Shown piece after piece: positions 1 to 64,000 of a stretch of DNA of 64,000 nucleotides (the first letter of the stretch is position 1; each line of letters begins with the position of its first letter). The notes under the pieces were generated by a model. It saw only the letters and a program-made list of their open reading frames with translations. It was not told where the DNA came from and did not search any database. This DNA is from an uncultured Ignavibacteria bacterium (lineage in GTDB: Bacteria > Bacteroidota > Ignavibacteria > SZUA-365), in contig CAJXVM010000010.1 in assembly GCA_913061095.1 (NCBI GenBank), positions 1-64,000 on the forward strand. Direction: 5' to 3'. The position numbers and the translations under genes are program-made.

Positions 1-362
1 GGTATTACTCTACGAAGACCGCATGCCGGATCTCGACAACCGTGTTTGACCATTTACACAAAAATCAGGACGCTCTCCGGAGACTTGGAAGGTGGTCGCA
101 CTGGTGATCCTCGAACCGTTCATCATCGTTTTCTCGTATTATGCCATTTCTGTCTTGTGGTAGCAATGCCAGATGTTTCCAAAGGCATGAACGAGCACTT
201 CATTCGTCTCAGCACCGCTGCGCTTCTTCTGCTGATCTCCATCGCAGGCGTTCGTTCAGTGATACGTGATCCCTTTACCGGGAATGCGGTGCTCGAATGC
301 TCTTGTCCAATCGTCCCGGAATCCGTAATATGGTGCGGTACAGAATTTTCATTGGAGGTCTC
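1..362. other. Left edge, no confident gene
   Basis: No well-supported gene lies here. One plus-strand frame stays open from base 2 to a TGA at 47-49 and could be the last 15 codons of a gene truncated by the window edge (ending LDNRV). A second frame stays open to a stop near 104, so neither is secure. A possible small ORF at 187-366 is listed separately. No terminator or clear promoter was found. Confidence 0.4.
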
Positions 363-366
363 GTGA
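187..366 (+). CDS. Possible small ORF with hydrophobic N-terminus
   Basis: This is a 59-codon frame whose N-terminus (MNEHFIRL, then a leucine-rich stretch) resembles a signal peptide or membrane anchor. Its TGA (364-366) overlaps the GTG start of the next gene (363-365) in a GTGA arrangement typical of translational coupling. Against it, the purine-rich AAAGG ends only one base before the ATG, and the rest of the protein resembles no known family. An upstream in-frame ATG (166) would give a longer form. It may be only a chance open frame. Confidence 0.25.
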   Translation: MNEHFIRLSTAALLLLISIAGVRSVIRDPFTGNAVLECSCPIVPESVIWCGTEFSLEVS

Positions 367-815
367 ATATATCGCTTCGAATCCTGCTGTTCGTGTTTTC
401 AATCATTCTCCTCCCCGCGCTCGTGTCCGCACAGACAGACGAACCGGGAGATGCGCCGAAAATCAAGGGCTCCTGGGAACTCAGCTTCGAGTCGGAATCC
501 GATGGATTGATGCCTGCCGGCACATTTGCGCTTGTTCAGAAGGGCAATCGCCTCAGGGGAAAGTACACCTCCGATGATCATGAAGGTGTACTGATGGGCA
601 GCTGCTCCGCTGAAGGAGAAATTTTCCTCAAGCAGATCGATCCCGCCGGTGTCGCCATGAAAACAAAGGATGACCGGAAGCAGCAGACCGTAACCATCGA
701 ATTTCGGGGTACCCTGAGTGGCGATGGATCAATGATCGAGGGAACGATGATCACGACCGACATCGAATCCGGCAAGGTTGTCTCCGAACGTCGCTTCAAC
801 GCGGAAAGAAAATAG
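363..815 (+). CDS. Small secreted protein of unknown function
   Basis: The protein has 150 residues. GTG at 363 is preferred as start because GGAGG lies at 354-358, four bases upstream, and translation from it begins directly with a signal peptide (hydrophobic core LLFVFSIILLPAL, predicted cut after VSA before QTDE). The mature part begins acidic and contains phrases (GSWELSFES, GNRLRGKY, VTIEFRGTLSGDG, IEGTM) reminiscent of small lipocalin-like or calycin beta-barrel domains that describe extracted or modified substrates. That fold is an inference. It is likely periplasmic or exported. It converges on the next gene, and no strong terminator was seen between them. Confidence 0.75.
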   Translation: MNISLRILLFVFSIILLPALVSAQTDEPGDAPKIKGSWELSFESESDGLMPAGTFALVQKGNRLRGKYTSDDHEGVLMGSCSAEGEIFLKQIDPAGVAMKTKDDRKQQTVTIEFRGTLSGDGSMIEGTMITTDIESGKVVSERRFNAERK

Positions 816-917
816 TGAGGAAATCCTCGCAGCAGATGACTCTGATGCCGGGGATACGTATAACTCCAATACTGCCTGCGCTTTCGATTAAAAATTCATT
901 GGCAAATCCGCTGATGA

Positions 918-1532
918 TCATATCGAAAGTCGATATTTGAGCAGGCAGTAATCCCTGCATATCCATATCCACACTTCGTCATTATCGGTCTCCCGGCTCA
1001 TCAGGAATTTCACTTCTGTCTGTCTGCCGCTCCCGATACCGTAGTCCCCGGTTTTCCGCGTCAGCGTCGTATCCACCCTGAAACCGGCTTCCCTGCAGGC
1101 ATGAAAAATGTCGGGGAAATACGTCGTGGATACGGCGATGGCTGAGAGTCCCGCCATGGATTCATCCTCCGAGAGGGAGACGGACACGCCACGAAATCCC
1201 AGCTTCCAGAACCACACCTGACCGAGAATCTCCGTATCCTCCTCGATGGAGTCGATCACGCGCTGAATTTCTGGTGCCTGCGTCATCCCGAACTTCTGAT
1301 GCCCCCACAACCAGGAATCCGTGTAGGGATCATAGCCGGCCTCCTTGAATGCGGCATCCTCGAGCATGCGAATGAGGTGTTCCGTATCCATCACCGGATT
1401 CGCAATCAGGCTGCTGATGGCGTCCAGCGCGTCGCCGTGATGCGAACCCCCGATCGGTCCCGAGACACTGTGCTGTGCGAATGCCGTCCCGCTGACGCTG
1501 ATGACCAGAAGAATGATGACGCAGTGCCTCAT
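918..1532 (-). CDS. Secreted protein of unknown function
   Basis: The 204-residue protein opens with a clear signal peptide (MRHCVIILLVISVSG, cut after AFA before QHSV). AGGAGG precedes the ATG at 1532 at good spacing, so the start is well supported. The mature domain is mixed alpha/beta, tryptophan-rich near residues 75-85 and 120-130, and ends with a Trp-Ile-Trp-Ile-Cys stretch. No family is recognised. It is divergent from the next gene, with about 260 bp between them that should carry both promoters. Export to the periplasm or beyond is the only function-related statement the sequence supports. Confidence 0.75.
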   Translation of the reverse strand: MRHCVIILLVISVSGTAFAQHSVSGPIGGSHHGDALDAISSLIANPVMDTEHLIRMLEDAAFKEAGYDPYTDSWLWGHQKFGMTQAPEIQRVIDSIEEDTEILGQVWFWKLGFRGVSVSLSEDESMAGLSAIAVSTTYFPDIFHACREAGFRVDTTLTRKTGDYGIGSGRQTEVKFLMSRETDNDEVWIWICRDYCLLKYRLSI

Positions 1533-1795
1533 GGCCCCTCCTGAAAATCGATTAACATGTCCGGATAGACGGGGATCATCATACAGTAATTCCAGCTGAA
1601 TTTCAAGTCCGGTGGAACGGAAACGAATCGGCCGGGAGCGCAGCTCCTGAAACGATCGCCGGGACGTTCAAACGCCAGAACATGCGCCGGCGCCGCTCGT
1701 GCATCCCGTACCGTAACCTATCCCGGATATTGGTGTCCATTGGACAGCAGACACCTGTAATCGCCGATTTGCCGCAGCAGTCAGGAGGAGGTGCC

Positions 1796-2386
1796 ATGAT
1801 GCAGCAGCTTATCTACGTTTTTCTTTTCGGTGCGATGTTCCAGTTTCTTCCGGTGCGGGAATTGCCTGCGCAGGACGAAACCGCGGGGAGGATGGGCATG
1901 ATGGATTTCTCTCTTCGGGAATCACGGGCATCGGTGGAGGAAAAACTCCGCCGCATGAACTTCAACCGTGTGCCCGATGCGCGTCCCGGCTGGGAGATCT
2001 ATGAATCCGGCACGCAGAAATACCAGTCGCTGCAGCTCATCGCCGTCGGTTTTCGTTACAGCGGCGACCGACTGGCCCGGATTACCGCGGTGATGGCATC
2101 CCGCACGACCGAATCAGTCGTCAGCGATTATCTGACCGTGCAGAAGCGACTGAAACGAAGGCTCGGCGCGCCGCTGCATGACATGAAGGCGTTCAGTCAT
2201 CCGTACCGCTGGGGCGACGGCAACGAGCTCAACGCAATCCGCACAAACCGTTCCCATGTCTGGACGGAATGGTGCAGCGGCGGTGAGGGCGGTGATGCCT
2301 TCCTGCGTCTCGTCATCGTCGATGATCACACCATCCGGCTCGACTGCCAGAGCGTCTCGCTCATGCAGGATATCGCAGAACACTGA
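1796..2386 (+). CDS. Secreted protein of unknown function
   Basis: The protein has 196 residues. The ATG at 1796 is chosen because AGGAGGAGG at 1783-1791 is an excellent ribosome-binding site and an immediate signal peptide follows (MMQQLIYVFLFGAMFQ, predicted cut near LPAQ before DETA). The mature region resembles a small beta-rich periplasmic domain (residues 55-190) with a C-terminal DHTIRLDC strand. No family could be named. It has the size and style of the secreted orphans on either side. An upstream in-frame ATG at 1682 lacks a ribosome-binding site. Confidence 0.75.
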   Translation: MMQQLIYVFLFGAMFQFLPVRELPAQDETAGRMGMMDFSLRESRASVEEKLRRMNFNRVPDARPGWEIYESGTQKYQSLQLIAVGFRYSGDRLARITAVMASRTTESVVSDYLTVQKRLKRRLGAPLHDMKAFSHPYRWGDGNELNAIRTNRSHVWTEWCSGGEGGDAFLRLVIVDDHTIRLDCQSVSLMQDIAEH

Positions 2387-2474
2387 CGCCGAGAGATCCA
2401 TGATCGATGCCGGGGGAGCCATGATCATTCGGTGGCGGGTGAGCAGGGAGCCAGGCGCGTGCCGAAAACATGCC

Positions 2475-2503
2475 TTGACAATAATCACGCGTTGCGTTAC
2501 TAA
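2475..2503 (+). promoter_or_regulatory. Candidate promoter of the HigA-like gene
   Basis: TTGACA (2475-2480), a 17-bp spacer and TACTAA (2498-2503) match a sigma-70 type promoter. The downstream ATG at 2511 is so close that the transcript would be nearly leaderless. HigA-family proteins usually repress their own promoter, so this region may also be an operator (inference). Confidence 0.45.
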
Positions 2504-2510
2504 GCATGCC

Positions 2511-2840
2511 ATGATCGTACCGTTCAGACGCGCGGATACAAGAAAGCTCGCCCGCATCACTCCCGGAGAAATTTTGCTTGAGGATTTCCTCAAGCCGATG
2601 GGACTGACCCAGTACCGCCTGGCAAAGGAGATCGGTGTTCCGGCGCAGCGAATCAGTGAGATCGTTTCAGGCAAGCGCTCCGTTACGGCCGACACGGATT
2701 TGCGGCTCTGCCGCTTTTTCGGTCTGACAGACGGCTACTGGCTGCGCGCGCAGGCGGCGTATGACCTGGAGATCACCCAGCGTCGAATCGGAAGGGAGTT
2801 GCGGAACATCCGTCCGTATTCTTCGGGAATACCGAGCTGA
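2511..2840 (+). CDS. higA: HigA-family antitoxin-like HTH regulator (orphan)
   Basis: The protein has 109 residues. TPGEILLEDFLKPMGLT, YRLAKEIGVPAQRISEIV, GKRSVTADTDLRL and FFGLTDGYWLRAQAAYDL follow the HigA/VapI helix-turn-helix antitoxin pattern almost end to end. HigA proteins bind DNA, repress their operon and neutralise the HigB ribosome-dependent mRNA endonuclease. No HigB-like RelE-fold gene is present upstream (2387-2510) or downstream, where a minus-strand outer-membrane gene follows at once. It is therefore either a solitary regulator or the remnant of a toxin-antitoxin pair. The ATG at 2511 gives the family's usual length; upstream in-frame ATGs would add a non-homologous extension. 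Confidence 0.8.
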   Translation: MIVPFRRADTRKLARITPGEILLEDFLKPMGLTQYRLAKEIGVPAQRISEIVSGKRSVTADTDLRLCRFFGLTDGYWLRAQAAYDLEITQRRIGRELRNIRPYSSGIPS

Positions 2841-2841
2841 A

Positions 2842-3693
2842 TCAGAGCCGGTACCGCGCGCCGATGCCGAGCGTCAGTGCGCGCTTGCGTCCGTCGAGAT
2901 TGACGTCGCGCTGGAGGATCGGAACGGCGGCCAGCAGATTCAGACGCAGACGCTGACTGAGGGGGTAGGAGGCCTTGCCCATGATGTTGACCTGGAGATG
3001 GTCACTATCGGGGACGCTGACAAAAACATCCTCTCCCGGACGCAGGGGATCCCGCACGGAGGATTCACTCAGCCGTTTGATTGCGAGGATTTCGAGCCCG
3101 AGATCAAACTCGTCATAGTCGGTATTGTATCCGATCCTGCCGAGAAGGTCGTCGCCCCGCTCCAGACGTGTGACCTCATTGTCGCTTCGTCCGCCCACGA
3201 GCTGATATCCCACCGCCACCAGCCAGGAATCATACGTATACGCCGCCCCGAGCAGGAGGTCGTTCGTTCCCAGTCCAGGTTGATACGTCTGCGGGAGGTC
3301 GCCCTCGTTCACCGCGCCCGTGGCGAATTTGCCGCCGACCTGCAGGCTCAGCCAGCCGCGATAGTCACCGAGTATGCGCTGATCCCACAGTACCGTCACG
3401 TCACCGATACCGCTCGCGGAGCCCAGCGGACCGTCCGCAGCGACCCACGGAACTTGCACACTGATCCGTGAACCTGGGAGCACCAGCGCGCCTGCCTCAA
3501 GCTGCACGCCGTGAAAGGTGATGTCGTCCGGATCGCCGCTTGCGCCGAAGCCGTATCCCAGCGAAAGATGAATCGGCAGTTCCTCGCGCTCCATGCCGCC
3601 GATGGAGCATACGCCGGCATCGGAACACTGTGCGGAAGAAACGTACGGAAGGAATATCATCAGCAGGAATATGGCAGCAGTCAGTGCTTTCAT
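2842..3693 (-). CDS. Predicted outer-membrane beta-barrel protein
   Basis: The 283-residue protein has a signal peptide (MKALTAAIFLLMIFLPYVSSA) and then a short Cys-containing segment (QCSDAGVCSIGG). The rest is alternating amphipathic strands (LSLGYGFGASG, WLSLQVGGKFATG, LLLGAAYTY, WLVAVGYQLVGG, LRLNLLAAVPIL) ending in an aromatic/aliphatic terminal strand, LGIGARYRL. This pattern, including the GIGDVTVLWDQRIL phrase, is like the Phenol_MetA_deg/transporter-type outer-membrane family (tentative). It is probably a small-substrate channel or outer-membrane component. Its upstream region contains a perfect 8-bp inverted repeat, which suggests regulated expression. Its stop is two bases from the stop of the HigA-like gene. 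Confidence 0.7.
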   Translation of the reverse strand: MKALTAAIFLLMIFLPYVSSAQCSDAGVCSIGGMEREELPIHLSLGYGFGASGDPDDITFHGVQLEAGALVLPGSRISVQVPWVAADGPLGSASGIGDVTVLWDQRILGDYRGWLSLQVGGKFATGAVNEGDLPQTYQPGLGTNDLLLGAAYTYDSWLVAVGYQLVGGRSDNEVTRLERGDDLLGRIGYNTDYDEFDLGLEILAIKRLSESSVRDPLRPGEDVFVSVPDSDHLQVNIMGKASYPLSQRLRLNLLAAVPILQRDVNLDGRKRALTLGIGARYRL

Positions 3694-3727
3694 TTACGGC
3701 CTCCGGTGTGCTTGAGGGAATGTCATT

Positions 3728-3758
3728 GAAATATGTTGCAATATAACAGGTTGCAACA
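3728..3758 (-). promoter_or_regulatory. Palindromic operator overlapping a promoter
   Basis: TGTTGCAA (3734-3741), nine bases, then TTGCAACA (3751-3758) is a perfect 8+8 inverted repeat. On the minus strand it overlaps a promoter-like pair: TTGCAA as -35 (3751-3756), 17 bp, TATTTC as -10 (3728-3733). A dimeric repressor bound here would block transcription of the outer-membrane gene starting at 3693. The regulator is not identifiable from the window. Confidence 0.45.
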
Positions 3759-3934
3759 CGATACTTCGGAAACAAGTTTCATGTCATTCCGGACAGGGAT
3801 CGCCTCGAACGTGACGGAACCGGTGTCAAAAAATCGCATCCCGATTATGGCTGTGCCCATATTATGATGGATGAAAAAGTGGATATAACCATAAAGAACG
3901 ATTCAGACAATAAGTATAAAGCCATATAAATACA

Positions 3935-3963
3935 TTGACAATATGAGACTATAACCTTATATT
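3935..3963 (+). promoter_or_regulatory. Promoter of the mobile mystery A/B operon, with repeated CCATA boxes
   Basis: TTGACA (3935-3940), a 17-bp spacer and TATATT (3958-3963) form a strong sigma-70 type promoter. The surrounding 3840-3995 is markedly AT-rich relative to its neighbours and carries CCATA/TATGG elements at about 3846, 3858, 3889, 3922 and 3988. These could be binding half-sites for the HTH protein encoded just downstream (inference). Apart from the operator at 3728-3758, the 3694-4014 intergenic stretch holds nothing else that was recognised. Confidence 0.55.
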
Positions 3964-4014
3964 ACACAGAGTATTGTAAGGATGAAACCATATGATATTA
4001 TTTGCGGAGATCCC

Positions 4015-4479
4015 ATGAAAACCGCTGCAAAACAGCTCGCGATAGAGCAGCTGGACAGAAAATTCCGGAATATCCGGTCCATGCGCACGCTTGCACCGCC
4101 CGAGGGCGGCTGGGTGCGCTCCGTGCGTCTCGCGATCGGCATGTCGCTCAGGCAGCTCGGAGAACGGCTCGGAATTACCGCTCCCAGCGTTCGCGAACTC
4201 GAGAAACGTGAGGAAGCGGGGGCCGTGACACTGCGGACGCTCAGCGATGTGGCCGAAGCGCTGGATATGCGGCTGGTGTATGCATTCGTTCCGAAGGAGG
4301 GGACACTCGAGGATATGGTCGAGCGGCAGGCGGAGAAGGTGGCGCGGTCCATCGTACTGCGCACGGCGACATCGATGGAACTCGAAGACCAGGCCATATC
4401 AAGCCGGCGTGTGAAAAACGCCATCGAGGAAAAGAAACAGGAACTGCTGATTACCATGCCGAGGCAGTTATGGGATTGA
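4015..4479 (+). CDS. Mobile mystery protein A (HTH regulator)
   Basis: The protein has 154 residues. The central helix-turn-helix (LRQLGERLGITAPSVRELEKRE, about residues 45-66) and the C-terminal ALDMRLVYAFVPK phrase match the XRE-type family known as mobile mystery protein A, which nearly always lies directly upstream of a Fic-domain partner, as here. The ATG at 4015 is preferred over 3982 because GGAGA lies four bases before it. Its 3' end overlaps the next gene by 10 bp, implying coupled translation. The family is patchily distributed and is considered horizontally mobile. Its probable role is autoregulation and possibly antitoxin-like control of the Fic protein. Confidence 0.85.
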   Translation: MKTAAKQLAIEQLDRKFRNIRSMRTLAPPEGGWVRSVRLAIGMSLRQLGERLGITAPSVRELEKREEAGAVTLRTLSDVAEALDMRLVYAFVPKEGTLEDMVERQAEKVARSIVLRTATSMELEDQAISSRRVKNAIEEKKQELLITMPRQLWD

Positions 4480-5066
4480 ATCTGACGTACATCGAGGGAC
4501 AGACGCCGCTCGACGAGGACGAAAAACAGGATCTGCTGATTCCCACGATTTCCACGCAGGGTGAGCTCGATGAATTCGAGCAGCAGAACATCGAATCCGC
4601 CGTGCAGTGGACCATGTTTCATGCCTCTTCGGCGGATGAAATTTTTACCGAGCAGTTCGTCAGACGCCTTCACCAGCGCATGTTCGGCGATGTCTGGAGC
4701 TGGGCGGGTTCGTTCCGTCGCACGAACAAGAATATCGGAGTGGATAAATTCGAGATCGGCATCACGCTGCGGAAGCTTCTCGACGATGCACGATACTGGA
4801 TCGATCACGAAACATATGACGGGGATGAAATCGCCGTGCGCTTCAAGCACCGGCTGGTGCACATCCATTGCTTTGCGAACGGCAACGGACGCCACTCGCG
4901 TCTCATGGCCGATGTCATCGTGGAGGATATCTACGACCGATCGCCGTTCACCTGGGGGAGGGGCTCCCTGCGAAAAAAGGGAGAGGCGCGTTCGATGTAT
5001 CTCGCCGCCCTGCGCGCCGCCGACGAAGGCGACATCGCTCCGCTGCTGGAGTTCGCGCGAAGTTGA
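4470..5066 (+). CDS. Mobile mystery protein B (Fic-domain protein)
   Basis: The 198-residue protein contains the Fic motif at residues 133-144 (HCFANGNGRHSR). The canonical motif is HxFx(D/E)GNGRxxR, and here the acidic residue that coordinates magnesium is Asn137, the usual state in mobile mystery protein B. The catalytic His133 and the GNGR anion hole are intact. Fic proteins transfer AMP or related groups to target hydroxyls. With Asn at the metal position, activity and donor are uncertain. WSWAG and FRRTNKNIGVD upstream of the motif are typical of the family. It overlaps the HTH gene by 10 bp. A toxin-antitoxin-like pair is plausible but unproven. Confidence 0.85.
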   Translation: MGLNLTYIEGQTPLDEDEKQDLLIPTISTQGELDEFEQQNIESAVQWTMFHASSADEIFTEQFVRRLHQRMFGDVWSWAGSFRRTNKNIGVDKFEIGITLRKLLDDARYWIDHETYDGDEIAVRFKHRLVHIHCFANGNGRHSRLMADVIVEDIYDRSPFTWGRGSLRKKGEARSMYLAALRAADEGDIAPLLEFARS

Positions 5067-5096
5067 CGGCGGGGGGACGCCCTCCCGGTCCCCCGG

Positions 5097-5125
5097 TTGT
5101 TCAACTCTCCTCCACACGTTATATT
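5097..5125 (+). promoter_or_regulatory. Candidate proS promoter
   Basis: TTGTTC (5097-5102), a 17-bp spacer and TATATT (5120-5125) lie just after the Fic gene and about 40 bases before the proS ATG. Confidence 0.5.
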
Positions 5126-5166
5126 ATTTGATTGCGTTTTTGGCACAAAAAGCGAGATAACCACTC

Positions 5167-6876
5167 ATGCGTCTCTCCAAATACTTCATTCCCACACTCA
5201 AGGAAATTCCCGCCGAAGCGGTCATTCCCAGCCATCAGCTGATGCTCCGTGCAGGCATGATCCGCGGACTGTCGTCCGGCATCTATTCGCTGCTCCCGAT
5301 GGGATATCGCGTCTGGAAAAAGGTCATGGAGATCATCCGCGAGGAAATGGACGCCATCGGCGGCATGGAACTGCATCTGCCGGCGCTGAATCCGAAGGAT
5401 ATCTGGGAGGAGACCAATCGCGTCGAGGCCTTCGGCGACACGATGTTCCACATCAAGAACCGCGACCTGGTGCTGGCGCCGACGCATGAGGAAATCATCA
5501 CGCATATCGCGCAGGCATTCGTGCATTCATACAAGGACATGCCGCAGATCTGGTATCAGATCCAGACGAAATTCCGCAACGAACCGCGGCCGAAGTCCGG
5601 CGTGATCCGCAGCCGGCAGTTCCTCATGAAGGATGCCTACTCGCTGGATACGAGCTGGGAGGGACTCGATGAGAGCTATCAGAAGCATTTCGACGCCTAC
5701 TGCCGCATCTACGAGCGCTGCGGACTTGACTACTTCGTCGTCGGCGCATCCTCCGGCGCAATGGGAGGCAGCGGCTCACAGGAATTCATGGTGGAAAGCG
5801 ACGCCGGCGAAGACCTCTGCGCCTTCAACATGGAGAGCGGCTACGCGGCGAACATTGAAGTTGCCACCTCGCAGCTGCCGCCGGTCGGTCGGGTGGACGA
5901 AAATCCCGACGTGGAGAAATTCGCCACACCGAACGCAAAGGCCATCGACGATCTCGTCGAGCAGTTCGATCTGCCGGCCGAACGCTGCGCCAAGGCGCTG
6001 GTGTATTTCGCAGATGAGGAACCATGGCTGATCTTCATGAGCGGCAACGACCAGCTCAACGAGGCCAAGCTGCAGGGCGCGCTGGGGGCCAATACCATTC
6101 GTCCCGCCCACGACGAGGAGCTTCTCGCGCTCACCGGCGCCAATGCCGGCTCCATCGGTCCGGTCAACCTCAAGACGAAAATCCGCCAGATCGCCGATAT
6201 GCGGCTCGAGCATGCGAACGGCATGGTCAGCGGCGCGAATGAGAACGGGTTCCATTACAGGAACATCGACCTCGACCGCGACGCGAATATCGAGGCCTAC
6301 CATGACCTGCGTACGGTACTCGAGGGCGAGCCCGATCCGGTCAAGGGACTCCCGCTCAAGGTGAAGAAGGCCATCGAGGTCGGACATATTTTCAAGCTGG
6401 GCACGAAGTATTCCGAGGCGCTGAAAGCGAACTTCCTCGATGCGAACGGCAAGGAGCAGCCCATCATCATGGGCAGCTACGGTATCGGTGTCGAACGCAT
6501 CGTGGCCTGCCACATCGAACAGCGGCATGACAAGGACGGCATCGCGTGGCATCCCTCCATCGCGCCGTTCCAGGTGCATATCACCGGCGTGAAGGTGGAG
6601 AGCGATCTCGTGCGCGAAAGCGCGGAGAAGCTCTATGACCATCTCGAAGCGGCGGGCATTGAAGTGCTGTACGATGACCGCGCAGGCGTCAGTCCCGGAT
6701 TCAAGTTCAAGGATGCCGACCTGCTCGGCATGCCGCTCAACGTGATCGTCGGCGAAAAGCATCTCAAGGACGGCAACGTCGAGATCAAGATCCGCCACAG
6801 CGGCGAGCGCAGGATCGTGCCGGTGGAGAATGCCGTCGAAGCGTGCAAGGCGCTTCTCGAAGAACTCGGCGGCTGA
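5167..6876 (+). CDS. proS: Prolyl-tRNA synthetase
   Basis: The 569-residue length is typical of the bacterial ProS type. This class II enzyme attaches proline to tRNA(Pro) in the cytoplasm. Visible hallmarks are the N-terminal SKYFIPTLKEIPAEA and GIYSLLPMGYRVW, motif 2 (FRNEPRPKSGVIRSRQFLMK, about residues 137-156) and motif 3 (GSYGIGVERI, about 437-446). Between motifs 2 and 3 lies the roughly 180-residue YbaK-like insertion that edits mischarged Ala-tRNA(Pro). The C-terminal anticodon-binding domain includes GVSPGFKFKDADLLGMP. It sits alone behind its own promoter, with a weak ribosome-binding site. Confidence 0.97.
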   Translation: MRLSKYFIPTLKEIPAEAVIPSHQLMLRAGMIRGLSSGIYSLLPMGYRVWKKVMEIIREEMDAIGGMELHLPALNPKDIWEETNRVEAFGDTMFHIKNRDLVLAPTHEEIITHIAQAFVHSYKDMPQIWYQIQTKFRNEPRPKSGVIRSRQFLMKDAYSLDTSWEGLDESYQKHFDAYCRIYERCGLDYFVVGASSGAMGGSGSQEFMVESDAGEDLCAFNMESGYAANIEVATSQLPPVGRVDENPDVEKFATPNAKAIDDLVEQFDLPAERCAKALVYFADEEPWLIFMSGNDQLNEAKLQGALGANTIRPAHDEELLALTGANAGSIGPVNLKTKIRQIADMRLEHANGMVSGANENGFHYRNIDLDRDANIEAYHDLRTVLEGEPDPVKGLPLKVKKAIEVGHIFKLGTKYSEALKANFLDANGKEQPIIMGSYGIGVERIVACHIEQRHDKDGIAWHPSIAPFQVHITGVKVESDLVRESAEKLYDHLEAAGIEVLYDDRAGVSPGFKFKDADLLGMPLNVIVGEKHLKDGNVEIKIRHSGERRIVPVENAVEACKALLEELGG

Positions 6877-6963
6877 TGGACGAGGGGAATTCAGAAACCA
6901 ATCCGAACGCGAAGATGTTATCCAATTGAGCATATTCATCCTTCACGAATCACAGGAGCATAC

Positions 6964-7476
6964 ATGCTGAGCAAGACCATGGTCGACGCGCTCAATGAGC
7001 AGATCAAAGTCGAATTTGAATCCTCGAACATTTATCTGCAGATGGCCGCGTGGGCTGCGTGGAAGGGGTATGAGGGCGCCGAGGCTTTTCTGCGCGCGCA
7101 TTCAGAGGAGGAGCGCATGCACATGATGAAGCTGTTCGGTTACGTCGGGGAAACCGGTTCGCTGGCCGTTATCAGCGCGATGGAGCAGCCGAAATCGGAG
7201 TTTGATTCGCTGGCCTCCATGTTCAAACAGATCCTCGAACACGAGCGTTTCGTGACCGGACGCATCAACAAGCTGGTTGAACTGGCCTACGAAGAGAAGG
7301 ATTACTCCACTCTGAACTTCCTGCAGTGGTATGTCGCCGAGCAGCATGAAGAGGAGACGCTGTTCTCGTCGCTGCTCGACAAGATCGAGCTGATCGGCCA
7401 CGACGGTCGCGGTCTGTATCTCATCGACCGCGAACTCGGCAAGCAGGCCGCAGCGCACGCCGCTGGCGGAGAATAA
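6964..7476 (+). CDS. ftnA: Ferritin (non-haem, FtnA type)
   Basis: The 170-residue, four-helix iron-storage protein resembles bacterial ferritin. It oxidises Fe(II) and stores it as a mineral inside a 24-mer shell. Ferroxidase-site residues are visible in the expected places: Glu17 in KVEFESSNIYLQM, the EEERMHMMK segment near residue 50, Glu94 in LEHERFV and the AEQHEEETLF segment near residue 127. No haem-ligating Met as in bacterioferritin is apparent. CAGGAG precedes the ATG. The gene is monocistronic and closes with a strong terminator. Confidence 0.95.
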   Translation: MLSKTMVDALNEQIKVEFESSNIYLQMAAWAAWKGYEGAEAFLRAHSEEERMHMMKLFGYVGETGSLAVISAMEQPKSEFDSLASMFKQILEHERFVTGRINKLVELAYEEKDYSTLNFLQWYVAEQHEEETLFSSLLDKIELIGHDGRGLYLIDRELGKQAAAHAAGGE

Positions 7477-7510
7477 AGCGCAACGAAGGTTTTTTCTGCT
7501 GACTGTATGA

Positions 7511-7542
7511 GAAAGGCGCCCGTGTGGCGCCTTTCCTCTTTT
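7511..7542 (+). terminator. Rho-independent terminator after ferritin
   Basis: A perfect 10-bp stem (GAAAGGCGCC at 7511-7520 with GGCGCCTTTC at 7526-7535) closes a 5-base loop and is followed by CTCTTTT. It lies 34 bases past the ferritin stop. Confidence 0.9.
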
Positions 7543-7693
7543 CACCCCTCGACAGGCGCAGGGTGACACGAAGAAATGTCTTGCCGTGAGCCTGTCGATG
7601 CATGACGCGGTATTGTCTTTGATCCCCGGAAGACGTACCATTACTGGCAGCTGCGCAGGCAGCGAAGTCAATCACCAAGCATTCGAGACGCCC

Positions 7694-8305
7694 ATGGCAT
7701 TCCCCGCACCATTTTATCGCTGGCGGCCGCATCCGTGGCACGGACTCGAGGTCGGTCCCGAACCGCCCTCGCTTGTCAACGCCTATATCGAAATTACGCC
7801 GTTCGACATGGTCAAGTATGAGCTCGACAAGATGACGGGCTACCTGCATGTCGACCGGCCGCAGCGATCCTCGGCGCTGCCGCCCACACTGTACGGATTC
7901 ATCCCGCGGACGTTCTGCGGCCGGCGCATCGGTGACCTGATGCCGACGGCGGAGAGGGGTGACGGGGACCCACTCGATATCTGCGTGCTCAGCGAGCGTC
8001 CGATCAACCGGTCAGACGTTGTCCTGCAGGCACGCGTCGTGGGCGGACTCGCCATGAACGACCACGGTGAAGCGGACGACAAGATCATTGCCGTCCTCAA
8101 CAAGGACAGCTTCTGGGCAAACGTAAAGGATCTCGACGAGCTTCCCCCGGTGCTCGTCGAGCGATTGCGGCATTACTTCAGCACCTACAAGATGGTGCAC
8201 GGCCAGCCGCACAATGTCTCCATTGAACGCGTGTACGGCAGCGCGGACGCCGAGGCCGTCATCAAAGCCGCCATGGAAGATTATCGGGAGGAGTACGGGG
8301 AGTAA
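7694..8305 (+). CDS. ppa: Inorganic pyrophosphatase (family I)
   Basis: The 203-residue enzyme hydrolyses pyrophosphate to phosphate and drives biosynthetic reactions. The family I signature [10 protein letters not shown] contains the metal-binding aspartates Asp90, Asp92 and Asp95. [17 protein letters not shown] and [10 protein letters not shown] near residues 39-75 and the C-terminal YKMVHGQ also fit the family. The ATG at 7694 gives a normal length; an upstream in-frame ATG would add a non-conserved extension. Its TAA is immediately adjacent (zero bases) to the stop codon of the opposing gene, and no terminator separates them. Confidence 0.95.
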
Positions 8306-11071
8306 TTACTTCAGCACCGCCATCTTTTTCGTCACGCGCCGACCGTCATATACCAGATGATAGAAGTACGCCCCGCTGGGCACGTCTGCGGCGTCGAAGA
8401 TGACGTGATGCGCGCCGGCGTGTTGCACACGGTCGACCAGCGTCGCGATGCGGCTGCCGAGCGCATCGGTAACGATCAGCTCTACATCGCCGGTCTGCGG
8501 CAGGGTGTAGCGGATGGTGGTGACGGGATTGAAGGGATTCGGATAATTCTGTTCAAGTACGAAATCGCGCGCCACGGCGTTATGCTGCTGCACGGGGATT
8601 TCATTCGAGTACGTGACGCTGCCGTCATGATCGATCTGTTTGAGTCGGTAGCGCAGCAGCGGTGCGCGGGGCAGACGGCTGTCAGTGTATGCGTAGCGCT
8701 GCACGGCGGCGGAAATGCCATGGCCATCCACAAAAGCGATCTCCTCCCATGATCCCAAGTCGGTGCGCCGCTCGATGCTGAATCCGCGGTTGCCGGATTC
8801 GAAGGTCGTGCTCCAGTCAAGATGTACCCGATCGCCGTCGAGACGCGCCGAAAAATTCACGAGCTTCACCGAGGTGATCACGGTCAGCGCAAAGATGCTG
8901 CGTCCGTGCGTCGCCGCGAACAGCGTGCCCGTGGCGGGATGCAGTTCGAGATCCACCACGACGACTTTCGGCATGCCCTCGCCGAGAATCTCCCAGGTCT
9001 CCCCGCCGTCCAGCGTGGTGTACACACCGAAATCCGTCCCGACGAAGAGGTTTTTTGTATAGCCGGGATTGATCTCCAGCGCGTTGGTGGGAATGGCGGG
9101 CAGGTTGCCGGAAATGCTCTCCCAGCTCTCGCCGCCGTTCGTGGACTTGAAAACGCTCTCGCTGATGTACGCGGAGACGCATGCGTAGACGGTGTTCACA
9201 TCCTCCGGATCGAAGATGATGTCGGTGACCGTGCGCCCGCTCGGGATGCCGTCCGACACCTCGGTCCACTCACTGCCGGCATCTGTGGTTTTCCAGATCG
9301 CACCACGCTGATATCCCACATACATGATGTCAGGATTGATCGGCGAGATGGCGATGTAGTTGATGCTCCGGGAGGAGTCCATGTTGCCGTGGAAGGCAAC
9401 CCACATGTCGCCCCGGTTGGTCGTTTTGTACAGCTGCTTGCGCGTCGCGGTGAACAGGACCTCGGGCTCGGTGGGATGCTGCGCGACGGGCGTGACCCAC
9501 AAACCACTCGTCCAGAGTCCGTCGTTGATGCGCTTCCAGCTTCGTCCGCCGTCAGTGCTGCGCAGATGCGAGCCGTTCTGGTATTCGGCGTACATCACGA
9601 GCGTGTCGGCATAGTCGAGGATGCAGTACCCTCCGTCGCCGCCGGTTTCATGCTCCCACTGATTGCTGAATATCGGACGGCGGTTCGAGCCGTTATCCTG
9701 CGTGCCTCCCATGATGATGTCGGGATTCGGCAGTGACATCCCCAGCTCGTAGAACTGCGTGATGGGAAGGTTGTCGTTCTGGCTCTGGAAGGTGATGCCT
9801 CCGTTGCCGGAAATGTACATTCCGCCGTCGTTGCCGAGATAGCAGATGTCGGGTGCCGTTGGAGAGTATTCGATCGCATGCTGATCAACATGCACGCCGC
9901 CGCGCCGGGTGAAGCTCTCGCCGCCGTTCAGACTCAGATACAGCTGCACACCGCCGACAAGCAGCTTGTCGGGATCGGTCGGATGCACGCCGATCTCGCA
10001 GTTGTACCATCCGTAGGTATTGAAAAAATTGGGCGGGTTTTCGGCGGGCAGGGTGCGGAACCAGCTGTCGCCCCCGTCGGTGCTTTTCATCAGCGCGAAG
10101 GTTTTGTTTTTGACCGGATCCTTCGAACCGACGAGAATCGCGTACATGATGTCGGGCTGCTCGATGCAGAGATCGACAGAGCAGCGTCCGATCGAATCCT
10201 TGCCGACACCCATTTCGAGATCCGCCCAGGTCGCGCCGTGATCGGTTGATTTGATCACGCCCGCACCCTGCACGGCGCCGAACATGACGGAATCGATCGT
10301 CGGATGCAGCACCAGATCGTGCACGATGCCGCTGCGCACCTTCTCCCAGTTCTCTCCGGCGTCGGTCGTGCGGAACAGGCCCTGTCGCGCGGCGGCAACG
10401 ACGATGTTCCCGTCGGTCTTGTGCACCTTGATGGCGCCGATGTTTTTCGCGAAGGTTCCGCCGATGGGGGACCAGGTCTCGCCGGCATCGGTGGATTTCA
10501 CCACGCCGATGCCGGGATAGGAGTCCGCGCTGCCGTTTGCCTCGCCGGTACCGACGTACAGGATATCGGGATTGTTGGGATCGATGTCAATGCTGCCCAT
10601 GGCCATCGTGGGAAGGTCGTCGGAAACGGGGCGATATTCATACGCAAGGCTCATGCCGTTTTCGCTTTTCCAGACGCCGCCGTCGGCCGCTGTGAAATAG
10701 ACGATGTCGGGATTGGTGGGATGAATGGCGATACCGGTCAGACGTCCGCCGATGTTGACCGGACCAACGTTCGTCCATGCGCCCGACGTGTAGCGTCCCT
10801 CTTTGGCGAGAAACACGCGCGGCTTGTGCATCGACATCGCCCGCGTCTCGCGCCAGGCCTGTTCGCGTATGCCTTCCGGTATTTCCTCGCCGGGCAGAAG
10901 GCGCTGCTCGCGGAACCAGCGGTACCGGGCGCGGATCCACTCCTCGCTGTCACGGTAGAGGCTGAGGGCATCCTCGGGTTCGACGGAATTGTAAGGGATC
11001 TGCTGCGCGAAAAGCGACGAGGTGAATAAAAAGGTGGTGAGCAGGAGCAGGGAGAAGGAAGCAAACTTCAT
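8306..11071 (-). CDS. Secreted VPS10/BNR-type propeller protein with T9SS sorting domain
   Basis: The 921-residue protein starts at the ATG at 11071, immediately before a signal peptide (MKFASFSLLLLTTFLF, cut near LFAQ); a longer frame would start at or before the predicted transcription start. Residues from about 80 to 740 contain many sortilin/BNR-type repeats (WKSTDGG-like: VVKSTDAGETW, LFRTTDAGENW, VIKSTDHGATW, LMKSTDGGDSW, SVFKSTNGGESW, VYTTLDGGETW), predicting one or two beta-propellers. After a linker, the C-terminal 80 residues (LEQNYPNPFNPVTTIRY through SGAYFYHLV to KKMAVLK) are a type A T9SS sorting domain. It is expected on the cell surface or secreted. Substrate is unknown; such propellers occur in glycosidases, sialidases and adhesins. 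Confidence 0.88.
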   Translation of the reverse strand: MKFASFSLLLLTTFLFTSSLFAQQIPYNSVEPEDALSLYRDSEEWIRARYRWFREQRLLPGEEIPEGIREQAWRETRAMSMHKPRVFLAKEGRYTSGAWTNVGPVNIGGRLTGIAIHPTNPDIVYFTAADGGVWKSENGMSLAYEYRPVSDDLPTMAMGSIDIDPNNPDILYVGTGEANGSADSYPGIGVVKSTDAGETWSPIGGTFAKNIGAIKVHKTDGNIVVAAARQGLFRTTDAGENWEKVRSGIVHDLVLHPTIDSVMFGAVQGAGVIKSTDHGATWADLEMGVGKDSIGRCSVDLCIEQPDIMYAILVGSKDPVKNKTFALMKSTDGGDSWFRTLPAENPPNFFNTYGWYNCEIGVHPTDPDKLLVGGVQLYLSLNGGESFTRRGGVHVDQHAIEYSPTAPDICYLGNDGGMYISGNGGITFQSQNDNLPITQFYELGMSLPNPDIIMGGTQDNGSNRRPIFSNQWEHETGGDGGYCILDYADTLVMYAEYQNGSHLRSTDGGRSWKRINDGLWTSGLWVTPVAQHPTEPEVLFTATRKQLYKTTNRGDMWVAFHGNMDSSRSINYIAISPINPDIMYVGYQRGAIWKTTDAGSEWTEVSDGIPSGRTVTDIIFDPEDVNTVYACVSAYISESVFKSTNGGESWESISGNLPAIPTNALEINPGYTKNLFVGTDFGVYTTLDGGETWEILGEGMPKVVVVDLELHPATGTLFAATHGRSIFALTVITSVKLVNFSARLDGDRVHLDWSTTFESGNRGFSIERRTDLGSWEEIAFVDGHGISAAVQRYAYTDSRLPRAPLLRYRLKQIDHDGSVTYSNEIPVQQHNAVARDFVLEQNYPNPFNPVTTIRYTLPQTGDVELIVTDALGSRIATLVDRVQHAGAHHVIFDAADVPSGAYFYHLVYDGRRVTKKMAVLK

Positions 11072-11146
11072 GGCGGCTGCGCAAATGTGGGGGATATGTT
11101 CATCAGGATGTGCGACGGGCAGATCGCACATTTTGTCAATCATGGA

Positions 11147-11175
11147 AATATCCCTGTTTCGTCTTGTATTTTCAA
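11147..11175 (-). promoter_or_regulatory. Candidate promoter of the VPS10-like gene
   Basis: Read on the minus strand, TTGAAA (11175-11170), 17 bp and GATATT (11152-11147) form a sigma-70 type promoter about 75 bases ahead of the ATG at 11071. The predicted transcription start rules out the more upstream ATG at 11143. Confidence 0.45.
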
Positions 11176-11273
11176 GAGAAATCGGAACAGCCGATGACGA
11201 TTTCCACCGGGATGGAGATCAGTGTTTCCGCACCGCACACTCCCATGCCGTTCGATGCAGCGCAACGGTGCTG

Positions 11274-13058
11274 CTAATCGCCGCTGCGGATTTCCAGAGT
11301 GTTCATATCGATGTGTACGTCGCCCGACGAGGCGTGAATGGTGAGAATGCCGCTGCCCGTGCGAGAGGTCAGCCAGCGACTGGAGAACAGCATGTCAGCA
11401 GGCATGCGGGGCGTTGTTCCGTTGACCGTCCGTTTCCCACCAAAGGTAAAGTCGAGTACGTCGCCGTCGATGGTTGTGTAGGTGACGCGAGCGTCGCTGT
11501 CGAATGCGGTGAGGGCGGGTCTCGTTGAGCGGATGCGGCGCTGGAAGTCCTCGAACGCACCGGCGTCGCTGCGTCCGGCTGCGTGCACGATCACGCCGTT
11601 GCGCCTGTCCCTGCTGATGAAGCGCCTGCCGAACATCCCGTCTGAAATCCGGTACTCCCTGAACGGATACACTCCGATATATACATCCCCCGCATTGATG
11701 GTGATCCATCCGCTATCGAGCGAATCCACCATCATGGTATCCACCTTAGGGGGAAGGAAGCCGGTGAGGACGGGGAAACGGGTGACATCCCCGATGTCGT
11801 ACAGCGCGATCAGTGTGTTGCGGTGCTGGAAGACGTCTTCGTACGGCGAACCGCCGACGGTCTTTGTCAGCGCGCCCCAGTATGGATCGAGACTGCCGAT
11901 GTTGCGAAAGGCGAGTTCCTCGGAATGCGGGAGGAAGGGGGTCAGGGCATCCGGATCGGCGTAGGGCTGCATGAAAAACAGCGTGGCGGGACGATCGGGA
12001 TCGTAGGAAATCCAGGTCACATCCCAGCTGTGCTGCTCCCGCGACTGCACGAGTCCGCCGGGAATCGATCCCATCGCGAAGAGCGGATGCATGTAGGTGT
12101 AGCGAATGATATCCTCGTCATCGGGCGTGAGTCCGTTATCACGCACGCGTACCTCGGTCCGCTTGCGTTCCCATGAGACGAATGTATCACGCCTACTGGT
12201 GGCGAGTTCCACGACGGCGGGATGCGGACGGAAATCGCTGAGCGCAGCGAGGAGCTGCTCGCGCGAATAGAGCCGCGGACCATCGCCAAAGTACAGCCAG
12301 GAGATACTTGACATTTCGGAGGATATCGGCTGCATGGCGGAGAGAAGATTCTCGCGTCCATGCGCACCGACGTAGTTGCCGTTGAGATGATCATGCGCGA
12401 AATCCGCGAGCAGCCATTGCGCCATCAGTTCCGCGCGCGCGCGCATGTCATCGTCGGGGATGAAATCCCGCAGCAGCAGCATGCTCGTAACGCATACCGC
12501 GGCATACGTGGGCGAGTCGAATTCCCGCTGGCCTTTCTCGGTCACCTCACGCATCCAGTGCAGGAGGAAGCCGCGCGCGTCCTGTTCGTTTGCCTCGCGG
12601 CTGCGTCCGTTGAAATACGCCGCATCCTCCGGGAAGAGGCGTACGGCAAGGTACAGCACACTGAAGTACGCAACGCGTTCATGCTCGCCGTAAAAGGGAC
12701 GCACCGGAAACTGTTCCCAGATGTAGTGGATGCGCTCGTTGAGCGTGTCAGGCAGGAAGCGCCGCGCATGAACCCACGCCGCGGTCATGCGGAAGCGTTC
12801 CATGATCTCCGGCGACGTGCCCTGGGAAAGACGGTCGAACATCGCGATGCCGTCTGCGCGATGATCCTCGCTGAGGATGCGCGCCGTGGCGGACGCGTAG
12901 TTCTCTCCAACGTCCGGGTGCATGAAAAACGCGCGGATGGTGTCGCGGCGCGCGGCGTAATCATCGGACTGCGCGGACGTCGGAACGCTCAGCGAAACGA
13001 CGCCCGCGGCGCTGATAATTGCTATCGTGATTGCACGGGGGATTGAACGCATGATCAT
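11274..13058 (-). CDS. Large secreted protein of unknown function
   Basis: The 594-residue protein has a signal peptide (SIPRAITIAIISAAGVVSLSV, cut near SAQ before SDDY). The mature protein appears mostly helical in its first half (QDARGFLLHWMREV, RARAELMAQWLLADFAH) and beta-rich in the second, somewhat like an alpha/alpha-toroid polysaccharide-lyase or heparinase-type layout, but no catalytic motif is recognised. It has no T9SS tail. The ATG at 13058 overlaps the upstream gene's stop as ATGA, and a second ATG lies at 13052. It is the third gene of the murA operon. A role in envelope polysaccharide handling is only a guess from context. Confidence 0.7.
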   Translation of the reverse strand: MIMRSIPRAITIAIISAAGVVSLSVPTSAQSDDYAARRDTIRAFFMHPDVGENYASATARILSEDHRADGIAMFDRLSQGTSPEIMERFRMTAAWVHARRFLPDTLNERIHYIWEQFPVRPFYGEHERVAYFSVLYLAVRLFPEDAAYFNGRSREANEQDARGFLLHWMREVTEKGQREFDSPTYAAVCVTSMLLLRDFIPDDDMRARAELMAQWLLADFAHDHLNGNYVGAHGRENLLSAMQPISSEMSSISWLYFGDGPRLYSREQLLAALSDFRPHPAVVELATSRRDTFVSWERKRTEVRVRDNGLTPDDEDIIRYTYMHPLFAMGSIPGGLVQSREQHSWDVTWISYDPDRPATLFFMQPYADPDALTPFLPHSEELAFRNIGSLDPYWGALTKTVGGSPYEDVFQHRNTLIALYDIGDVTRFPVLTGFLPPKVDTMMVDSLDSGWITINAGDVYIGVYPFREYRISDGMFGRRFISRDRRNGVIVHAAGRSDAGAFEDFQRRIRSTRPALTAFDSDARVTYTTIDGDVLDFTFGGKRTVNGTTPRMPADMLFSSRWLTSRTGSGILTIHASSGDVHIDMNTLEIRSGD

Positions 13059-14131
13059 TGAATGACAATATCGCTGACATAGCCGAGCCGGATGGAGAAG
13101 GGCTGCCAGCTTTTGCCGCGGTTGGAGGAAATGAATGAGCCGTTTTCAGCGCCGGCATAGCAGCGGTCCGGCTGATCCGGATCGAAGCGCAGCGCGGTGA
13201 TGTTGAAGTTCGTCAGTCCGCCGGACGACAGCTCCCAGGTTGCGCCGAGATCGCTGGTGCGGATTACGCCCGTGCGCTGTGTGCCGATCAGCAGTGCGGT
13301 GCGTTCGCGGGGATCGAACACCACGCATTTCACCTGCGGGAACTGCAGTCCTTCGCTGCGATCAGCCCACGACCGTCCGCCGTCGGTGCTGATCCAGATC
13401 CCGCGCGTGTTGCTGTAGGCGGCGAGATGCGAAGGATCGGTCGGGTGTGCCACGATGCCGGCAAGGGCAATACCCTCGAGTCCGCTGCGCATCCAGTTCA
13501 CCCCGCCATCGGAGGAGCGAAACAGGCCGTCCGCCGTGGCAATCATCATGCTGCCGGGCAATAGCAGCACGGCGCTGGTATAGGTGCCGTTCGGTGAAGG
13601 GAGGCCGGCGCTGCGGACATGCCAGCTTCCCCCACTGTCGCTGCTTTTATAGAGACCTCTGGCGGTCGCGGCCCAGATCGTTCCGTTTTCGACGGCAATG
13701 TCGAGCACCGCGGGCATATCCCAGCCGCTGACAAGAATCCACTGCTCACCGGCATCGCTGCTGACGTGCACGCCATAGTCGCTTGCGAGAAATACGTGTC
13801 GGGCATCGTTCTGATCCACGGCGATGGCGCTGACGGCGCTGGTGATCCAGCCGCGGTTTTCCCAGCGTTCCCCCCGGTCACTGCTCATCGCGAATCCCTG
13901 GTAAACGGGAGCGGCCTTGGAGACATTCGCAGGCGGAGGAGCGTAATAAAAGCTCACGTAGAAGGTGCGATCCGGCATGTCCGTGTCGGCTGCACGGGGG
14001 CGTTCACCGACGGTGTTCGCCTGAAGCTTCCGCTGTGCGGGCTCCGTGCCCGTTGGACGGGGAATGGATGCCTCGCCCGGCGGAAGCCCGGAAAGGAGAA
14101 GGGGAAGCAGGATGAAAATCATCAAATGCAT
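13055..14131 (-). CDS. Secreted YCF48/BNR-type propeller protein
   Basis: The protein has 358 residues. The ATG at 14131 is preferred because it directly precedes a signal peptide (MHLMIFILLPLLLSG) and lies one base after the murA stop. About seven short repeats of the SSDGG-W type are visible (AMSSDRGERWENRGW, VHVSSDAGEQWILV, LYKSSDSGGSWHV, LFRSSDGGVNWMRS, IWISTDGGRSWADRS, VIRTSDLGATWELS, FISSNRGKSWQPF), predicting a single beta-propeller related to YCF48, photosystem assembly and sortilin propellers. There is no T9SS domain, so it may stay in the periplasm. It is coupled to murA upstream and overlaps the next gene by four bases. Confidence 0.8.
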   Translation of the reverse strand: MHLMIFILLPLLLSGLPPGEASIPRPTGTEPAQRKLQANTVGERPRAADTDMPDRTFYVSFYYAPPPANVSKAAPVYQGFAMSSDRGERWENRGWITSAVSAIAVDQNDARHVFLASDYGVHVSSDAGEQWILVSGWDMPAVLDIAVENGTIWAATARGLYKSSDSGGSWHVRSAGLPSPNGTYTSAVLLLPGSMMIATADGLFRSSDGGVNWMRSGLEGIALAGIVAHPTDPSHLAAYSNTRGIWISTDGGRSWADRSEGLQFPQVKCVVFDPRERTALLIGTQRTGVIRTSDLGATWELSSGGLTNFNITALRFDPDQPDRCYAGAENGSFISSNRGKSWQPFSIRLGYVSDIVIQ

Positions 14132-14132
14132 G

Positions 14133-15404
14133 TCAATAATCCTCGCTGTCGACGCGCTGAATGTCCGCCCCGAGGTTGCGGAGTTTGAGTTCGATCGCCT
14201 CGTAGCCGCGGTCGATATGATACACGCGAAGCACTTCTGTGCTGCCATCCGCGATGAGTCCGGCGATGATCAGGGAGGCGCTCGCGCGCAGATCGGTGGA
14301 CATTACGGTGGCGCCGGTGAGGCGCTCAACACCCCGGATGACGGCGGCGTTGCGGTTCACCTCGATACGCGCGCCGAGACGCTGCAGTTCCGGTACGTGG
14401 TTGAAACGGTCGAGATACACAGTATCGGTCACGACAGACGTGCCGGGTGCGACGGCCATCAGGGCCATCCACTGCGCCTGCATGTCGGTCGGGAAACCGG
14501 GATAAATCGCCGTGGTGACATCCACCGGTGAAAGCCGTTCCGGTGATTCAAGCGTGATGCTGTCTTCACCGGTGAGAACCGTGCAGCCGGCTTCGCGGAA
14601 TTTCCCGAGCACCGCGGTGAGGTGCTGAGGTTCGACGTGTTCGAGCGTAATGCGTCCGCCCGCAGCCGCGGTGGCGGCAAGAAACGTTCCGGCTTCGATA
14701 CGGTCGGGAATGTTGGTGTCATTTGCGGACTGCAGTTCATCGACACCCTCCACGGTCAGGAGATTCGTGCCGATGCCGTCGATGCGTGCCCCCATTCGCA
14801 CGAGAAAGGCGGCGAGCTGCGTGATTTCCGGTTCGGTGGCGGCATTGCGGATCACTGTTGTACCGTCGGCGAGCACGGCGGCCATGAGGGTATTGCCTGT
14901 CGCCCCGACGCTGGAGACGTCGAAGGTGATGTCTGCCCCGCGCAGGCGTTTCGCGCTCGCCACGACATAGCCGGCCTCGATCTGGATATCGGCACCGAGC
15001 GCCTCCAGCGCTTTCAGGTGAAGGTCTACCGGACGCGGACCCCAGGCGCAGCCGCCGGGATAGGAAACGCGCGCCTGGCCGAAACGTCCGACAAGCGGAC
15101 CGAGCACATAGAATGAGGCGCGCATTTTTTTGACCATCTCATACGGCGCTTCGTAGCTCGTGATATTCGAAGTGTCGAGTTCGAGCGACGTGCCCGGGTG
15201 ACGCACGACGACACCCATGCGCTCGAGCAGGGCCGACATGGTGGAAATATCGCGCAGGCGCGGCGTGTTCTCGAGGCGGGTCACGCCGGAGGCCAGCAGC
15301 GCGGCGGGCATGAGCGCGAGCGAGGCGTTTTTCGCCCCGGAAATGGTGACGGTGCCGTCGAGACGGTTGCCGCCGCGGATGATGAACTTGTCGAGTGATG
15401 GCAC
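14133..15404 (-). CDS. murA: UDP-N-acetylglucosamine 1-carboxyvinyltransferase
   Basis: The 423-residue enzyme transfers enolpyruvate from PEP to UDP-GlcNAc in the first committed step of peptidoglycan synthesis (cytoplasm). The active-site loop [15 protein letters not shown] carries the catalytic Cys119, so the enzyme should be fosfomycin-sensitive. Lys25 in the [16 protein letters not shown] segment is the conserved PEP-binding lysine. [14 protein letters not shown] and [18 protein letters not shown] are further family signatures. It heads a three-gene operon with two secreted proteins. No clear Shine-Dalgarno sequence precedes its ATG. Confidence 0.97.
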
Positions 15405-15528
15405 GGTGCTGATGCGCAGAAAGTGCTACAACAATCAGGCAAAGTACGTGAAAAGCGGTCTTTGATGCAATGCGATCCGGGCTGAGGCGATGCACACGCC
15501 GTATTCGGGTATGCTCTGCGGCGGTCTG

Positions 15529-15562
15529 TTTGCGGCCACTGCGGCTTTTGCCTATATTTTTG
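15529..15562 (+). promoter_or_regulatory. Possible Bacteroidota-type promoter
   Basis: TATTTTTG at 15555-15562 fits the TAnnTTTG -7 element used by Bacteroidota primary sigma factors, and TTTG at 15529-15532 could be the -33 element, though the 22-bp spacing is slightly long. It would start transcription about 25 bases before the ATG at 15595. Confidence 0.35.
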
Positions 15563-15594
15563 CGTTCATCTCGTTTCGGCATCTCTTCGAAGGT

Positions 15595-16422
15595 ATGTTC
15601 ATGGGATCCTACGGCACTTATTTCCTCCATGCCCTGCGCAATCCCGTCGCGCTGATCGTTCTCGGGGGACTCGGCATGATCAGTCTCGTTTCCGGCAATC
15701 CGCTTCCGCTGTTCATCGGACTTGGTGCGGAAGTCCTGTTCGTCGGTGGAGCGCCACTCGTGCCCGCCTGGCGGAAGCGTGTGGATGCCGGCATGGAGAA
15801 CCGCGCGCGACTCGAAAGCGAGAACCGCGCGAAGGAACTTTTGCGCAACCTCCCCGCGCCGGACAAGGAGCGGTACCGGGGGATGATGCAGACCGCGGTC
15901 AGTATCCGCGAGAACTATGCGCGGTACAACGAAACGAGCAAGCCCTTTCTCGATCAGATTTCCGAACGTCTCGATGACATGCTGCTGCGCTATCTGCGTA
16001 TGCTGATCGCGAAAAATAATTACGGTGAGCATATTTCCGGTACGACGGAATCGGAGGTCACGCAACGCATCGATACCCTGCAGGCGGAGCTGGCGGATGC
16101 AGACGACCGTATCCGTCCTCTCAAGGAAAAGCAGCTGCACATTCTCGAACAGCGAAAGGAGAAGCTCGCCAAGGCGACTCGCGACAGCGCGTTGCTGACG
16201 GAGCAGATCACGACGCTCGAGGACCTGATGCAGCTGCTCAGGGAACAGGCCATCACGATGAAAGAGCCCGACGAAATGAATGCCCAGCTCGATACGCTGA
16301 TGGGCGAGATCGAAACGACCGAACACACGGTCACCGCACTGGAGTCCTCCTTCGACAGCCTGTTCGACCGCGAACTGCGCGCCGCGGAAGAGGAGCAGAA
16401 ACGACTGGAATCAAACCAATAG
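15595..16422 (+). CDS. Membrane-anchored coiled-coil protein of unknown function
   Basis: The protein has 275 residues from the ATG at 15595, which has a GAAGG element just upstream; an in-frame start at 15490 would add 35 residues but would lie upstream of the promoter-like element. The N-terminal 60 residues hold two hydrophobic segments (NPVALIVLGGLGMISLVSG and PLFIGLGAEVLFVGGAPLV). From about residue 75 to the end the protein is highly charged and helical, with heptad-like spacing predicting a long coiled coil (ending AAEEEQKRLESNQ). It lies 18 bases before the carboxyltransferase gene, which suggests co-transcription. Function is unknown. Confidence 0.7.
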   Translation: MFMGSYGTYFLHALRNPVALIVLGGLGMISLVSGNPLPLFIGLGAEVLFVGGAPLVPAWRKRVDAGMENRARLESENRAKELLRNLPAPDKERYRGMMQTAVSIRENYARYNETSKPFLDQISERLDDMLLRYLRMLIAKNNYGEHISGTTESEVTQRIDTLQAELADADDRIRPLKEKQLHILEQRKEKLAKATRDSALLTEQITTLEDLMQLLREQAITMKEPDEMNAQLDTLMGEIETTEHTVTALESSFDSLFDRELRAAEEEQKRLESNQ

Positions 16423-16440
16423 CAACGGAGCGATACCGAC

Positions 16441-17988
16441 ATGTCAGAAGAAAACAGAAATCGTCTGCGCGAGCTGCGTGAACTTTCGAAGCAGGGCGGA
16501 GGAGAGAAACGCGTCAAGGCGCAGCATGACAAGGGAAAACTGACGGCCCGCGAACGCATTGAAATCCTGCTCGACCGCGGAAGCTTCGAGGAAATCGACG
16601 CGTTTGTCAAGCATCGCTCCCATGATTTCGGTCTGGACAAACAGCATTATTTCGGTGACGGTGTGGTCACCGGCAGCGGAAGAATCGACGGCCGGCTGGT
16701 CTTTGTTTTCAGCCAGGATTTCACGGTCTTCGGCGGTTCACTCTCGGAAGCGCATGCGGAAAAAATCTGCAAGGTCATGGACATGGCGGCGAAAGTCGGC
16801 GCTCCGGTGATCGGACTCAATGACAGCGGCGGGGCGCGCATTCAGGAGGGCGTGGTCAGCCTCGGCGGCTACGCTGACATCTTCCTGCGCAACACCATGG
16901 TATCGGGCGTTATCCCGCAGATCAGCGCCGTTCTGGGTCCCTGCGCGGGTGGGGCGGTCTATTCGCCGGCCATTACCGATTTCATTTTCATGGTCGAGCA
17001 GACCAGCTACATGTTCGTCACCGGTCCCAATGTCGTCAAAACCGTCACGCACGAGGACGTATCATCCGAGGATCTCGGCGGCGCCATGACACATGCCAGC
17101 AAGAGCGGTGTCGCGCATTTCGTGCATGAAAATGAAGTGAAAACGCTGACCGAGCTGCGCCGGCTGATTGGTTTCATCCCGCAGAACAACATGGAATGCC
17201 CCCCGCGTCGCATCAGCAGTGATGATCCTGCACGGAGCGATGAAGCACTCGACACCATCGTTCCGGACAATCCGAACAAACCCTATGATATCAAGGATAT
17301 CATAACACACACGGTGGACGACGGCGATTTCATGGAAGTGCAGGAGCATTACGCACCGAATATTGTCGTGGGATTTGCGCGCTATGACGGACGCGCGGTG
17401 GGTATCGTGGCAAATCAGCCGGCGGTGCTTGCGGGTGTGCTCGACATCGATGCCTCACTCAAGGCCGCACGCTTCGTGCGCTTCTGCGACGCATTCAACA
17501 TCCCCCTCGTGGTTTTTGAAGACGTGCCGGGTTTCCTTCCGGGAACGGATCAGGAATGGCGCGGCATCATCAAGCACGGTGCGAAACTCCTCTATGCCTT
17601 CGCCGAGGCGACCGTCCCGAAAATCACCATCATCACGCGCAAGGCATACGGCGGAGCCTACGATGTCATGAACTCAAAACACATCCGCGGGGATTTCAAC
17701 TTCGCATGGCCATCGGCCGAGATCGCCGTGATGGGGCCGAAGGGTGCCGTGGAGATTATATTCCGCAAAGACATCTCGGCCTCGAGGGATCCGGAGAAAG
17801 CGCTGGACGAAAAAATCGCCGAGTACCGGGACAAATTCGCCAATCCCTTTATCGCGGCGGAGCGAGGGTACATCGACGATGTGTTCGAACCGCACGACAC
17901 CCGTCCACGCATCATTCGCGCGCTGGAGATCCTGGAGAACAAGGCGGACACCAATACCCGCAGGAAACACGGCAACATTCCGCTCTGA
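16441..17988 (+). CDS. Acyl-CoA carboxylase carboxyltransferase subunit (PccB/MmdA type)
   Basis: The 515-residue protein fits the biotin-dependent carboxyltransferase family that moves CO2 between biotin and an acyl-CoA, usually propionyl-CoA/methylmalonyl-CoA. Two crotonase-like halves are visible: the N-terminal half has [31 protein letters not shown] and [14 protein letters not shown]; the C-terminal half has [33 protein letters not shown] and [20 protein letters not shown]. The oxyanion-hole glycines are intact. Sequence alone does not separate propionyl-CoA carboxylase beta from methylmalonyl-CoA decarboxylase alpha. No biotin carboxylase or carrier subunit lies in this window. Confidence 0.93.
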
Positions 17989-17993
17989 TCCGA

Positions 17994-18037
17994 ATCCGTG
18001 TCATCGGCATCCGTGTCATCGGCATCCGTGTCAGCGG
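17994..18037. repeat. Three tandem copies of a 15-bp unit
   Basis: The unit ATCCGTGTCATCGGC occurs at 17994-18008 and 18009-18023, and a third, slightly diverged copy starts at 18024. It lies right after the carboxyltransferase stop and runs into the 3' end of the opposing esterase gene. It looks like a slippage-type microrepeat in a convergent intergenic region. Confidence 0.85.
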
Positions 18038-19470
18038 ATGCGCAGAAGGGCGGAGACGGCTCCGAAACTGCTGATGACGGAAATGAAATACGTCCCTGCA
18101 GGAATCCCTGAGAGGTTCAGCCGGACGCGCTGCTCACCGGCATCCATCCGCGAGTGAAGGAGTTGCCGGATCGTGCGTCCGGTCATGTCATGGAGCCTGA
18201 TGTGCGCAGGGCTGTTGCGGGCGAGGGTGAATGTCAGGATGGTATGCCCGTCGGCGGGATTCGGCGCCATGCCGCGGATATCGATTCCCTCTTCAGGGCG
18301 GGGCGGAGGAGAGGTCACATCCACCAGGTCCCCGAAAAAGTACTCCAGCATGTTGTCGATGCGGGCGCGCCAGCTTCCCCAGCTGTGACCCTCATGGACT
18401 TCCTTGTACCGATACGTGTATCCGCGGGACTGCAGAATGGGAATGAAGCTGCGGACGAGAGGGATGAGGATGGGAATGTCATACGTCCCGAGATCCAGAT
18501 AGATGCGTCGAAGCGGCAGTTGCGCGCCGTCGCGGAAGCCCATGAAAATATCCCCGATGATATTACTCGACTGCGCGCCGGCATTTCCGAATACATCGGG
18601 GTATGTCATGGCGAGGTACAGCGCGATGTTTCCGCCGTTGGAGGATCCGATCACGGCGCGGGATGCCGGGTTCTGCAGCGTTCGGTAGCTTCTATCAATG
18701 GCGGGGATCACTGTCCGGGCAATGAAACGCGCGTAATCATCGATGCTGCTTCCGGCATATTCTGCCGTGCGGTTCACCGGCGGCACGAACACGGCGATCA
18801 ACGGCGGAATGCGACCGTCATGGATGAGATTGTCCATCACGTCGGTGGCGCGGGCGAGTGTAATGTAGTCGAGCCCGTCATGAAACAGCACCAGCGGACA
18901 GCCGGAGCTTGACTGATCATACCCGGGAGGGAGATAGATTCGTACCGGACGGCTGTTCCCGAGAGCGGAGCTGCTGAACGTCGTATCGACGAGCCTGCCG
19001 TGCGGGATGGCATTTTGCGGTATGATTTCCGTCGGCGGCTCGTAGGCAGGCATGCGCAGTTCGGAATTCGGTCCGAAACCGCCGGAAACCGTGTACGGGT
19101 TGCGGGGATCGAGTATCCACTGTTTGTCGACCACCAGTTTGTAATCCAGCCGCGCATCGGATTCGTAGCGCTCCATACGGTACCACAGATCCGTCGTGGA
19201 GAGACGCTTCAGGGGGGAATTTTCTTCGTTCCAGCCATTGGCATCACCGGCGACAGAGACTTCATTCGCGCTTCCGTGATACAGCAGATACACCGTCGTG
19301 TCGTTTTCGAAATGCGGGAAGTCGCCGACGAGCGTCAGGAAACTGTCGACCATGAACTGCCGCCGAGACTCGGGGGCGCTGTTGATCCTGGCCTCCAGGG
19401 TGGTAAAATCCTGCGCGACGACACTGCCGGATGAGAGAAGCAGTATAAAGCAGAGGAGGATTGATTTCAT
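18031..19470 (-). CDS. Secreted esterase-family protein with T9SS sorting domain
   Basis: The 479-residue protein has three parts. The ATG at 19470 directly precedes a signal peptide (MKSILLCFILLLSSG). Residues about 55-130 resemble a CBM48/early-set glycogen-binding-like domain (VYLLYHGSANEVSVAGDANGW and YKLVVD). Residues about 165-385 are an alpha/beta-hydrolase of the enterochelin-esterase/Esterase-D type, with nucleophile Ser in IGSSNGG and a likely catalytic His in EGHSWGSWR. The C-terminal about 85 residues (GMAPNPADGHTILTFTL to AGTYFISVIS) are a T9SS type A sorting domain. It probably hydrolyses an ester such as acyl-polysaccharide or siderophore esters outside the cell. Confidence 0.85.
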   Translation of the reverse strand: MKSILLCFILLLSSGSVVAQDFTTLEARINSAPESRRQFMVDSFLTLVGDFPHFENDTTVYLLYHGSANEVSVAGDANGWNEENSPLKRLSTTDLWYRMERYESDARLDYKLVVDKQWILDPRNPYTVSGGFGPNSELRMPAYEPPTEIIPQNAIPHGRLVDTTFSSSALGNSRPVRIYLPPGYDQSSSGCPLVLFHDGLDYITLARATDVMDNLIHDGRIPPLIAVFVPPVNRTAEYAGSSIDDYARFIARTVIPAIDRSYRTLQNPASRAVIGSSNGGNIALYLAMTYPDVFGNAGAQSSNIIGDIFMGFRDGAQLPLRRIYLDLGTYDIPILIPLVRSFIPILQSRGYTYRYKEVHEGHSWGSWRARIDNMLEYFFGDLVDVTSPPPRPEEGIDIRGMAPNPADGHTILTFTLARNSPAHIRLHDMTGRTIRQLLHSRMDAGEQRVRLNLSGIPAGTYFISVISSFGAVSALLRIR

Positions 19471-19542
19471 TGCTGTCGTTGCTTCGGTATCGATCATCCC
19501 CAAATATGAACGGTCGCAACAAGATTTCAAAGGCAGTCAGAT

Positions 19543-19571
19543 TTGACTTTGATGAAGAAAATCGATATCGT
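19543..19571 (+). promoter_or_regulatory. Candidate promoter of the MarR gene
   Basis: TTGACT (19543-19548), 17 bp and TATCGT (19566-19571) form a moderate sigma-70 type promoter 30 bases upstream of the MarR start. Confidence 0.4.
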
Positions 19572-19580
19572 TTAATTAAA

Positions 19581-19599
19581 ATATTTGAATTTAAAATAT
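19581..19599 (+). promoter_or_regulatory. Candidate MarR operator
   Basis: ATATTT (19581-19586), seven bases, then AAATAT (19594-19599) is an inverted repeat inside a very AT-rich leader directly before the MarR ATG. MarR proteins usually bind such imperfect AT-rich palindromes in their own promoter. Confidence 0.35.
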
Positions 19600-19600
19600 A

Positions 19601-20056
19601 ATGGCGAAATCAACACGCGAATACGGTGAAAAGGCCCAGCGGGCGCTGGGAATGTGGGTCAAGCTTGCCAGGGCGTATGCAACCTTCAATAAGACGACGG
19701 TAAAGGATATCCGTCGCTATGGATTGACACAGCCGCAGTTCGGAGTTCTCGAATGCATCGGCCATCTCGGTCCGATGTCCATCGGTGAGCTCTCAAGAAA
19801 AATGCTGGTCAGTGGCGGAAACATGACCTGCGTCGTCGACAATCTGGAGAAGGAAGGCCTCGTCCTGCGGCGGCACTCAGACGAGGATCGCCGTTCCGTG
19901 ATCGTGGTGCTGACGAAAAAGGGAAGCGACCTGTTCGAGACGATTTTCCCGCAGCATGCGGAGTTCATCACGCAGACCGCTGCTGTTCTCACCGTTGATG
20001 AACAGGAGGAACTGGCGCGCCTTCTGAAGAAACTGGGATCCGCAATCGAACGCTAG
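19601..20056 (+). CDS. MarR-family transcriptional regulator
   Basis: The 151-residue protein is a winged-helix dimeric regulator. The core is plain: LTQPQFGVLECIGHLGPMSIGELSRKMLVSGGNMTCVVDNLEKEGLVLR contains the helix-turn-helix recognition region (about residues 47-95), followed by the wing RRHSDEDRRSVIVVLTKKG and a C-terminal dimerisation helix. MarR regulators usually respond to small phenolic or acidic ligands and repress adjacent genes. The next gene downstream is lutA, 47 bases away on the same strand, so control of the lactate-utilisation genes is plausible but not shown. Confidence 0.92.
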   Translation: MAKSTREYGEKAQRALGMWVKLARAYATFNKTTVKDIRRYGLTQPQFGVLECIGHLGPMSIGELSRKMLVSGGNMTCVVDNLEKEGLVLRRHSDEDRRSVIVVLTKKGSDLFETIFPQHAEFITQTAAVLTVDEQEELARLLKKLGSAIER

Positions 20057-20103
20057 GGAGCGTACGCTTCGGCATTTCTCTTTTTTGTGCTACCTTGGCA
20101 GGG

Positions 20104-20859
20104 ATGTCCCATACCTTCGTGAGGATCGTGCACGTCTCGCTTTTCATTCCCTGTCTTACCGATCAGTTGTTCCCTGAAACGGGGATGAATATGGTCCGGG
20201 TGCTCGAGCGCGTCGGCGTCCGGGTCACCTACGACCGCCGCCAGACCTGCTGCGGTCAGCCGGCATTCAACACGGGATATCACGATGAGAGCCGTCGGTT
20301 GGCCATGCACTTCCTCGACATCTTCGACGGGGATGGCGCCGAATACATCGTTGCGCCATCGGGTTCCTGCGCGACGATGGTGACGGTGTTCTACGGAGAT
20401 CTGCTCTCCCTGCCCCCGGAATACCGGGAGAAAGCCGGGCGCGTGCGTGAGCGCGTGCGCGAATTTACATCCTTTCTCGTCGATGTCATGCACGTGGAAG
20501 ATGTCGGCGCAGCGTTTTCTTCCCGCGTGACCGTGCACGATTCCTGTCACGCGCTGCGGGAACTGCACATCAAGCAGCAGCCGCGCACACTGCTCCGCGC
20601 CGTGCGGGGATTGCAGCTCGTGGAGATGGATGAAGCGGAACGCTGCTGCGGTTTCGGCGGCACCTTTTCGGTCAAGCATGCCGACATATCCACCGCGATG
20701 CTCGAGGAGAAAGTCGCCTCGATCGAACGCAGCGGCGCCGCGGTGGTGACGGGTGTGGACTCGAGCTGCCTGATGCAGATCGACGGCATGCTGCGCCGCC
20801 GGGGACTGCCTGTTCGTACCATGCATATTGCGGATATTCTCGCCTCGGAGGCCGCATGA
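20104..20859 (+). CDS. lutA: Lactate utilisation protein A (Fe-S oxidoreductase subunit)
   Basis: The 251-residue protein contains two cysteine-rich CCG domains (TCCGQPAFNTGY and RCCGFGGTFSVK), which in LutA/GlcF-type proteins bind an iron-sulfur cluster or transfer electrons. Together with LutB and LutC it oxidises L-lactate to pyruvate in the cytoplasm. The start is uncertain: ATG 20104 is used, but GTG 20128 with GAGG just before it would begin VHVSLFIPCLTD, closer to the usual LutA N-terminus. Its TGA overlaps the lutB ATG by four bases. Confidence 0.92.
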   Translation: MSHTFVRIVHVSLFIPCLTDQLFPETGMNMVRVLERVGVRVTYDRRQTCCGQPAFNTGYHDESRRLAMHFLDIFDGDGAEYIVAPSGSCATMVTVFYGDLLSLPPEYREKAGRVRERVREFTSFLVDVMHVEDVGAAFSSRVTVHDSCHALRELHIKQQPRTLLRAVRGLQLVEMDEAERCCGFGGTFSVKHADISTAMLEEKVASIERSGAAVVTGVDSSCLMQIDGMLRRRGLPVRTMHIADILASEAA

Positions 20860-22268
20860 GCACGCCCACTCCCATCGTACCGGAACATTTCAAGCAGCTC
20901 GTCGGCGAACGCATCCATGACGATGCGCTGCGCGGCAACATCCGCCGTGCCACCCGCACGTCTCTGGAAAAACGCCTCGCGGTGATTTCCGACTATGACG
21001 ACTGGGAGGAACTGCGATCGCTCGGCTACGACATCAAAAGACACGTCATTGATCATCTTCCGTACTATCTCAAGAAGTTCGAGCATGCAGCGGCGGCCGC
21101 AGGTGCCGTTGTGCATTTCGCCACAGATGCCGCGGAGGCGAGGGAAATCGTTCACGGACTGGCGGTGCAGCGCGGCGGTCCGGTCATCGTCAAGAGCAAG
21201 TCGATGACTACCGAGGAGATCGGACTGACGCATGCACTCGAGGATGCCGGGATCAGAACGGTGGAAACCGATCTCGGGGAGTACATCGTGCAGCTCGCCA
21301 AGGAGCCGCCGTCGCATATCACAGCGCCGGCGCTGCACAAGTCGCGTGGCGAGATCGGCCGCCTCTTTGCCGATACACTCGGCATCGAGTACACCGATGA
21401 CCCGGAAGAACTGACAGCGATCGCGCGCCGGCTGCTTCGCGAGGATTTCCTCGCCGCCGATGTCGGTATTTCCGGAGTAAACTTCGCAATCGCGGAGAGC
21501 GGCACGCTCTGCATCGTCGAAAATGAGGGAAACGTGCGCCTGAGCACGGGACTGCCGAAGACGCATATCGCCGTTATGGGAATGGAGAAGCTGCTGCCGG
21601 ATATGGAAAGTCTCGGACTGTTTCTCAATCTGCTCGGCCGCAGCGCCACCGGCCAGCGTCTGACCTGTTACACATCGTTGATTACCGGTCCGCGTCGACC
21701 GCATGAGCGGGATGGTCCGGACGAGGTGCATATCGTCATTCTCGACAACGGGCGCAGCCGCATGATGCGTGATCCGCATCTGCGTGAGGCGCTGTTCTGC
21801 ATTCGCTGCGGCGCGTGCATGAACGTCTGTCCGGTGTATCAGAGCATCGGCGGACACGGGTACGGCAGCGTGTACTCGGGCCCGATCGGCAGTATCATCA
21901 CGCCGGTGTTTTACGGCGAGAAACGCTCCCGCGCGCTGCCCTTCGCATCGTCACTCTGCGGTGCCTGCGCAGAAATTTGTCCGGTGAAAATCGACATCCA
22001 TCATCATCTGCTCTGGTGGCGGAAAAGCATGGTCGGCAGCGGGGATGCGCCGCGATCAGAACGTCTCATGATGCGGATCTTCCTCGCGGTCTCCCGGCGT
22101 CCGGCGCTGTTTGATCTTGCCGGACGCATTGCGCGCCTGTTCACACCACTGTTCCGTGACGGCGACGGCGGAATCAGCGTGCCGGTCTGGCGCGGCAGCC
22201 GGAGCTTTCCGGCGCCACCGAAAAAGTCGTTCAAGCAGCTCTGGAGGCACCATGAACAGCGCTCGTGA
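20856..22268 (+). CDS. lutB: Lactate utilisation protein B (ferredoxin-type LUD protein)
   Basis: The 470-residue protein has an N-terminal LUD domain (AGAVVHFATDAAEAREIV, KSKSMTTEEIGLTHALE, VGISGVNFAIAESGTL) followed by two 4Fe-4S motifs near residues 314-380 (CIRCGACMNVCPVY and CGACAEICPVKID) and a C-terminal DUF3390-like tail. It is the electron-transferring core of the LutABC lactate oxidation complex. It starts with an ATGA overlap with lutA, and its end overlaps lutC by 17 bases. The three genes form one translationally coupled unit. Confidence 0.95.
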   Translation: MSTPTPIVPEHFKQLVGERIHDDALRGNIRRATRTSLEKRLAVISDYDDWEELRSLGYDIKRHVIDHLPYYLKKFEHAAAAAGAVVHFATDAAEAREIVHGLAVQRGGPVIVKSKSMTTEEIGLTHALEDAGIRTVETDLGEYIVQLAKEPPSHITAPALHKSRGEIGRLFADTLGIEYTDDPEELTAIARRLLREDFLAADVGISGVNFAIAESGTLCIVENEGNVRLSTGLPKTHIAVMGMEKLLPDMESLGLFLNLLGRSATGQRLTCYTSLITGPRRPHERDGPDEVHIVILDNGRSRMMRDPHLREALFCIRCGACMNVCPVYQSIGGHGYGSVYSGPIGSIITPVFYGEKRSRALPFASSLCGACAEICPVKIDIHHHLLWWRKSMVGSGDAPRSERLMMRIFLAVSRRPALFDLAGRIARLFTPLFRDGDGGISVPVWRGSRSFPAPPKKSFKQLWRHHEQRS

Positions 22269-22998
22269 ACGGATCATTGCCGCTCTGGAACAGCAGGCGA
22301 AATCAGAAGTGGTCGCCGCGGAGGTGCAGCAGCTGCGCAACAGACTGCAGCGTGCCGACGCGCATGCGCAGGGCGGCAGCAGCGCGGGTGAAGAAATCGT
22401 CGCGCGTTTCCGTGCTCGCGCACAGACTGCGGGTGCGGTCGTGATGCAGGCGCATACGCCCGCGGATGTACCCGGGCTGCTCGACGAATACCTGCGTGCC
22501 GCCACCAGTGTGATTCTGGGTGAAGACGCCCTCGTTCGCGCATCCGGACTGGGTGAAACGCTGCGCGGCCGCGGTGACGCCTGCCAGGTACGCAGTGTGA
22601 CGGATGCGGATCTTCAGAGGGAAACGGATGACTGGAAGCACCGGTACGCCTCCGCGGATCTCGGCATCACGGGCGCCGTGGGGGGAATCGCGGAGTCTGG
22701 CGCGGTCGTGATCACGTCTTCGGAATATGAAAGCCGCTCCGTATCTTTGCTCCCGCATACGCACGTTGTGCTGCTCCGCGCGAGTGACATCGTTCCGTCG
22801 CTTCCGGCCGCGGCGACATTGCTGCGCAGCCTGATCATGGAGCGCGGAGCCAGTGCCGTAACGCTGATTGACGGTCCGAGCAAGACCGCGGATATCGAGA
22901 AAGTTCTTGTCACGGGCGTCCATGGTCCGCGCACGTTCGTGATCGTACTCATCACGGATGCGCGGGATGACGCATCCACCGGGACCCGGCCACTGTAA
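22252..22998 (+). CDS. lutC: Lactate utilisation protein C (LUD domain)
   Basis: The 248-residue protein belongs to the LutC/YkgG family. The ATG at 22252 is chosen over upstream in-frame codons because CTGGAGG precedes it. Family features are ADLGITGAVGGIAESGAVVI (about residues 138-157), SLLPHTHVVLLRASDIV and GPSKTADIEKVLVTGVHGP near the C-terminus. It completes the lutABC set needed for growth on lactate or for L-lactate oxidation. Confidence 0.93.
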   Translation: MNSARERIIAALEQQAKSEVVAAEVQQLRNRLQRADAHAQGGSSAGEEIVARFRARAQTAGAVVMQAHTPADVPGLLDEYLRAATSVILGEDALVRASGLGETLRGRGDACQVRSVTDADLQRETDDWKHRYASADLGITGAVGGIAESGAVVITSSEYESRSVSLLPHTHVVLLRASDIVPSLPAAATLLRSLIMERGASAVTLIDGPSKTADIEKVLVTGVHGPRTFVIVLITDARDDASTGTRPL

Positions 22999-23019
22999 TC
23001 CAAGCATAAAGAGGATGAC

Positions 23020-23553
23020 ATGAGTGAACTCGTCACCAAACTTCTTCCGGAGATCGCGGAAATCAGGGATCATGATCTCCGCGCACGCGTTGCCGCCTGC
23101 TGGCAGGAGGCCATCGATTTTCGCGGCTGGACCGAAGATCTCCTCCGGTCGATTCCATTCACGCTCCTGGCGGACAACGTCTCAATTTCGTTCATTGATC
23201 ACGTCCGTGCGGTCTGCCGCATGTGTATCGCCTGCGACGACGTGCTGATCGAGGTGCACGGTGAACGCCGTACTGTCGTCAACCGCGATTATCTGGTCGC
23301 CGGCGCGCTGCTGGCGGACGTCGGCAAGCTGCTGGAGTACGAGATCGTCGACGGCAAACCGGTGAAATCCGATTACGGAAAGCATATTCGTCATCCTTTC
23401 AGTGGCGTCGGACTGGCCTTCAAGCACGGACTTCCTTCGGAAGTCATGCACATCATCGCCACGCATTCGAAGGAAGGTGCCGGTGAAAAGCGCCTCCCGG
23501 AGAGTATCATTTTCCATCACGCCGATTTCATAGATTTCGAACTCGTCAAGTAA
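23020..23553 (+). CDS. HD-domain-like protein with altered HD motif
   Basis: The 177-residue protein has the HD-superfamily layout: first histidine His61 in FIDHVRAVCR, then the segment that normally reads HD-G/K, here LLADVGKLLE with Ala99 in place of the metal-binding His and Asp100 retained, then HPFSGVGLA, IIATHSKEG and IIFHHADFIDFE as further histidine/aspartate clusters. Most HD proteins are phosphohydrolases; loss of the motif His argues for altered metal use or a non-catalytic role. GAGG precedes the start. The next two genes encode an aconitase-like hydro-lyase and an MmgE/PrpD protein, so it may serve that pathway. Confidence 0.75.
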   Translation: MSELVTKLLPEIAEIRDHDLRARVAACWQEAIDFRGWTEDLLRSIPFTLLADNVSISFIDHVRAVCRMCIACDDVLIEVHGERRTVVNRDYLVAGALLADVGKLLEYEIVDGKPVKSDYGKHIRHPFSGVGLAFKHGLPSEVMHIIATHSKEGAGEKRLPESIIFHHADFIDFELVK

Positions 23554-23592
23554 TCCTCTGCGAACCGCGCAACAGCACACGAGGAACAGATC

Positions 23593-25563
23593 ATGGAACA
23601 GAATCTCATCGAGAAAATCGCGCAGGCGTACGCTGTCGGACTCGAACAGGGACAGGCGGTGCGCAGCGGAGATTACATCTACATCCAGCCCGCGCACGTG
23701 ATGACGCATGACAACACGGGCGCGGTGATCCCGAAATTCCGCGGGATTGGCGCCACGCGCATTGCGAATCCACGCCAGGTCATCGCGGCGCTGGATCACA
23801 ACGTGCAGGACACCGGTGAAAAGAACATGGAGAAGTACGCGCGAATCGAAGCCTTTGCACATGAGATGGGCATCGATTTCTATCCCGCCGGGCGCGGCAT
23901 CGGTCATCAGATCATGTGCGAGGAAGGCTACGCCTGGCCGGGCAGCATGGTCGTCGCATCCGACAGTCACAGCAACATGTACGGGGGACTCGGCTGTCTC
24001 GGCACACCGGTCGTGCGCACGGACGCGGCGGCCATCTGGGCCACGGGGCGCACCTGGTGGAAAGTGCCGCCCGTCGCGCGCGTGGAGCTGCGCGGTGAAC
24101 TGATGAAAGGCGTCACCGGCAAGGATGTCATCATCACGCTCTGTGGCGTGTTCATTAATGACGAAGTGCTCAACCACGCCATCGAGTTTACCGGGGACGG
24201 CGTCGCACAGCTCGATGTGGACCAGCGTCTGACCATCGCAAACATGACAACCGAGTGGGGCGCGCTGGCGGGTGTGTTTCCTGTCGATATGGCGACCCTT
24301 GAATGGCTGCGTCAGCGCTCCGCGTATGTCGCCCGCCGCGGACTGGAAGGTGTTCCCTCCGATGCCGACGGCGGCGGCACCCATCCACGCATGAATCCGC
24401 GCCGCATCGACGCTCTCGAGGCCGATCCTCCCGCCGCGGACGCCGGCGCCTTTTATGCGAAGGAAATCACGCTCGATCTTTCGTCCGTTCGCCCACATGT
24501 GTCCGGTCCGAATCATGTGAAAGTCATCACGTCCGTCGCCGAGATGCAGGAGCGGAAGCTTCCCATTCAGAAGGCCTATCTCGTGTCATGTGTCAACAGC
24601 CGCGTCGACGATCTCGCCGAAGCGGCAGCGGTGCTGCGCGAAAAACGCGTGGCCGATGGCGTGCAGCTGTACGTTGCGGCGGCATCCAGCGAGGTGCAGG
24701 GTGAAAGCGAGAAGCGCGGCGACTGGCAGGCGCTGCTCGATGCCGGAGCAATTCCGCTGCCCCCGGGCTGCGGACCGTGCATCGGACTCGGCGCCGGACT
24801 GCTGGAGGACGGGGAAGTAGGGATTTCGGCGACCAACCGGAATTTCAAGGGCCGCATGGGTTCACCGAATGCGGAGGCCTATCTCGCATCTCCCGCGGTT
24901 GTCGCGGCGTCTGCGGCTGCGGGATACATCACCATGACGGCCGATTATCCTGCTGCAGCAGCGGACGCCTCAATCAGAGAGCGGAGACGCGAAGTGCAGG
25001 AAGAAACGGCCACGGTGGTGATCGATGGTTTCCCGCCTGAAATCGAAGGTGAGCTGCTGTTCTGTCCGCAGGACAACCTCAACACCGACGGTATCTTCCC
25101 GGGCAAATACACCTACGTTGATGATTTCACTGCTGAGCAGCAGGCCGCCGTTGCAATGGAGAATTACGATCCGCGATTCCAGGAACTCGCGCATGAGGGC
25201 GACATCCTGGCGGGCGGATTCAACTTCGGCACCGGCAGTTCGCGCGAACAGGCGGCCACCGCACTCAAGCATCGCGGTATGCGTCTCGTCGTCGCTGGCT
25301 CGTTCAGTGAAACCTACAAACGGAATGCCATCAATAACGGTTTTCTCGTCGTGGAAGCGCCCGATCTGATCGCCGATCTCAAAGAACGCTTTGGTGACGC
25401 CGCAGCGACTGTCCGTACCGGACTGCCGGCAAAGATTGATTTCAGGCGCTCCGTTCTCACATGCGATGGGAAACACTATGATATCGATCCCGTCGGTCCC
25501 GCCGCACAGGAGCTCATCCTGACCGGCGGACTGGAATCCTGGGTTGCACGGTCGATTTCCTGA
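23593..25563 (+). CDS. Aconitase-superfamily hydro-lyase (homoaconitase/aconitase-like, fused domains)
   Basis: The 656-residue protein carries both the catalytic large domains and the C-terminal swivel domain in one chain. The 4Fe-4S ligands are visible as Cys333 (VSCVNSR), Cys393 and Cys396 (GCGPCIGLG). HDNTGAVIPKF, GIGHQIMCEEGYAWPGSMVV and DSHSNMYGGLGCLG build the active site, and the swivel contains GFNFGTGSSREQAATAL. The swivel region (YVDDFTAEQQAAVAMENYDP) looks closest to fungal homoaconitase. It isomerises a hydroxy-tricarboxylate; candidates are homocitrate, 2-methylcitrate or citrate. The neighbouring PrpD-like gene favours a methylcitrate-type substrate, but that is inference. Confidence 0.88.
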   Translation: MEQNLIEKIAQAYAVGLEQGQAVRSGDYIYIQPAHVMTHDNTGAVIPKFRGIGATRIANPRQVIAALDHNVQDTGEKNMEKYARIEAFAHEMGIDFYPAGRGIGHQIMCEEGYAWPGSMVVASDSHSNMYGGLGCLGTPVVRTDAAAIWATGRTWWKVPPVARVELRGELMKGVTGKDVIITLCGVFINDEVLNHAIEFTGDGVAQLDVDQRLTIANMTTEWGALAGVFPVDMATLEWLRQRSAYVARRGLEGVPSDADGGGTHPRMNPRRIDALEADPPAADAGAFYAKEITLDLSSVRPHVSGPNHVKVITSVAEMQERKLPIQKAYLVSCVNSRVDDLAEAAAVLREKRVADGVQLYVAAASSEVQGESEKRGDWQALLDAGAIPLPPGCGPCIGLGAGLLEDGEVGISATNRNFKGRMGSPNAEAYLASPAVVAASAAAGYITMTADYPAAAADASIRERRREVQEETATVVIDGFPPEIEGELLFCPQDNLNTDGIFPGKYTYVDDFTAEQQAAVAMENYDPRFQELAHEGDILAGGFNFGTGSSREQAATALKHRGMRLVVAGSFSETYKRNAINNGFLVVEAPDLIADLKERFGDAAATVRTGLPAKIDFRRSVLTCDGKHYDIDPVGPAAQELILTGGLESWVARSIS

Positions 25564-25610
25564 CCGCCCCGCGTTGTTCGAGTCTATCCATCAACAGAAG
25601 GGAAATATTC

Positions 25611-26978
25611 ATGGAACAGAGTATTTCAAGGCAGATCGCGAAATTCGCCATTGATCTGCGGTACGAAGATCTTCCAGAGGATGTCATTTTCGAGGTGAAA
25701 CGGTATCTGTACGATTCCGTCGGCTGCGCATATGGTGCGACGCACACAAAGGACGTCACCATCATTCACGACATCTGCCGAGAGATGGGCGGTGCGGAGG
25801 AATCGACGATCATCGGCTTCGGCGATAAGATGCCCGCCGTCAATGCAACGCTGGTGAACGCGCTGATGATCCGTGCGCTGGACTTCAACGACATCTACTG
25901 GAAAGAGGATCCATCACACCCGTCCGATCTGATTCCCGCGGCGCTGGCCGTCGGAGAGAAAGTCAATGCCTCAATGAAAAGCGTTATCACGGCGATCGTG
26001 CTGGCCTACGAATTCGAGCAGCGCCTCTGCGAATTCGCCGTCCCGGGTGTTCGTGAACGCAAGTGGCATCACGCCACGCTCACGCAATTCGTTTCCCCCA
26101 TTGTCGCCGGGAAGCTGCTCGGACTCGACGAGGACCAGATGGTGAACGCCATCGGCATCAACGGCAGCCATAATCACACTATTGGCTGTCCGACGGCCGG
26201 AAAGCTGACGATGATGAAAAACACCGTCGATCCCATGGCCGTACAGTCCGGTGTGTTCGCCGCACTGATGGCACAGCAGGGATACTCCGGCACAGAGGCG
26301 GTATTCGAGGGCAAGGAAGGATTCATGGATGTGTACGGACCCGACTGGGACCAGGAGAAGCTGCTCGGCGGCCTCGGCGATTCGTATCGCATCATGCAAT
26401 GCAGCATGAAGGCATTCCCGACCGAAGCGCTGACACACACCCATCTGAGCTGCGTGCTGAAGGTCGTCACCGAGAACGACATCGCATACGATCAGATCGA
26501 TGAGGTGACAGTCACGACGATTGCGCGCGCCTGTGACATCCTCTTTGATCCCCATAAATACCGTCCTGATTCGCGGGAAACCGCCGATCATTCGCTGCCG
26601 TACTGCATCGCCGCCTGTCTCGTGGATCACAGGATCACCACACAGTCGTTTTCCGACGAGAAACTCAAGGACCCCCGCATCTGGGAGGTGATCGACAGGA
26701 TCAAGGGCGAGGCGTCGGAAGAATTCGAACGCATGTTCCCCGAGAAGCAGCCATCGCGCGTGATCATTCGAACGAAGGACGGAAAGGAGTACGAGGAATA
26801 CCTTGAATATCCGAAGGGTGATCCGCGTGAGCCCATGACAATGGAAGATCTCGAAAACAAGTTCAATGCGCTCTCGACGAAAATTCTGACCGCGGACGCA
26901 CAGGCGGCGAAAAAGGATATGATTTTCGCAGCGGATCAGTATTCCGCGCGTGATTTCATGAAAAGTCTCATTATCTGA
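25611..26978 (+). CDS. MmgE/PrpD family protein
   Basis: The 455-residue protein belongs to the MmgE/PrpD family, whose characterised members include 2-methylcitrate dehydratase, cis-aconitate decarboxylase and iminodisuccinate epimerase. Family phrases are YLYDSVGCAYGA, RALDFNDIYWKEDPSHPSDLIPAALAVGE, INGSHNHTIGC, MKNTVDPMAVQSGVFAALMAQQGYSG and MKAFPTEALTHTH. GAAGGGAAA precedes the ATG. It lies 47 bases after the aconitase-like gene in the same orientation, and the pair may catalyse consecutive dehydration and hydration steps. prpB/prpC partners are absent from the window. Confidence 0.92.
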   Translation: MEQSISRQIAKFAIDLRYEDLPEDVIFEVKRYLYDSVGCAYGATHTKDVTIIHDICREMGGAEESTIIGFGDKMPAVNATLVNALMIRALDFNDIYWKEDPSHPSDLIPAALAVGEKVNASMKSVITAIVLAYEFEQRLCEFAVPGVRERKWHHATLTQFVSPIVAGKLLGLDEDQMVNAIGINGSHNHTIGCPTAGKLTMMKNTVDPMAVQSGVFAALMAQQGYSGTEAVFEGKEGFMDVYGPDWDQEKLLGGLGDSYRIMQCSMKAFPTEALTHTHLSCVLKVVTENDIAYDQIDEVTVTTIARACDILFDPHKYRPDSRETADHSLPYCIAACLVDHRITTQSFSDEKLKDPRIWEVIDRIKGEASEEFERMFPEKQPSRVIIRTKDGKEYEEYLEYPKGDPREPMTMEDLENKFNALSTKILTADAQAAKKDMIFAADQYSARDFMKSLII

Positions 26979-26987
26979 CAGGCTTCA

Positions 26988-27031
26988 CCGCGGGCAGCGG
27001 ATTTGCATCCGATTCTGCCCGCGGATGCGTT
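26988..27031 (+). terminator. Long hairpin after the PrpD gene
   Basis: A 10-bp GC-rich stem (26988-26997 with 27015-27024) encloses a second 5-bp stem (CGGAT at 26998-27002 with ATCCG at 27007-27011) around a TTGC loop, and is followed by ATGCGTTTT. It is a likely terminator for the metabolic operon. It ends exactly where the first possible start codon of the following kinase begins. Confidence 0.7.
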
Positions 27032-30000
27032 TTCCCATGCCCGCACGCAACCGCACATATCTGATCGCATTTCCGTGCCTGTTGTTCGTGCTGCTGACGC
27101 TTCCTCCGATGGCGTCGCTTCGCGCGCAGATGGAGAAGGAAACGCAGTTCGACCATCTTCGGGTCGAGGACGGGCTTTCGCAGGGCATGGTCCTCGCTAT
27201 GCTGCAGGACAGCCGAGGATTCATGTGGTTCGGCACGTATGACGGACTGAATCGCTATGACGGCTATCGCTTCACGGTCTGGCGCAGTGATCCCGATAAC
27301 GTGCACTCGCTGAGCAGCAGTATGATAACCGCTCTCGCGGAGGATTCATCCGGTCGCATATGGATCGGAACCGCCGGCGGGGGACTGAACATGTATGATC
27401 CCGTACGTGATGAAATGCGACGCTATCCCGGACTGACCACCGAGAACGGCAGATCCGGCGAGGCCACCGTCAACGCTCTGTGTATCGACCATTCCGGGAC
27501 CATATGGATTGCCTCCGACGGCGACGGTCTGTACGCGTTTCGGCCGGCAGACAGCACCGTCCGGGCTTTTCGTCACCGGTCCGGGGACTCGCTTTCCATC
27601 GCGGGCGATTTCGTCTCTGATATCAGGATTGCCGATTCGACGCATCTCTGGCTCGGAATTTCCGGGATAGGCGTTGATCTCATGAATACGCGGTCTGGAC
27701 AATGCCGCCACTATCGTCCGGTGAATACTGACAAGGGGGCATCGGTTGGCACTGTCAGGCTTGCGGGGGCGCATGCCCACACGGTGTATGCTTCCCTGGC
27801 GACGCAGGGAGTCTATCGCGTGACGCGTCACGACATGCAGATGTCACGCCTGTCTCTTCGTGCCGGCGGCACCGGGAAGAACTTTGTGCATTTCCGCGAC
27901 ATCATGACGGACAGACGGGACCGGCTCTGGGTTGCGACCGAGAGCAACGGGCTTTTTCTCCGTGATCCGGAGTCCGGAACGGTTCGGCGCATCATGTACA
28001 CCCCGTTCTCGGAATCCTCGATACCGAATGCCGGCCTGATTTCACTCTGTCAGGACAGTGCGGGCAACGTCTGGGTCGGAACGAATGGCAGAGGTGTCAG
28101 TTTCACGTCGCCGGCACGAAAAAACTTCGGACTTCTCCGGGTCGTTCCCGGCAAAGAGGAGAGCATCTCAATCCGGAGTTTCCGCGGAGTGTATCAGGAC
28201 CGCGACAGCGTTCTGTGGATCGGAGGATACGGAGGATTCAACCGCGTTGACCGTCGTACCGGCGCGATCACGGTGTACCCGCGGCTGCCGCTCGGCACTC
28301 CCCGGGGCGTTCCGGTCCGTGGACTGCTGAACACAAACGTGTATTCCATACATCCCGATCCGGAGGCGCCCGCGCGCAGATTGCTGATCGGGACCGAGGG
28401 AGACGGGATCTATCGCTTCGACAAGCGCAGAGCCCTGTTTGTCCGACTCCCCATCGGATCAGAAACAGATCCCCGTCATCCCATGGGACGGGCCGTATAT
28501 GCGTTTCATCTCGACAGTGAAGGAGATCTGTGGATTGGCTCCAGCGCGGGACTGAGCGTGTACCGGCGGCAGACGAAAAGCTACGAGCATTTTACTCACG
28601 ACGCCGACGACCCGACGACGATTTGTGACGGCAGTGTGCGCGCTATTTTCCAGGACAGCAACGAACACCTTTGGATCGGCACTGATCGCGGAGGACTCTG
28701 TTATTTCGACATGGTCAATGGCGATTTCATGCGTTTCCAGCATGATCCCGACGACGTGATGTCCATCAGCAGCAACCGCATCAACTGTATTTACGAAGAC
28801 AACCGCGGCATGCTGTGGATCGGCACCGCAACCGGGCTCAACCTGATGGACAGACGGAAGTCCACCTTCCGCCGATACAACCGTGAGGACGGACTTCCCA
28901 ACAACATGATTTATGCCATCGAAGAAGATCTGCTCGGATATCTCTGGATCAGCACGAACAGGGGAATAGCGCGTTTCCACCCGTATCGTGGGTTCACCGA
29001 AGTCTATGACATTTCCGACGGTCTGCAGGGAGACGAGTTCAATATGGGCGCAAGTTTTCGTTCGCCCTCCGGTGAACTGTTTTTCGGCGGGGTGAACGGA
29101 CTGACGTATTTCTACCCGCGGGACATCGGTAAAAACACGTACATCCCTCCTGTACACGTGACGCGGTGCACGGTGGACGGACACGATGTCGGTCTGAAGA
29201 CGGACGAGCAGGGACGAAAGCTGCTGGAAATCGAGAGCAGCAGCAATATCGTAAGTTTCGAGTTTGCTGCGCTGAATTTCTATCGACCGGAGCGGAATCG
29301 TTACATCTACAAGCTCGACGGTGTGCACGACCACTGGAACGATGCGGGGGATGACCGCTCAATCACATTCCTCACGCTGCCTCCCGGCACGTACACCCTG
29401 CATGTCAAGGGTTCGAACAATGACAACCGGTGGAATCAGCACGGTGTGACGGTTCTGATCCGGGTCGCGCCTCCGTTCTGGGGAACCTGGTGGTTTCGTG
29501 TCATCGCAGCGCTGATGCTGATCGGTATCGGAACGGCTGTCGTTCGCTGGCGCCTCGCCATCGTGCGTTCACAGGAAATCGCGCTCGGGCAGACAGTGGA
29601 GGATCGAACCGCGGAGCTTCGCCACGCCAACGTCGCGCTGCTGCAGGAGATCGAAGAACGGAAACGGGCCGAGCAGGAGGCCTATCGTGCGAATGCGACG
29701 AAAACGGAATTCCTCGCGCATCTCAGCCATGAGATTCGAACGCCGATGAACGCGATTCTCGGCTTCACGGAACTGCTCGCTGCGCGCATTAAAGACGAGC
29801 AGCTTCGCGGATTTCTTCGTTCCATCGAGATTTCCGGTTCCACGCTGCTGACGCTGATCAACGACATACTCGATCTCTCGAAAATCGAGGCAGGACGCAT
29901 CGAACTCGAGCTGCAGCCTGTTGATCTGCGTGAAGTGCTCAGGGAACTCGAGCAGGTGTTCGCCTTCCAGATTGAAAAGAAGGGACTGACCTTCAACGCA

Positions 30001-30810
30001 ATCTATCAGGAGGAACTGCCTTCAGCGATGATGCTCGATCGCACGCGCGTTCGGCAGATCCTGTTCAATCTCGTCGGGAATGCCGTCAAATATACCGAGC
30101 AGGGAAGTATTTCCGTCGAAGTGCGGCGCTCGGATGTCGATGAGCACCGGTGCACGCTGCATCTTCTCGTAAGCGATACCGGTATCGGCATTCCGCCGTC
30201 ACAGCAGAAGGTGATATTCGAGCCGTTCCGTCAGGGAACGCGGATGAATTCCTCCGACACGCGCGGTACCGGACTCGGTCTCGCCATTACGCAGCGTCTG
30301 GTATCCGTGATGGGCGGCAGCATCCGACTCGAAAGTAAACTCGGTCAGGGGAGCACGTTTCATATAGTCATCCCCGCCGTCGAGGTTGTGGAACAGCTTA
30401 ATCTCTTCATCAGAGAGCCCGCCGACATCGGTGAGAAAAGGCCGGTCTCGCGCGATGTTCCACCACCGGACAAGGCGCCGGAATCCCTGCGCTCGGCCGA
30501 CGCGGAAGACCTGTCGCAGAAGCGTCGGGAAGAACTCCAGGACCTGCATGACACCCTCGTGCGCGATCTCCTCCCGCGCTGGAAAAAAGTCTCTCGCAGC
30601 TTTCATATTCAGGAGATGGAGGAATTCGCGCGCGATGTCCGGGATCGCGCGGATGCGGTGTCTTATGAGCCGCTGACGGTCTGGAGCGAGGAACTGCTGA
30701 AACATGCGCGGAACTTTGATATGGACCTCGTCCCTCGTACATTGCACAGGTTCGGCGAACTTGTCGGCGAACTGAAGGCGAGGATATCCACGCCCCCCAC
30801 AAGCCCGTGA
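27025..30810 (+). CDS. Propeller-type hybrid-like sensor histidine kinase
   Basis: The 1261-residue protein has a signal/anchor segment (YLIAFPCLLFVLLTLPPMASL), then about 700 residues of two-component-regulator propeller repeats (WFGTYDGLNRYDGY, IWIGTAGGGLNMYD, VWVGTNGRGVSF, LWIGTDRGGLCYFD, LWIGTATGLNLMD, LWISTNRGIARF) that form two seven-bladed propellers, a Y_Y_Y domain near residues 745-810 and a membrane helix at about 822-842. The cytoplasmic part has a HisKA domain with phospho-acceptor His902 (HLSHEIRTPMNAIL) and a HATPase domain (NLVGNAVKYTEQG, DTGIGIP, GTGLGLAIT). Unlike classical HTCS proteins it lacks receiver and AraC domains. Start codons at 27025 or 27037 are both possible and neither has a ribosome-binding site. 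The ligand is probably periplasmic. Confidence 0.92.
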   Translation: MRFPMPARNRTYLIAFPCLLFVLLTLPPMASLRAQMEKETQFDHLRVEDGLSQGMVLAMLQDSRGFMWFGTYDGLNRYDGYRFTVWRSDPDNVHSLSSSMITALAEDSSGRIWIGTAGGGLNMYDPVRDEMRRYPGLTTENGRSGEATVNALCIDHSGTIWIASDGDGLYAFRPADSTVRAFRHRSGDSLSIAGDFVSDIRIADSTHLWLGISGIGVDLMNTRSGQCRHYRPVNTDKGASVGTVRLAGAHAHTVYASLATQGVYRVTRHDMQMSRLSLRAGGTGKNFVHFRDIMTDRRDRLWVATESNGLFLRDPESGTVRRIMYTPFSESSIPNAGLISLCQDSAGNVWVGTNGRGVSFTSPARKNFGLLRVVPGKEESISIRSFRGVYQDRDSVLWIGGYGGFNRVDRRTGAITVYPRLPLGTPRGVPVRGLLNTNVYSIHPDPEAPARRLLIGTEGDGIYRFDKRRALFVRLPIGSETDPRHPMGRAVYAFHLDSEGDLWIGSSAGLSVYRRQTKSYEHFTHDADDPTTICDGSVRAIFQDSNEHLWIGTDRGGLCYFDMVNGDFMRFQHDPDDVMSISSNRINCIYEDNRGMLWIGTATGLNLMDRRKSTFRRYNREDGLPNNMIYAIEEDLLGYLWISTNRGIARFHPYRGFTEVYDISDGLQGDEFNMGASFRSPSGELFFGGVNGLTYFYPRDIGKNTYIPPVHVTRCTVDGHDVGLKTDEQGRKLLEIESSSNIVSFEFAALNFYRPERNRYIYKLDGVHDHWNDAGDDRSITFLTLPPGTYTLHVKGSNNDNRWNQHGVTVLIRVAPPFWGTWWFRVIAALMLIGIGTAVVRWRLAIVRSQEIALGQTVEDRTAELRHANVALLQEIEERKRAEQEAYRANATKTEFLAHLSHEIRTPMNAILGFTELLAARIKDEQLRGFLRSIEISGSTLLTLINDILDLSKIEAGRIELELQPVDLREVLRELEQVFAFQIEKKGLTFNAIYQEELPSAMMLDRTRVRQILFNLVGNAVKYTEQGSISVEVRRSDVDEHRCTLHLLVSDTGIGIPPSQQKVIFEPFRQGTRMNSSDTRGTGLGLAITQRLVSVMGGSIRLESKLGQGSTFHIVIPAVEVVEQLNLFIREPADIGEKRPVSRDVPPPDKAPESLRSADAEDLSQKRREELQDLHDTLVRDLLPRWKKVSRSFHIQEMEEFARDVRDRADAVSYEPLTVWSEELLKHARNFDMDLVPRTLHRFGELVGELKARISTPPTSP

Positions 30811-30826
30811 AACAGTCACACTGACC

Positions 30827-31933
<1,107 letters not shown>

Positions 31934-31938
31934 GACCT

Positions 31939-31952
31939 GGCGGCTGTCCGCC
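31939..31952. terminator. Weak hairpin between convergent genes
   Basis: GGCGG (31939-31943), CTGT, CCGCC (31948-31952) is a short hairpin in the 23-bp gap between two converging genes. It has no T-run, so terminator function is doubtful. Confidence 0.3.
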
Positions 31953-31956
31953 TCTG

Positions 31957-33084
31957 TCAGGAAGCAGCAGGTTTGGCCGTGTCCGCGAGTGTTCCTTCCT
32001 CACGATAGCGCGCAAACAGCTGTCCCCACCCGGTCTTTTCCATCCAGTCTTCGAATATCTTTCTGTCCTTGATCGGCCAGCGGTAGTAGTCGTGATACAC
32101 TTCCGATCCCGCCACGAAGAGGTGGACGAGGGGCGTGTGAAAAAACAGTTTCTGAATCCCTTTGAGCGGACCGAACCAGAGGATGTCACCCACGCGGCTC
32201 GCCCCGTTATCGCCGACCTCGAACTGCCAGTTCTCATTACTGACATCATCGCCAACGATCTCGATATCGCGCACGTCGCCGGTGCCGAGGCCGCGGTCAT
32301 GTGCGAGGCGGACATACTTGAGATCGGCGAGGGGATCGAAGCCCATCATTTTGGCGGCAACGGCATCGATCGCCACCTGGTCCGCGCTCGCGAGAATGAC
32401 ATTCTTGATTTCCGGGAACATCGTGCGCGGTCCCGGACCATTGCCGGCCGTCGTACCGTCCATGACCGCAAATATGCCGGAGTGGATTTCCTTCTGAATT
32501 GCGAGAAGGTCGACGAGCGTTTCATGAATCCATGAGTGCGTGTAATGCCGTTTGGTGTTGAGCAGACCGCCAAAGGCATTCTTCATCGCTCCGGTGGTCG
32601 TCGTGTAGATATGGCATTTGACGGTGGGGAGATGAATGATGTTTTTCCCGAAGAAGTAATCAGGGATGTAGATGCCTTCCGGATATATACGCGGCAGCAC
32701 GAGCATCTCCGCGCGCGGCTCGTACTTGATCCATTTCATGTCCTCGTCCTTGAAATTGAACAGGACGGGGATGTCATGCTCCTGGAAAATGGGCACGTAT
32801 CCGTTGAGATCCTCCCCCTTGAATGCGTCGGTCACCACGGTTTTGTTCTGTACGCAGGTGATGTCGTTCATGCCGTGCTTCTTGAGCGCGAGCACGACGG
32901 CCTCGAGCTGCCACGGGGTGGTGTTCGCGCCCGGGAAAGGAAAATGCCATGAAATGTTGTCCTTGAGAATCGTGGTTGCGGAGGCGTCGAGCGCCTCGTC
33001 CATGCCGGCCAGCTCGGCCAGGCGCACGTAATCCTCGAGCACGGTTTCCGGTGTCGTTCGAAGAACTGCGACTTTGCTTTTCAT
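31957..33084 (-). CDS. DUF362 domain-containing protein
   Basis: The 375-residue protein matches the DUF362 family, proteins of unknown function that often accompany iron-sulfur or redox genes. Family phrases are VKCHIYTTTTGAMKNAFGGLL, GTTAGNGPGPRTMFPEIKNVI and VAIDAVAAKMMGFDPL. It has no ferredoxin motif and no signal peptide, so it should be cytoplasmic. It is the third gene after a DUF948-like gene and a UbiA-type prenyltransferase, with seven bases between it and the latter, so a joint role in lipid or quinone modification is conceivable. Confidence 0.88.
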   Translation of the reverse strand: MKSKVAVLRTTPETVLEDYVRLAELAGMDEALDASATTILKDNISWHFPFPGANTTPWQLEAVVLALKKHGMNDITCVQNKTVVTDAFKGEDLNGYVPIFQEHDIPVLFNFKDEDMKWIKYEPRAEMLVLPRIYPEGIYIPDYFFGKNIIHLPTVKCHIYTTTTGAMKNAFGGLLNTKRHYTHSWIHETLVDLLAIQKEIHSGIFAVMDGTTAGNGPGPRTMFPEIKNVILASADQVAIDAVAAKMMGFDPLADLKYVRLAHDRGLGTGDVRDIEIVGDDVSNENWQFEVGDNGASRVGDILWFGPLKGIQKLFFHTPLVHLFVAGSEVYHDYYRWPIKDRKIFEDWMEKTGWGQLFARYREEGTLADTAKPAAS

Positions 33085-33091
33085 GACGTTC

Positions 33092-34018
33092 CTAGCTCAT
33101 GTATATGATGAAAACGACGGTGAGGCCCCAGAGAAAGACATTTGCCAGAAGGGGCCTGTCGGAGAGGAATTCCGATGTCGGATCTCCGCCGGTCTGTTTC
33201 TGGTGGACAAGATAGTAGTAGCGGAAGAGGCCGTACAGGACAAAAGGAACGGTATAGATGAGTCCCTTCCCGAACTTCGCCACCGTTTCATCCGCCACGG
33301 TATACAGGATATAGCATATCAGGGTCGACGCCGTGACCAGAGAGATCATCTGGTCGAGAAAATACGTGCTGTATTCCATCAGCACGGGACGGTGCACATG
33401 CGCGTCGTCGACGAGGATGGTAATTTCATGCCGCCGTTTGCTGAACCCGAGAAAGAGGGCCAGCAGGGATGTACAGATCAGCAGCCACTCGGAAATAGGG
33501 ACGTCGATGACGACAGCGCCGGCAACGATGCGAAGCACGAAGGAGGCGGCGATGGTCATCACGTCGATGATGACCGCCTTCTTCAGACTGTAGGAATACA
33601 CGACATTCAGCAGGAAATATCCCAGAAGCACGAGGGCGAAATGATGATGCAGCAGCCATGCAAGAATGAGCACGACGGGGACCAGCACGCCGATGAAGGC
33701 GCCGGCGGTGGATGCCGGCAGGGCCCCAGAGGCGATCGGCCGCGTGCGCTTGACGGGATGCAGGCGGTCGGTTGCGGCGTCAACGATGTCATTCAGGATA
33801 TAGACCGCGCTAGCGATCAGAGAAAACAGGAAAAATCCTGCAACCGCATAGAGAACGATCTCACCATCGAGAAGATGCTTCGAAAACAGGAGGGGGGAAA
33901 GGACAAAAACATTCTTGACCCATTGCCGAATCCGCATGGTGCGGACAAGCAGGGCGATCCTGGATTGCGCATTCACCGGGTCGGTGGTATCTGTCGGAGT
34001 TAACGTTTGCTGCGCCAT
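33092..34018 (-). CDS. UbiA-family prenyltransferase (decaprenyl-phosphate phosphoribosyltransferase-like)
   Basis: The 308-residue polytopic membrane protein has about eight hydrophobic segments. The first UbiA motif is NDIVDAATDRLHPVKRTRPIASG (about residues 76-98), whose aspartates bind magnesium and the diphosphate. The second polar segment is GFSKRRHEI (about 192-200). Both patterns most resemble decaprenyl-phosphate phosphoribosyltransferases, which use PRPP and a polyprenyl phosphate to start decaprenylphosphoryl-arabinose or related lipid-sugar synthesis, rather than quinone-type UbiA enzymes. It overlaps the upstream DUF948-like gene by 19 bases. Confidence 0.88.
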   Translation of the reverse strand: MAQQTLTPTDTTDPVNAQSRIALLVRTMRIRQWVKNVFVLSPLLFSKHLLDGEIVLYAVAGFFLFSLIASAVYILNDIVDAATDRLHPVKRTRPIASGALPASTAGAFIGVLVPVVLILAWLLHHHFALVLLGYFLLNVVYSYSLKKAVIIDVMTIAASFVLRIVAGAVVIDVPISEWLLICTSLLALFLGFSKRRHEITILVDDAHVHRPVLMEYSTYFLDQMISLVTASTLICYILYTVADETVAKFGKGLIYTVPFVLYGLFRYYYLVHQKQTGGDPTSEFLSDRPLLANVFLWGLTVVFIIYMS

Positions 34019-34392
34019 GTCGAAAGAAAACTGTCGATACCCCGGCGAATGCCTGCGAGCCGGTTCGCAAGTCCGACAACAGAGGGCTCAACCTGTTGCT
34101 GCAGGATATTCTCCAGGCGGTAGAGATTTTCCGTCACCTTACGCACGTTTTCAACGGCGTTTGTGACGGCCATACGGTTGTCCGTAACCACGGTCAGCGC
34201 TTCTTCGGTGCGTGCGGCGACCTGCTGCGACTTGCGAAGTGCCGGCACCGCCTCGTCGCTGATACGCTTGAGATCATACTGTGCCTGCTGGAGCAGTTTG
34301 TGGAAACGCAGCAGTACCGTGATGAGAATAATCGTAAGCACGATGCCGCCGATGGTGAGAATCAGCAGCAGGATGTCCTGGATGGCGTCCAT
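34000..34392 (-). CDS. DUF948-like membrane protein with coiled coil
   Basis: The 130-residue protein starts at the ATG at 34392; an upstream ATG would add 17 unrelated residues. One transmembrane helix (ILLLILTIGGIVLTIILITVLL, about residues 6-27) is followed by a helical region with heptad-like spacing. The layout matches DUF948/YoxC-type proteins, which often sit beside YtxH genes; one occurs just upstream here. It probably lies at the inner membrane facing the cytoplasm or periplasm. Function is unknown. Confidence 0.75.
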   Translation of the reverse strand: MDAIQDILLLILTIGGIVLTIILITVLLRFHKLLQQAQYDLKRISDEAVPALRKSQQVAARTEEALTVVTDNRMAVTNAVENVRKVTENLYRLENILQQQVEPSVVGLANRLAGIRRGIDSFLSTWRSKR

Positions 34393-34453
34393 GGAACCCC
34401 CGTGTCTCGATGAAACAATCCGTTCCGATGTCGAAAAAGGCAACCGCGGAACG

Positions 34454-34522
34454 GTTCAATAGAATGACCGAGCAGTTCAAAAAACTGACTTGCGAGTTCA
34501 AAAAACGAACTCATCAATTCAA
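34454..34522. repeat. Four GTTCAA boxes in exact 21-bp phase
   Basis: GTTCAA occurs at 34454, 34475 and 34496, and ATTCAA at 34517, each exactly 21 bp apart. On the minus strand each reads TTGAAC or TTGAAT. Spacing of two helical turns could place regulator sites on one DNA face. On the plus strand the same 21-bp unit equals seven codons and gives Phe at every seventh position (FNRMTEQ, FKKLTCE, FKKRTHQ, FNELKMQ), as in a coiled-coil remnant. The sequence does not decide between the two. Confidence 0.8.
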
Positions 34523-34550
34523 TGAGCTGAAAATGCAGTTACGGGCGGAT

Positions 34551-34961
34551 TCAGGAAGCTGGTGCTTCCGTGTCCCCGTCCGTGTCTTTGTCCCGTTCTT
34601 CCTTGTAGGCATCCATACCCGCCTTGAAGGCGGTTTTCAGCTTGTCGCCTTCCTCCGAGACGCGTCCGCGGGCACCGCTGAGAATGTCCTCGGCGTCGTG
34701 GAGGAGGGCATCGGCGCGTTTTTTCGCGTCGCTGATGATCGCGGAGGATTTTTCCTTGCCCTCGTTGATCAGATGCTTTGCTTTTTCCTGTGCGTCCTGC
34801 AGATACTCGTCGACGTCTCCGGCGAATTCTCCGCCCCGCCGTTTGATGTCGCCGCGCAGTTCACTGCCGGGCTTCGGGGCATAGAGGAGGGCGAAGACGC
34901 CGCCGACGAGCGCGCCGGAGAGAAATCCGAGCAGCAGGTTGCGTGATGCATTGTCAGACAT
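34551..34961 (-). CDS. YtxH domain-containing protein
   Basis: The 136-residue protein begins SDNASRNLLLGFLSGALVGGVFALLYAPKPGSELR, a transmembrane helix and the APKPGSELR motif typical of YtxH/general stress proteins. The rest is charged, helical and coil-like (YLQDAQEKAKHLINEGKEK and so on), ending in a Glu/Asp-rich tail. It is expected at the inner membrane. A good GGAGCGC-type ribosome-binding site precedes the ATG. It is a common neighbour of DUF948 proteins; stress or envelope-related roles have been proposed for the family but are not established. Confidence 0.88.
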   Translation of the reverse strand: MSDNASRNLLLGFLSGALVGGVFALLYAPKPGSELRGDIKRRGGEFAGDVDEYLQDAQEKAKHLINEGKEKSSAIISDAKKRADALLHDAEDILSGARGRVSEEGDKLKTAFKAGMDAYKEERDKDTDGDTEAPAS

Positions 34962-34996
34962 ATGCGCTCCTTCCAGTTTGTCAGAAATCGAGTGAA

Positions 34997-35515
34997 TCAG
35001 GCCGAATCGGAATATCGGTCGCTCAGAACCGTAAATCCCTCTCGCAGCTTGTGCATCGTGTCGCTCATGGATTCGGATATCACTTTCGTGTCACCGATAA
35101 CGGGCATGAAATTGGCGTCACCGCTCCATCGCGGCACGATATGCATATGAACATGCTGATCAATCCCCGCTCCCCCGACGCGCCCGATATTGGATCCGAA
35201 ATTGAATCCCTGGGGCCGCATGACCTTCTCGAGCACGCGCAGCCAGTCACGGACGACTTCGGTCATTTCCCGATAGGTCTCATTTTCCAGATCATGGAAA
35301 TTCGAGACATGGCTGTTGGGGATGATGAGGAGATGTCCGCTGTTGTACGGATAGAGATTCAGCATCGTGAAGCAATGGCGGTGGCGCTGAACGAGATACC
35401 GCTCATCGTCCTGCCGGGAAGCAAGGGCGTCACAGAAGACGCAGCCCTTGCCTTCCTCGGCAGTACCGAATGTCTGAATATACTGTGATCTCCAGGGAGA
35501 CCAGAGCCTGTCCAT
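34997..35515 (-). CDS. HIT-family hydrolase (Ap4A phosphorylase-like)
   Basis: The 172-residue protein has the histidine-triad motif HVHMHIVPRW (about residues 121-130), plus CVFCDAL near residue 25 and YNSGHLLIIPNSHVSNFHDL. HIT enzymes cleave or transfer nucleotidyl groups. The N-terminal MDRLWSPWRSQYI phrase and the size match the group annotated as AP4A phosphorylase-like or diadenosine polyphosphate hydrolase. It is cytoplasmic. It lies 13 bases downstream of the small COX24-like gene. Confidence 0.92.
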   Translation of the reverse strand: MDRLWSPWRSQYIQTFGTAEEGKGCVFCDALASRQDDERYLVQRHRHCFTMLNLYPYNSGHLLIIPNSHVSNFHDLENETYREMTEVVRDWLRVLEKVMRPQGFNFGSNIGRVGGAGIDQHVHMHIVPRWSGDANFMPVIGDTKVISESMSDTMHKLREGFTVLSDRYSDSA

Positions 35516-35528
35516 ATCAGCTCAACGG

Positions 35529-35624
35529 CTAGCGGTTTTTCTTCTTGTGCCGATTCTTACGCAGACGCTTCTTGCGCTTGTGCGTGGCCATTTTATGGCG
35601 CTTTCTCTTCTTGCCGCAAGGCAT
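35529..35624 (-). CDS. AURKAIP1/COX24-type basic mini-protein
   Basis: The 31-residue, extremely Lys/Arg-rich protein starts MPCGKKRKRHKMATHKRKKR and ends KKKNR. A strong GGAGG ribosome-binding site lies seven bases ahead of the ATG at 35624. The composition and the KRHKMATHKRKKRLRKNR core match the AURKAIP1/COX24 domain shared with mitochondrial ribosomal protein mS38, which has bacterial relatives associated with the small ribosomal subunit. It is likely ribosome-associated. It sits between HIT and TPR genes on the same strand. Confidence 0.88.
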   Translation of the reverse strand: MPCGKKRKRHKMATHKRKKRLRKNRHKKKNR

Positions 35625-35672
35625 AGGCGTTCCTCCAGTGGATTAGGGTGAAAAAAAGTGTACTGTCTCGTG

Positions 35673-36518
35673 TCAGTTTTCCGTGCCGAAGCGCTCCTGA
35701 AGAATCTGATCAGCATCGCGTCCGTAAACCGACGACGGATCGAGATCGCGCGCTTTTTCGAACCACGTGCGTGCGGCTTCGGGATTGCCGGCGTTGAGAT
35801 TTACAATGCCGAGATTGTAGTGTCCCAGCTGATGATCGGGCGCGTCGCGGACGGCGCGCTCCATCTCTTGTATCGCAGCATCATACTGCTGCAGTTCAAA
35901 ATAACAAATTCCCAGGTCAACCCGTGCATCGGGATTGGTGGGATCTTTTCCCAGATAGTCCTTGTACTGCGCAATCGCCTGGTCGAGGAGCTTCGCATCA
36001 TGCAGTTCATTGGCGAAGCGCAGCTGTGCCTCCAGGTCGTCCGGATGATTTTCGATATATGCGCGCATGCTTTCCAGACGCTCGAGATCGATCTGCGGCT
36101 GCTGCTGCGGGGCCTGCTGTGACTGTGCCGACGCGGATACGTCTCCTGCAGGCGGACTGCCGGAAGGGAGCAGCGTCGCTGTCAGTACCGCACCGAGCAG
36201 GAAGGAACTCGCGGCGATGGCGATCCACTGCGGCGTCGAGAAGAGGACGCTGCCCTGAGCGGTGCCCTGCTTCGTGCGGCCGGCAGAAGAGGCAGCCTTT
36301 CGCCGGGCAGGCGGACGCGATGCATTCCCCGCCGGGCGGGACTGTTCTTTCCGCTGGACAGCCGGCGCTTCGGATGTTGCCGCTTCCTGCTCCCACTGCG
36401 CAGCTGATCGTGCACGGGCAGCCGCAGCCTGAAGATCCTCTCCACAGATGTCGCAGACGTCGGCTTCTCCGGGGACGGCCGATCCGCAGGATGGACATGT
36501 ATGTTTCGTTTCTGCCAT
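35673..36518 (-). CDS. Zinc-ribbon and TPR membrane protein
   Basis: The 281-residue protein has a zinc ribbon at its N-terminus (CPSC at 8-11 and CDIC at 22-25), then a disordered Ala/Pro/Arg-rich linker, one membrane helix (IAIAASSFLLGAVLTATLL, about residues 95-115), a Gln/Ala-rich linker and three to four tetratricopeptide repeats (AYIENHPDDLEAQLRFAN, DPTNPDARVDLGICYFELQQY, DHQLGHYNLGIVNLNAGN). The TPR part presumably binds partner proteins in the periplasm. Its ATG overlaps the HU stop by one base (TAATG), so the two are coupled. Confidence 0.85.
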   Translation of the reverse strand: MAETKHTCPSCGSAVPGEADVCDICGEDLQAAAARARSAAQWEQEAATSEAPAVQRKEQSRPAGNASRPPARRKAASSAGRTKQGTAQGSVLFSTPQWIAIAASSFLLGAVLTATLLPSGSPPAGDVSASAQSQQAPQQQPQIDLERLESMRAYIENHPDDLEAQLRFANELHDAKLLDQAIAQYKDYLGKDPTNPDARVDLGICYFELQQYDAAIQEMERAVRDAPDHQLGHYNLGIVNLNAGNPEAARTWFEKARDLDPSSVYGRDADQILQERFGTEN

Positions 36519-36811
36519 TATTCGTTTGCTTTCAGATTCTGATCCACGCCCGCGCGCAGTTCCTTCGAGACTTTGAAAATCGGGACGTAATGCTCATCGA
36601 CAAAGACCTCTTCGCCGGTACGAGGATTGCGTGCCATGCGGGCCTTGCGCTTCTTCACTTTGAAGCTGCCAAAGCCGCGGATTTCTATTGAGTGCCCTTC
36701 CTTGAGAGCCTGACTGACGGTGGCGAGAAATCCGTCCACAACCGCTTCGGTTTCAACTTTCGTCAAACCGGTGGCGGCTGCGATGTTGTCCACGATGTCT
36801 GCTTTTGTCAC
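36518..36811 (-). CDS. HU-family DNA-binding protein
   Basis: The 97-residue histone-like protein contains the DNA-binding arm signature GFGSFKVKKRKARMARNPRTGEEV and the typical N-terminal dimerisation helices (TKADIVDNIAAATGLTKVETEAVV). It bends DNA and compacts the nucleoid. The start is a GTG at 36811 with GGAAGGAAG just upstream. It sits between sppA and a TPR gene, an unusual setting that may simply reflect co-transcription. Confidence 0.95.
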   Translation of the reverse strand: MTKADIVDNIAAATGLTKVETEAVVDGFLATVSQALKEGHSIEIRGFGSFKVKKRKARMARNPRTGEEVFVDEHYVPIFKVSKELRAGVDQNLKANE

Positions 36812-36834
36812 GACACTTCCTTCCAGAGCTGTTA

Positions 36835-37758
36835 TTAGTATATCAATCTGTATTCGAGCGGGGACTGATTTCGCAGGCGGGTGCCCATGTCTTCGATCGT
36901 CTGTCGTGTCTGCGCTCCGAGGACGATATCCATGAGCGATTCTTCCTCGCGCTCGCGTGTGATGCGCGGTTCGCCCTCTATTTTACCGAGCGTGCCCGCA
37001 ATGGTGACGGCAGTCTGCAGTGTGCCGAGTGTGTCGACGAGACCGAGTCCGTATGCCTGCTCCCCGGTAAAGATGCGGCCATCGGCAAGTGTGCGCACCG
37101 AATCATCGGAGAGCTGACGTCCCCGCACAACAACCTCAACGAACTGATCGTAGATGTTGTCGATGGTGCGCTGCAGATGTTCCCGTTCGCGGTCCCGCAT
37201 TTCCCGTGCGGGATTCCCGATATCCTTGTATTCACCGGATTTGATGATCGTCGTTTCGATGCCGATTTTGTCGAGCAGTTCACCGAAACTGGCGAATTCC
37301 GAAACAACGCCGATGCTGCCGGTGATAGTGCCGGGATTCGAAACGATGCGTGATGCTCCGCAGGCAATATAATATGCACCACTCGCCGCGACGGATCCCA
37401 TCGATACGACGACGGGCTTTCCGTGCTTCTCGGTGCGAAGCACTTCCTCGTAGATTTCATGGCTCGGGACGACTGCTCCTCCGGGGGAGTCCAGACGCAG
37501 CACGATGGCTTTGACCGTGTTCCACTGCCGGTACTTGCGCAGCTGACGCACGACATCCTCCGCATCGAAAATCGGCGTTTCGATCTCGATCAGCGCAACG
37601 CGGTCACTGCTCGTGCCGCCCCAGCTTTCCTCATATGTATCCGACTCGGGGGCCGTGACGGCCGTGGCAAGCATGAATACGGCCATCGCAAGAATGATGA
37701 ATCCCATTCCCGCAAAGGCGGCCACAATCCCGATAATCCATTTTCCAGCAGAACTCAT
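36835..37758 (-). CDS. sppA: Signal peptide peptidase SppA
   Basis: The 307-residue membrane-anchored serine protease of the short SppA type degrades cleaved signal peptides. The N-terminal membrane helix spans about residues 7-33. Catalytic Ser126 lies in GSVAASGAYYIAC and the general-base Lys178 in KSGEYKDIG; the 52-residue spacing matches the Ser/Lys dyad of Bacillus SppA. LRLDSPGGAV is the other family motif. A strong promoter lies upstream on the minus strand, divergent from plsY. Confidence 0.93.
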   Translation of the reverse strand: MSSAGKWIIGIVAAFAGMGFIILAMAVFMLATAVTAPESDTYEESWGGTSSDRVALIEIETPIFDAEDVVRQLRKYRQWNTVKAIVLRLDSPGGAVVPSHEIYEEVLRTEKHGKPVVVSMGSVAASGAYYIACGASRIVSNPGTITGSIGVVSEFASFGELLDKIGIETTIIKSGEYKDIGNPAREMRDREREHLQRTIDNIYDQFVEVVVRGRQLSDDSVRTLADGRIFTGEQAYGLGLVDTLGTLQTAVTIAGTLGKIEGEPRITREREEESLMDIVLGAQTRQTIEDMGTRLRNQSPLEYRLIY

Positions 37759-37794
37759 TCGATCTCAATATCCAGTAACTTATTGAGGATCTTT

Positions 37795-37823
37795 AACTTA
37801 CAAAAAACATATTCTATTGTCAA
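37795..37823 (-). promoter_or_regulatory. Candidate sppA promoter
   Basis: On the minus strand, TTGACA (37823-37818), a 17-bp spacer and TAAGTT (37800-37795) lie about 40-60 bases before the sppA ATG, in an AT-rich divergent intergenic region shared with plsY. Confidence 0.5.
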
Positions 37824-37953
37824 TGAAAATCATCTCTCTAACTTCGCATTATGAAAGTGTCTAGCGTGAACAATGCGTCCGACAGGAGCTTCGCGCCGAT
37901 TTTCGGGGCATGAAAGCGAAGATTATCTGCAATCTTTATCGTATATTTTAAAG

Positions 37954-38595
37954 ATGGAAGAAATTATCATTCCCGCTGCAAGCGGGCTGCTGGCATTTCT
38001 CACGGGGTCGTTTCCGACCGCCTACATCCTCGTCCGGAAACAGAGCGGGAAGGATGTACGCGCGGAGGGCAGCGGAAATGTTGGAACACTGAACGCATTT
38101 GAAGTATCACGATCGCGGCGCATCGGTGCCTCCGTGCTCGTTATTGATCTGCTCAAGGGCGCGTTTCCCGTCCTGATCGTGTATGCAGCACTCGGCGATG
38201 CATTTTTTGCCGCGTCCGCCGCGATGATCGGCGTCGTGCTTGGCCACAATTACTCTCCCTGGATCGGCTGGAAGGGAGGGCGCGGACTCGCTCCCGCCGC
38301 CGGTGCCGCGCTGGTGTTCAATCCGCTTTTGCCGGCAATCTGGGGCGCCTTCTGGCTTGCCGGATTCCTGAAGACAAAGAATGTCCATTTCGGAAATATC
38401 GCCGCGACGCTGCTCTCACCATTCACGGTACTGCTCGCAATGGACCTTGTGTGTGTGGTGAATCTCTTCACTCCGCCTGAAGAATATATGGTAGCCGTAG
38501 TCGCCACTGTGCTGTTTGCGCTCATTCTGATCAAGCACATCGAACCGCTGCGGCAGCTCGTCGGCACGTATTCGCATTCACGCAAATCGCAATAG
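37954..38595 (+). CDS. plsY: Glycerol-3-phosphate acyltransferase PlsY
   Basis: The 213-residue polytopic membrane enzyme uses acyl-phosphate to acylate glycerol-3-phosphate, the first step of phospholipid synthesis. Three family motifs are visible: GSFPTAYIL with a following Lys, GSGNVGTLNAFEV (conserved GSGNxGxxN) and HNYSPWIGWKGGRGLA (conserved H...KGGKG). Several hydrophobic helices fit the usual topology. The ATG at 37954 gives the family length; an upstream ATG at 37873 would add a polar, non-homologous extension. HtrA follows 14 bases downstream, so the two may be co-transcribed. Confidence 0.92.
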   Translation: MEEIIIPAASGLLAFLTGSFPTAYILVRKQSGKDVRAEGSGNVGTLNAFEVSRSRRIGASVLVIDLLKGAFPVLIVYAALGDAFFAASAAMIGVVLGHNYSPWIGWKGGRGLAPAAGAALVFNPLLPAIWGAFWLAGFLKTKNVHFGNIAATLLSPFTVLLAMDLVCVVNLFTPPEEYMVAVVATVLFALILIKHIEPLRQLVGTYSHSRKSQ

Positions 38596-38609
38596 AGGTT
38601 TTTCCCGTC

Positions 38610-39773
38610 ATGAAATGCTTTCCTTCCTTTCGAGTCATTCTCCTGACGCTTTCCATTCTCGTTGTCCCTGGTGCGCTGCAGTCCTGCGACTCGGATCCCG
38701 GCGCCGCTGATGACGGCTCGGCTGCGCTGCAATCCTCCGGTCAATCGAAGAAAGACGCCCGCGGAAACGCGGCAGGAGGAGATGATATCTCCAATTCGCG
38801 CCGTAACGCCATCACCCGTGCCGTGGAGACGGTCAGTCCCGCCGTCGTCGGCGTCAATGTCACCGAGCTTCGCCGGCGCGCGGTTCATCCGTTCTGGCGG
38901 ATGTTCGGGTACGGCGACCAGATGTATGAAACACAGACTGCCGGGAGCGGTTTTATCATCTCCGATGACGGGTATATCGTATCGAATGATCATGTGGTCG
39001 GACGCGCGGAGCGGATTTCGGTCACGATGACCGATGGCACGAAACACGATGCGGAGCTGATCGGTACCGATCCGGTTACGGATGTCGCGCTGATCAAGAT
39101 AGATGTCGATGATGATCTTCCGTATCTCGTACTCGGCAACTCCGACGACGTCATTGTCGGGGAATGGAGCATCGCGTTCGGAAATCCCTTCGGCCTGTTT
39201 TCCGCAAGCGCGAAACCAACGGTCACCGTGGGAGTGATAAGCGCCACGAGTATCTACCTCGAGGGAAGTGAGGGCAGGGTGTACCGCAACATGGTGCAGA
39301 CCGACGCGGCGATCAACCACGGTAACAGCGGCGGTCCGCTCGTGAACGGCGAAGGAAAGGTGATCGGCATCAACACGGTCATTTATACCCCGAACGAAGG
39401 GAATATCGGTCTGGGATTCGCGGTGCCCATCAACCGTGCGAGGATGATCATCGAGCAGCTCCGCGACGAGGGCGAGGTGAACCGGAATTTCAATCCCGGT
39501 TTCCGCGTGCAGCCGGTGAACGAGGCCATCGCGCAGGCATATGATCTCGAAAAGATCGAGGGTGTCATCGTCACGCAGATCACCGATCCCGGAGGCGTTG
39601 CCGCGGAATCTGGTCTGGAAGTCGCTGATATCATTCTCGAGGCGGACGGTGAGCCGGTATTCTCGGTGACTGTGCTGCAGAGCATGATTCGGTATGCGGT
39701 GACCGGTGAGACGATTCCCCTGAAAATCCTCAGGAACAATACCATCCGAAACATCGATCTGACTTTGGAATAA
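38610..39773 (+). CDS. HtrA/DegP-like serine protease (probable lipoprotein)
   Basis: The 387-residue protein begins with a lipoprotein-style signal (hydrophobic stretch ending GALQSC, Cys26), a disordered linker and a trypsin-like domain with the intact triad His128 (YIVSNDHVVG), Asp158 (DPVTDVALIKI) and Ser240 (AINHGNSGGPLV), followed by a single PDZ domain (about residues 290-385, IEGVIVTQITDPGGVAAESGLEVADII). It is probably a membrane-tethered periplasmic quality-control protease similar to DegS/DegQ. It lies between plsY and purB, 10 bases before purB. Confidence 0.93.
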   Translation: MKCFPSFRVILLTLSILVVPGALQSCDSDPGAADDGSAALQSSGQSKKDARGNAAGGDDISNSRRNAITRAVETVSPAVVGVNVTELRRRAVHPFWRMFGYGDQMYETQTAGSGFIISDDGYIVSNDHVVGRAERISVTMTDGTKHDAELIGTDPVTDVALIKIDVDDDLPYLVLGNSDDVIVGEWSIAFGNPFGLFSASAKPTVTVGVISATSIYLEGSEGRVYRNMVQTDAAINHGNSGGPLVNGEGKVIGINTVIYTPNEGNIGLGFAVPINRARMIIEQLRDEGEVNRNFNPGFRVQPVNEAIAQAYDLEKIEGVIVTQITDPGGVAAESGLEVADIILEADGEPVFSVTVLQSMIRYAVTGETIPLKILRNNTIRNIDLTLE

Positions 39774-39783
39774 GAGGAGCACC

Positions 39784-41079
39784 ATGATTCATCGCTATAC
39801 GCGTCCCGAGATGGGGACGCTGTGGACCGACGAGGCGAAATTCCAGACCTGGCTGGAAATCGAGATCTACGCATGCGAGGCGCAGGCCGAGCTCGGTCTC
39901 GTTCCACCGGAAGCACTGCCGGATATCCGCGAACGCTCCGACTTCTCGGTCGAGCGCATCAACGAGCTCGAAAAAACGCTCAACCACGATGTCATCGCCT
40001 TCCTGACAAATGTCGCTGAAAACGTCGGCGAAGCATCGCGGTATGTTCATCTCGGACTGACTTCATCCGATGTCGTCGATACCGCGCTTGCGGCTGTGAC
40101 GCGGCGGGCGGGACTGCTGCTTCGCGAGGGAGTGATGGGGTTGATGGACGTGATCGCGGTCCGCGCGAAGGAGCACAAGTTCACGCCCATGATCGGACGC
40201 ACGCACGGCATTCATGCTGAGCCGATGACTTTCGGTCTCAAGATGGCGCTCTGGCATGAGGAGATGCGCCGCAATCTCGAACGACTCGATCGTGCGATCG
40301 AACGGATTTCCTTCGGGAAAATCTCCGGCGCGGTCGGCACTTACGCCAACATCGATCCGTTCGTGGAAAAGTATGTCTGTGAGAAAATGGGACTGAAGCC
40401 GTCGCCGATCAGCACGCAGATTCTGCAGCGCGACCGCCATGCGGAATTTCTTTCCACCATTGCCATTATTGGCGGATCGCTGGAGAAGTTCGCCACAGAA
40501 ATCCGCCATCTGCAGAAAACCGAAGTGCTGGAGGTCGAGGAATTTTTCGCCAAGGGACAGAAGGGCAGCTCGGCGATGCCGCACAAGCGCAATCCGATTA
40601 CCTGTGAACGGGTCGCCGGCATGTCGCGCCTGCTGCGCGGGTATGCGATCGCAGGATTCGAGGACCAGTCCCTCTGGCACGAGCGCGACATCACGCATTC
40701 ATCGGTCGAGCGCGTCATTCTGCCCGATGCGACGATCGCGCTGGACTACATGCTGGCGAAGATGAAGAACATCGTCGAGAAATTTTTCGTGTATCCCGAA
40801 AACATGCTGAAAAATCTCAACGGAACGCGCGGACTGATATTCTCCCAGCAGCTGCTCCTGGCGCTGACGAAGAGGGGTATGCTGCGCGAGGACGCTTACG
40901 CAATCGTGCAGGAGCACGCCATGCGCGTCTGGAAAGAGGATGTGCACCTGCGTGAGCTCGCCGAGTCGGACAGCCGCATTCGCGAGACGCTCTCGGATGA
41001 GGACATCGCGGCCTGTTTCGATGTGGATCGAGGCACGCGCCATGTCGACATGATTTTCGAGCGCCTGGGTCTGGCGTGA
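39784..41079 (+). CDS. purB: Adenylosuccinate lyase
   Basis: The 431-residue enzyme of purine synthesis splits SAICAR to AICAR and adenylosuccinate to AMP, releasing fumarate. The fumarase/lyase superfamily signature GSSAMPHKRNPITCE (about residues 262-276) carries the catalytic Ser loop. GLTSSDVVDTALA and GRTHGIHAEPMTFGLK supply other active-site parts. AGAGGAGC precedes the ATG. Two hairpins follow the gene and should end transcription before the chemosensory operon. Confidence 0.96.
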   Translation: MIHRYTRPEMGTLWTDEAKFQTWLEIEIYACEAQAELGLVPPEALPDIRERSDFSVERINELEKTLNHDVIAFLTNVAENVGEASRYVHLGLTSSDVVDTALAAVTRRAGLLLREGVMGLMDVIAVRAKEHKFTPMIGRTHGIHAEPMTFGLKMALWHEEMRRNLERLDRAIERISFGKISGAVGTYANIDPFVEKYVCEKMGLKPSPISTQILQRDRHAEFLSTIAIIGGSLEKFATEIRHLQKTEVLEVEEFFAKGQKGSSAMPHKRNPITCERVAGMSRLLRGYAIAGFEDQSLWHERDITHSSVERVILPDATIALDYMLAKMKNIVEKFFVYPENMLKNLNGTRGLIFSQQLLLALTKRGMLREDAYAIVQEHAMRVWKEDVHLRELAESDSRIRETLSDEDIAACFDVDRGTRHVDMIFERLGLA

Positions 41080-41108
41080 CCTGACATTTTCATATCCCGC
41101 CAGCCGGT

Positions 41109-41139
41109 TCGGTGCGCAGCAGCACAGACGCCGCACCGA
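41109..41139 (+). terminator. First hairpin downstream of purB
   Basis: TCGGTGCG (41109-41116) pairs with CGCACCGA (41132-41139) around a 15-base loop, and TTCTTTTCT follows shortly after. It may be an accessory terminator before the stronger hairpin. Confidence 0.45.
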
Positions 41140-41156
41140 CCCGACCGTTCTTTTCT

Positions 41157-41199
41157 GCGCCCCATGATTCCGCAAGTGGAGTCATGGGGCGCGCTTTTT
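41157..41199 (+). terminator. Rho-independent terminator after purB
   Basis: An 11-bp perfect stem (GCGCCCCATGA at 41157-41167 with TCATGGGGCGC at 41182-41192) is followed by GCTTTTT. It insulates purB from the che operon. Confidence 0.9.
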
Positions 41200-41345
41200 C
41201 CCATTAATATTTTTTAATGCGCTGTTCAGCGTGCCGAAAGGATGGGGGGCTATCTTTCATCCCATCAAAGCTGCCGTCCTCGCACGGCATGCCCTCGAAA
41301 CCGAGCGGATGCCGTATCCGCTTCGCTCGCACACACAGGAAATCC

Positions 41346-41849
41346 ATGAACCAAACCGCACCGAAACTGCTGCTGTACATCTCGGGAGACCGCATGTTCG
41401 GCGTTTCCCTTGAGCGTGTCGATGAGGTGCTGCCGGCGTTTGAGATGACCGGCGTTCCCGGACTGCAGCGCGGTGTTGTGGGGCTTGTCAGCCTGCGCGG
41501 GGACATTCTGCCTGTCATACGGGTGGATGCGTCCGCGACTGACAACACGGTGTCATTGAAGGCGCAGGATAGATTCATCGTTGTCAGAAGCAGCGACCGA
41601 ACGTTCGTTCTGCTGGCGGAACAGGTCTGCGAAATAATCGATGGAGATGGCGATGCGGAAGCGCGTCCCGGGTACCTGGCAGTCAATCAGAGTAGCATAG
41701 AGCGCGTCATCATGCACGAAGAAACCATGGTATTCGTACTCGATACCGACCGGCTGATCGATGACGCCTCATACCGGTCAGAGTCAGTGAGCACTTCCGT
41801 CACGGAGGTCCGCGAGGTACACCCGAACGCCGTTGCATCACCATATTGA
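41346..41849 (+). CDS. cheW: CheW-like coupling protein (WspB/D-like)
   Basis: The 167-residue CheW-domain protein starts at the ATG at 41346; upstream frames add non-CheW sequence. It matches the CheW fold through LLLYISGDRMFGVSLERVDEVLPAF, GVPGLQRGVVGLVSLRGDILPVI and FIVVRSSDRTFVLLAEQVCEII. CheW proteins bridge chemoreceptors to CheA. It is the first gene of a Wsp-like set, and its end overlaps the CheR frame. The 1080-1345 stretch before it has the purB terminators and a short AT-rich inverted repeat (CATTAA/TTAATG, 41202-41219) that could lie near the operon promoter. Confidence 0.9.
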   Translation: MNQTAPKLLLYISGDRMFGVSLERVDEVLPAFEMTGVPGLQRGVVGLVSLRGDILPVIRVDASATDNTVSLKAQDRFIVVRSSDRTFVLLAEQVCEIIDGDGDAEARPGYLAVNQSSIERVIMHEETMVFVLDTDRLIDDASYRSESVSTSVTEVREVHPNAVASPY

Positions 41850-43353
41850 AGCAGGAAGAACACTGAAAAAGGAAGAACAACATATCATTCTGGAAGCGGC
41901 GCTGAAGCGGGTCGAGCAGCTGCTCGGTCTCCGGTATCAGCAGCATCAGTGGAGTGACCTGCTGCGTTTGCTCAAACCGGCCGCGCGCGAACTCGGTTTC
42001 GATGATGTCACCGCATGTGTGGCATGGCTCGGAAGCGGCGACGTCAGTCCGATGCAGGTGCAGATTCTCGGGAAGCACCTGACGATTGGCGAGTCATATT
42101 TCTTCAGAGAAATCATCGCTTTTTCCCTTATGCGCCAACATGTACTCCCCGAAATCATCGAGGCGAAGGAAAAACAGGGCCACAGGGAGCTGCGTATATG
42201 GAGCGCCGGCTGCAGTTCCGGTGAAGAAGTGTATTCCGTCGCGATACTGGTGGATTCAATGCTCGACAAGCGAGATGGATGGAATATCTCCGTGCTCGGG
42301 ACCGATGTAAATCCGTCGGCAATTGAGCGCGCCCGGGAAGGCCGTTACCGGGAGTGGTCGTTCCGCGACATTCCCGCGGGGATCATCCAGGAGTACTTCC
42401 GCGGTACGGAGGATGGGAAACTCCAGATCAGCGATCGAATCCGCGTAATGACGGAGTTTCGGATGCTCAATCTCGCAGCTCCTCATGCGGAGTATCCATG
42501 CGGATTCGACATCATCCTCTGCCGCAACGTGCTCATGTATTTCACACGGCCGAAAATCCAGCACATCGTGCAGGGATTCAGGCGGTCCGTGCTGGAAAAC
42601 GGATGGCTCATCCCGAGCCTCACGGAAACGACGCTGATCAACAATCCCGGTTTCGAGGGTGTGCGCTTCGGGGACGCGACGCTGTTCAGAAAGCAGGGCA
42701 GGGTAAGCCACATCCTTTCGCTGAAAAAGAAGCCGGCAGAGAAGGTCGGGGAATCCGATCCGTATCCCGCGATGGGAGAGGAAACCGCATCCGCAATTCG
42801 GCAATGGAATGTTCTGCCGGAGAAGCGCCAGGTGAACATTTCCGACGGTACGGCGGCGGAAATATCGGCGCCGGGATTCCATTCGGCAACAAAACCGGAG
42901 ACCGGGATCACCAGCACGGCCACCAGGAAACGGAGACACGAGCGTGCGGAGAGCCGTCACGTGGAAGAACTCATCGACACGGCGCGCCGGTATGCGGATC
43001 AGGGGGAATTTCCGGAGGCGCTGGCCGCTGCACGGGGAGCAGTGGAAACAGAAAAAATGAACTCTCAGGCGCACATCATCTATGCGACCATCCTCCGTGA
43101 AACCGGAGAGACATCTCTTGCAATGCAGGAATTTCACCGCGCACTGTATCTGGATCACGGGAGCATCCCGGCGCATTTCGCCGTCGGCAGCATGTACCGT
43201 CATCTGGGTCGCAATGACAGGGCACGGAGGCACTTTCGCAATGCGCTCGAACTGCTTGAGAGCTGTGAAGACAAGAACGCGGTTGTCGACCCCGGCGGCC
43301 TGAGCGTCCGGCGCATGATCGAGATCATTACCACCATGCTCAGTGAATTATGA
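41833..43353 (+). CDS. cheR: CheR methyltransferase with TPR domain (WspC-like)
   Basis: The 506-residue protein has the CheR N-terminal helical domain, then the SAM-binding core (GESYFFREI, LRIWSAGCSSGEEVYSVAIL, LGTDVNPSAIERAREG, FDIILCRNVLMYF) that methylates glutamates of the receptor, and after a linker (about residues 290-370) tetratricopeptide repeats at the C-terminus (ARRYADQGEFPEALAAARGA, AHIIYATILRETG, FAVGSMYRHLGRNDRARRHF). CheR-TPR fusion is typical of Wsp/Frz-like systems. The start is uncertain: TTG 41833 is assumed, overlapping cheW by 17 bases, while a CTG at 41863 has AGGA six bases before it. The stop overlaps the next CheW as ATGA. Confidence 0.92.
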   Translation: MHHHIEAGRTLKKEEQHIILEAALKRVEQLLGLRYQQHQWSDLLRLLKPAARELGFDDVTACVAWLGSGDVSPMQVQILGKHLTIGESYFFREIIAFSLMRQHVLPEIIEAKEKQGHRELRIWSAGCSSGEEVYSVAILVDSMLDKRDGWNISVLGTDVNPSAIERAREGRYREWSFRDIPAGIIQEYFRGTEDGKLQISDRIRVMTEFRMLNLAAPHAEYPCGFDIILCRNVLMYFTRPKIQHIVQGFRRSVLENGWLIPSLTETTLINNPGFEGVRFGDATLFRKQGRVSHILSLKKKPAEKVGESDPYPAMGEETASAIRQWNVLPEKRQVNISDGTAAEISAPGFHSATKPETGITSTATRKRRHERAESRHVEELIDTARRYADQGEFPEALAAARGAVETEKMNSQAHIIYATILRETGETSLAMQEFHRALYLDHGSIPAHFAVGSMYRHLGRNDRARRHFRNALELLESCEDKNAVVDPGGLSVRRMIEIITTMLSEL

Positions 43354-43973
43354 AGCAGGATCACAGACAGATTGCGGATGAAACTGATACGAGCTGGATG
43401 GAAATCCATTCAATGCTGCAGGAAGTAACGGAGTCCATGAATGCTGATGCAGCGGAAGGTCAGACTGCTGACAGGGATATCCTCCGCCGGCGGGCAAAGG
43501 AGTATGCACAGCGAAACGGGAACGGACATGACCGTAAACGCAATCTCAAGGATGTTCTTCTGTTCTCTCTCGGCGAGAGGAAATATGCCCTTCCGTGCAG
43601 TCATATCGAAGAAGTGATTCCGATGCAGAGCCTCGTCGCACTGCCGAACAGCAGTCATGCCGTTCTCGGCATTTCGAATAATCGCGGAGTGCTCTTCGCC
43701 GTCATCGATCTCAAACGCCTGCTCAGCATTCCCGCATCCGAGCTGACCACGATGCACCGCGTCGTCATGCTGCGTCACGACCATTTCCGGATCGGCATTC
43801 TGGTCGATGCGGTTCACGGGATGGATACCATTGATGCAGCGGAACTCAAAGAATTACCGCATGAGATTGGTGAGCGGACACGTCGATTTCTTCAGGGCCT
43901 TTCGCCCGACGGCATTCTCCTTGTCTCGGCGGACGACGTCATCAGCGAAATGGCAGCCACTGCCGAACAGTAA
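43350..43973 (+). CDS. cheW: Second CheW-like coupling protein (WspD-like)
   Basis: The 207-residue protein has a roughly 65-residue charged, helical N-terminal extension followed by a CheW domain (DVLLFSLGERKYALPCSHIEEVIPM, LPNSSHAVLGISNNRGVLFAVIDLKRLL, RIGILVDAVHGMD). Having two CheW proteins flanking CheR is exactly the Wsp arrangement (WspB, WspC, WspD). It probably couples receptor and kinase in the same array. It is translationally coupled to cheR by ATGA overlap. Confidence 0.9.
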   Translation: MKQDHRQIADETDTSWMEIHSMLQEVTESMNADAAEGQTADRDILRRRAKEYAQRNGNGHDRKRNLKDVLLFSLGERKYALPCSHIEEVIPMQSLVALPNSSHAVLGISNNRGVLFAVIDLKRLLSIPASELTTMHRVVMLRHDHFRIGILVDAVHGMDTIDAAELKELPHEIGERTRRFLQGLSPDGILLVSADDVISEMAATAEQ

Positions 43974-44009
43974 CGGAACAGAACGCAATTCACCCATACA
44001 GGTGCGATC

Positions 44010-45806
44010 ATGAAATGGTTCGTCAATCTCAAAACCAAATATAAGCTGCTTATCGGCTTCGGCATCGTCATTGCATTTCTGCTGGCGCTGATCGGTGTTG
44101 AAAACATACAGTCCTCGCGCTCACTCGTCGAGTATGAAACCATCATGAATACGCAGATCCCGCTGAATCAGGCCGGGAGCGACCTCATGAATGACCTGAT
44201 GCGGGAGCGCGTGCTGTTTGCCCGGTGTCTTTCATTCGCGGATTCACCGGCTCCGGGTGTCAGCTACGATGAGCTGAAGGAACAATTCCTTGATCAGCAG
44301 CGAACAGTGCAGGCGTCGCTGAAACGAACGCAGAATCTGTTTACGCTCAGCACTTCACAGATTGATGCAGAGTCGGTCGCGGCGAGTATGGACAATGCGC
44401 AGAAGCAGTTTCTGAAAATCTCCCGCATCCATGATTCATATCAGGATCTGACTACTCCGGCAATGGCGGCGATCGAGTCCGGAGATCTCGTCTCCCTGGA
44501 CAGGATTCGCAGCGATCTCGAAGAAAACAGCACGGTATTTTATGGTTCAATCGATCTGTTTGCCTACGAACTGAAGAATCTCTTCGAGGCGTCGAAAAAG
44601 CAGCTGGAAAACATTGAGAATACTGCAATGGTTGCGCGGCTGATCATTTTCAGCATCGGGATTGCTCTCGTTGTCTTTTTCGCCACGATGATCTCACGTC
44701 TCATTTCCCGTCCTCTGAGTGAGGCGACGGAAATCGCAGATCGACTCGGCCAGGGAGATACGACCGTTCCGATTCGCACTGACAGGCATGACGAGGTCGG
44801 AGAACTGCTCAAGACACTTGAGAAGCTCCGCGCCAACAGCGACCACGAAGCGCAGGTCGCCGCACGGATCGCGGACGGAGACCTCACCGTCGAAATCACC
44901 CCGCTGTCTGAGAAGGATGTGCTCGGAAAGGCGCTCTCGACAATGGTGGAGCGGCTGCGCACGCAGATCCGAGAGATGATCGAGGGCATCAACGTCCTCG
45001 CGTCCGCCACGGCCGAGCTCTCCTCGACGATGGTGCAGATCGCTGCCGGGGCGCGGGAGACGGCGTCCGCTGTCAACGAAACCGCTGCCACGCTGCTTGA
45101 AGTCAAACAGGCATCCCAGCTGTCGAATCACAAGGCGAAGACCATCTCCGATGATACCCAGCAGACACTGCGCGTCTCACGCGACGGTGTGGACTCCATA
45201 GAAAAAAGCATTTCCAGCATGGAGAACATCCGCGAGCAGATGCGCGGGATCGCGGAAAGCATCATCAAGCTGAGCGAACAGAGCCAGGCGATCGGGGATA
45301 TCGTCACATCCGTAAATGATCTCGCGGAGCAGTCCAATATTCTCGCCGTCAATGCGGCGATCGAGGCGGCAAAGGCGGGTGAGTACGGCAAGGGATTCAC
45401 CGTCGTCGCGAAGGAAATCCGAAACCACTCGGAGCAGTCAAAGCAGGCAACCTCGAAAGTGCGTTCGATACTCATAGATACGCAGAAGGCGACGGCATCG
45501 GCCGTCATGGTCGCCGAACGCGGGACAAAACTGGCGGAGGACGGAGCGCAACTCTCGACCGTTTCCGGAAAAGCGATTCAGACCGTGATGAGCGGGATCA
45601 ACGAGACGGCGGAATCCATGCTGCAGATCTCGGCATCGGCAAAGGAACAGGTTGCCGGACTCGATCAGGTGAATACGGCGATCCAGCATATCAAGTCGGC
45701 CAGTGAACAAAATGTGGAGTCCATCCATCAGGTGGAACTCACAGCGCAGAACCTCAAGGAACTCGGCACGCGCCTGCAGCGCTTTGTCGAACGCTATAAT
45801 CTTTAA
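44010..45806 (+). CDS. Methyl-accepting chemotaxis protein
   Basis: The 598-residue receptor has a first membrane helix (about residues 12-30), a periplasmic four-helix-bundle domain (about 31-208), a second helix (210-230), HAMP (about 231-283) and a cytoplasmic signalling domain whose hairpin tip is marked by [34 protein letters not shown]. There is no C-terminal CheR-tethering pentapeptide (the chain ends RFVERYNL), in keeping with a CheR that carries its own TPR. The 4HB-type sensor and the context suggest WspA-like sensing of a mechanical or envelope cue rather than an amino acid. GGTGCGATC precedes the ATG. Confidence 0.93.
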
Positions 45807-45827
45807 TCCCCGGTCTCATTGACAGCC

Positions 45828-48377
45828 ATGATGGAAGAAGAATTTCTTCAGAAACTTCGCGAAGCATTTGCGATCGAGGCGGACGAGCATCTCCGCACGA
45901 TCAGCAAGGGAATCGCCGATATCGAGCAGGCGGACGGGGGCGGTGCGCAGTCGGTGCTCGATCTGGTGTTCCGCGAGGCGCACAGCCTGAAAGGAGCCGC
46001 GCGCGCGGTCAACCGGAGTGATGTCGAGGCGCTCTGCCAGGCCATGGAGGGATTCTTCGCTGTTTGGAAAAAGGATGCCAGGTCAATTCGCGAAACGCAT
46101 TTCGTCCTGCTCGACGAGGCGATGACGCTGCTTGAAGCGTTGCTTTCCTCCGATGAGGAGCGCCCGATTTCCGATGAGACGCTCACCTCGCTGGTGGATC
46201 GCATCAAGAGTGAAAGCAGTGTCGCGGCCGACGGTGCATCTCAGGGGACGCTGACAACGGCTTCAGCTTCGCTTCCCGGCGATCTGATCGACATGCCGCT
46301 GCCGGATCTTCACATTGAGAACGACGACGTGCCGTCCTCCGGGGAGGGTGTGGAGCAATCAAAACAGAGTGATCCCGCAGAATCAACGGGATCAGAAGTC
46401 CCACCAGTGGATGCGGCGGAGAACTCCGAATCCGTGCAGTTCGATGAGCGTCCCGCGGAAACTGAACCGGCAAAATCGGCGATGGATGTGGAAGCAGAGC
46501 ACGATGATGATGCGCCGCGGCCGAAAACGGATCGGTCTGAGGAGAAGATCTCCGGAACATCTGCGTCGAAACCCGGTGGCAACGGCACTGCATCTGTCCG
46601 CGCCTCAGGCGAGACCGTTCGCGTGCAGCTTTCGGAACTCGATGCCCTATATCGACAGGCCGAGGAACTCAGCTCGGTCAAGTTCATGATTGGCCGCGCG
46701 GCGTCTGATATGAAACTCATCGTCGAACAGTGCAGGGAATGGCTGCGCGAATATCAGAAGCACAGGCAGGAATCACTTGAACAATGGGACAGTATCAAGG
46801 GAAAAGTAAAGGATGCCGCCTATTACACTGAGCAGTACGAGAATCTGCTGCATTTCATCAAATGGACCGCGCGGCAGATGGAAGGCATTGAGTCGGCCGT
46901 CGGCAAGGGCATCGAGGACGGCCGTGGAACGATGTACATCATGGATTCCATGTCCGAAGCCCTGATCGACCGCGCAAAGCAGCTGCTGCTCATGCCCTTC
47001 GCCCTCATCACCGATACATTGCATCCCATGGTGCGCAAGCTGGCACGGGATCTTGGAAAAAAGGTGCACTTCACGGTCACCGGTGAGGATATCCGCATCG
47101 ACAAGCGCATTCTCGAAGAACTGAAGGATCCCCTCATCCATCTGCTGCGCAACAGTATCGATCACGGTATCGAAGAGGAGGATCGACGCGTGCGGGCGGG
47201 AAAATCCGGAGCGGGAAGTCTGCGCCTGGCGATCAGCATCGGAACGGACAATCGAATACAGGTCAGTATCAGCGATGACGGCGGCGGTATCGATGTTGGC
47301 CGCGTCCGTAAAAAGGCGGTCCAGGAAGGCCTGCTGAAAGCCGAGGAAGCGGATTCCCTCGATACACGGCACATCCTCGATCTGATTTTCAAATCCGGTC
47401 TGTCGACCAGTAATATCATCACCGATATCAGCGGCCGGGGAGTCGGTCTGAGTGTCGTCCGAGAGAATATCCATACCCTCGGCGGGGATATCGCAGTTCG
47501 TACCGAAACGGGTGCGGGCACGGAATTTCTGCTTTCCCTTCCGGTGTCCCTTTCCAATGCGCGCGGGGTACTTGTGCGCAGTGCCGGAAGAATGTATATC
47601 GTACCGCTGCAGCATGTCGAGCGCGGCATGATGGTTCATCGGGAAGACTTTTCCTCGCTGGATGGCCGAACGGTTTTGGACTATGACGACAGAAGCGTGA
47701 CGGTGCATCGTCTTGAAAATATTCTGCAGATGCCGTCGGGCAGCAAGGCGGAGGAGGGAACCCAGGCGATCCTCTTGATGCTGAAATACGGAAGAGACAT
47801 GCTCGGGCTGGAAGTCGATGAAATCCTCTGGGAGCAGGATGTGGTGGTGAAGCCGCTCCCCGCTCCGGTTTCACGCGTCCGGACCATTGCCGGGGCGAGT
47901 CTTCTCGGAACAGGCGAACTCGTTCCCGTCCTGCACATCCAGGATGTGTTCGAGCGCGCGCGCCAGACGCAGGAAAGGGACACGCCCGATCCGTCGTTCG
48001 CCGATGACAGAAAACGCAGAAATCTTCTTGTGGTGGATGACTCCATTACTTCCCGTGTTCTGCTGCATGATATTCTTCTTTCCACCGGGTACAGCGTCCG
48101 CACCGCAGTCGACGGGATCGATGCGCTGACCTGTCTTCGCGAGGAAGAGTTCCATCTCGTCGTCTCAGATGTTGAAATGCCCCGTATGAATGGATTCGAA
48201 TTGACGGAAAGCATTCGGCGCGACGATAAACTCTCCGAACTGCCCGTTGTGCTGGTCACAGGTCTCGAATCGAAGGAGGACCGTGAACGCGGTTTTGATG
48301 TTGGTGCAAACGCGTATATCATCAAGAGCAGTTTCGATCAGAGCAACCTCCTCGAGGTCATTTCGAGGTTGCTCTGA
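45828..48377 (+). CDS. cheA: CheA-REC hybrid kinase (WspE-like)
   Basis: The 849-residue kinase has an N-terminal Hpt domain with phospho-acceptor His52 (REAHSLKGAARAV), a long acidic/low-complexity linker (about residues 130-270) in place of a P2 CheY-binding domain, a P3 dimerisation region, an HATPase domain (LIHLLRNSIDHGIE, SDDGGGIDV, ISGRGVGLSVV), a CheW-like P5 domain and a C-terminal receiver (VVDDSITSR, Asp781 in VVSDVEMPRMNGFE). CheA-REC is typical of Wsp-type clusters, and the fused receiver may act as phosphate sink. The ATG at 45828 lacks a clear ribosome-binding site. The stop TGA overlaps the CheB ATG by one base. Confidence 0.93.
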   Translation: MMEEEFLQKLREAFAIEADEHLRTISKGIADIEQADGGGAQSVLDLVFREAHSLKGAARAVNRSDVEALCQAMEGFFAVWKKDARSIRETHFVLLDEAMTLLEALLSSDEERPISDETLTSLVDRIKSESSVAADGASQGTLTTASASLPGDLIDMPLPDLHIENDDVPSSGEGVEQSKQSDPAESTGSEVPPVDAAENSESVQFDERPAETEPAKSAMDVEAEHDDDAPRPKTDRSEEKISGTSASKPGGNGTASVRASGETVRVQLSELDALYRQAEELSSVKFMIGRAASDMKLIVEQCREWLREYQKHRQESLEQWDSIKGKVKDAAYYTEQYENLLHFIKWTARQMEGIESAVGKGIEDGRGTMYIMDSMSEALIDRAKQLLLMPFALITDTLHPMVRKLARDLGKKVHFTVTGEDIRIDKRILEELKDPLIHLLRNSIDHGIEEEDRRVRAGKSGAGSLRLAISIGTDNRIQVSISDDGGGIDVGRVRKKAVQEGLLKAEEADSLDTRHILDLIFKSGLSTSNIITDISGRGVGLSVVRENIHTLGGDIAVRTETGAGTEFLLSLPVSLSNARGVLVRSAGRMYIVPLQHVERGMMVHREDFSSLDGRTVLDYDDRSVTVHRLENILQMPSGSKAEEGTQAILLMLKYGRDMLGLEVDEILWEQDVVVKPLPAPVSRVRTIAGASLLGTGELVPVLHIQDVFERARQTQERDTPDPSFADDRKRRNLLVVDDSITSRVLLHDILLSTGYSVRTAVDGIDALTCLREEEFHLVVSDVEMPRMNGFELTESIRRDDKLSELPVVLVTGLESKEDRERGFDVGANAYIIKSSFDQSNLLEVISRLL

Positions 48378-49459
48378 TGGTACGTGTCTTTGTCATAGCG
48401 CAATCTGCCGCCCGTGCCCAGAGAATTCGCAGCGTTCTGTCGCTCGATCATGAAATCGACACGGTGCGACTGAGTTTCGATGATGACGAGTTCATGTCGC
48501 AGCTCTCCACTTCCAATGCACAGATCGTTGCGCTCGATGCCGCCTGCGGACCCGCTGACGTGCATCGGATGACACAGGAAATCATGCACAAGCATCCTGT
48601 GCCGGTTGTCATCCTCGCGGAGAGAAGTGCTGATCAGGCCGGTACACGTTCGATACAGGCACTGGAAGACGGTGCGCTGACCGTGCTCGAGCTCCCACCC
48701 GAGAGTGATAACGTGGGAGCATCGTCCACAGGTGCGGGCGAGCTGTGCAGGAATCTGCGTCTTATGTCGGAAGTAAAAGTGGTGCGAAGATGGGACAGCA
48801 CGCGCTTCGAATCGTTCCAGCGCATCATGCATCCCGCGCAGGAGAATGCGGAGAGCCGTCCTCCCGTTCATATTGTCGCAATCGGCGCATCTGCAGGCGG
48901 CACACAGGCGCTCCAGCAGGTGTTCGGCGGGATCCATGAGACATTTCCCGTTCCCATTCTCGTTGTTCAGCATATTGCCAAGGGATATATTACCGGATTG
49001 ACACGCTGGCTCGACGAACAGACCCCGCTGCGTGTCCGCATTGCGGAGAACGGCGCGATTCCGGAGGCCGGGACGGTGTATCTCGCACCGGATGACGCAC
49101 ACTTGACTGTCGATTCCGACCGTCGTATTCTGTTATTGCACGATGCTCCCGTAAATGGATTCCGACCATCCATAGCCCGACTTTTTCAAAGCGTTGCAGA
49201 TGAGTATCAGTCCAACGCCGCTGCTGTTCTGCTCTCCGGCATGGGGAACGACGGTGCGGCGGAAATGCGCACACTGTTCGATCATGGTGCGTGTACGATT
49301 GCGCAGGACAAACGAACGTCGCTGATCCACGGCATTCCGGGTGAGGCGATCAAACTGCGGGCGGCGCGTTTCATCCTTCCACTGCCCGAAATCGGATCTG
49401 CACTCGAGACCGTCGCTGGTGGAGTACGGAACGCGCATCGGATATCCGGCGACGCATAA
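48377..49459 (+). CDS. cheB: CheB methylesterase with degenerate receiver (WspF-like)
   Basis: The 360-residue protein has a C-terminal methylesterase domain with the intact triad Ser172 (IGASAGGTQAL), His199 (VVQHIAKGY) and Asp292 (LSGMGNDGAAEM), which removes methyl groups from the receptor. The N-terminal domain has the receiver fold length, but the acidic pair at the end of strand 1 is replaced (VFVIAQSAA), the usual phospho-acceptor region reads ALDAACGPAD with only Asp54 remaining, and the invariant Lys of strand 5 is missing. It should therefore not be phosphorylated normally. It is coupled to cheA by a one-base overlap. Confidence 0.93.
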   Translation: MVRVFVIAQSAARAQRIRSVLSLDHEIDTVRLSFDDDEFMSQLSTSNAQIVALDAACGPADVHRMTQEIMHKHPVPVVILAERSADQAGTRSIQALEDGALTVLELPPESDNVGASSTGAGELCRNLRLMSEVKVVRRWDSTRFESFQRIMHPAQENAESRPPVHIVAIGASAGGTQALQQVFGGIHETFPVPILVVQHIAKGYITGLTRWLDEQTPLRVRIAENGAIPEAGTVYLAPDDAHLTVDSDRRILLLHDAPVNGFRPSIARLFQSVADEYQSNAAAVLLSGMGNDGAAEMRTLFDHGACTIAQDKRTSLIHGIPGEAIKLRAARFILPLPEIGSALETVAGGVRNAHRISGDA

Positions 49460-49477
49460 GGATCATTCTGAGAAACG

Positions 49478-50788
49478 ATGATGGCAACCGGCATAGAAAT
49501 ACTCGTTGTTGAAGACAGTCCCACGCAGGCGCTGAAGCTGAAGTACATCCTCGAGAAGCAGGAGTACACCGTCCGCCTCGCAGTCAACGGCAGGGAAGGC
49601 CTTGAGGCAGTCAGGCAGCGGCGTCCCACACTGGTTATTTCGGATGTCCTCATGCCAGAAATGGACGGCTACGAATTCTGCACGGCGATCAAGACTGACG
49701 AGGAGTTGAAGGATCTTCCCGTCATCCTGCTGACGACACTGTCAGACCCGCAGGATATTATTCGCGGCCTTGAAAGCGGAGCCGACAACTTCCTCAACAA
49801 GCCCTACAGCGAGGAGGCGCTTCTTTCGCGCATCAAGTACATCCTCATCAATCTCGATGTGCGGTCACGCATGCGCACGGGGATGGGGATAGAGATTTAT
49901 TTCGCGAACAAGAAGCATTACCTGACCTCGGAGCGGATTCAGATCATCGACCTGCTCCTTTCCACCTACGAGAATGCCGTCGAGAAGAATGCGGAGCTCG
50001 AGAAGGTCAACAAGCAGCTTCGCAGCATGCAGGAAGAGCTTGAGAAAAACAATGAACAACTGAAACTGCTCAACGAGCAGAAAAATATGCTGCTCGGGAT
50101 GGCGGCGCACGATCTCCGAAATCCGCTCTACCTGATCGAGGGATACAGTGAATTCCTGGGCAAGGACAATGCGGACAATCTCACCGAAGAGCAGCACACG
50201 ATCATTTCAGCCATTCAGTCCAGCAGCAGCTTCATGGTGCAGATGATCAATGATCTCCTCGACGTGCAGAAGATCGAGACAGGGAAGCTGGATCTGAACA
50301 TGCAGCAGGCGGATTTCAATGCCGTGCTGGATACCGTACTCGAGCGCGTCGCGTTCACCGCGGACAAAAAAGGCATCGATCTTTCCGTGCAGCGCGTTGA
50401 GACGCTGCCGGCTTTTATCTTCGATCCCGCCCGTATCGAGCAGGTCATCTCGAATCTCATCGACAATGCCATCAAATTCTCGTTTAAAGGCTCGGTCATC
50501 GAGATATCCTATCAGTACACTGAACAGGACCTCGTATTTTCCGTGCGGGACCATGGTCCGGGCATCCCCGAGAAGGAAATCGGTTCGCTGTTTCGTCCGT
50601 TCAACACGACGAGTGTCAAGCCGACGGGGAACGAGCGCAGCACCGGACTGGGACTCGCGATTGCGCAGAACATCGTTGTCAGACACCGGGGACGTATATG
50701 GGTTGAGAGTGAAGAGGGCAAGGGTTCCACCTTCAGCTTCTCGCTGCCCGTCACGCTGACCGAAACAGCGCCCGTGCGAGCCCGATAA
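49478..50788 (+). CDS. Receiver-histidine kinase, likely output of the chemosensory system
   Basis: The 436-residue soluble protein has an N-terminal receiver (VVEDSPTQALKL, Asp56 in LVISDVLMPEMDGYE, Lys in FLNKPYS), a helical coiled linker (about residues 150-200, rich in NKQLRSMQEELEKNNEQLKLLNEQ), HisKA with His211 (MAAHDLRNPLYLI) and HATPase (NLIDNAIKFSFKG, DHGPGIP, STGLGLAIA). It takes the place occupied by WspR (REC-GGDEF) in Wsp operons. The CheA-REC hybrid probably phosphorylates its receiver to control its own kinase activity. Partner regulator unknown; the OmpR-type regulator directly downstream is a candidate. Confidence 0.92.
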   Translation: MMATGIEILVVEDSPTQALKLKYILEKQEYTVRLAVNGREGLEAVRQRRPTLVISDVLMPEMDGYEFCTAIKTDEELKDLPVILLTTLSDPQDIIRGLESGADNFLNKPYSEEALLSRIKYILINLDVRSRMRTGMGIEIYFANKKHYLTSERIQIIDLLLSTYENAVEKNAELEKVNKQLRSMQEELEKNNEQLKLLNEQKNMLLGMAAHDLRNPLYLIEGYSEFLGKDNADNLTEEQHTIISAIQSSSSFMVQMINDLLDVQKIETGKLDLNMQQADFNAVLDTVLERVAFTADKKGIDLSVQRVETLPAFIFDPARIEQVISNLIDNAIKFSFKGSVIEISYQYTEQDLVFSVRDHGPGIPEKEIGSLFRPFNTTSVKPTGNERSTGLGLAIAQNIVVRHRGRIWVESEEGKGSTFSFSLPVTLTETAPVRAR

Positions 50789-50806
50789 ACACTCCTTCTT
50801 CGGAAT

Positions 50807-50835
50807 TTGCAAGTTTTCCCGCGTTGCATTAAACT
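50807..50835 (+). promoter_or_regulatory. Candidate promoter of the OmpR/kinase pair
   Basis: TTGCAA (50807-50812), a 17-bp spacer and TAAACT (50830-50835) lie about 35-60 bases upstream of the response-regulator ATG, so this pair may be transcribed separately from the che operon. Confidence 0.45.
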
Positions 50836-50868
50836 GCCCGCTGGTTCTGCAACACATATTCGGCTGCC

Positions 50869-51546
50869 ATGCGTTTACTCATCGTCGAAGATGAACTCAA
50901 AGTTTCCCAGTTCCTTCAGAAAGGCTTCGAGGAGGAACTGTTTTCCGTTGATACCGCCGAAGACGGCGACAAGGGCCTGTTCATGGCCCTGACCGAGAGC
51001 TATGATGTCATCATTCTCGATCTCATGCTCCCGAAAAAGAACGGGGTGGAAGTCCTCAAGGAATTGAGGAAGGAAAAGAATACGCCGGTACTCGTGCTGA
51101 CCGCGAAGGGACAGCTCGAGAACAAGGTCGAGGTGCTCAACATCGGCGCCGACGATTATCTTACCAAGCCTTTCGCCCTCGCTGAGTGCATCGCGCGCGT
51201 CCGTTCGCTGCTGCGCCGCGCGCAGATGGACAAACCGACAAACGTGCTCACCGCCGATACGCTTGAACTCGATCAGATTCAGCACGTCGTCAGGCGTGAT
51301 GATCAGGTCATCGATCTCACCGTCAAGGAGTTCAAGCTGCTCGAGTATCTGTTGCGCAACAAGAACACCGTGCTGACCCGTTCCGCCATCATCGAGCATA
51401 TCTGGGAAATCACCTTTGATACGGGCACGAATGTGCTTGATGTATACATGACGCGGCTGCGGAAGAAGGTGGATGACGATTATGAAGTGAAACTCATCCA
51501 CACCATTCGCGGCGTCGGCTACATCCTCAAGGACGATGAGGAATGA
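50869..51546 (+). CDS. OmpR-family response regulator
   Basis: The 225-residue protein is a receiver (IVEDELKVSQF, phospho-acceptor Asp51 in VIILDLMLPKKNG, Lys in YLTKPFALAECIAR) joined to an OmpR/PhoB winged-helix DNA-binding domain (LTVKEFKLLEYLLRNKNTVLTRSAIIEHIWE, VDVYM-like LDVYMTRLRKKV, TIRGVGYILK). It is a transcription factor that most likely dimerises on tandem promoter sites when phosphorylated. Its stop overlaps the downstream kinase as ATGA. Targets are unknown; the pilus-like genes that follow the kinase are candidates. Confidence 0.94.
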   Translation: MRLLIVEDELKVSQFLQKGFEEELFSVDTAEDGDKGLFMALTESYDVIILDLMLPKKNGVEVLKELRKEKNTPVLVLTAKGQLENKVEVLNIGADDYLTKPFALAECIARVRSLLRRAQMDKPTNVLTADTLELDQIQHVVRRDDQVIDLTVKEFKLLEYLLRNKNTVLTRSAIIEHIWEITFDTGTNVLDVYMTRLRKKVDDDYEVKLIHTIRGVGYILKDDEE

Positions 51547-52544
51547 AACTGGGTCCGCGCCAAAAAGCGGTGCTGCTGTACGGCTCCACCATCTTTGGTG
51601 CGTTCGCGTTCATTCTGCTGCTGGTCATCACCGTCTTCACCCGCCAGTTCCCGACCTTCAATTTCACCGGTATCGGTATTCTGTTCATTCCCGCCGGCCT
51701 GTTCTTCGCCTTCACCATCGGATGGATTATCTCGCAGGAACTGCATCCGCGCAAGAACCAGGATTCGCTCGATATCGACCTGGAGGAAGCCGGGGTCGAT
51801 GACCTTGATTTCCAGCAGAAAATGCACAGCGTGCACAGCACGATTGAAAACATGCAGACGGCGTACGAGCAGATCCAGAACTTCTCCGCCAATGCATCGC
51901 ACGAGCTCCGCACGCCGCTGACCATCATGCGGGGAGAAATCGAACTGGCGCTTCGCAATCCGAAGAAACCGGAGCAATACCAGCAGCTGCTTGGAAGCCT
52001 GCTCGAAGAGATCATGCGCCTCTCACGCATTCTTGACGATCTGCTGCTGATCGCCAAGACGGAGATCGGGGAGCGTCCGATTGAGATGCAAACGCTTGAT
52101 CTCGGGGAAATCGTGGAGGAGATCGCCGACGAGGCGGAAATGTTCGCCGCGCAGGCGGATATAACGTTCGAACTCGGGGAGACCTGCGAAGCATTCATCG
52201 AAGGGGAACCGCTGCGCATCCGGCGTGTTCTGCTCAATCTTATTGACAACGCCGTCAAGTACAACAGCCGCAACGGTAGCGTGCGTCTCTCGATGGAAAA
52301 GGACGATGAAATGGTCTCCGTCTCCGTGACCGACACGGGTATCGGCATTCCGGAAGAATCCATTCCGCGCCTGTTCGAACGCTTTTACCGCGTCGACGAC
52401 AGCGCATCGACAGGCCGGAAAGGCACCGGTTTGGGACTGTACCTCGTGCAATGGATCGTCAAGAATCACGGGGGAACGATCGCGGTGCAGAGCGAAAAGG
52501 GGAAGGGAAGCACGTTCACCGTGCGCCTGCCAATGAAGGTATAA
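51543..52544 (+). CDS. Sensor histidine kinase partner of the OmpR regulator
   Basis: The 333-residue kinase has two N-terminal membrane helices (about residues 10-32 and 42-63) with a very short (about nine-residue) external loop, so it probably senses membrane state or a partner protein rather than an external ligand. There is no HAMP domain. HisKA carries His120 (SANASHELRTPLTIM) and HATPase shows NLIDNAVKYNSRNG, DTGIGIP and FYRVDDSASTGRKGTGLGLYLV. It is coupled to the regulator by a four-base overlap. Confidence 0.93.
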   Translation: MKLGPRQKAVLLYGSTIFGAFAFILLLVITVFTRQFPTFNFTGIGILFIPAGLFFAFTIGWIISQELHPRKNQDSLDIDLEEAGVDDLDFQQKMHSVHSTIENMQTAYEQIQNFSANASHELRTPLTIMRGEIELALRNPKKPEQYQQLLGSLLEEIMRLSRILDDLLLIAKTEIGERPIEMQTLDLGEIVEEIADEAEMFAAQADITFELGETCEAFIEGEPLRIRRVLLNLIDNAVKYNSRNGSVRLSMEKDDEMVSVSVTDTGIGIPEESIPRLFERFYRVDDSASTGRKGTGLGLYLVQWIVKNHGGTIAVQSEKGKGSTFTVRLPMKV

Positions 52545-52651
52545 AGGGATTAATACCTACTTATACGTAATACTGTATTCTGTTTTTCCAGCCTGAACCC
52601 ATCCTTTCACTCTTGTAATGGTGGATTAAGCCGTTTGTAAGAATGACCCTG

Positions 52652-52659
52652 TAGATTTG
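52652..52659 (+). promoter_or_regulatory. Possible -7 element ahead of the first pilin-like gene
   Basis: TAGATTTG matches the Bacteroidota TAnnTTTG element, but no well-placed -33 TTTG was found (the nearest, at 52634, is too close). A small hairpin (TCAGA/TCTGA, 52663-52675) would lie at the very 5' end of the transcript. The 52545-52751 intergenic region is AT-rich and holds nothing else recognised. Confidence 0.3.
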
Positions 52660-52751
52660 TCTTCAGACATTCTGAGAAAAGAAACCAACACGGTTTGCTG
52701 TATTAACTCAATCTTCTTTCTCTCTCTTCACCAACTTTCAGGAGTAATGTT

Positions 52752-53168
52752 ATGGGTACGCAACAGCTTCTTCTCATCGTTCTCGGTGTGATCATTGTCG
52801 GTATCGCGGTCGTGGTCGGTATCAATATCTTCGGTACAAACGCGGAGCAGGCGAACAAGGACGCCATCACGCAGGATTGTCTCCGCATCGCAGCGGCAGC
52901 CCAGGGCTTCTACCGCAAGCCGACGATGCTCGGTGGTGGAAACAACTCTTTCGCGACCATCACCATCGAGGATTGCGGCATGGCCGCCGATGACGGAACC
53001 CCGCTGACCGGTTCGAACGTGAACGCAGCGTATACTGTCGAAGGAACGGCCACGGCCTTTACCGTTACCGGGGCTTCGGCTACGGAGACAGGGAAATCCA
53101 TTGCCGTCACTGTCGACATGACTCAGCCTGAAGCCGACCGCATCACCGTCGATGATACTGGCTGGTAA
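52752..53168 (+). CDS. Pilin-like protein 1 with non-canonical N-terminus
   Basis: The 138-residue protein begins MGTQQLLLIVLGVIIVGIAV, one long hydrophobic helix as in type IV pilins, but with only MG as a possible leader and with no Glu at mature position 5. After the helix (GINIFGTNAEQANKDAI) comes a small globular domain with two cysteines, Cys43 and Cys75, conserved in its paralogue and likely disulfide-linked, and an ending DDTGW. CAGGAG precedes the ATG. It is followed by a strong terminator, so it can be expressed alone at high level, as expected of a major subunit. Confidence 0.8.
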   Translation: MGTQQLLLIVLGVIIVGIAVVVGINIFGTNAEQANKDAITQDCLRIAAAAQGFYRKPTMLGGGNNSFATITIEDCGMAADDGTPLTGSNVNAAYTVEGTATAFTVTGASATETGKSIAVTVDMTQPEADRITVDDTGW

Positions 53169-53212
53169 GATTTGCCCCATGCAGTGCACTTGGCGCTGCC
53201 TCAAAATTTCGG

Positions 53213-53243
53213 ACGCCGCTGATGAAATCAGCGGCGTTTTTTT
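53213..53243 (+). terminator. Rho-independent terminator after pilin-like gene 1
   Basis: An 11-bp stem (ACGCCGCTGAT at 53213-53223 with ATCAGCGGCGT at 53227-53237) with loop GAA runs directly into a T-tract (53237-53243). It separates the first pilin-like gene from its paralogue. The remaining bases to 53378 show no further feature. Confidence 0.92.
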
Positions 53244-53378
53244 CTTTCAGTAATTTCATGTGGAATTCAGAGAAATGAAAGCTCCATCGATTAGATTACC
53301 CAGCGCATGAGAATACGGAAGCAGGTCCATTGTTGGTTAATCCCTGTGTGACATCACAGGTGGCAGAGGAGTATCCCC

Positions 53379-53795
53379 GTGGGCAACCAGCAGATTTTAC
53401 TCATCATTCTCGGTGTCATCGTTGTCGGCATTGCTGTGACGATCGCTCTATTTGTATTTGGAACGAACTCCGACCAAGCCAGCAAGGATGCCTTGACGCA
53501 TGGCTGCCTGAACATCGTCTCATCGGCACAGGCATATTTCCGTAAGCCCCGCATGCTCGGAGGCGGTGGAAACGCATTCGACGGCATCGAGATCGTCGAT
53601 TGTGGTATGACTGACACCGGTGACGGAACAGGAAGCGACCTCAATGGCACCTATCGCATCATAACCGCCGCCGGCAATGATCTGGTTGTCGAAGGCATCT
53701 CCGCGACAAACAGCAGCCAGATGGTCACAGTTGCGGTGGATATGAATGCCATCAGTAGCACACAACCATACATGATTACCTACAGTGGCTGGTAA
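53379..53795 (+). CDS. Pilin-like protein 2, paralogue of pilin-like 1
   Basis: The 138-residue protein is the same length as pilin-like 1 and clearly paralogous: N-terminus MGNQQILLIILGVIVVGIAV, cysteines at 43 and 75, shared FRKPRMLGGGGNAF segment and GW ending. The start is a GTG at 53379 with AGAGGAG ending eight bases before it; weak start use would lower output relative to copy 1. It too lacks the Glu5 of type IV pilins. The following 53796-54019 contains no gene and no clear terminator. Confidence 0.8.
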   Translation: MGNQQILLIILGVIVVGIAVTIALFVFGTNSDQASKDALTHGCLNIVSSAQAYFRKPRMLGGGGNAFDGIEIVDCGMTDTGDGTGSDLNGTYRIITAAGNDLVVEGISATNSSQMVTVAVDMNAISSTQPYMITYSGW

Positions 53796-54019
53796 TCGAC
53801 ATCCTCCAAAACGCCTGCTCCCCGTCCCCGCCTGCCGCTTCTTCCTCCCTGAGCTTCACATCCCGCCTGATACAACCACAAAGAACCTTTCTCCTTTGTA
53901 ATACGCAGTTAAGTCTCCGTTAAGAATCGGCATCTATCTTAGACATGAGCCAAGGAGAAGGGTGGCTGTATTTCTCCCCCGCGCTCGCACAGGAAGTAGG
54001 ACTATTCGGAAGGTGTATC

Positions 54020-55465
54020 ATGGCGGATTTTCGATTTCAGGGTGTTGTCCCCTCCGGGAAGATCATCACCGGGACCGTCAGTGCGAATAACGCGGCGGAA
54101 GCGAAGAAGAAAATCCAGGAACTCGCGAAGGGACGCTCGTTCCGGCTCGACAAACTGGAAAAGCGCACGCTGTTCATCTACAAGGCGCAGAAGGGGGAGA
54201 AGGTCATCGAGGGCGAGCAGAAGGCCTATTCCAAGGCCGAAGTGGAGAACGCCCTTTCATCGATGGGATACAAGGTCGTCTTTGTCCGCAAGAAGCTTGC
54301 CGTGCCCGTGGGGAAGCCGCCGATCGCGGACGTCATCACCTTCGTCCGTCTCAGTGCTGATCTCCTACGCGAGAAACTTCCGTTCAATGAAGTGTTGAAC
54401 CTGCTCTCAAACGATATTGACAACAAAGTGCTGCGTGAAACGCTCAAGGATATCAATACCGATCTGCGCAAGGGAGCCGAAAGTGAGCGTGTGTTCCTGA
54501 AGTACGAGCACGTTCTCGGCAAGTTCACTGCAAAGATGCTGGGACTTGCCTCGAAGAGCGGTGCCATGGCAGAGATGTACGACTCGACTGCCAAGTTTCT
54601 CGAACGCCGGCTCGAGTTCAAAAAGAGTATGAAAAGCGCCATGCTCATGCCCATGATCACGCTGGTGCTGCTTATCCTTGCGACAATTTTTTATGTCGCG
54701 TACATCTTCCCCGAAACTGCCCGCATGTTTATCAAGTACGGCATTGAACTTCCGCCAATGACGGAAGCGACGCTTGAGTTTTCAGACTGGATCGTCGCGA
54801 ATATTCTGTTCTTCATCATCGGGGGTGTCGGATTGGCTGCCGGTGTTTTCATCCTCTTTACGAATCAGCAGAGCCGGATTTGGGTGGATAAAGTATCCTT
54901 TCGCATCCCCGTCATGGGAGCGCTCATTCACAAAACCGCCATCGAGGTTTTCTGCCGCGTGTTCTACTCGCTGTACAGCGGTTCCGGCGAGAACATCGAC
55001 GTGATCAAGACCGCGGCCGAGGCCACGGGCAACAAGTATTTCGAATCTCAGATCAAGGACATTACGATTCCGATGATGCTCAAGCACGGAAAAGGATTGC
55101 ACGAGTCTTTCGAGGCCTCTGAGGTATTCACGAAAACCGCGTTGTCGCGCTTCCATGCCGGTGCGGAAACCGGTATGGTGCGCGAGACGTCGCTGCAGCT
55201 CGCAAACTATTATGAGCGCGAAACGACGTACAAACTGAAATCCGTCGTCGATTTCATGCAGCTCTGGGTCGCACTGATCATCATGATCGTCATGACGGCC
55301 ATCACCATCGTGTCGTCGGAAACGGCAGTCATCAAGCCGAAATCGGCACCGGGACTGGGCGAAATCATCCCGCAGCTTCTGTTTGTCTCATCACCATTCA
55401 TTCATCAGATCAAAAACGTTATTCATGGATGCCGCAGCTTCCTTGCTCGAAAGAAAGATCGATAA
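54020..55465 (+). CDS. pilC: PilC/GspF-family inner-membrane assembly protein
   Basis: The 481-residue protein starts at the ATG at 54020 with GGAAGG upstream, beginning MADFRFQGVVPSGKIITGTV; an upstream in-frame ATG at 53945 is less likely. Two T2SF domains (about residues 115-235 and 315-440) each carry the helical pattern seen in FRLSADLLREKLPFNEVLNLL and EVFCRVFYSLYSGSGENIDVIKTA. Three to four membrane helices are visible (MPMITLVLLILATIFYVAYIF, IVANILFFIIGGVGLAAGVFI, LWVALIIMIVMTAITIV). It is the platform protein that links ATPase motion to pilin movement. Its end overlaps the ATPase gene by 41 bases. Confidence 0.9.
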   Translation: MADFRFQGVVPSGKIITGTVSANNAAEAKKKIQELAKGRSFRLDKLEKRTLFIYKAQKGEKVIEGEQKAYSKAEVENALSSMGYKVVFVRKKLAVPVGKPPIADVITFVRLSADLLREKLPFNEVLNLLSNDIDNKVLRETLKDINTDLRKGAESERVFLKYEHVLGKFTAKMLGLASKSGAMAEMYDSTAKFLERRLEFKKSMKSAMLMPMITLVLLILATIFYVAYIFPETARMFIKYGIELPPMTEATLEFSDWIVANILFFIIGGVGLAAGVFILFTNQQSRIWVDKVSFRIPVMGALIHKTAIEVFCRVFYSLYSGSGENIDVIKTAAEATGNKYFESQIKDITIPMMLKHGKGLHESFEASEVFTKTALSRFHAGAETGMVRETSLQLANYYERETTYKLKSVVDFMQLWVALIIMIVMTAITIVSSETAVIKPKSAPGLGEIIPQLLFVSSPFIHQIKNVIHGCRSFLARKKDR

Positions 55466-57218
55466 GGTCGGCGTAGCCCTTCTGCACAAGGGGATTGTCG
55501 ACCGGGAAACGATCTCGAAGGCGATCTCCACGAAGGAGAAGGAAGCCGGCCGGCGTCACCGCAGTCTCGCGGAAATCCTCGTAGACGAATACAGTCTCGA
55601 CCACCACACGGTGTTCTCCGAGGTCGCACGGATCTACGCCTTCAAGACGATGAAAATCGACGAGGCGATGACCGAGCGGCGCGTCAACCTCATCCGGCAG
55701 ATGGTCGAGTCGCTTACGGCGGAACAGCGCAGCGTGCTATTCAAGGCGCGCACGCTTCCCCTGCAGTTCGATGCGCGGACGCCGGACAAGCTCATACTCG
55801 TTTCGGCCATCCCGATACACCGGGAGATCCCCCGGATCGCCAACTTCTTCCGTGCGCTCAAGTACGAAGTCTACTACGCGGAACAGAAGCAACTCAATCC
55901 GCATATCGACAACCTTCTCCAGGCCGACAACGAATTCCTCGAGAGTATCAAGGAGATGGAAGGCGAGCTCGAGGAAGGAAGTCTCGATTCGGGGATCGAC
56001 GAAGCGGAACTCGACCAGGAAATCAACAAGTCGATGCTCGTCAACCTCTTTGAGGGCTGCCTCGTGGAGGCGGTGCGTCAGGGTGTCAGTGACGTGCATA
56101 TTTTTCCGACGACACGGACCGTAACGGAATTCCATTTCCGAGTCGACGGAAAGCTGTCGATGTGGAACAAGGTGGAAGGCACGCGTCCCGAAGCCGTGCT
56201 CGCCGTGGTGAAAGACCGCAGCATGAACATTGACCGCTTCGAGCGCGACGCGGCACAGGACGGGTTCATCCAGCGTACGATCGACAATACCGTGATCCGC
56301 TTTCGTGTGTCAGTGCTTCCGATCGCCGGCAGTGAATATCAGCAGAAATTCGAAAGCATCGTCATCCGCATCCTTGACAGCCGCAAGGTGATCAAGGATA
56401 TCGCGAAAATCGGTTTTCAGAAAAAAGCCTACGAGTGGTTCCAGGACTCCATCACAAAACCGCAGGGCATGGTCATTCTCACCGGTCCGACGGGAAGCGG
56501 AAAAAGCACGACACTCGTCGCGGCACTCTATTCGGTGATTACACCGCAGGTGAACGTCCTCACCGTGGAGGATCCGGTCGAGTATGTCATCGACGGCGCG
56601 CGGCAGATCAAGATTTCACACAAGGTGAATTTTGAACAGGCCATCAGAGCGATTCTGCGTCATGATCCCGACATCGTCATGGTCGGTGAGATGCGCGACA
56701 AGACCACGGCCGACATCGCCATCAAGCTTGCGAACACCGGTCACCTGACGTTTTCCACGCTCCATACGAACGATGCACCGAGCGCGGTGACGCGCCTGTT
56801 CAAAATGGGAATCGAACCCTTCCTCATCGCATACGCGATCAATCTGGTCGTTGCCCAGCGTCTGCTCCGCAGGCTGTGCAATGCGTGCAAGCGGCCGGTG
56901 AAGGATTTGAATATGGACCAGCTGCATGCCGTGGGTTTCACCGATGAAGAAATCGAAGAAACGACCTTTTACGAGCCGGTCGGCTGCTCGAAGTGCGTGA
57001 AAGGATTCAAAGGGCGTGCGGCGATCCACGAGGCGCTGTACTTCTCGAAAGCCGTGCGCAAGGCCATTTTTGAATCCGGGGACGACATCGACGAGGATGA
57101 GATCCGTCAGATCGCAATCAGTGAGGGGATGCTGACGCTGCGCGCCTCGGCACGGGAGCGTGTCAAGGAAGGTGTGAGCTGCGTTTCGGAAGTCATTGCA
57201 GCGACGATGTCGGATTGA
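55425..57218 (+). CDS. pilB: PilB/GspE-family assembly ATPase
   Basis: The 597-residue ATPase starts at the ATG at 55425, inside the end of pilC, and begins with an MshEN-type N-terminal domain (RKIDKVGVALLHKGIVDRETI through LAEILVDEYSLDHH). The core shows Walker A GPTGSGKST (354-362), the Asp box TVEDPVEY, Walker B DIVMVGEMRDKTTAD, the His box STLHTNDAPSA and a zinc-binding four-cysteine site (Cys485, 488, 521, 524). All catalytic motifs are intact, so it should power pilus extension or pseudopilus assembly. Confidence 0.95.
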   Translation: MDAAASLLERKIDKVGVALLHKGIVDRETISKAISTKEKEAGRRHRSLAEILVDEYSLDHHTVFSEVARIYAFKTMKIDEAMTERRVNLIRQMVESLTAEQRSVLFKARTLPLQFDARTPDKLILVSAIPIHREIPRIANFFRALKYEVYYAEQKQLNPHIDNLLQADNEFLESIKEMEGELEEGSLDSGIDEAELDQEINKSMLVNLFEGCLVEAVRQGVSDVHIFPTTRTVTEFHFRVDGKLSMWNKVEGTRPEAVLAVVKDRSMNIDRFERDAAQDGFIQRTIDNTVIRFRVSVLPIAGSEYQQKFESIVIRILDSRKVIKDIAKIGFQKKAYEWFQDSITKPQGMVILTGPTGSGKSTTLVAALYSVITPQVNVLTVEDPVEYVIDGARQIKISHKVNFEQAIRAILRHDPDIVMVGEMRDKTTADIAIKLANTGHLTFSTLHTNDAPSAVTRLFKMGIEPFLIAYAINLVVAQRLLRRLCNACKRPVKDLNMDQLHAVGFTDEEIEETTFYEPVGCSKCVKGFKGRAAIHEALYFSKAVRKAIFESGDDIDEDEIRQIAISEGMLTLRASARERVKEGVSCVSEVIAATMSD

Positions 57219-57279
57219 CAGCGGACGTGACTGGGCGTGATCATATCGAAATGAACTCCATTATCTGCAGAGGCAGGAC

Positions 57280-57801
57280 ATGAATACAGGACAGATGGCA
57301 CTGACAATCGGGGCGTTCATGCTGCTGGGAATGGTGATGCTGAATTTTCGCGGACTCAATTTCCAGAATGAAGATGTTCTGGATAACAACGAGTATACGC
57401 AGAAAGCCGTCGCCATCGGCCGGTCCCTCATGGATGAGATACAGGGCAAGCCGTTTGATGCCGTCTACAACTGGAAAGGCATCGTCAAGCTGGAAGATCT
57501 GACAGCCTGCGGACCGGGTTCGGCGGAGTCCTATCATGGAAGCACGCCATTCAACGACATCGATGATTTCCATCGTCAGGTATTCACCAGTCCGGCACCG
57601 GGGAGCACACCGGGCGATGAAACCCCTCAGTGCCTTCATGACACATGGGGCTACACCGTGCGTTGTGCCGTCACATACGTCCGTGATGATGACCCCACGC
57701 AGGCCGTATGGTACCGCACATGGTCAAAGCTCGTGATCCTGGAAATCACAAATCAATTTTCCGAAGACACTTTACGCATGCAATATCTCGCAACACATTA
57801 A
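57280..57801 (+). CDS. Minor-pilin-like protein A
   Basis: The 173-residue protein begins MNTGQMALTIGAFMLLGMVML, a single hydrophobic N-terminal helix like that of minor pilins, then a soluble domain with three cysteines (ACGPGSAE, PQCLHDTW, VRCAVTYV). If the Gly at position 4 were the cleavage site, the leader would be four residues and the mature start Gln rather than the usual Phe/Met, with no Glu5. AGAGGCAGGA precedes the ATG. It is the first of three small pilin-like genes between the two ATPase genes. Confidence 0.7.
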   Translation: MNTGQMALTIGAFMLLGMVMLNFRGLNFQNEDVLDNNEYTQKAVAIGRSLMDEIQGKPFDAVYNWKGIVKLEDLTACGPGSAESYHGSTPFNDIDDFHRQVFTSPAPGSTPGDETPQCLHDTWGYTVRCAVTYVRDDDPTQAVWYRTWSKLVILEITNQFSEDTLRMQYLATH

Positions 57802-57813
57802 AGAGAGAGCGCC

Positions 57814-58452
57814 ATGAGCAGCTATCTTGACATCGTCGGTTCCGTCATCATCGCCGGGATGATCATCCTGAATTTCGCCGTGTTCATGGGCGAACGACAG
57901 GAGTCGCAGATCGAATCCACGAACAAGGTGACGGCACAGACAGAAATGAGCGACATCACGCAGACACTGCGGCATGACCTCCGCAAGCTCGGCTACGGCT
58001 GTGATTCGCTTCCGATCATCAATGCATCGCCCCGTCAGCTTGTATTCCGTGCAGATCTGGATAACGACGGAAAGATCGACACTGTCGGATACGCCTTTGA
58101 CGATGTTGTTGACGGAGCCACACTCGCATCAGTGACGACAAAAACCACAACACTGCAGTCCGAAGTGACAACGAGTGAATATTCCACCGAAACACTGAAA
58201 GTTTCGACTCTCGGCTATTCGCTGCACCGTGTCGTCAACGGTCAGGTATTCGAAGGTGGTGATTCAGACATGACAGGATTTCATTTCAGGTATTACACAA
58301 CGAATTCCTACGGCACGCTGATCGAAACGACAACGGTCGGAGACATCCGGGCAATCGGTGTCGTGCTGCGTCTGCGCAGCAAAATGAAGCAGGATGGCGA
58401 ATACAAGTATTCGCTGAACGAATTCACCGTTTCGCCGAAGAATCTCATTTAA
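57814..58452 (+). CDS. Minor-pilin-like protein B (PilW-like layout)
   Basis: The 212-residue protein begins MSSYLDIVGSVIIAGMIILNF, a hydrophobic helix. The following region (MSDITQTLRHDLRKLGYG) and the C-terminal beta-rich half (PRQLVFRADLDNDGKIDTVGYAF, GFHFRYYTTNSYG, IGVVLRLRSKM) closely follow the PilW/GspJ minor-pseudopilin pattern of an early amphipathic helix and a beta-sheet domain. It lacks a typical leader peptide and Glu5. GAGAGAG precedes the ATG. It probably forms part of the tip or priming complex. Confidence 0.75.
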   Translation: MSSYLDIVGSVIIAGMIILNFAVFMGERQESQIESTNKVTAQTEMSDITQTLRHDLRKLGYGCDSLPIINASPRQLVFRADLDNDGKIDTVGYAFDDVVDGATLASVTTKTTTLQSEVTTSEYSTETLKVSTLGYSLHRVVNGQVFEGGDSDMTGFHFRYYTTNSYGTLIETTTVGDIRAIGVVLRLRSKMKQDGEYKYSLNEFTVSPKNLI

Positions 58453-58467
58453 TCCCGGAGGACGATC

Positions 58468-59496
58468 ATGGGCCAACAGTCACTGATCATTGTATTGATG
58501 TCATCGCTTTTGCTCTCGATTTCCGTCCTCGGGATGATGGGCATGTGGAACTGGTCGACGGAAACCACTGCCACACTGTTTGAGCGCGAGCAGGCACTGA
58601 ATATTTCCCGCAGCGGCGTCAACAAGGCGGTGTCCATCCTCAGAAAGAAGAAGGTCTGGCGCACCGGATTCACCGGTCTGCGCGTGGCCGGCGGTTCGGT
58701 CGATGTCGCCGTCCGTGATCTCGGACCGGACACCGTCCGCATCACCTCTGTGGGCACCATCAACGGCGTGAGTCACCAGTCGATCGTAGAGGCAAAGCTC
58801 AGCTCCATTTTCCCGACGGTTGAAAGTGCGCTGACCGTGTTCGGCGACTCCGTCGAGATCGCAAACATCGGCAAGTCATTCGATGTGGACGGACGCGACT
58901 GGCTTCCCGGTGGGAAGGTGCTGGGATCGTACCCTCCGGTAAACGGCATTGGCGTGCAGTCCGCAAAGATTGTCGAGGATATCAAAAAGAACATGGATCC
59001 GAAGGTCTACGAGAATGTTAAAGGTGCGGGAGGCGAGCCGTCCGTCGGATCATTCGGGAACGTGGATCTTGCGACACTGCACAAATTCTATAAGGACAGG
59101 GCGACACAGACACTTCCTGCCGGCACGTACAGCTATAACGGCGTCTTCGGCTCCATGGCGGATCCTGAAATCGTCTACGTTCCCGGCGATCTCATCTGGA
59201 AAGGAACGATCGCGGGTGCCGGTATTCTCGTTGTGGACGGTTCCCTCAAACTGCAGGGGAATATCGAATGGGAAGGCATCGTGCTCTCCCTCAGCGGAGA
59301 TGTCGATATTGAAATCGGAGGGACTGGAAATCCGCATATCCATGGAACGGTCTGGGTCGGAAATACCTCGTCAACCGGTATCACCAATGTGAACATCACC
59401 GGCAACCCGTCCATCAAATACAGCTATCTCACGTTAATGACCGTGCTGGGCAATCTCGGTCTGCTGGATGTTGAGATCTACAAGTATTACGAATAA
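58468..59496 (+). CDS. Minor-pilin-like protein C (PilX/GspK-like)
   Basis: The 342-residue protein begins MGQQSLIIVLMSSLLLSISVL, again with an MG-Q-Q start and a single hydrophobic helix, then an amphipathic helix (REQALNISRSGVNKAVSIL), a domain with IRITSVGTINGVSHQSIVEAKLS, and a C-terminal repetitive beta-rich part (GDLIWKGTIAGAGILVVDGSLKL, GNIEWEGIVLSLSGDVDIEIGG) reminiscent of a beta-helix. The N-terminal layout fits PilX/GspK-type minor pilins. GGAGG precedes the ATG. There is no Glu5. Confidence 0.75.
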   Translation: MGQQSLIIVLMSSLLLSISVLGMMGMWNWSTETTATLFEREQALNISRSGVNKAVSILRKKKVWRTGFTGLRVAGGSVDVAVRDLGPDTVRITSVGTINGVSHQSIVEAKLSSIFPTVESALTVFGDSVEIANIGKSFDVDGRDWLPGGKVLGSYPPVNGIGVQSAKIVEDIKKNMDPKVYENVKGAGGEPSVGSFGNVDLATLHKFYKDRATQTLPAGTYSYNGVFGSMADPEIVYVPGDLIWKGTIAGAGILVVDGSLKLQGNIEWEGIVLSLSGDVDIEIGGTGNPHIHGTVWVGNTSSTGITNVNITGNPSIKYSYLTLMTVLGNLGLLDVEIYKYYE

Positions 59497-59543
59497 GAAC
59501 TGGGGCGACGGCTTAGGATACGGCTGGCGTCAGTTGAGAAATA

Positions 59544-59710
59544 TGAAAAACGTGCCGAAAATATTTTTACGATTTTTCCGAACTGTGCTTCCCCTCGTGG
59601 AATTAAATGATTATATTTCAACGAGTCCTGATCAAAACATCAAGCACAGGTTGAGAAAACGGCACGGAACTGCAAATGAATCTGTGAATATTGGAAGAAC
59701 AGCATCATGA
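59544..59710 (+). CDS. Possible small basic ORF before the PilT-like gene
   Basis: The 55-codon frame encodes a basic protein (start MKNVPKIFLRFFRTVLPLVE). Its TGA (59708-59710) overlaps the next gene's ATG (59707-59709) as ATGA, suggesting coupling. The stretch is more AT-rich than its neighbours and no close family is known. A GAGA element lies upstream, but the ribosome-binding site is weak. It may be only intergenic sequence. The remaining bases 59497-59543 show nothing. Confidence 0.3.
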
Positions 59711-61026
59711 GTCAGGATCCCGTTACCACCGCGCCGAAAACCTCCGCAGCAAGGGGGGCGTCTCCTCGTGCCGCTGAGGCGCCTGTGATACCGGAACGGC
59801 TTGTCGCCAACGCCATGAAAGTGCTTGATTTCGTGGTCAAGGACATGCCTCCGCATTACTTCGGTACGGAGAAGCAGGAGTTCATCGCAAAGCGTCTTGG
59901 TACACTCGACGACAAAGCCATCCAGGTGCTCCGCATGTTTTACGAACGCATTCTCCATCGGATGCGCGAACTCGACGCTTCCGATATTGACGTCGGAAGT
60001 TTTGGGACGCGCGGAGAGATCTGGTTCCGGGTGCACGGGAACAAACTTCCCCAGAAAAACCTGCCAAAGCTCGAGTCTCCGTTCTGTGATGTGCTCATTC
60101 AGTCGCTTGTCATGCCGCGACAGCGCCAGGTTCTCATCGATAAACGCAGTCTCGATTTTTCCTATCATGTGGAGGAGGATGGGGAGCGGTATCGGTATCG
60201 CGGAACCGCGTATTTCGACCTTGATGCAGTCGGCATGAACATGCGCGCCATCACGGCAAAGATTCGTCCCTACAGCAGTTATCAGTTCCATCCCAACATC
60301 ACGAACATCGTGAACCTGAAGCACACGAAGGAAGGACTGATTCTTGTGACGGGAATTACAGGCTCCGGAAAGAGCACCACGCTCGACGCAATCATCGATG
60401 CAAACAACAATTCCGTCGATGCGCATATCATCCTGATCGGGGCGCCGATCGAGTACGTACATTCACCCGAACGCTCTGTCATCCGGCATCGCGAGGTGGG
60501 GCGTGACGTGCTGTCGTTCAAGGATGGCACCGTTCAGGCGCTGCGCCAGGATCCCGATGTCGTCGTGATCGGTGAGATGCGCGATCCGGAGACCATTATG
60601 GCGGCGCTTGAGATTACCGATTCCGGTCACAAGGTCTTTTCCACGCTGCATACATCATCTGCTGTCGAGAGTCTCGATCGCATCATCGGCGAAGTGCCGC
60701 CTGTCGAGGCCGACCGCGTGCGCAACCGGCTCGCGGACGTGCTGAAGCTCGTCATCTCCCAGAAGCTCGTCCCGACCCTCGATAAGAAGCGGGTGCTTGC
60801 GAAAGAAGTCCTTATTGTCACCCCCTCTGTGCGCGCGGCGATCAAGAACGGCAACACCGGCGAGATCTATCAGATGATTACTGAAGGCGGACAGCTGGGT
60901 ATGATCACGATGGAGCAGGATCTGTACCGCCTGTTCCGCAACAATGTCATCAGTATCGATGAAGCAATAAACTATGCGAACAACAAAAAACGGATCAGGC
61001 AGCTGATCAACAAGCAGCTCAATTGA
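59707..61026 (+). CDS. pilT: PilT-like ATPase with altered Asp box
   Basis: The 439-residue ATPase of the secretion-ATPase family is PilT-like in its core: RSLDFSYHVE and YRGTAYFDLDAVGMNMRAI (PAS-like N-domain), Walker A GITGSGKST (residues 216-224), Walker B DVVVIGEMRDPETI and His box STLHTSSAVES. The Asp box reads LIGAPIEYVH instead of the usual TIEDPIEFVH, losing the first Glu and the Asp; the Pro-Ile-Glu part remains. An extra 60-residue N-terminal extension precedes the core. It may drive retraction or be partly inactive. Confidence 0.9.
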   Translation: MSQDPVTTAPKTSAARGASPRAAEAPVIPERLVANAMKVLDFVVKDMPPHYFGTEKQEFIAKRLGTLDDKAIQVLRMFYERILHRMRELDASDIDVGSFGTRGEIWFRVHGNKLPQKNLPKLESPFCDVLIQSLVMPRQRQVLIDKRSLDFSYHVEEDGERYRYRGTAYFDLDAVGMNMRAITAKIRPYSSYQFHPNITNIVNLKHTKEGLILVTGITGSGKSTTLDAIIDANNNSVDAHIILIGAPIEYVHSPERSVIRHREVGRDVLSFKDGTVQALRQDPDVVVIGEMRDPETIMAALEITDSGHKVFSTLHTSSAVESLDRIIGEVPPVEADRVRNRLADVLKLVISQKLVPTLDKKRVLAKEVLIVTPSVRAAIKNGNTGEIYQMITEGGQLGMITMEQDLYRLFRNNVISIDEAINYANNKKRIRQLINKQLN

Positions 61027-61048
61027 TCTGCGCCTGCCGAGTCTGCCT

Positions 61049-62815
61049 ATGAGTACTCCGGTACGACCACAACAAATCTGTATTGGCCTCTCCATCGAAG
61101 GAGCCATGCTGCGCCTGGCCGCTCTCGGAAGGACAGGGAACCGGCTCAGCGTGCTCGACCTGGCTTCCATGCCCCTCCCGGTAAAACAGTTCGCGGGCGG
61201 TTCGTTGGATGAAGAGGAACAGAAATCCGATAATCCCTTCGATGATTCAGCCGCTGCGGCACCCGAGACGGAAGGTGATGCGGATTCCAACCTCGATCTG
61301 GGATCCATTCGGGAATTCGTTGCGACACATTACCTGCCGGGCGCATCCATTTCGCTTGGTTTTGAAGTCCCGTATGTGCGGACGTTCCTCCTTCCCGTCG
61401 ACAAAAAGGACACTCCGTCGAAAATTCGCACGAAGGTTGTCGAAGAAGTCGGAAAATCCCTCAATCTTGAACTTGCCAAACACGCTGTCTCCCTGACGAA
61501 GGCGAGCGACAAGCAGGTACTTGCCATCGCGCGTGTCGAGGAGCCGCCGCTCATCGACATCTGCGCCTCTCCGCAGGGCGGAGACCGACGTGCGCCGCGA
61601 ATCAATTTTGTGACGAGCAACGAGATTGCCCTGATCAATCTCGTTCGTGTGCATTTCCGCGCGGAACCGGAAGACCTCGTGCATGTTATTCACGTCGATG
61701 ACGATGTGACGCACTTCTTCGTCATGCGCGGACACGACATCGAGTACATTGCGCCGTCGATTCAGCAGGGCGCGCATGACGCGCATCTTGTGTCGACGCT
61801 CTACAACCGCATCGAACTGACCGCCGAAAGTGCCGGATATCTCAACCCCGACCGCGTGGTGCTCAGTGGAAAGGCCGAGGAGATCGGGCTGAAAGAGGAG
61901 ATCCTCGAAAACAATCCCGAAGTGGTGTTTCACTCGCTGAAGAAACTCCGTGTCGGACATTCCGACGACAAGGATATCCTTCGCGACATGAACAACTATC
62001 TCGTGCCCATTTCGCTTGCCTGGCAGGAATTGCAGCCGCGTAATGAACATTTTTACCGCGTCGACGTTCTCCCGGCGAAGGTGCGCGAGGAGCAGAAGCG
62101 CTTCAAACTCGCATGGCATGGCTATCTGCTCCTGCTGCTCCTTTTTGTGATCGTGACCGTGCTGACTGTCATGGGGCTGCAGCGTCAAGCCGAGATCGGC
62201 ACGCTTTCATCAGCACTGGCATTCGATCGCAAGCAGATCGAGGAGCAGCGAATCATTGTCGATCAGATCAATGAGCTTGAAACGCGCTCCACCGCGATCC
62301 GAAATGCCACAACGACTCTTGATACGCTGTTGCTGAATTCGGAACTGTGGACGGAGACGCTCGATACGCTCGCGGTCAGTGCGGGCGCTCTTCGAGATAC
62401 CTGGGTCAGCGAGATGAAAATGGATCAGGATGGTGCGATCACTGTTACCGGATATTCAATGAAACGATCCAGCATCCCGACCTTTTCCGATGCGATCGGT
62501 ACTACGATGCTTCGGGAAATCACTGTGCAGGAAATCGGGGAGGCAAAAGTGTTTCGGTATGATGTCCGCCTGCAGCCCGACAGCCTTTATCCGTACAGCA
62601 ACTCACGTGCGGCACGCTGGCATGATTCCGTCTCAACGGCCCTCGGCAGTATGGCGGAAGAAACGGCTCCGCAAAGCGGTGTTCGACAGTCCGCTCAAAC
62701 CGCCTCTCCGCAGTCGGAGGGAACGCCGCCCGTGAATTCACCCGCCGAGGAAATCCCGCCCACGGAAGTCCCGCCGGACCGCGAAGCGCCGCCGCCGGAA
62801 CCAGAGATCAGGTAG
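61049..62815 (+). CDS. PilM-PilN fusion-like inner-membrane scaffold protein
   Basis: The 588-residue protein has an N-terminal actin-like PilM half (QQICIGLSIEGAMLRLAAL, VPYVRTFLLPVDKKD, NPDRVVLSGKAEEIG) with an acidic insert (about residues 55-85), then one membrane helix (YLLLLLLFVIVTVLTVMGL, about 355-375) and a PilN-type periplasmic part with the helix-rich region following the membrane span and a beta domain. The C-terminal 75 residues are Pro/Glu-rich and probably disordered. In most pilus systems PilM and PilN are separate and bind tightly; here they appear as one chain. Confidence 0.8.
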   Translation: MSTPVRPQQICIGLSIEGAMLRLAALGRTGNRLSVLDLASMPLPVKQFAGGSLDEEEQKSDNPFDDSAAAAPETEGDADSNLDLGSIREFVATHYLPGASISLGFEVPYVRTFLLPVDKKDTPSKIRTKVVEEVGKSLNLELAKHAVSLTKASDKQVLAIARVEEPPLIDICASPQGGDRRAPRINFVTSNEIALINLVRVHFRAEPEDLVHVIHVDDDVTHFFVMRGHDIEYIAPSIQQGAHDAHLVSTLYNRIELTAESAGYLNPDRVVLSGKAEEIGLKEEILENNPEVVFHSLKKLRVGHSDDKDILRDMNNYLVPISLAWQELQPRNEHFYRVDVLPAKVREEQKRFKLAWHGYLLLLLLFVIVTVLTVMGLQRQAEIGTLSSALAFDRKQIEEQRIIVDQINELETRSTAIRNATTTLDTLLLNSELWTETLDTLAVSAGALRDTWVSEMKMDQDGAITVTGYSMKRSSIPTFSDAIGTTMLREITVQEIGEAKVFRYDVRLQPDSLYPYSNSRAARWHDSVSTALGSMAEETAPQSGVRQSAQTASPQSEGTPPVNSPAEEIPPTEVPPDREAPPPEPEIR

Positions 62816-62827
62816 AGGAGAGATATT

Positions 62828-63736
62828 ATGCCCTATGCCATACGAAACAGCATTCTGCTTGTTGTCCTTCTTGTCCTCGTCGGTGGGGGTGGTGCGGCGT
62901 ACATTTTTTTCTATCAGGATCCCCGTATCGAAGAACTCGAAGCCGAGCGCAGAAAAATCCAGGAACAGCTTGGCGATGCGGACGACATGTTTGACCGGCT
63001 CGTTTCTGTACAGGAGCGTGTCGAAGTACTGAACGCATCGTGGAGACAGCGACCGAAGACGATGCCGAACGAGGAGATTGCCAGCACCACCAATGCGTAT
63101 CTGAATGATATCCTTGTATTGAGCTCTGCACTGGATCTCAACGTCTTCACTCAGGAGCAGGTTCCGCAGAATGGCTGCGGGTACGTCCGCTATCATCTCG
63201 CCGGGCAGGGTGCATTCGAGAGCTTTGCGCGCCTCGTGCAGTACCTGGAACACGGTCCGCGTCTCATGAAGCTGACGAATTTCGATGTGCGCGAGGTTCA
63301 TATGGTGGATGATGAACTGGGACGAATTCAGCATACCGTTCAGTTCGATATCGATCTCCTCGCATACTATTCTGAGCAGGTGCCCTTCGCGGATACACTG
63401 ACAACGCTCTCGCTCGCATCGACGCGGTTCGCACCGATATCATATGATCCATTCACATCACTGATCACGCCGGAGATCCCGCCCAACACCTTCGATCTGC
63501 CCAATGTTGAGAAATCGACACTGCTTGCGATCATGAAAGGGCGCGCATTCATCAGCGATCAGAACAGCCAGCTTATCATGCTTTCGGAAGGTGATGAGGT
63601 CTATCTCGGCTATGTTTCCAAAATCATGCCGGAACGTCGCCAGGTGCTGTTCCTTCTCAACAAGGGCGGCATCATCGAGCGTTACATGCTGACACTTCGG
63701 CTTGAAAACCTGTTCCTCGGAAAGCAAAGGAATTGA
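62828..63736 (+). CDS. PilO-PilP-like inner-membrane protein
   Basis: The 302-residue protein has an N-terminal membrane helix (ILLVVLLVLVGGGGAAYIFFY), a coiled coil (IEELEAERRKIQEQLGDADDMF) and a PilO-like domain (FARLVQYLEHGPRLMKLTNFDVRE). The last about 75 residues (LPNVEKSTLLAIMKGRAFI, LSEGDEVYLGYVSKIMPERRQVLFLLNKGGI) resemble the PilP-type domain that links the inner-membrane complex to the secretin. PilO-PilP fusion is not usual, but the pattern fits. It sits 12 bases after the PilM-PilN gene. Confidence 0.75.
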   Translation: MPYAIRNSILLVVLLVLVGGGGAAYIFFYQDPRIEELEAERRKIQEQLGDADDMFDRLVSVQERVEVLNASWRQRPKTMPNEEIASTTNAYLNDILVLSSALDLNVFTQEQVPQNGCGYVRYHLAGQGAFESFARLVQYLEHGPRLMKLTNFDVREVHMVDDELGRIQHTVQFDIDLLAYYSEQVPFADTLTTLSLASTRFAPISYDPFTSLITPEIPPNTFDLPNVEKSTLLAIMKGRAFISDQNSQLIMLSEGDEVYLGYVSKIMPERRQVLFLLNKGGIIERYMLTLRLENLFLGKQRN

Positions 63737-63746
63737 GGATACTCCC

Positions 63747-64000
63747 ATGAATATCAGACTCACTCACATCATCACTCTGTTTCTGCTGCTCCTGTTCAGC
63801 TCCAACGCATTTGCGCAGGACAGGCTTCCCGTGCGCCAGTATACTGCGCCCGAGGAATTGATCTCCATGGATGCCGCGACTACGCTCACGCAGGCAGTCG
63901 ACATCTTCAATAATGCCAGCAAACGCTTTCGCGGGAAACCGATCATTTTCGAAGAAGAAAGCAAGGATCCCATCGGGATCAATGTCACACACATGCACTG
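63747..64000 (+). CDS. Start of a probable secretin or secretin-associated protein (truncated)
   Basis: This is the first 84 codons of a gene cut off by the window edge. A GAGGATA ribosome-binding site precedes the ATG at 63747. A signal peptide (HIITLFLLLLFSSNAFAQ) is followed by DAATTLTQAVDIFNNASKRFRGKPIIFEE, a helix-strand pattern similar to the N0/STN domain at the start of secretins such as PilQ or GspD. As it directly follows PilO-PilP-like and PilM-PilN genes, the outer-membrane secretin is the most likely identity. Confidence 0.7.
   Translation, partial: MNIRLTHIITLFLLLLFSSNAFAQDRLPVRQYTAPEELISMDAATTLTQAVDIFNNASKRFRGKPIIFEEESKDPIGINVTHMH

What the first reader, a model, noticed from the sequence alone, without database searches (positions are those of the whole stretch)
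52752..59496. Pilin-like proteins without the type IV pilin leader or Glu5
Five proteins carry a pilin-type N-terminal hydrophobic helix next to PilC, PilB, PilT and PilM-P homologues, yet none shows a K/R-G|F-T-L-I-E processing site. Three begin MG-(x)-Q-Q, one MNTGQ and one MSSYLD, so any leader would be about two to four residues or absent, and mature position 5 is not Glu. Either the prepilin peptidase recognises a minimal site or processing does not occur.
Basis: partly seen in the sequence, partly recalled or inferred. Interest (0 to 1): 0.72.

Follow-up and report, generated by a model that had tools for sequence, protein, structure and literature searches.

The report
Type IV pilins born without leaders
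A whole lineage of bacteria seems to build type IV pili from subunits whose genes start right at the mature end, so the cutting enzyme thought to be essential for every such pilus is missing and apparently not needed.

Summary
All five pilin-like genes (52752-59496) sit in a complete PilC-PilB-PilT-PilMN-PilOP-PilQ cluster and start at, or a residue or so before, the point where a mature pilin begins. Of 126 distinct major-pilin homologues, all have a start codon at this point; 117 have no in-frame start upstream, and 24 have a stop within two codons. None of 91 minor-pilin homologues has a canonical leader.

The host genome (100% complete) has no prepilin peptidase. In 197 genomes of the class, 105 have PilC but only 8 have PilD, and in those 8 PilD goes with canonical pilins of a second system. 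Published work on Melioribacter noted pilTQBC but no pilA or pilD (PMC3534657); this would explain why.

Best reading: a type IV pilus variant in which the start codon replaces leader cleavage. Asp5 (after Met removal) in the PilW-like subunit and Gln5 elsewhere fit; one PilW match (E=0.008) sets the register. Mature N-termini, membrane insertion and assembly are inferred, not shown. Cloacimonadota share the lineage but usually also encode PilD.

The parts
52752..53168 (+). leaderless major pilin 1, MGTQQLLLIVLGVIIVGIAVVVGINIF..., 138 aa
   Evidence: AF2 model pLDDT 92, helix 3-55 then antiparallel strands; profile's best PDB hits are type IV pilins, E 0.018-0.16, weak
53379..53795 (+). leaderless major pilin 2, (GTG)MGNQQILLIILGVIVVG..., 138 aa, 48% identical to pilin 1
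54020..55465 (+). PilC inner-membrane platform (start chosen at ATG 54020)
   Evidence: Pfam T2SSF 3.9e-31; NCBIfam PilC 1.5e-39, below curated cut-off; own clade apart from canonical PilC
55425..57218 (+). PilB extension ATPase (ATG 55425, overlaps end of pilC)
   Evidence: Pfam T2SSE 5.2e-98; TIGR02538 PilB 5e-127, below curated cut-off
57280..57801 (+). leaderless minor pilin, PilV/GspI-like by position, MNTGQMALTIGAF...
   Evidence: no family hit, assignment by gene order
57814..58452 (+). leaderless minor pilin, PilW/GspJ-like, MSSYLDIVGSV...; invariant Asp6 = position 5 after Met removal
   Evidence: profile hits Thermus pilin TTHA1219 (PDB 5g23) E=0.008 with D6 on the Glu of its SLLEL motif
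58468..59496 (+). leaderless large minor pilin, PilX/GspK-like by position, MGQQSLIIVLMSS...
   Evidence: no family hit for this protein, assignment by gene order and size
59707..61026 (+). PilT-family retraction ATPase
   Evidence: TIGR01420 6.6e-95, 318.2 bits against cut-off 319.1
61049..62815 (+). PilM-PilN fusion-like protein
   Evidence: NCBIfam Amuc_1101 PilM-like 1.8e-4, weak Pfam PilN 0.18; conserved in loci
62828..63736 (+). PilO-like protein with PilP-like C-terminal part
   Evidence: Pfam PilO 6e-4, just below cut-off; conserved LxEGDEVYLGYL motif; the PilP part is my reading
63750..64000 (+). start of PilQ secretin (runs on to contig position 65024, L047:3750-5024)
   Evidence: Pfam Secretin 2e-28; PilQ 6.4e-30, below curated cut-off

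Best explanation
This is a type IVa-like, PilT-containing pilus machine whose major and minor pilins are translated directly at mature length. The start codon takes the place of the leader and its cleavage site, so no prepilin peptidase/methylase is needed. Shown: the machinery genes, the leaderless starts across many families, the missing peptidase. Inferred: the pilin goes into the membrane by its N-terminal hydrophobic helix with its N-terminus at the cytoplasmic face; where residue 2 is Gly, Ser, Ala or Thr, ordinary methionine aminopeptidase removes the initiator Met, otherwise Met stays as residue 1; the subunit is then equivalent to a processed pilin and is extracted and polymerised by PilB/PilC and retracted by PilT. 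The acidic residue 5 of canonical pilins survives as Asp5 in the PilW-like subunit and is replaced by Gln in the major pilins.
For: Start sites: 126/126 major pilins have ATG/GTG/TTG exactly here, 117 with no in-frame start upstream, 24 with a stop within 2 codons; none of 91 minor pilins has a Gly-ending leader. Peptidase: none in own 100%-complete genome nor in closed single-contig genomes with the system (G022, G113, G119, G152, G164, G182); 97/105 PilC+ class genomes lack it, and a PilD profile built from the class finds only the same 8 (two extra matches are fragments). PilD tracks canonical PF07963 pilins (8/8 against 5/189, p=3e-11) but is independent of the leaderless system (11/102 against 27/195, p=0.58). 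In the same genomes, canonical pilins at other loci have ordinary leaders ending G|[FY]-[ST]-x-x-E, and their PilC forms a separate clade at 100/100 support. Register: the PilW-like profile aligns to TTHA1219 with D6 on Glu, so residue 2 corresponds to mature residue 1. In Cloacimonadota the PilV-like gene reads MN[FLM][ML]EM, canonical F-T-L-I-E-L with Met in place of Phe1, an in-frame stop directly before ATG in five loci. AF2 model of pilin 1: one helix from residue 3 to 55 then a beta-sheet.
Against: No protein data: mature N-termini, membrane insertion and pilus assembly are untested. A non-homologous peptidase that removes two or three residues cannot be excluded by sequence. Foldseek gave no significant PDB match for either model (the second model is poor, pLDDT 68), and sequence matches of the major pilin to known pilins are weak (E 0.018 or worse). 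The PilW register rests on a single match at E=0.008. Met excision would not give an identical register in every protein (MNTGQ beside MGTGQ, MNVILD beside MSVILD). The PilE1 match of the major pilin puts mature residue 1 at residue 4, not 2. The starts of a few divergent minor pilins (L123, L126) are uncertain. In Cloacimonadota most genomes with the system also encode PilD (73 of 86), so there the peptidase could in principle act.
Confidence: 0.8

Rival explanations
1. An unrelated, unrecognised peptidase cuts a minimal two- to three-residue leader (MG| or MGx|), doing the job of PilD.
For: Gly2 is invariant in the major pilins and Gly is the canonical residue before the cut; the PilE1 alignment leaves about three extra N-terminal residues; in Cloacimonadota PilD is usually present.
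Against: Residue 2 is N/G/S/T in the PilV-like and S/A/T/G/N/I in the PilW-like family, so no site common to all four families exists; every gene of the window cluster is a known pilus part, leaving no spare peptidase gene there.
Confidence: 0.12
2. The proteins are pilin-like but do not polymerise: the helix stays as a permanent membrane anchor in a signalling or secretion device.
For: No leader, no Glu5 in the major pilins; weak similarity to known pilins; a chemosensory gene set lies upstream.
Against: Full PilB, PilC, PilT, PilMN, PilO, PilQ set conserved in order; separate major pilins, often several paralogues next to pilC, plus a trio of minor pilins; N-terminal helix residues are the most conserved part, as expected for a filament core.
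Confidence: 0.07
3. Wrong start codons: true canonical leaders lie upstream and PilD was missed through assembly gaps.
For: Many genomes are draft assemblies; 9 of 126 pilins have an upstream in-frame start.
Against: 117 of 126 have none, and stops lie directly upstream in several; closed genomes also lack PilD; control genomes are detected.
Confidence: 0.01

Closest known systems
Type IVa pilus (PilB/PilC/PilT/PilMNOP/PilQ, pilins with class III signal peptide)
   Same: Machinery set, order of minor pilins (V-W-X like), retraction ATPase, secretin, N-terminal hydrophobic helix.
   Different: No leader, no Gly-cut site, no prepilin peptidase/methylase, Gln or Asp rather than Glu at position 5; PilM-N fused and PilO carrying a PilP-like part.
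Bacteroidetes type II secretion system (Cytophaga hutchinsonii CHU_3191-3201, PMC5553014)
   Same: Same broad phylum, GspD/E/F/G-type parts.
   Different: That system encodes a Peptidase_A24 protein (CHU_3197); no PilT was mentioned in the passages read.
Nanoarchaeota type IV filament genes without detectable prepilin peptidase (PMC4471445)
   Same: The one earlier exception without a detected peptidase named in that review.
   Different: An archaeal lineage (N. equitans is host-dependent, from general knowledge); the pilins there were recognised as prepilins, whereas here the leader itself is absent.
MSHA pilus loci without their own peptidase (PMC6668835)
   Same: No peptidase gene in the locus.
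   Different: MSHA genomes encode one elsewhere and may borrow it; here the whole genome has none.

Membership tests
Type IV pilin (class III signal peptide) | 6-26 residue hydrophilic leader ending in Gly | tested here: not met
   No leader possible: upstream stops, no upstream start in 117/126; minor pilins likewise
Type IV pilin (class III signal peptide) | Glu5 in the hydrophobic stretch | tested here: not met
   Gln5 from Met in the 52752, 53379 and 57280 proteins; Asp at position 5 after Met removal in the 57814 protein; none in the 58468 protein
Type IV pilin (class III signal peptide) | About 20-residue N-terminal hydrophobic helix continuing into a long alpha1 | tested here: met
   AF2 helix 3-55, pLDDT 92; sequence
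Type IV pilin (class III signal peptide) | Lollipop fold: alpha1 packed on an antiparallel beta-sheet | tested here: inconclusive
   Secondary structure order fits; Foldseek finds pilins only weakly, E above 1
Type IV pilin (class III signal peptide) | Processed and often N-methylated N-terminus | not testable with these tools
   Needs protein chemistry
Type IV filament machine | Prepilin peptidase in the genome | tested here: not met
   None in own genome; 97/105 PilC+ class genomes without
Type IVa pilus machine | PilB-type ATPase and PilC platform | tested here: met
   (family hits strong, NCBIfam equivalog cut-offs not reached)
Type IVa pilus machine | PilT retraction ATPase | tested here: met
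   TIGR01420 6.6e-95, 318.2 of 319.1 bits
Type IVa pilus machine | PilMNOP alignment complex and PilQ secretin | tested here: met
   PilQ strong; PilO and PilM weak but syntenic
Type II secretion system | No retraction ATPase; GspE/GspD-type ATPase and secretin | tested here: not met
   PilT present; PilB and PilQ models score above GspE and GspD; GspC/L/M not searched separately

The most novel reading that the evidence does not exclude
A deep lineage of type IV pili, spread over several classes of one phylum and Cloacimonadota, works without leader peptides and without prepilin peptidase: the start codon itself defines the mature pilin N-terminus.
Probability: 0.75. Interest if true: 0.85.

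Novelty: new variant of a known kind. Interest (0 to 1): 0.8.

Why it matters
Prepilin peptidase is treated as one of the core parts of the type IV filament superfamily, and pilins are recognised by their leader (PMC6668835, PMC4471445). A large lineage that dispenses with both changes what is essential for pilin insertion, extraction and assembly, and makes testable whether leader removal has any role beyond making a mature N-terminus. It would also explain why annotation reports pili without pilA and pilD in such bacteria (PMC3534657), and shows that peptidase presence is not a safe marker for type IV pili.

Tried and rejected
Upstream alternative starts: rejected. A PilD missed by Pfam: own-genome search at E<=10 gave one chance hit to an 81-aa ORF; a PilD profile from the class added only two fragments. 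Pfam and NCBIfam scans of the pilins and minor pilins: no reliable family. Foldseek with both AF2 models: no significant match; the PilW-like model is poor (pLDDT 68). PDB profile searches of the PilV-like and PilX-like families: nothing useful. A negative correlation of PilD with the leaderless system was expected but is not seen: the two are independent; in Cloacimonadota they usually coexist. A strict rule 'acidic residue at 5 after Met excision' fails for some members. Literature searches in the open library found no description of leaderless type IV pilins. An E. coli record was fetched without use.
Full report
What is there. The window ends in a type IV pilus cluster on the + strand: two paralogous major pilins (52752, 53379), PilC (54020), PilB (55425), three minor pilins (57280, 57814, 58468), PilT (59707), a PilM-PilN-like fusion (61049), a PilO-like protein with a PilP-like end (62828), and the PilQ secretin, which begins at 63750 and ends at contig position 65024. 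The assignments are firm for PilB, PilC, PilT and PilQ at family level, although NCBIfam's strict equivalog cut-offs are not reached; PilMN and PilO rest on weak profile hits plus conserved order.

The start sites. The five pilin-like proteins begin MGTQQ, MGNQQ (GTG start), MNTGQ, MSSYLD and MGQQS. Upstream in-frame stops at 15, 9, 13, 4 and 5 codons, without start codons between, rule out a hidden leader. A search with the first pilin returned 36 loci in MAGs named Ignavibacteria, Melioribacteraceae, Kryptoniota and Cloacimonadota, all starting MG[TQ]QQ. Because MGTQQLLL was one of the search seeds, I repeated the test by fetching neighbourhoods of the PilC gene in 32 places over more than 14 families, and places in other classes of the phylum and in Cloacimonadota. 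In the window, the 36 seed loci, the PilC neighbourhoods and the other-class set, 126 distinct major pilins carry a start codon exactly before Gly2 (121 ATG, 3 GTG, 2 TTG); the pattern used asked for Gly and the polar pair but not for a start codon. 117 have no in-frame start upstream; 63 have a stop within four codons, six directly before the start. Profile searches then found 34, 32 and 25 homologues of the three minor pilins; none has a Gly-ending leader, though the starts of a few divergent ones (L123, L126) are uncertain.

The missing peptidase. The own genome, 100% complete, has no Peptidase_A24 hit; at a permissive threshold one 81-aa ORF scores by chance. In 197 genomes of the class, PilC is in 105, PilD in 8, canonical N-methyl pilins in 13. 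All 8 PilD genomes are among the 13. A PilD profile built from these proteins finds the same 8 with E below 1e-80 and two fragments. Closed single-contig genomes with the system (G022, in the same family as the window, and G113, G119, G152, G164, G182) lack PilD too, so assembly gaps are not the cause. In a 297-genome sample of the phylum, leaderless pilins occur in 102 and PilD in 38, with 11 in both; the two are statistically independent (p=0.58), whereas PilD and canonical pilins are tightly linked in the class (p=3e-11).

Internal control. Genomes G013, G019, G109, G123 and G133 carry both systems. Their leaderless loci keep MG-x-QQ starts (L079, L076, L083, L072, L073), while canonical pilins in the PilD loci of G057, G118, G123 and G133 and in second-system loci such as L097, L098, L100 and L102 have ordinary leaders ending in Gly before [FY]-[ST]-x-x-E. 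A tree of 64 PilC proteins separates the canonical PilC from the leaderless-system PilC at 100/100, the latter including Cloacimonadota; the branch is long, so this shows separation, not the direction of change.

Are they pilins? The AF2 model of pilin 1 is confident (pLDDT 92): one helix from residue 3 to 55 followed by an antiparallel sheet. The major-pilin profile's best PDB matches are geopilin and PilE1, but at E=0.018 and 0.045, and Foldseek is not significant. The PilW-like profile matches Thermus TTHA1219 at E=0.008 over 72 residues, with invariant Asp6 on the Glu of its SLLEL motif, which I take as Glu5; this makes residue 2 the mature residue 1, which is what Met excision leaves. In Cloacimonadota the PilV-like proteins read MN[FLM][ML]EM, the canonical F-T-L-I-E-L with the start Met in the Phe1 place; in five of them an in-frame stop directly precedes ATG. 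Residue 2 there is Asn, which by general knowledge blocks Met excision. The register in the major pilins is less sure: the PilE1 match would put mature residue 1 at residue 4.

Mechanism. The simplest account is that evolution moved the start codon to the mature N-terminus. Topology would then rest on the helix alone, and normal N-terminal Met processing would replace PilD. Shown: starts, machinery, absence of PilD. Inferred: insertion, Met removal, assembly, retraction. A separate minimal-site peptidase is not excluded but has no common site to read across the four families and no candidate gene in the cluster. In Cloacimonadota 73 of 86 genomes with the system also have PilD, so independence from PilD is argued there only by the lack of a leader.

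Known work. PMC3534657 reported pilT, pilQ, pilB and pilC but no pilA or pilD in Melioribacter roseus and concluded that the pilus set was probably incomplete. PMC6668835 and PMC4471445 treat the peptidase and the Gly-ending leader as general features; the latter names Nanoarchaeota as the exception without detected peptidase. I found no description of leaderless type IV pilins in the open library; subscription papers were not searchable.

Noticed in passing
L136:9818-10231 (G000 contig C19, from 33017): A third leaderless pilin paralogue in the same genome, with no recognised pil gene around it, upstream of an ORF that looks like a Lon-type protease.
   Followed up: partly
window 41217-52544: Chemosensory gene set (CheW-like, CheR-like, CheW-like, MCP, CheA-CheY, CheB) followed by response regulators and kinases directly upstream of the pilus cluster; could control the pilus (names are my reading of the sequences).
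   Followed up: no
L091, L092 (genomes G033, G043): A second, diverged system with its own PilC and PilB and leaderless minor pilins but no recognised major pilin beside it.
   Followed up: partly
L103 (G179, closed genome): Canonical GspF-like gene with an in-frame stop in a genome without PilD: possibly a decaying canonical system.
   Followed up: no
L123 (G283): Two consecutive sets of the three minor pilins in one cluster.
   Followed up: no
L078, L079, L095: An additional PilB-like ATPase gene upstream of the leaderless pilins.
   Followed up: no
L148, L149, L150, L153, L155 (Cloacimonadota): PilV-like genes start MN[FLM][ML]EM, keeping Glu5 with Met in place of Phe1, the ATG directly after an in-frame stop.
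   Followed up: yes
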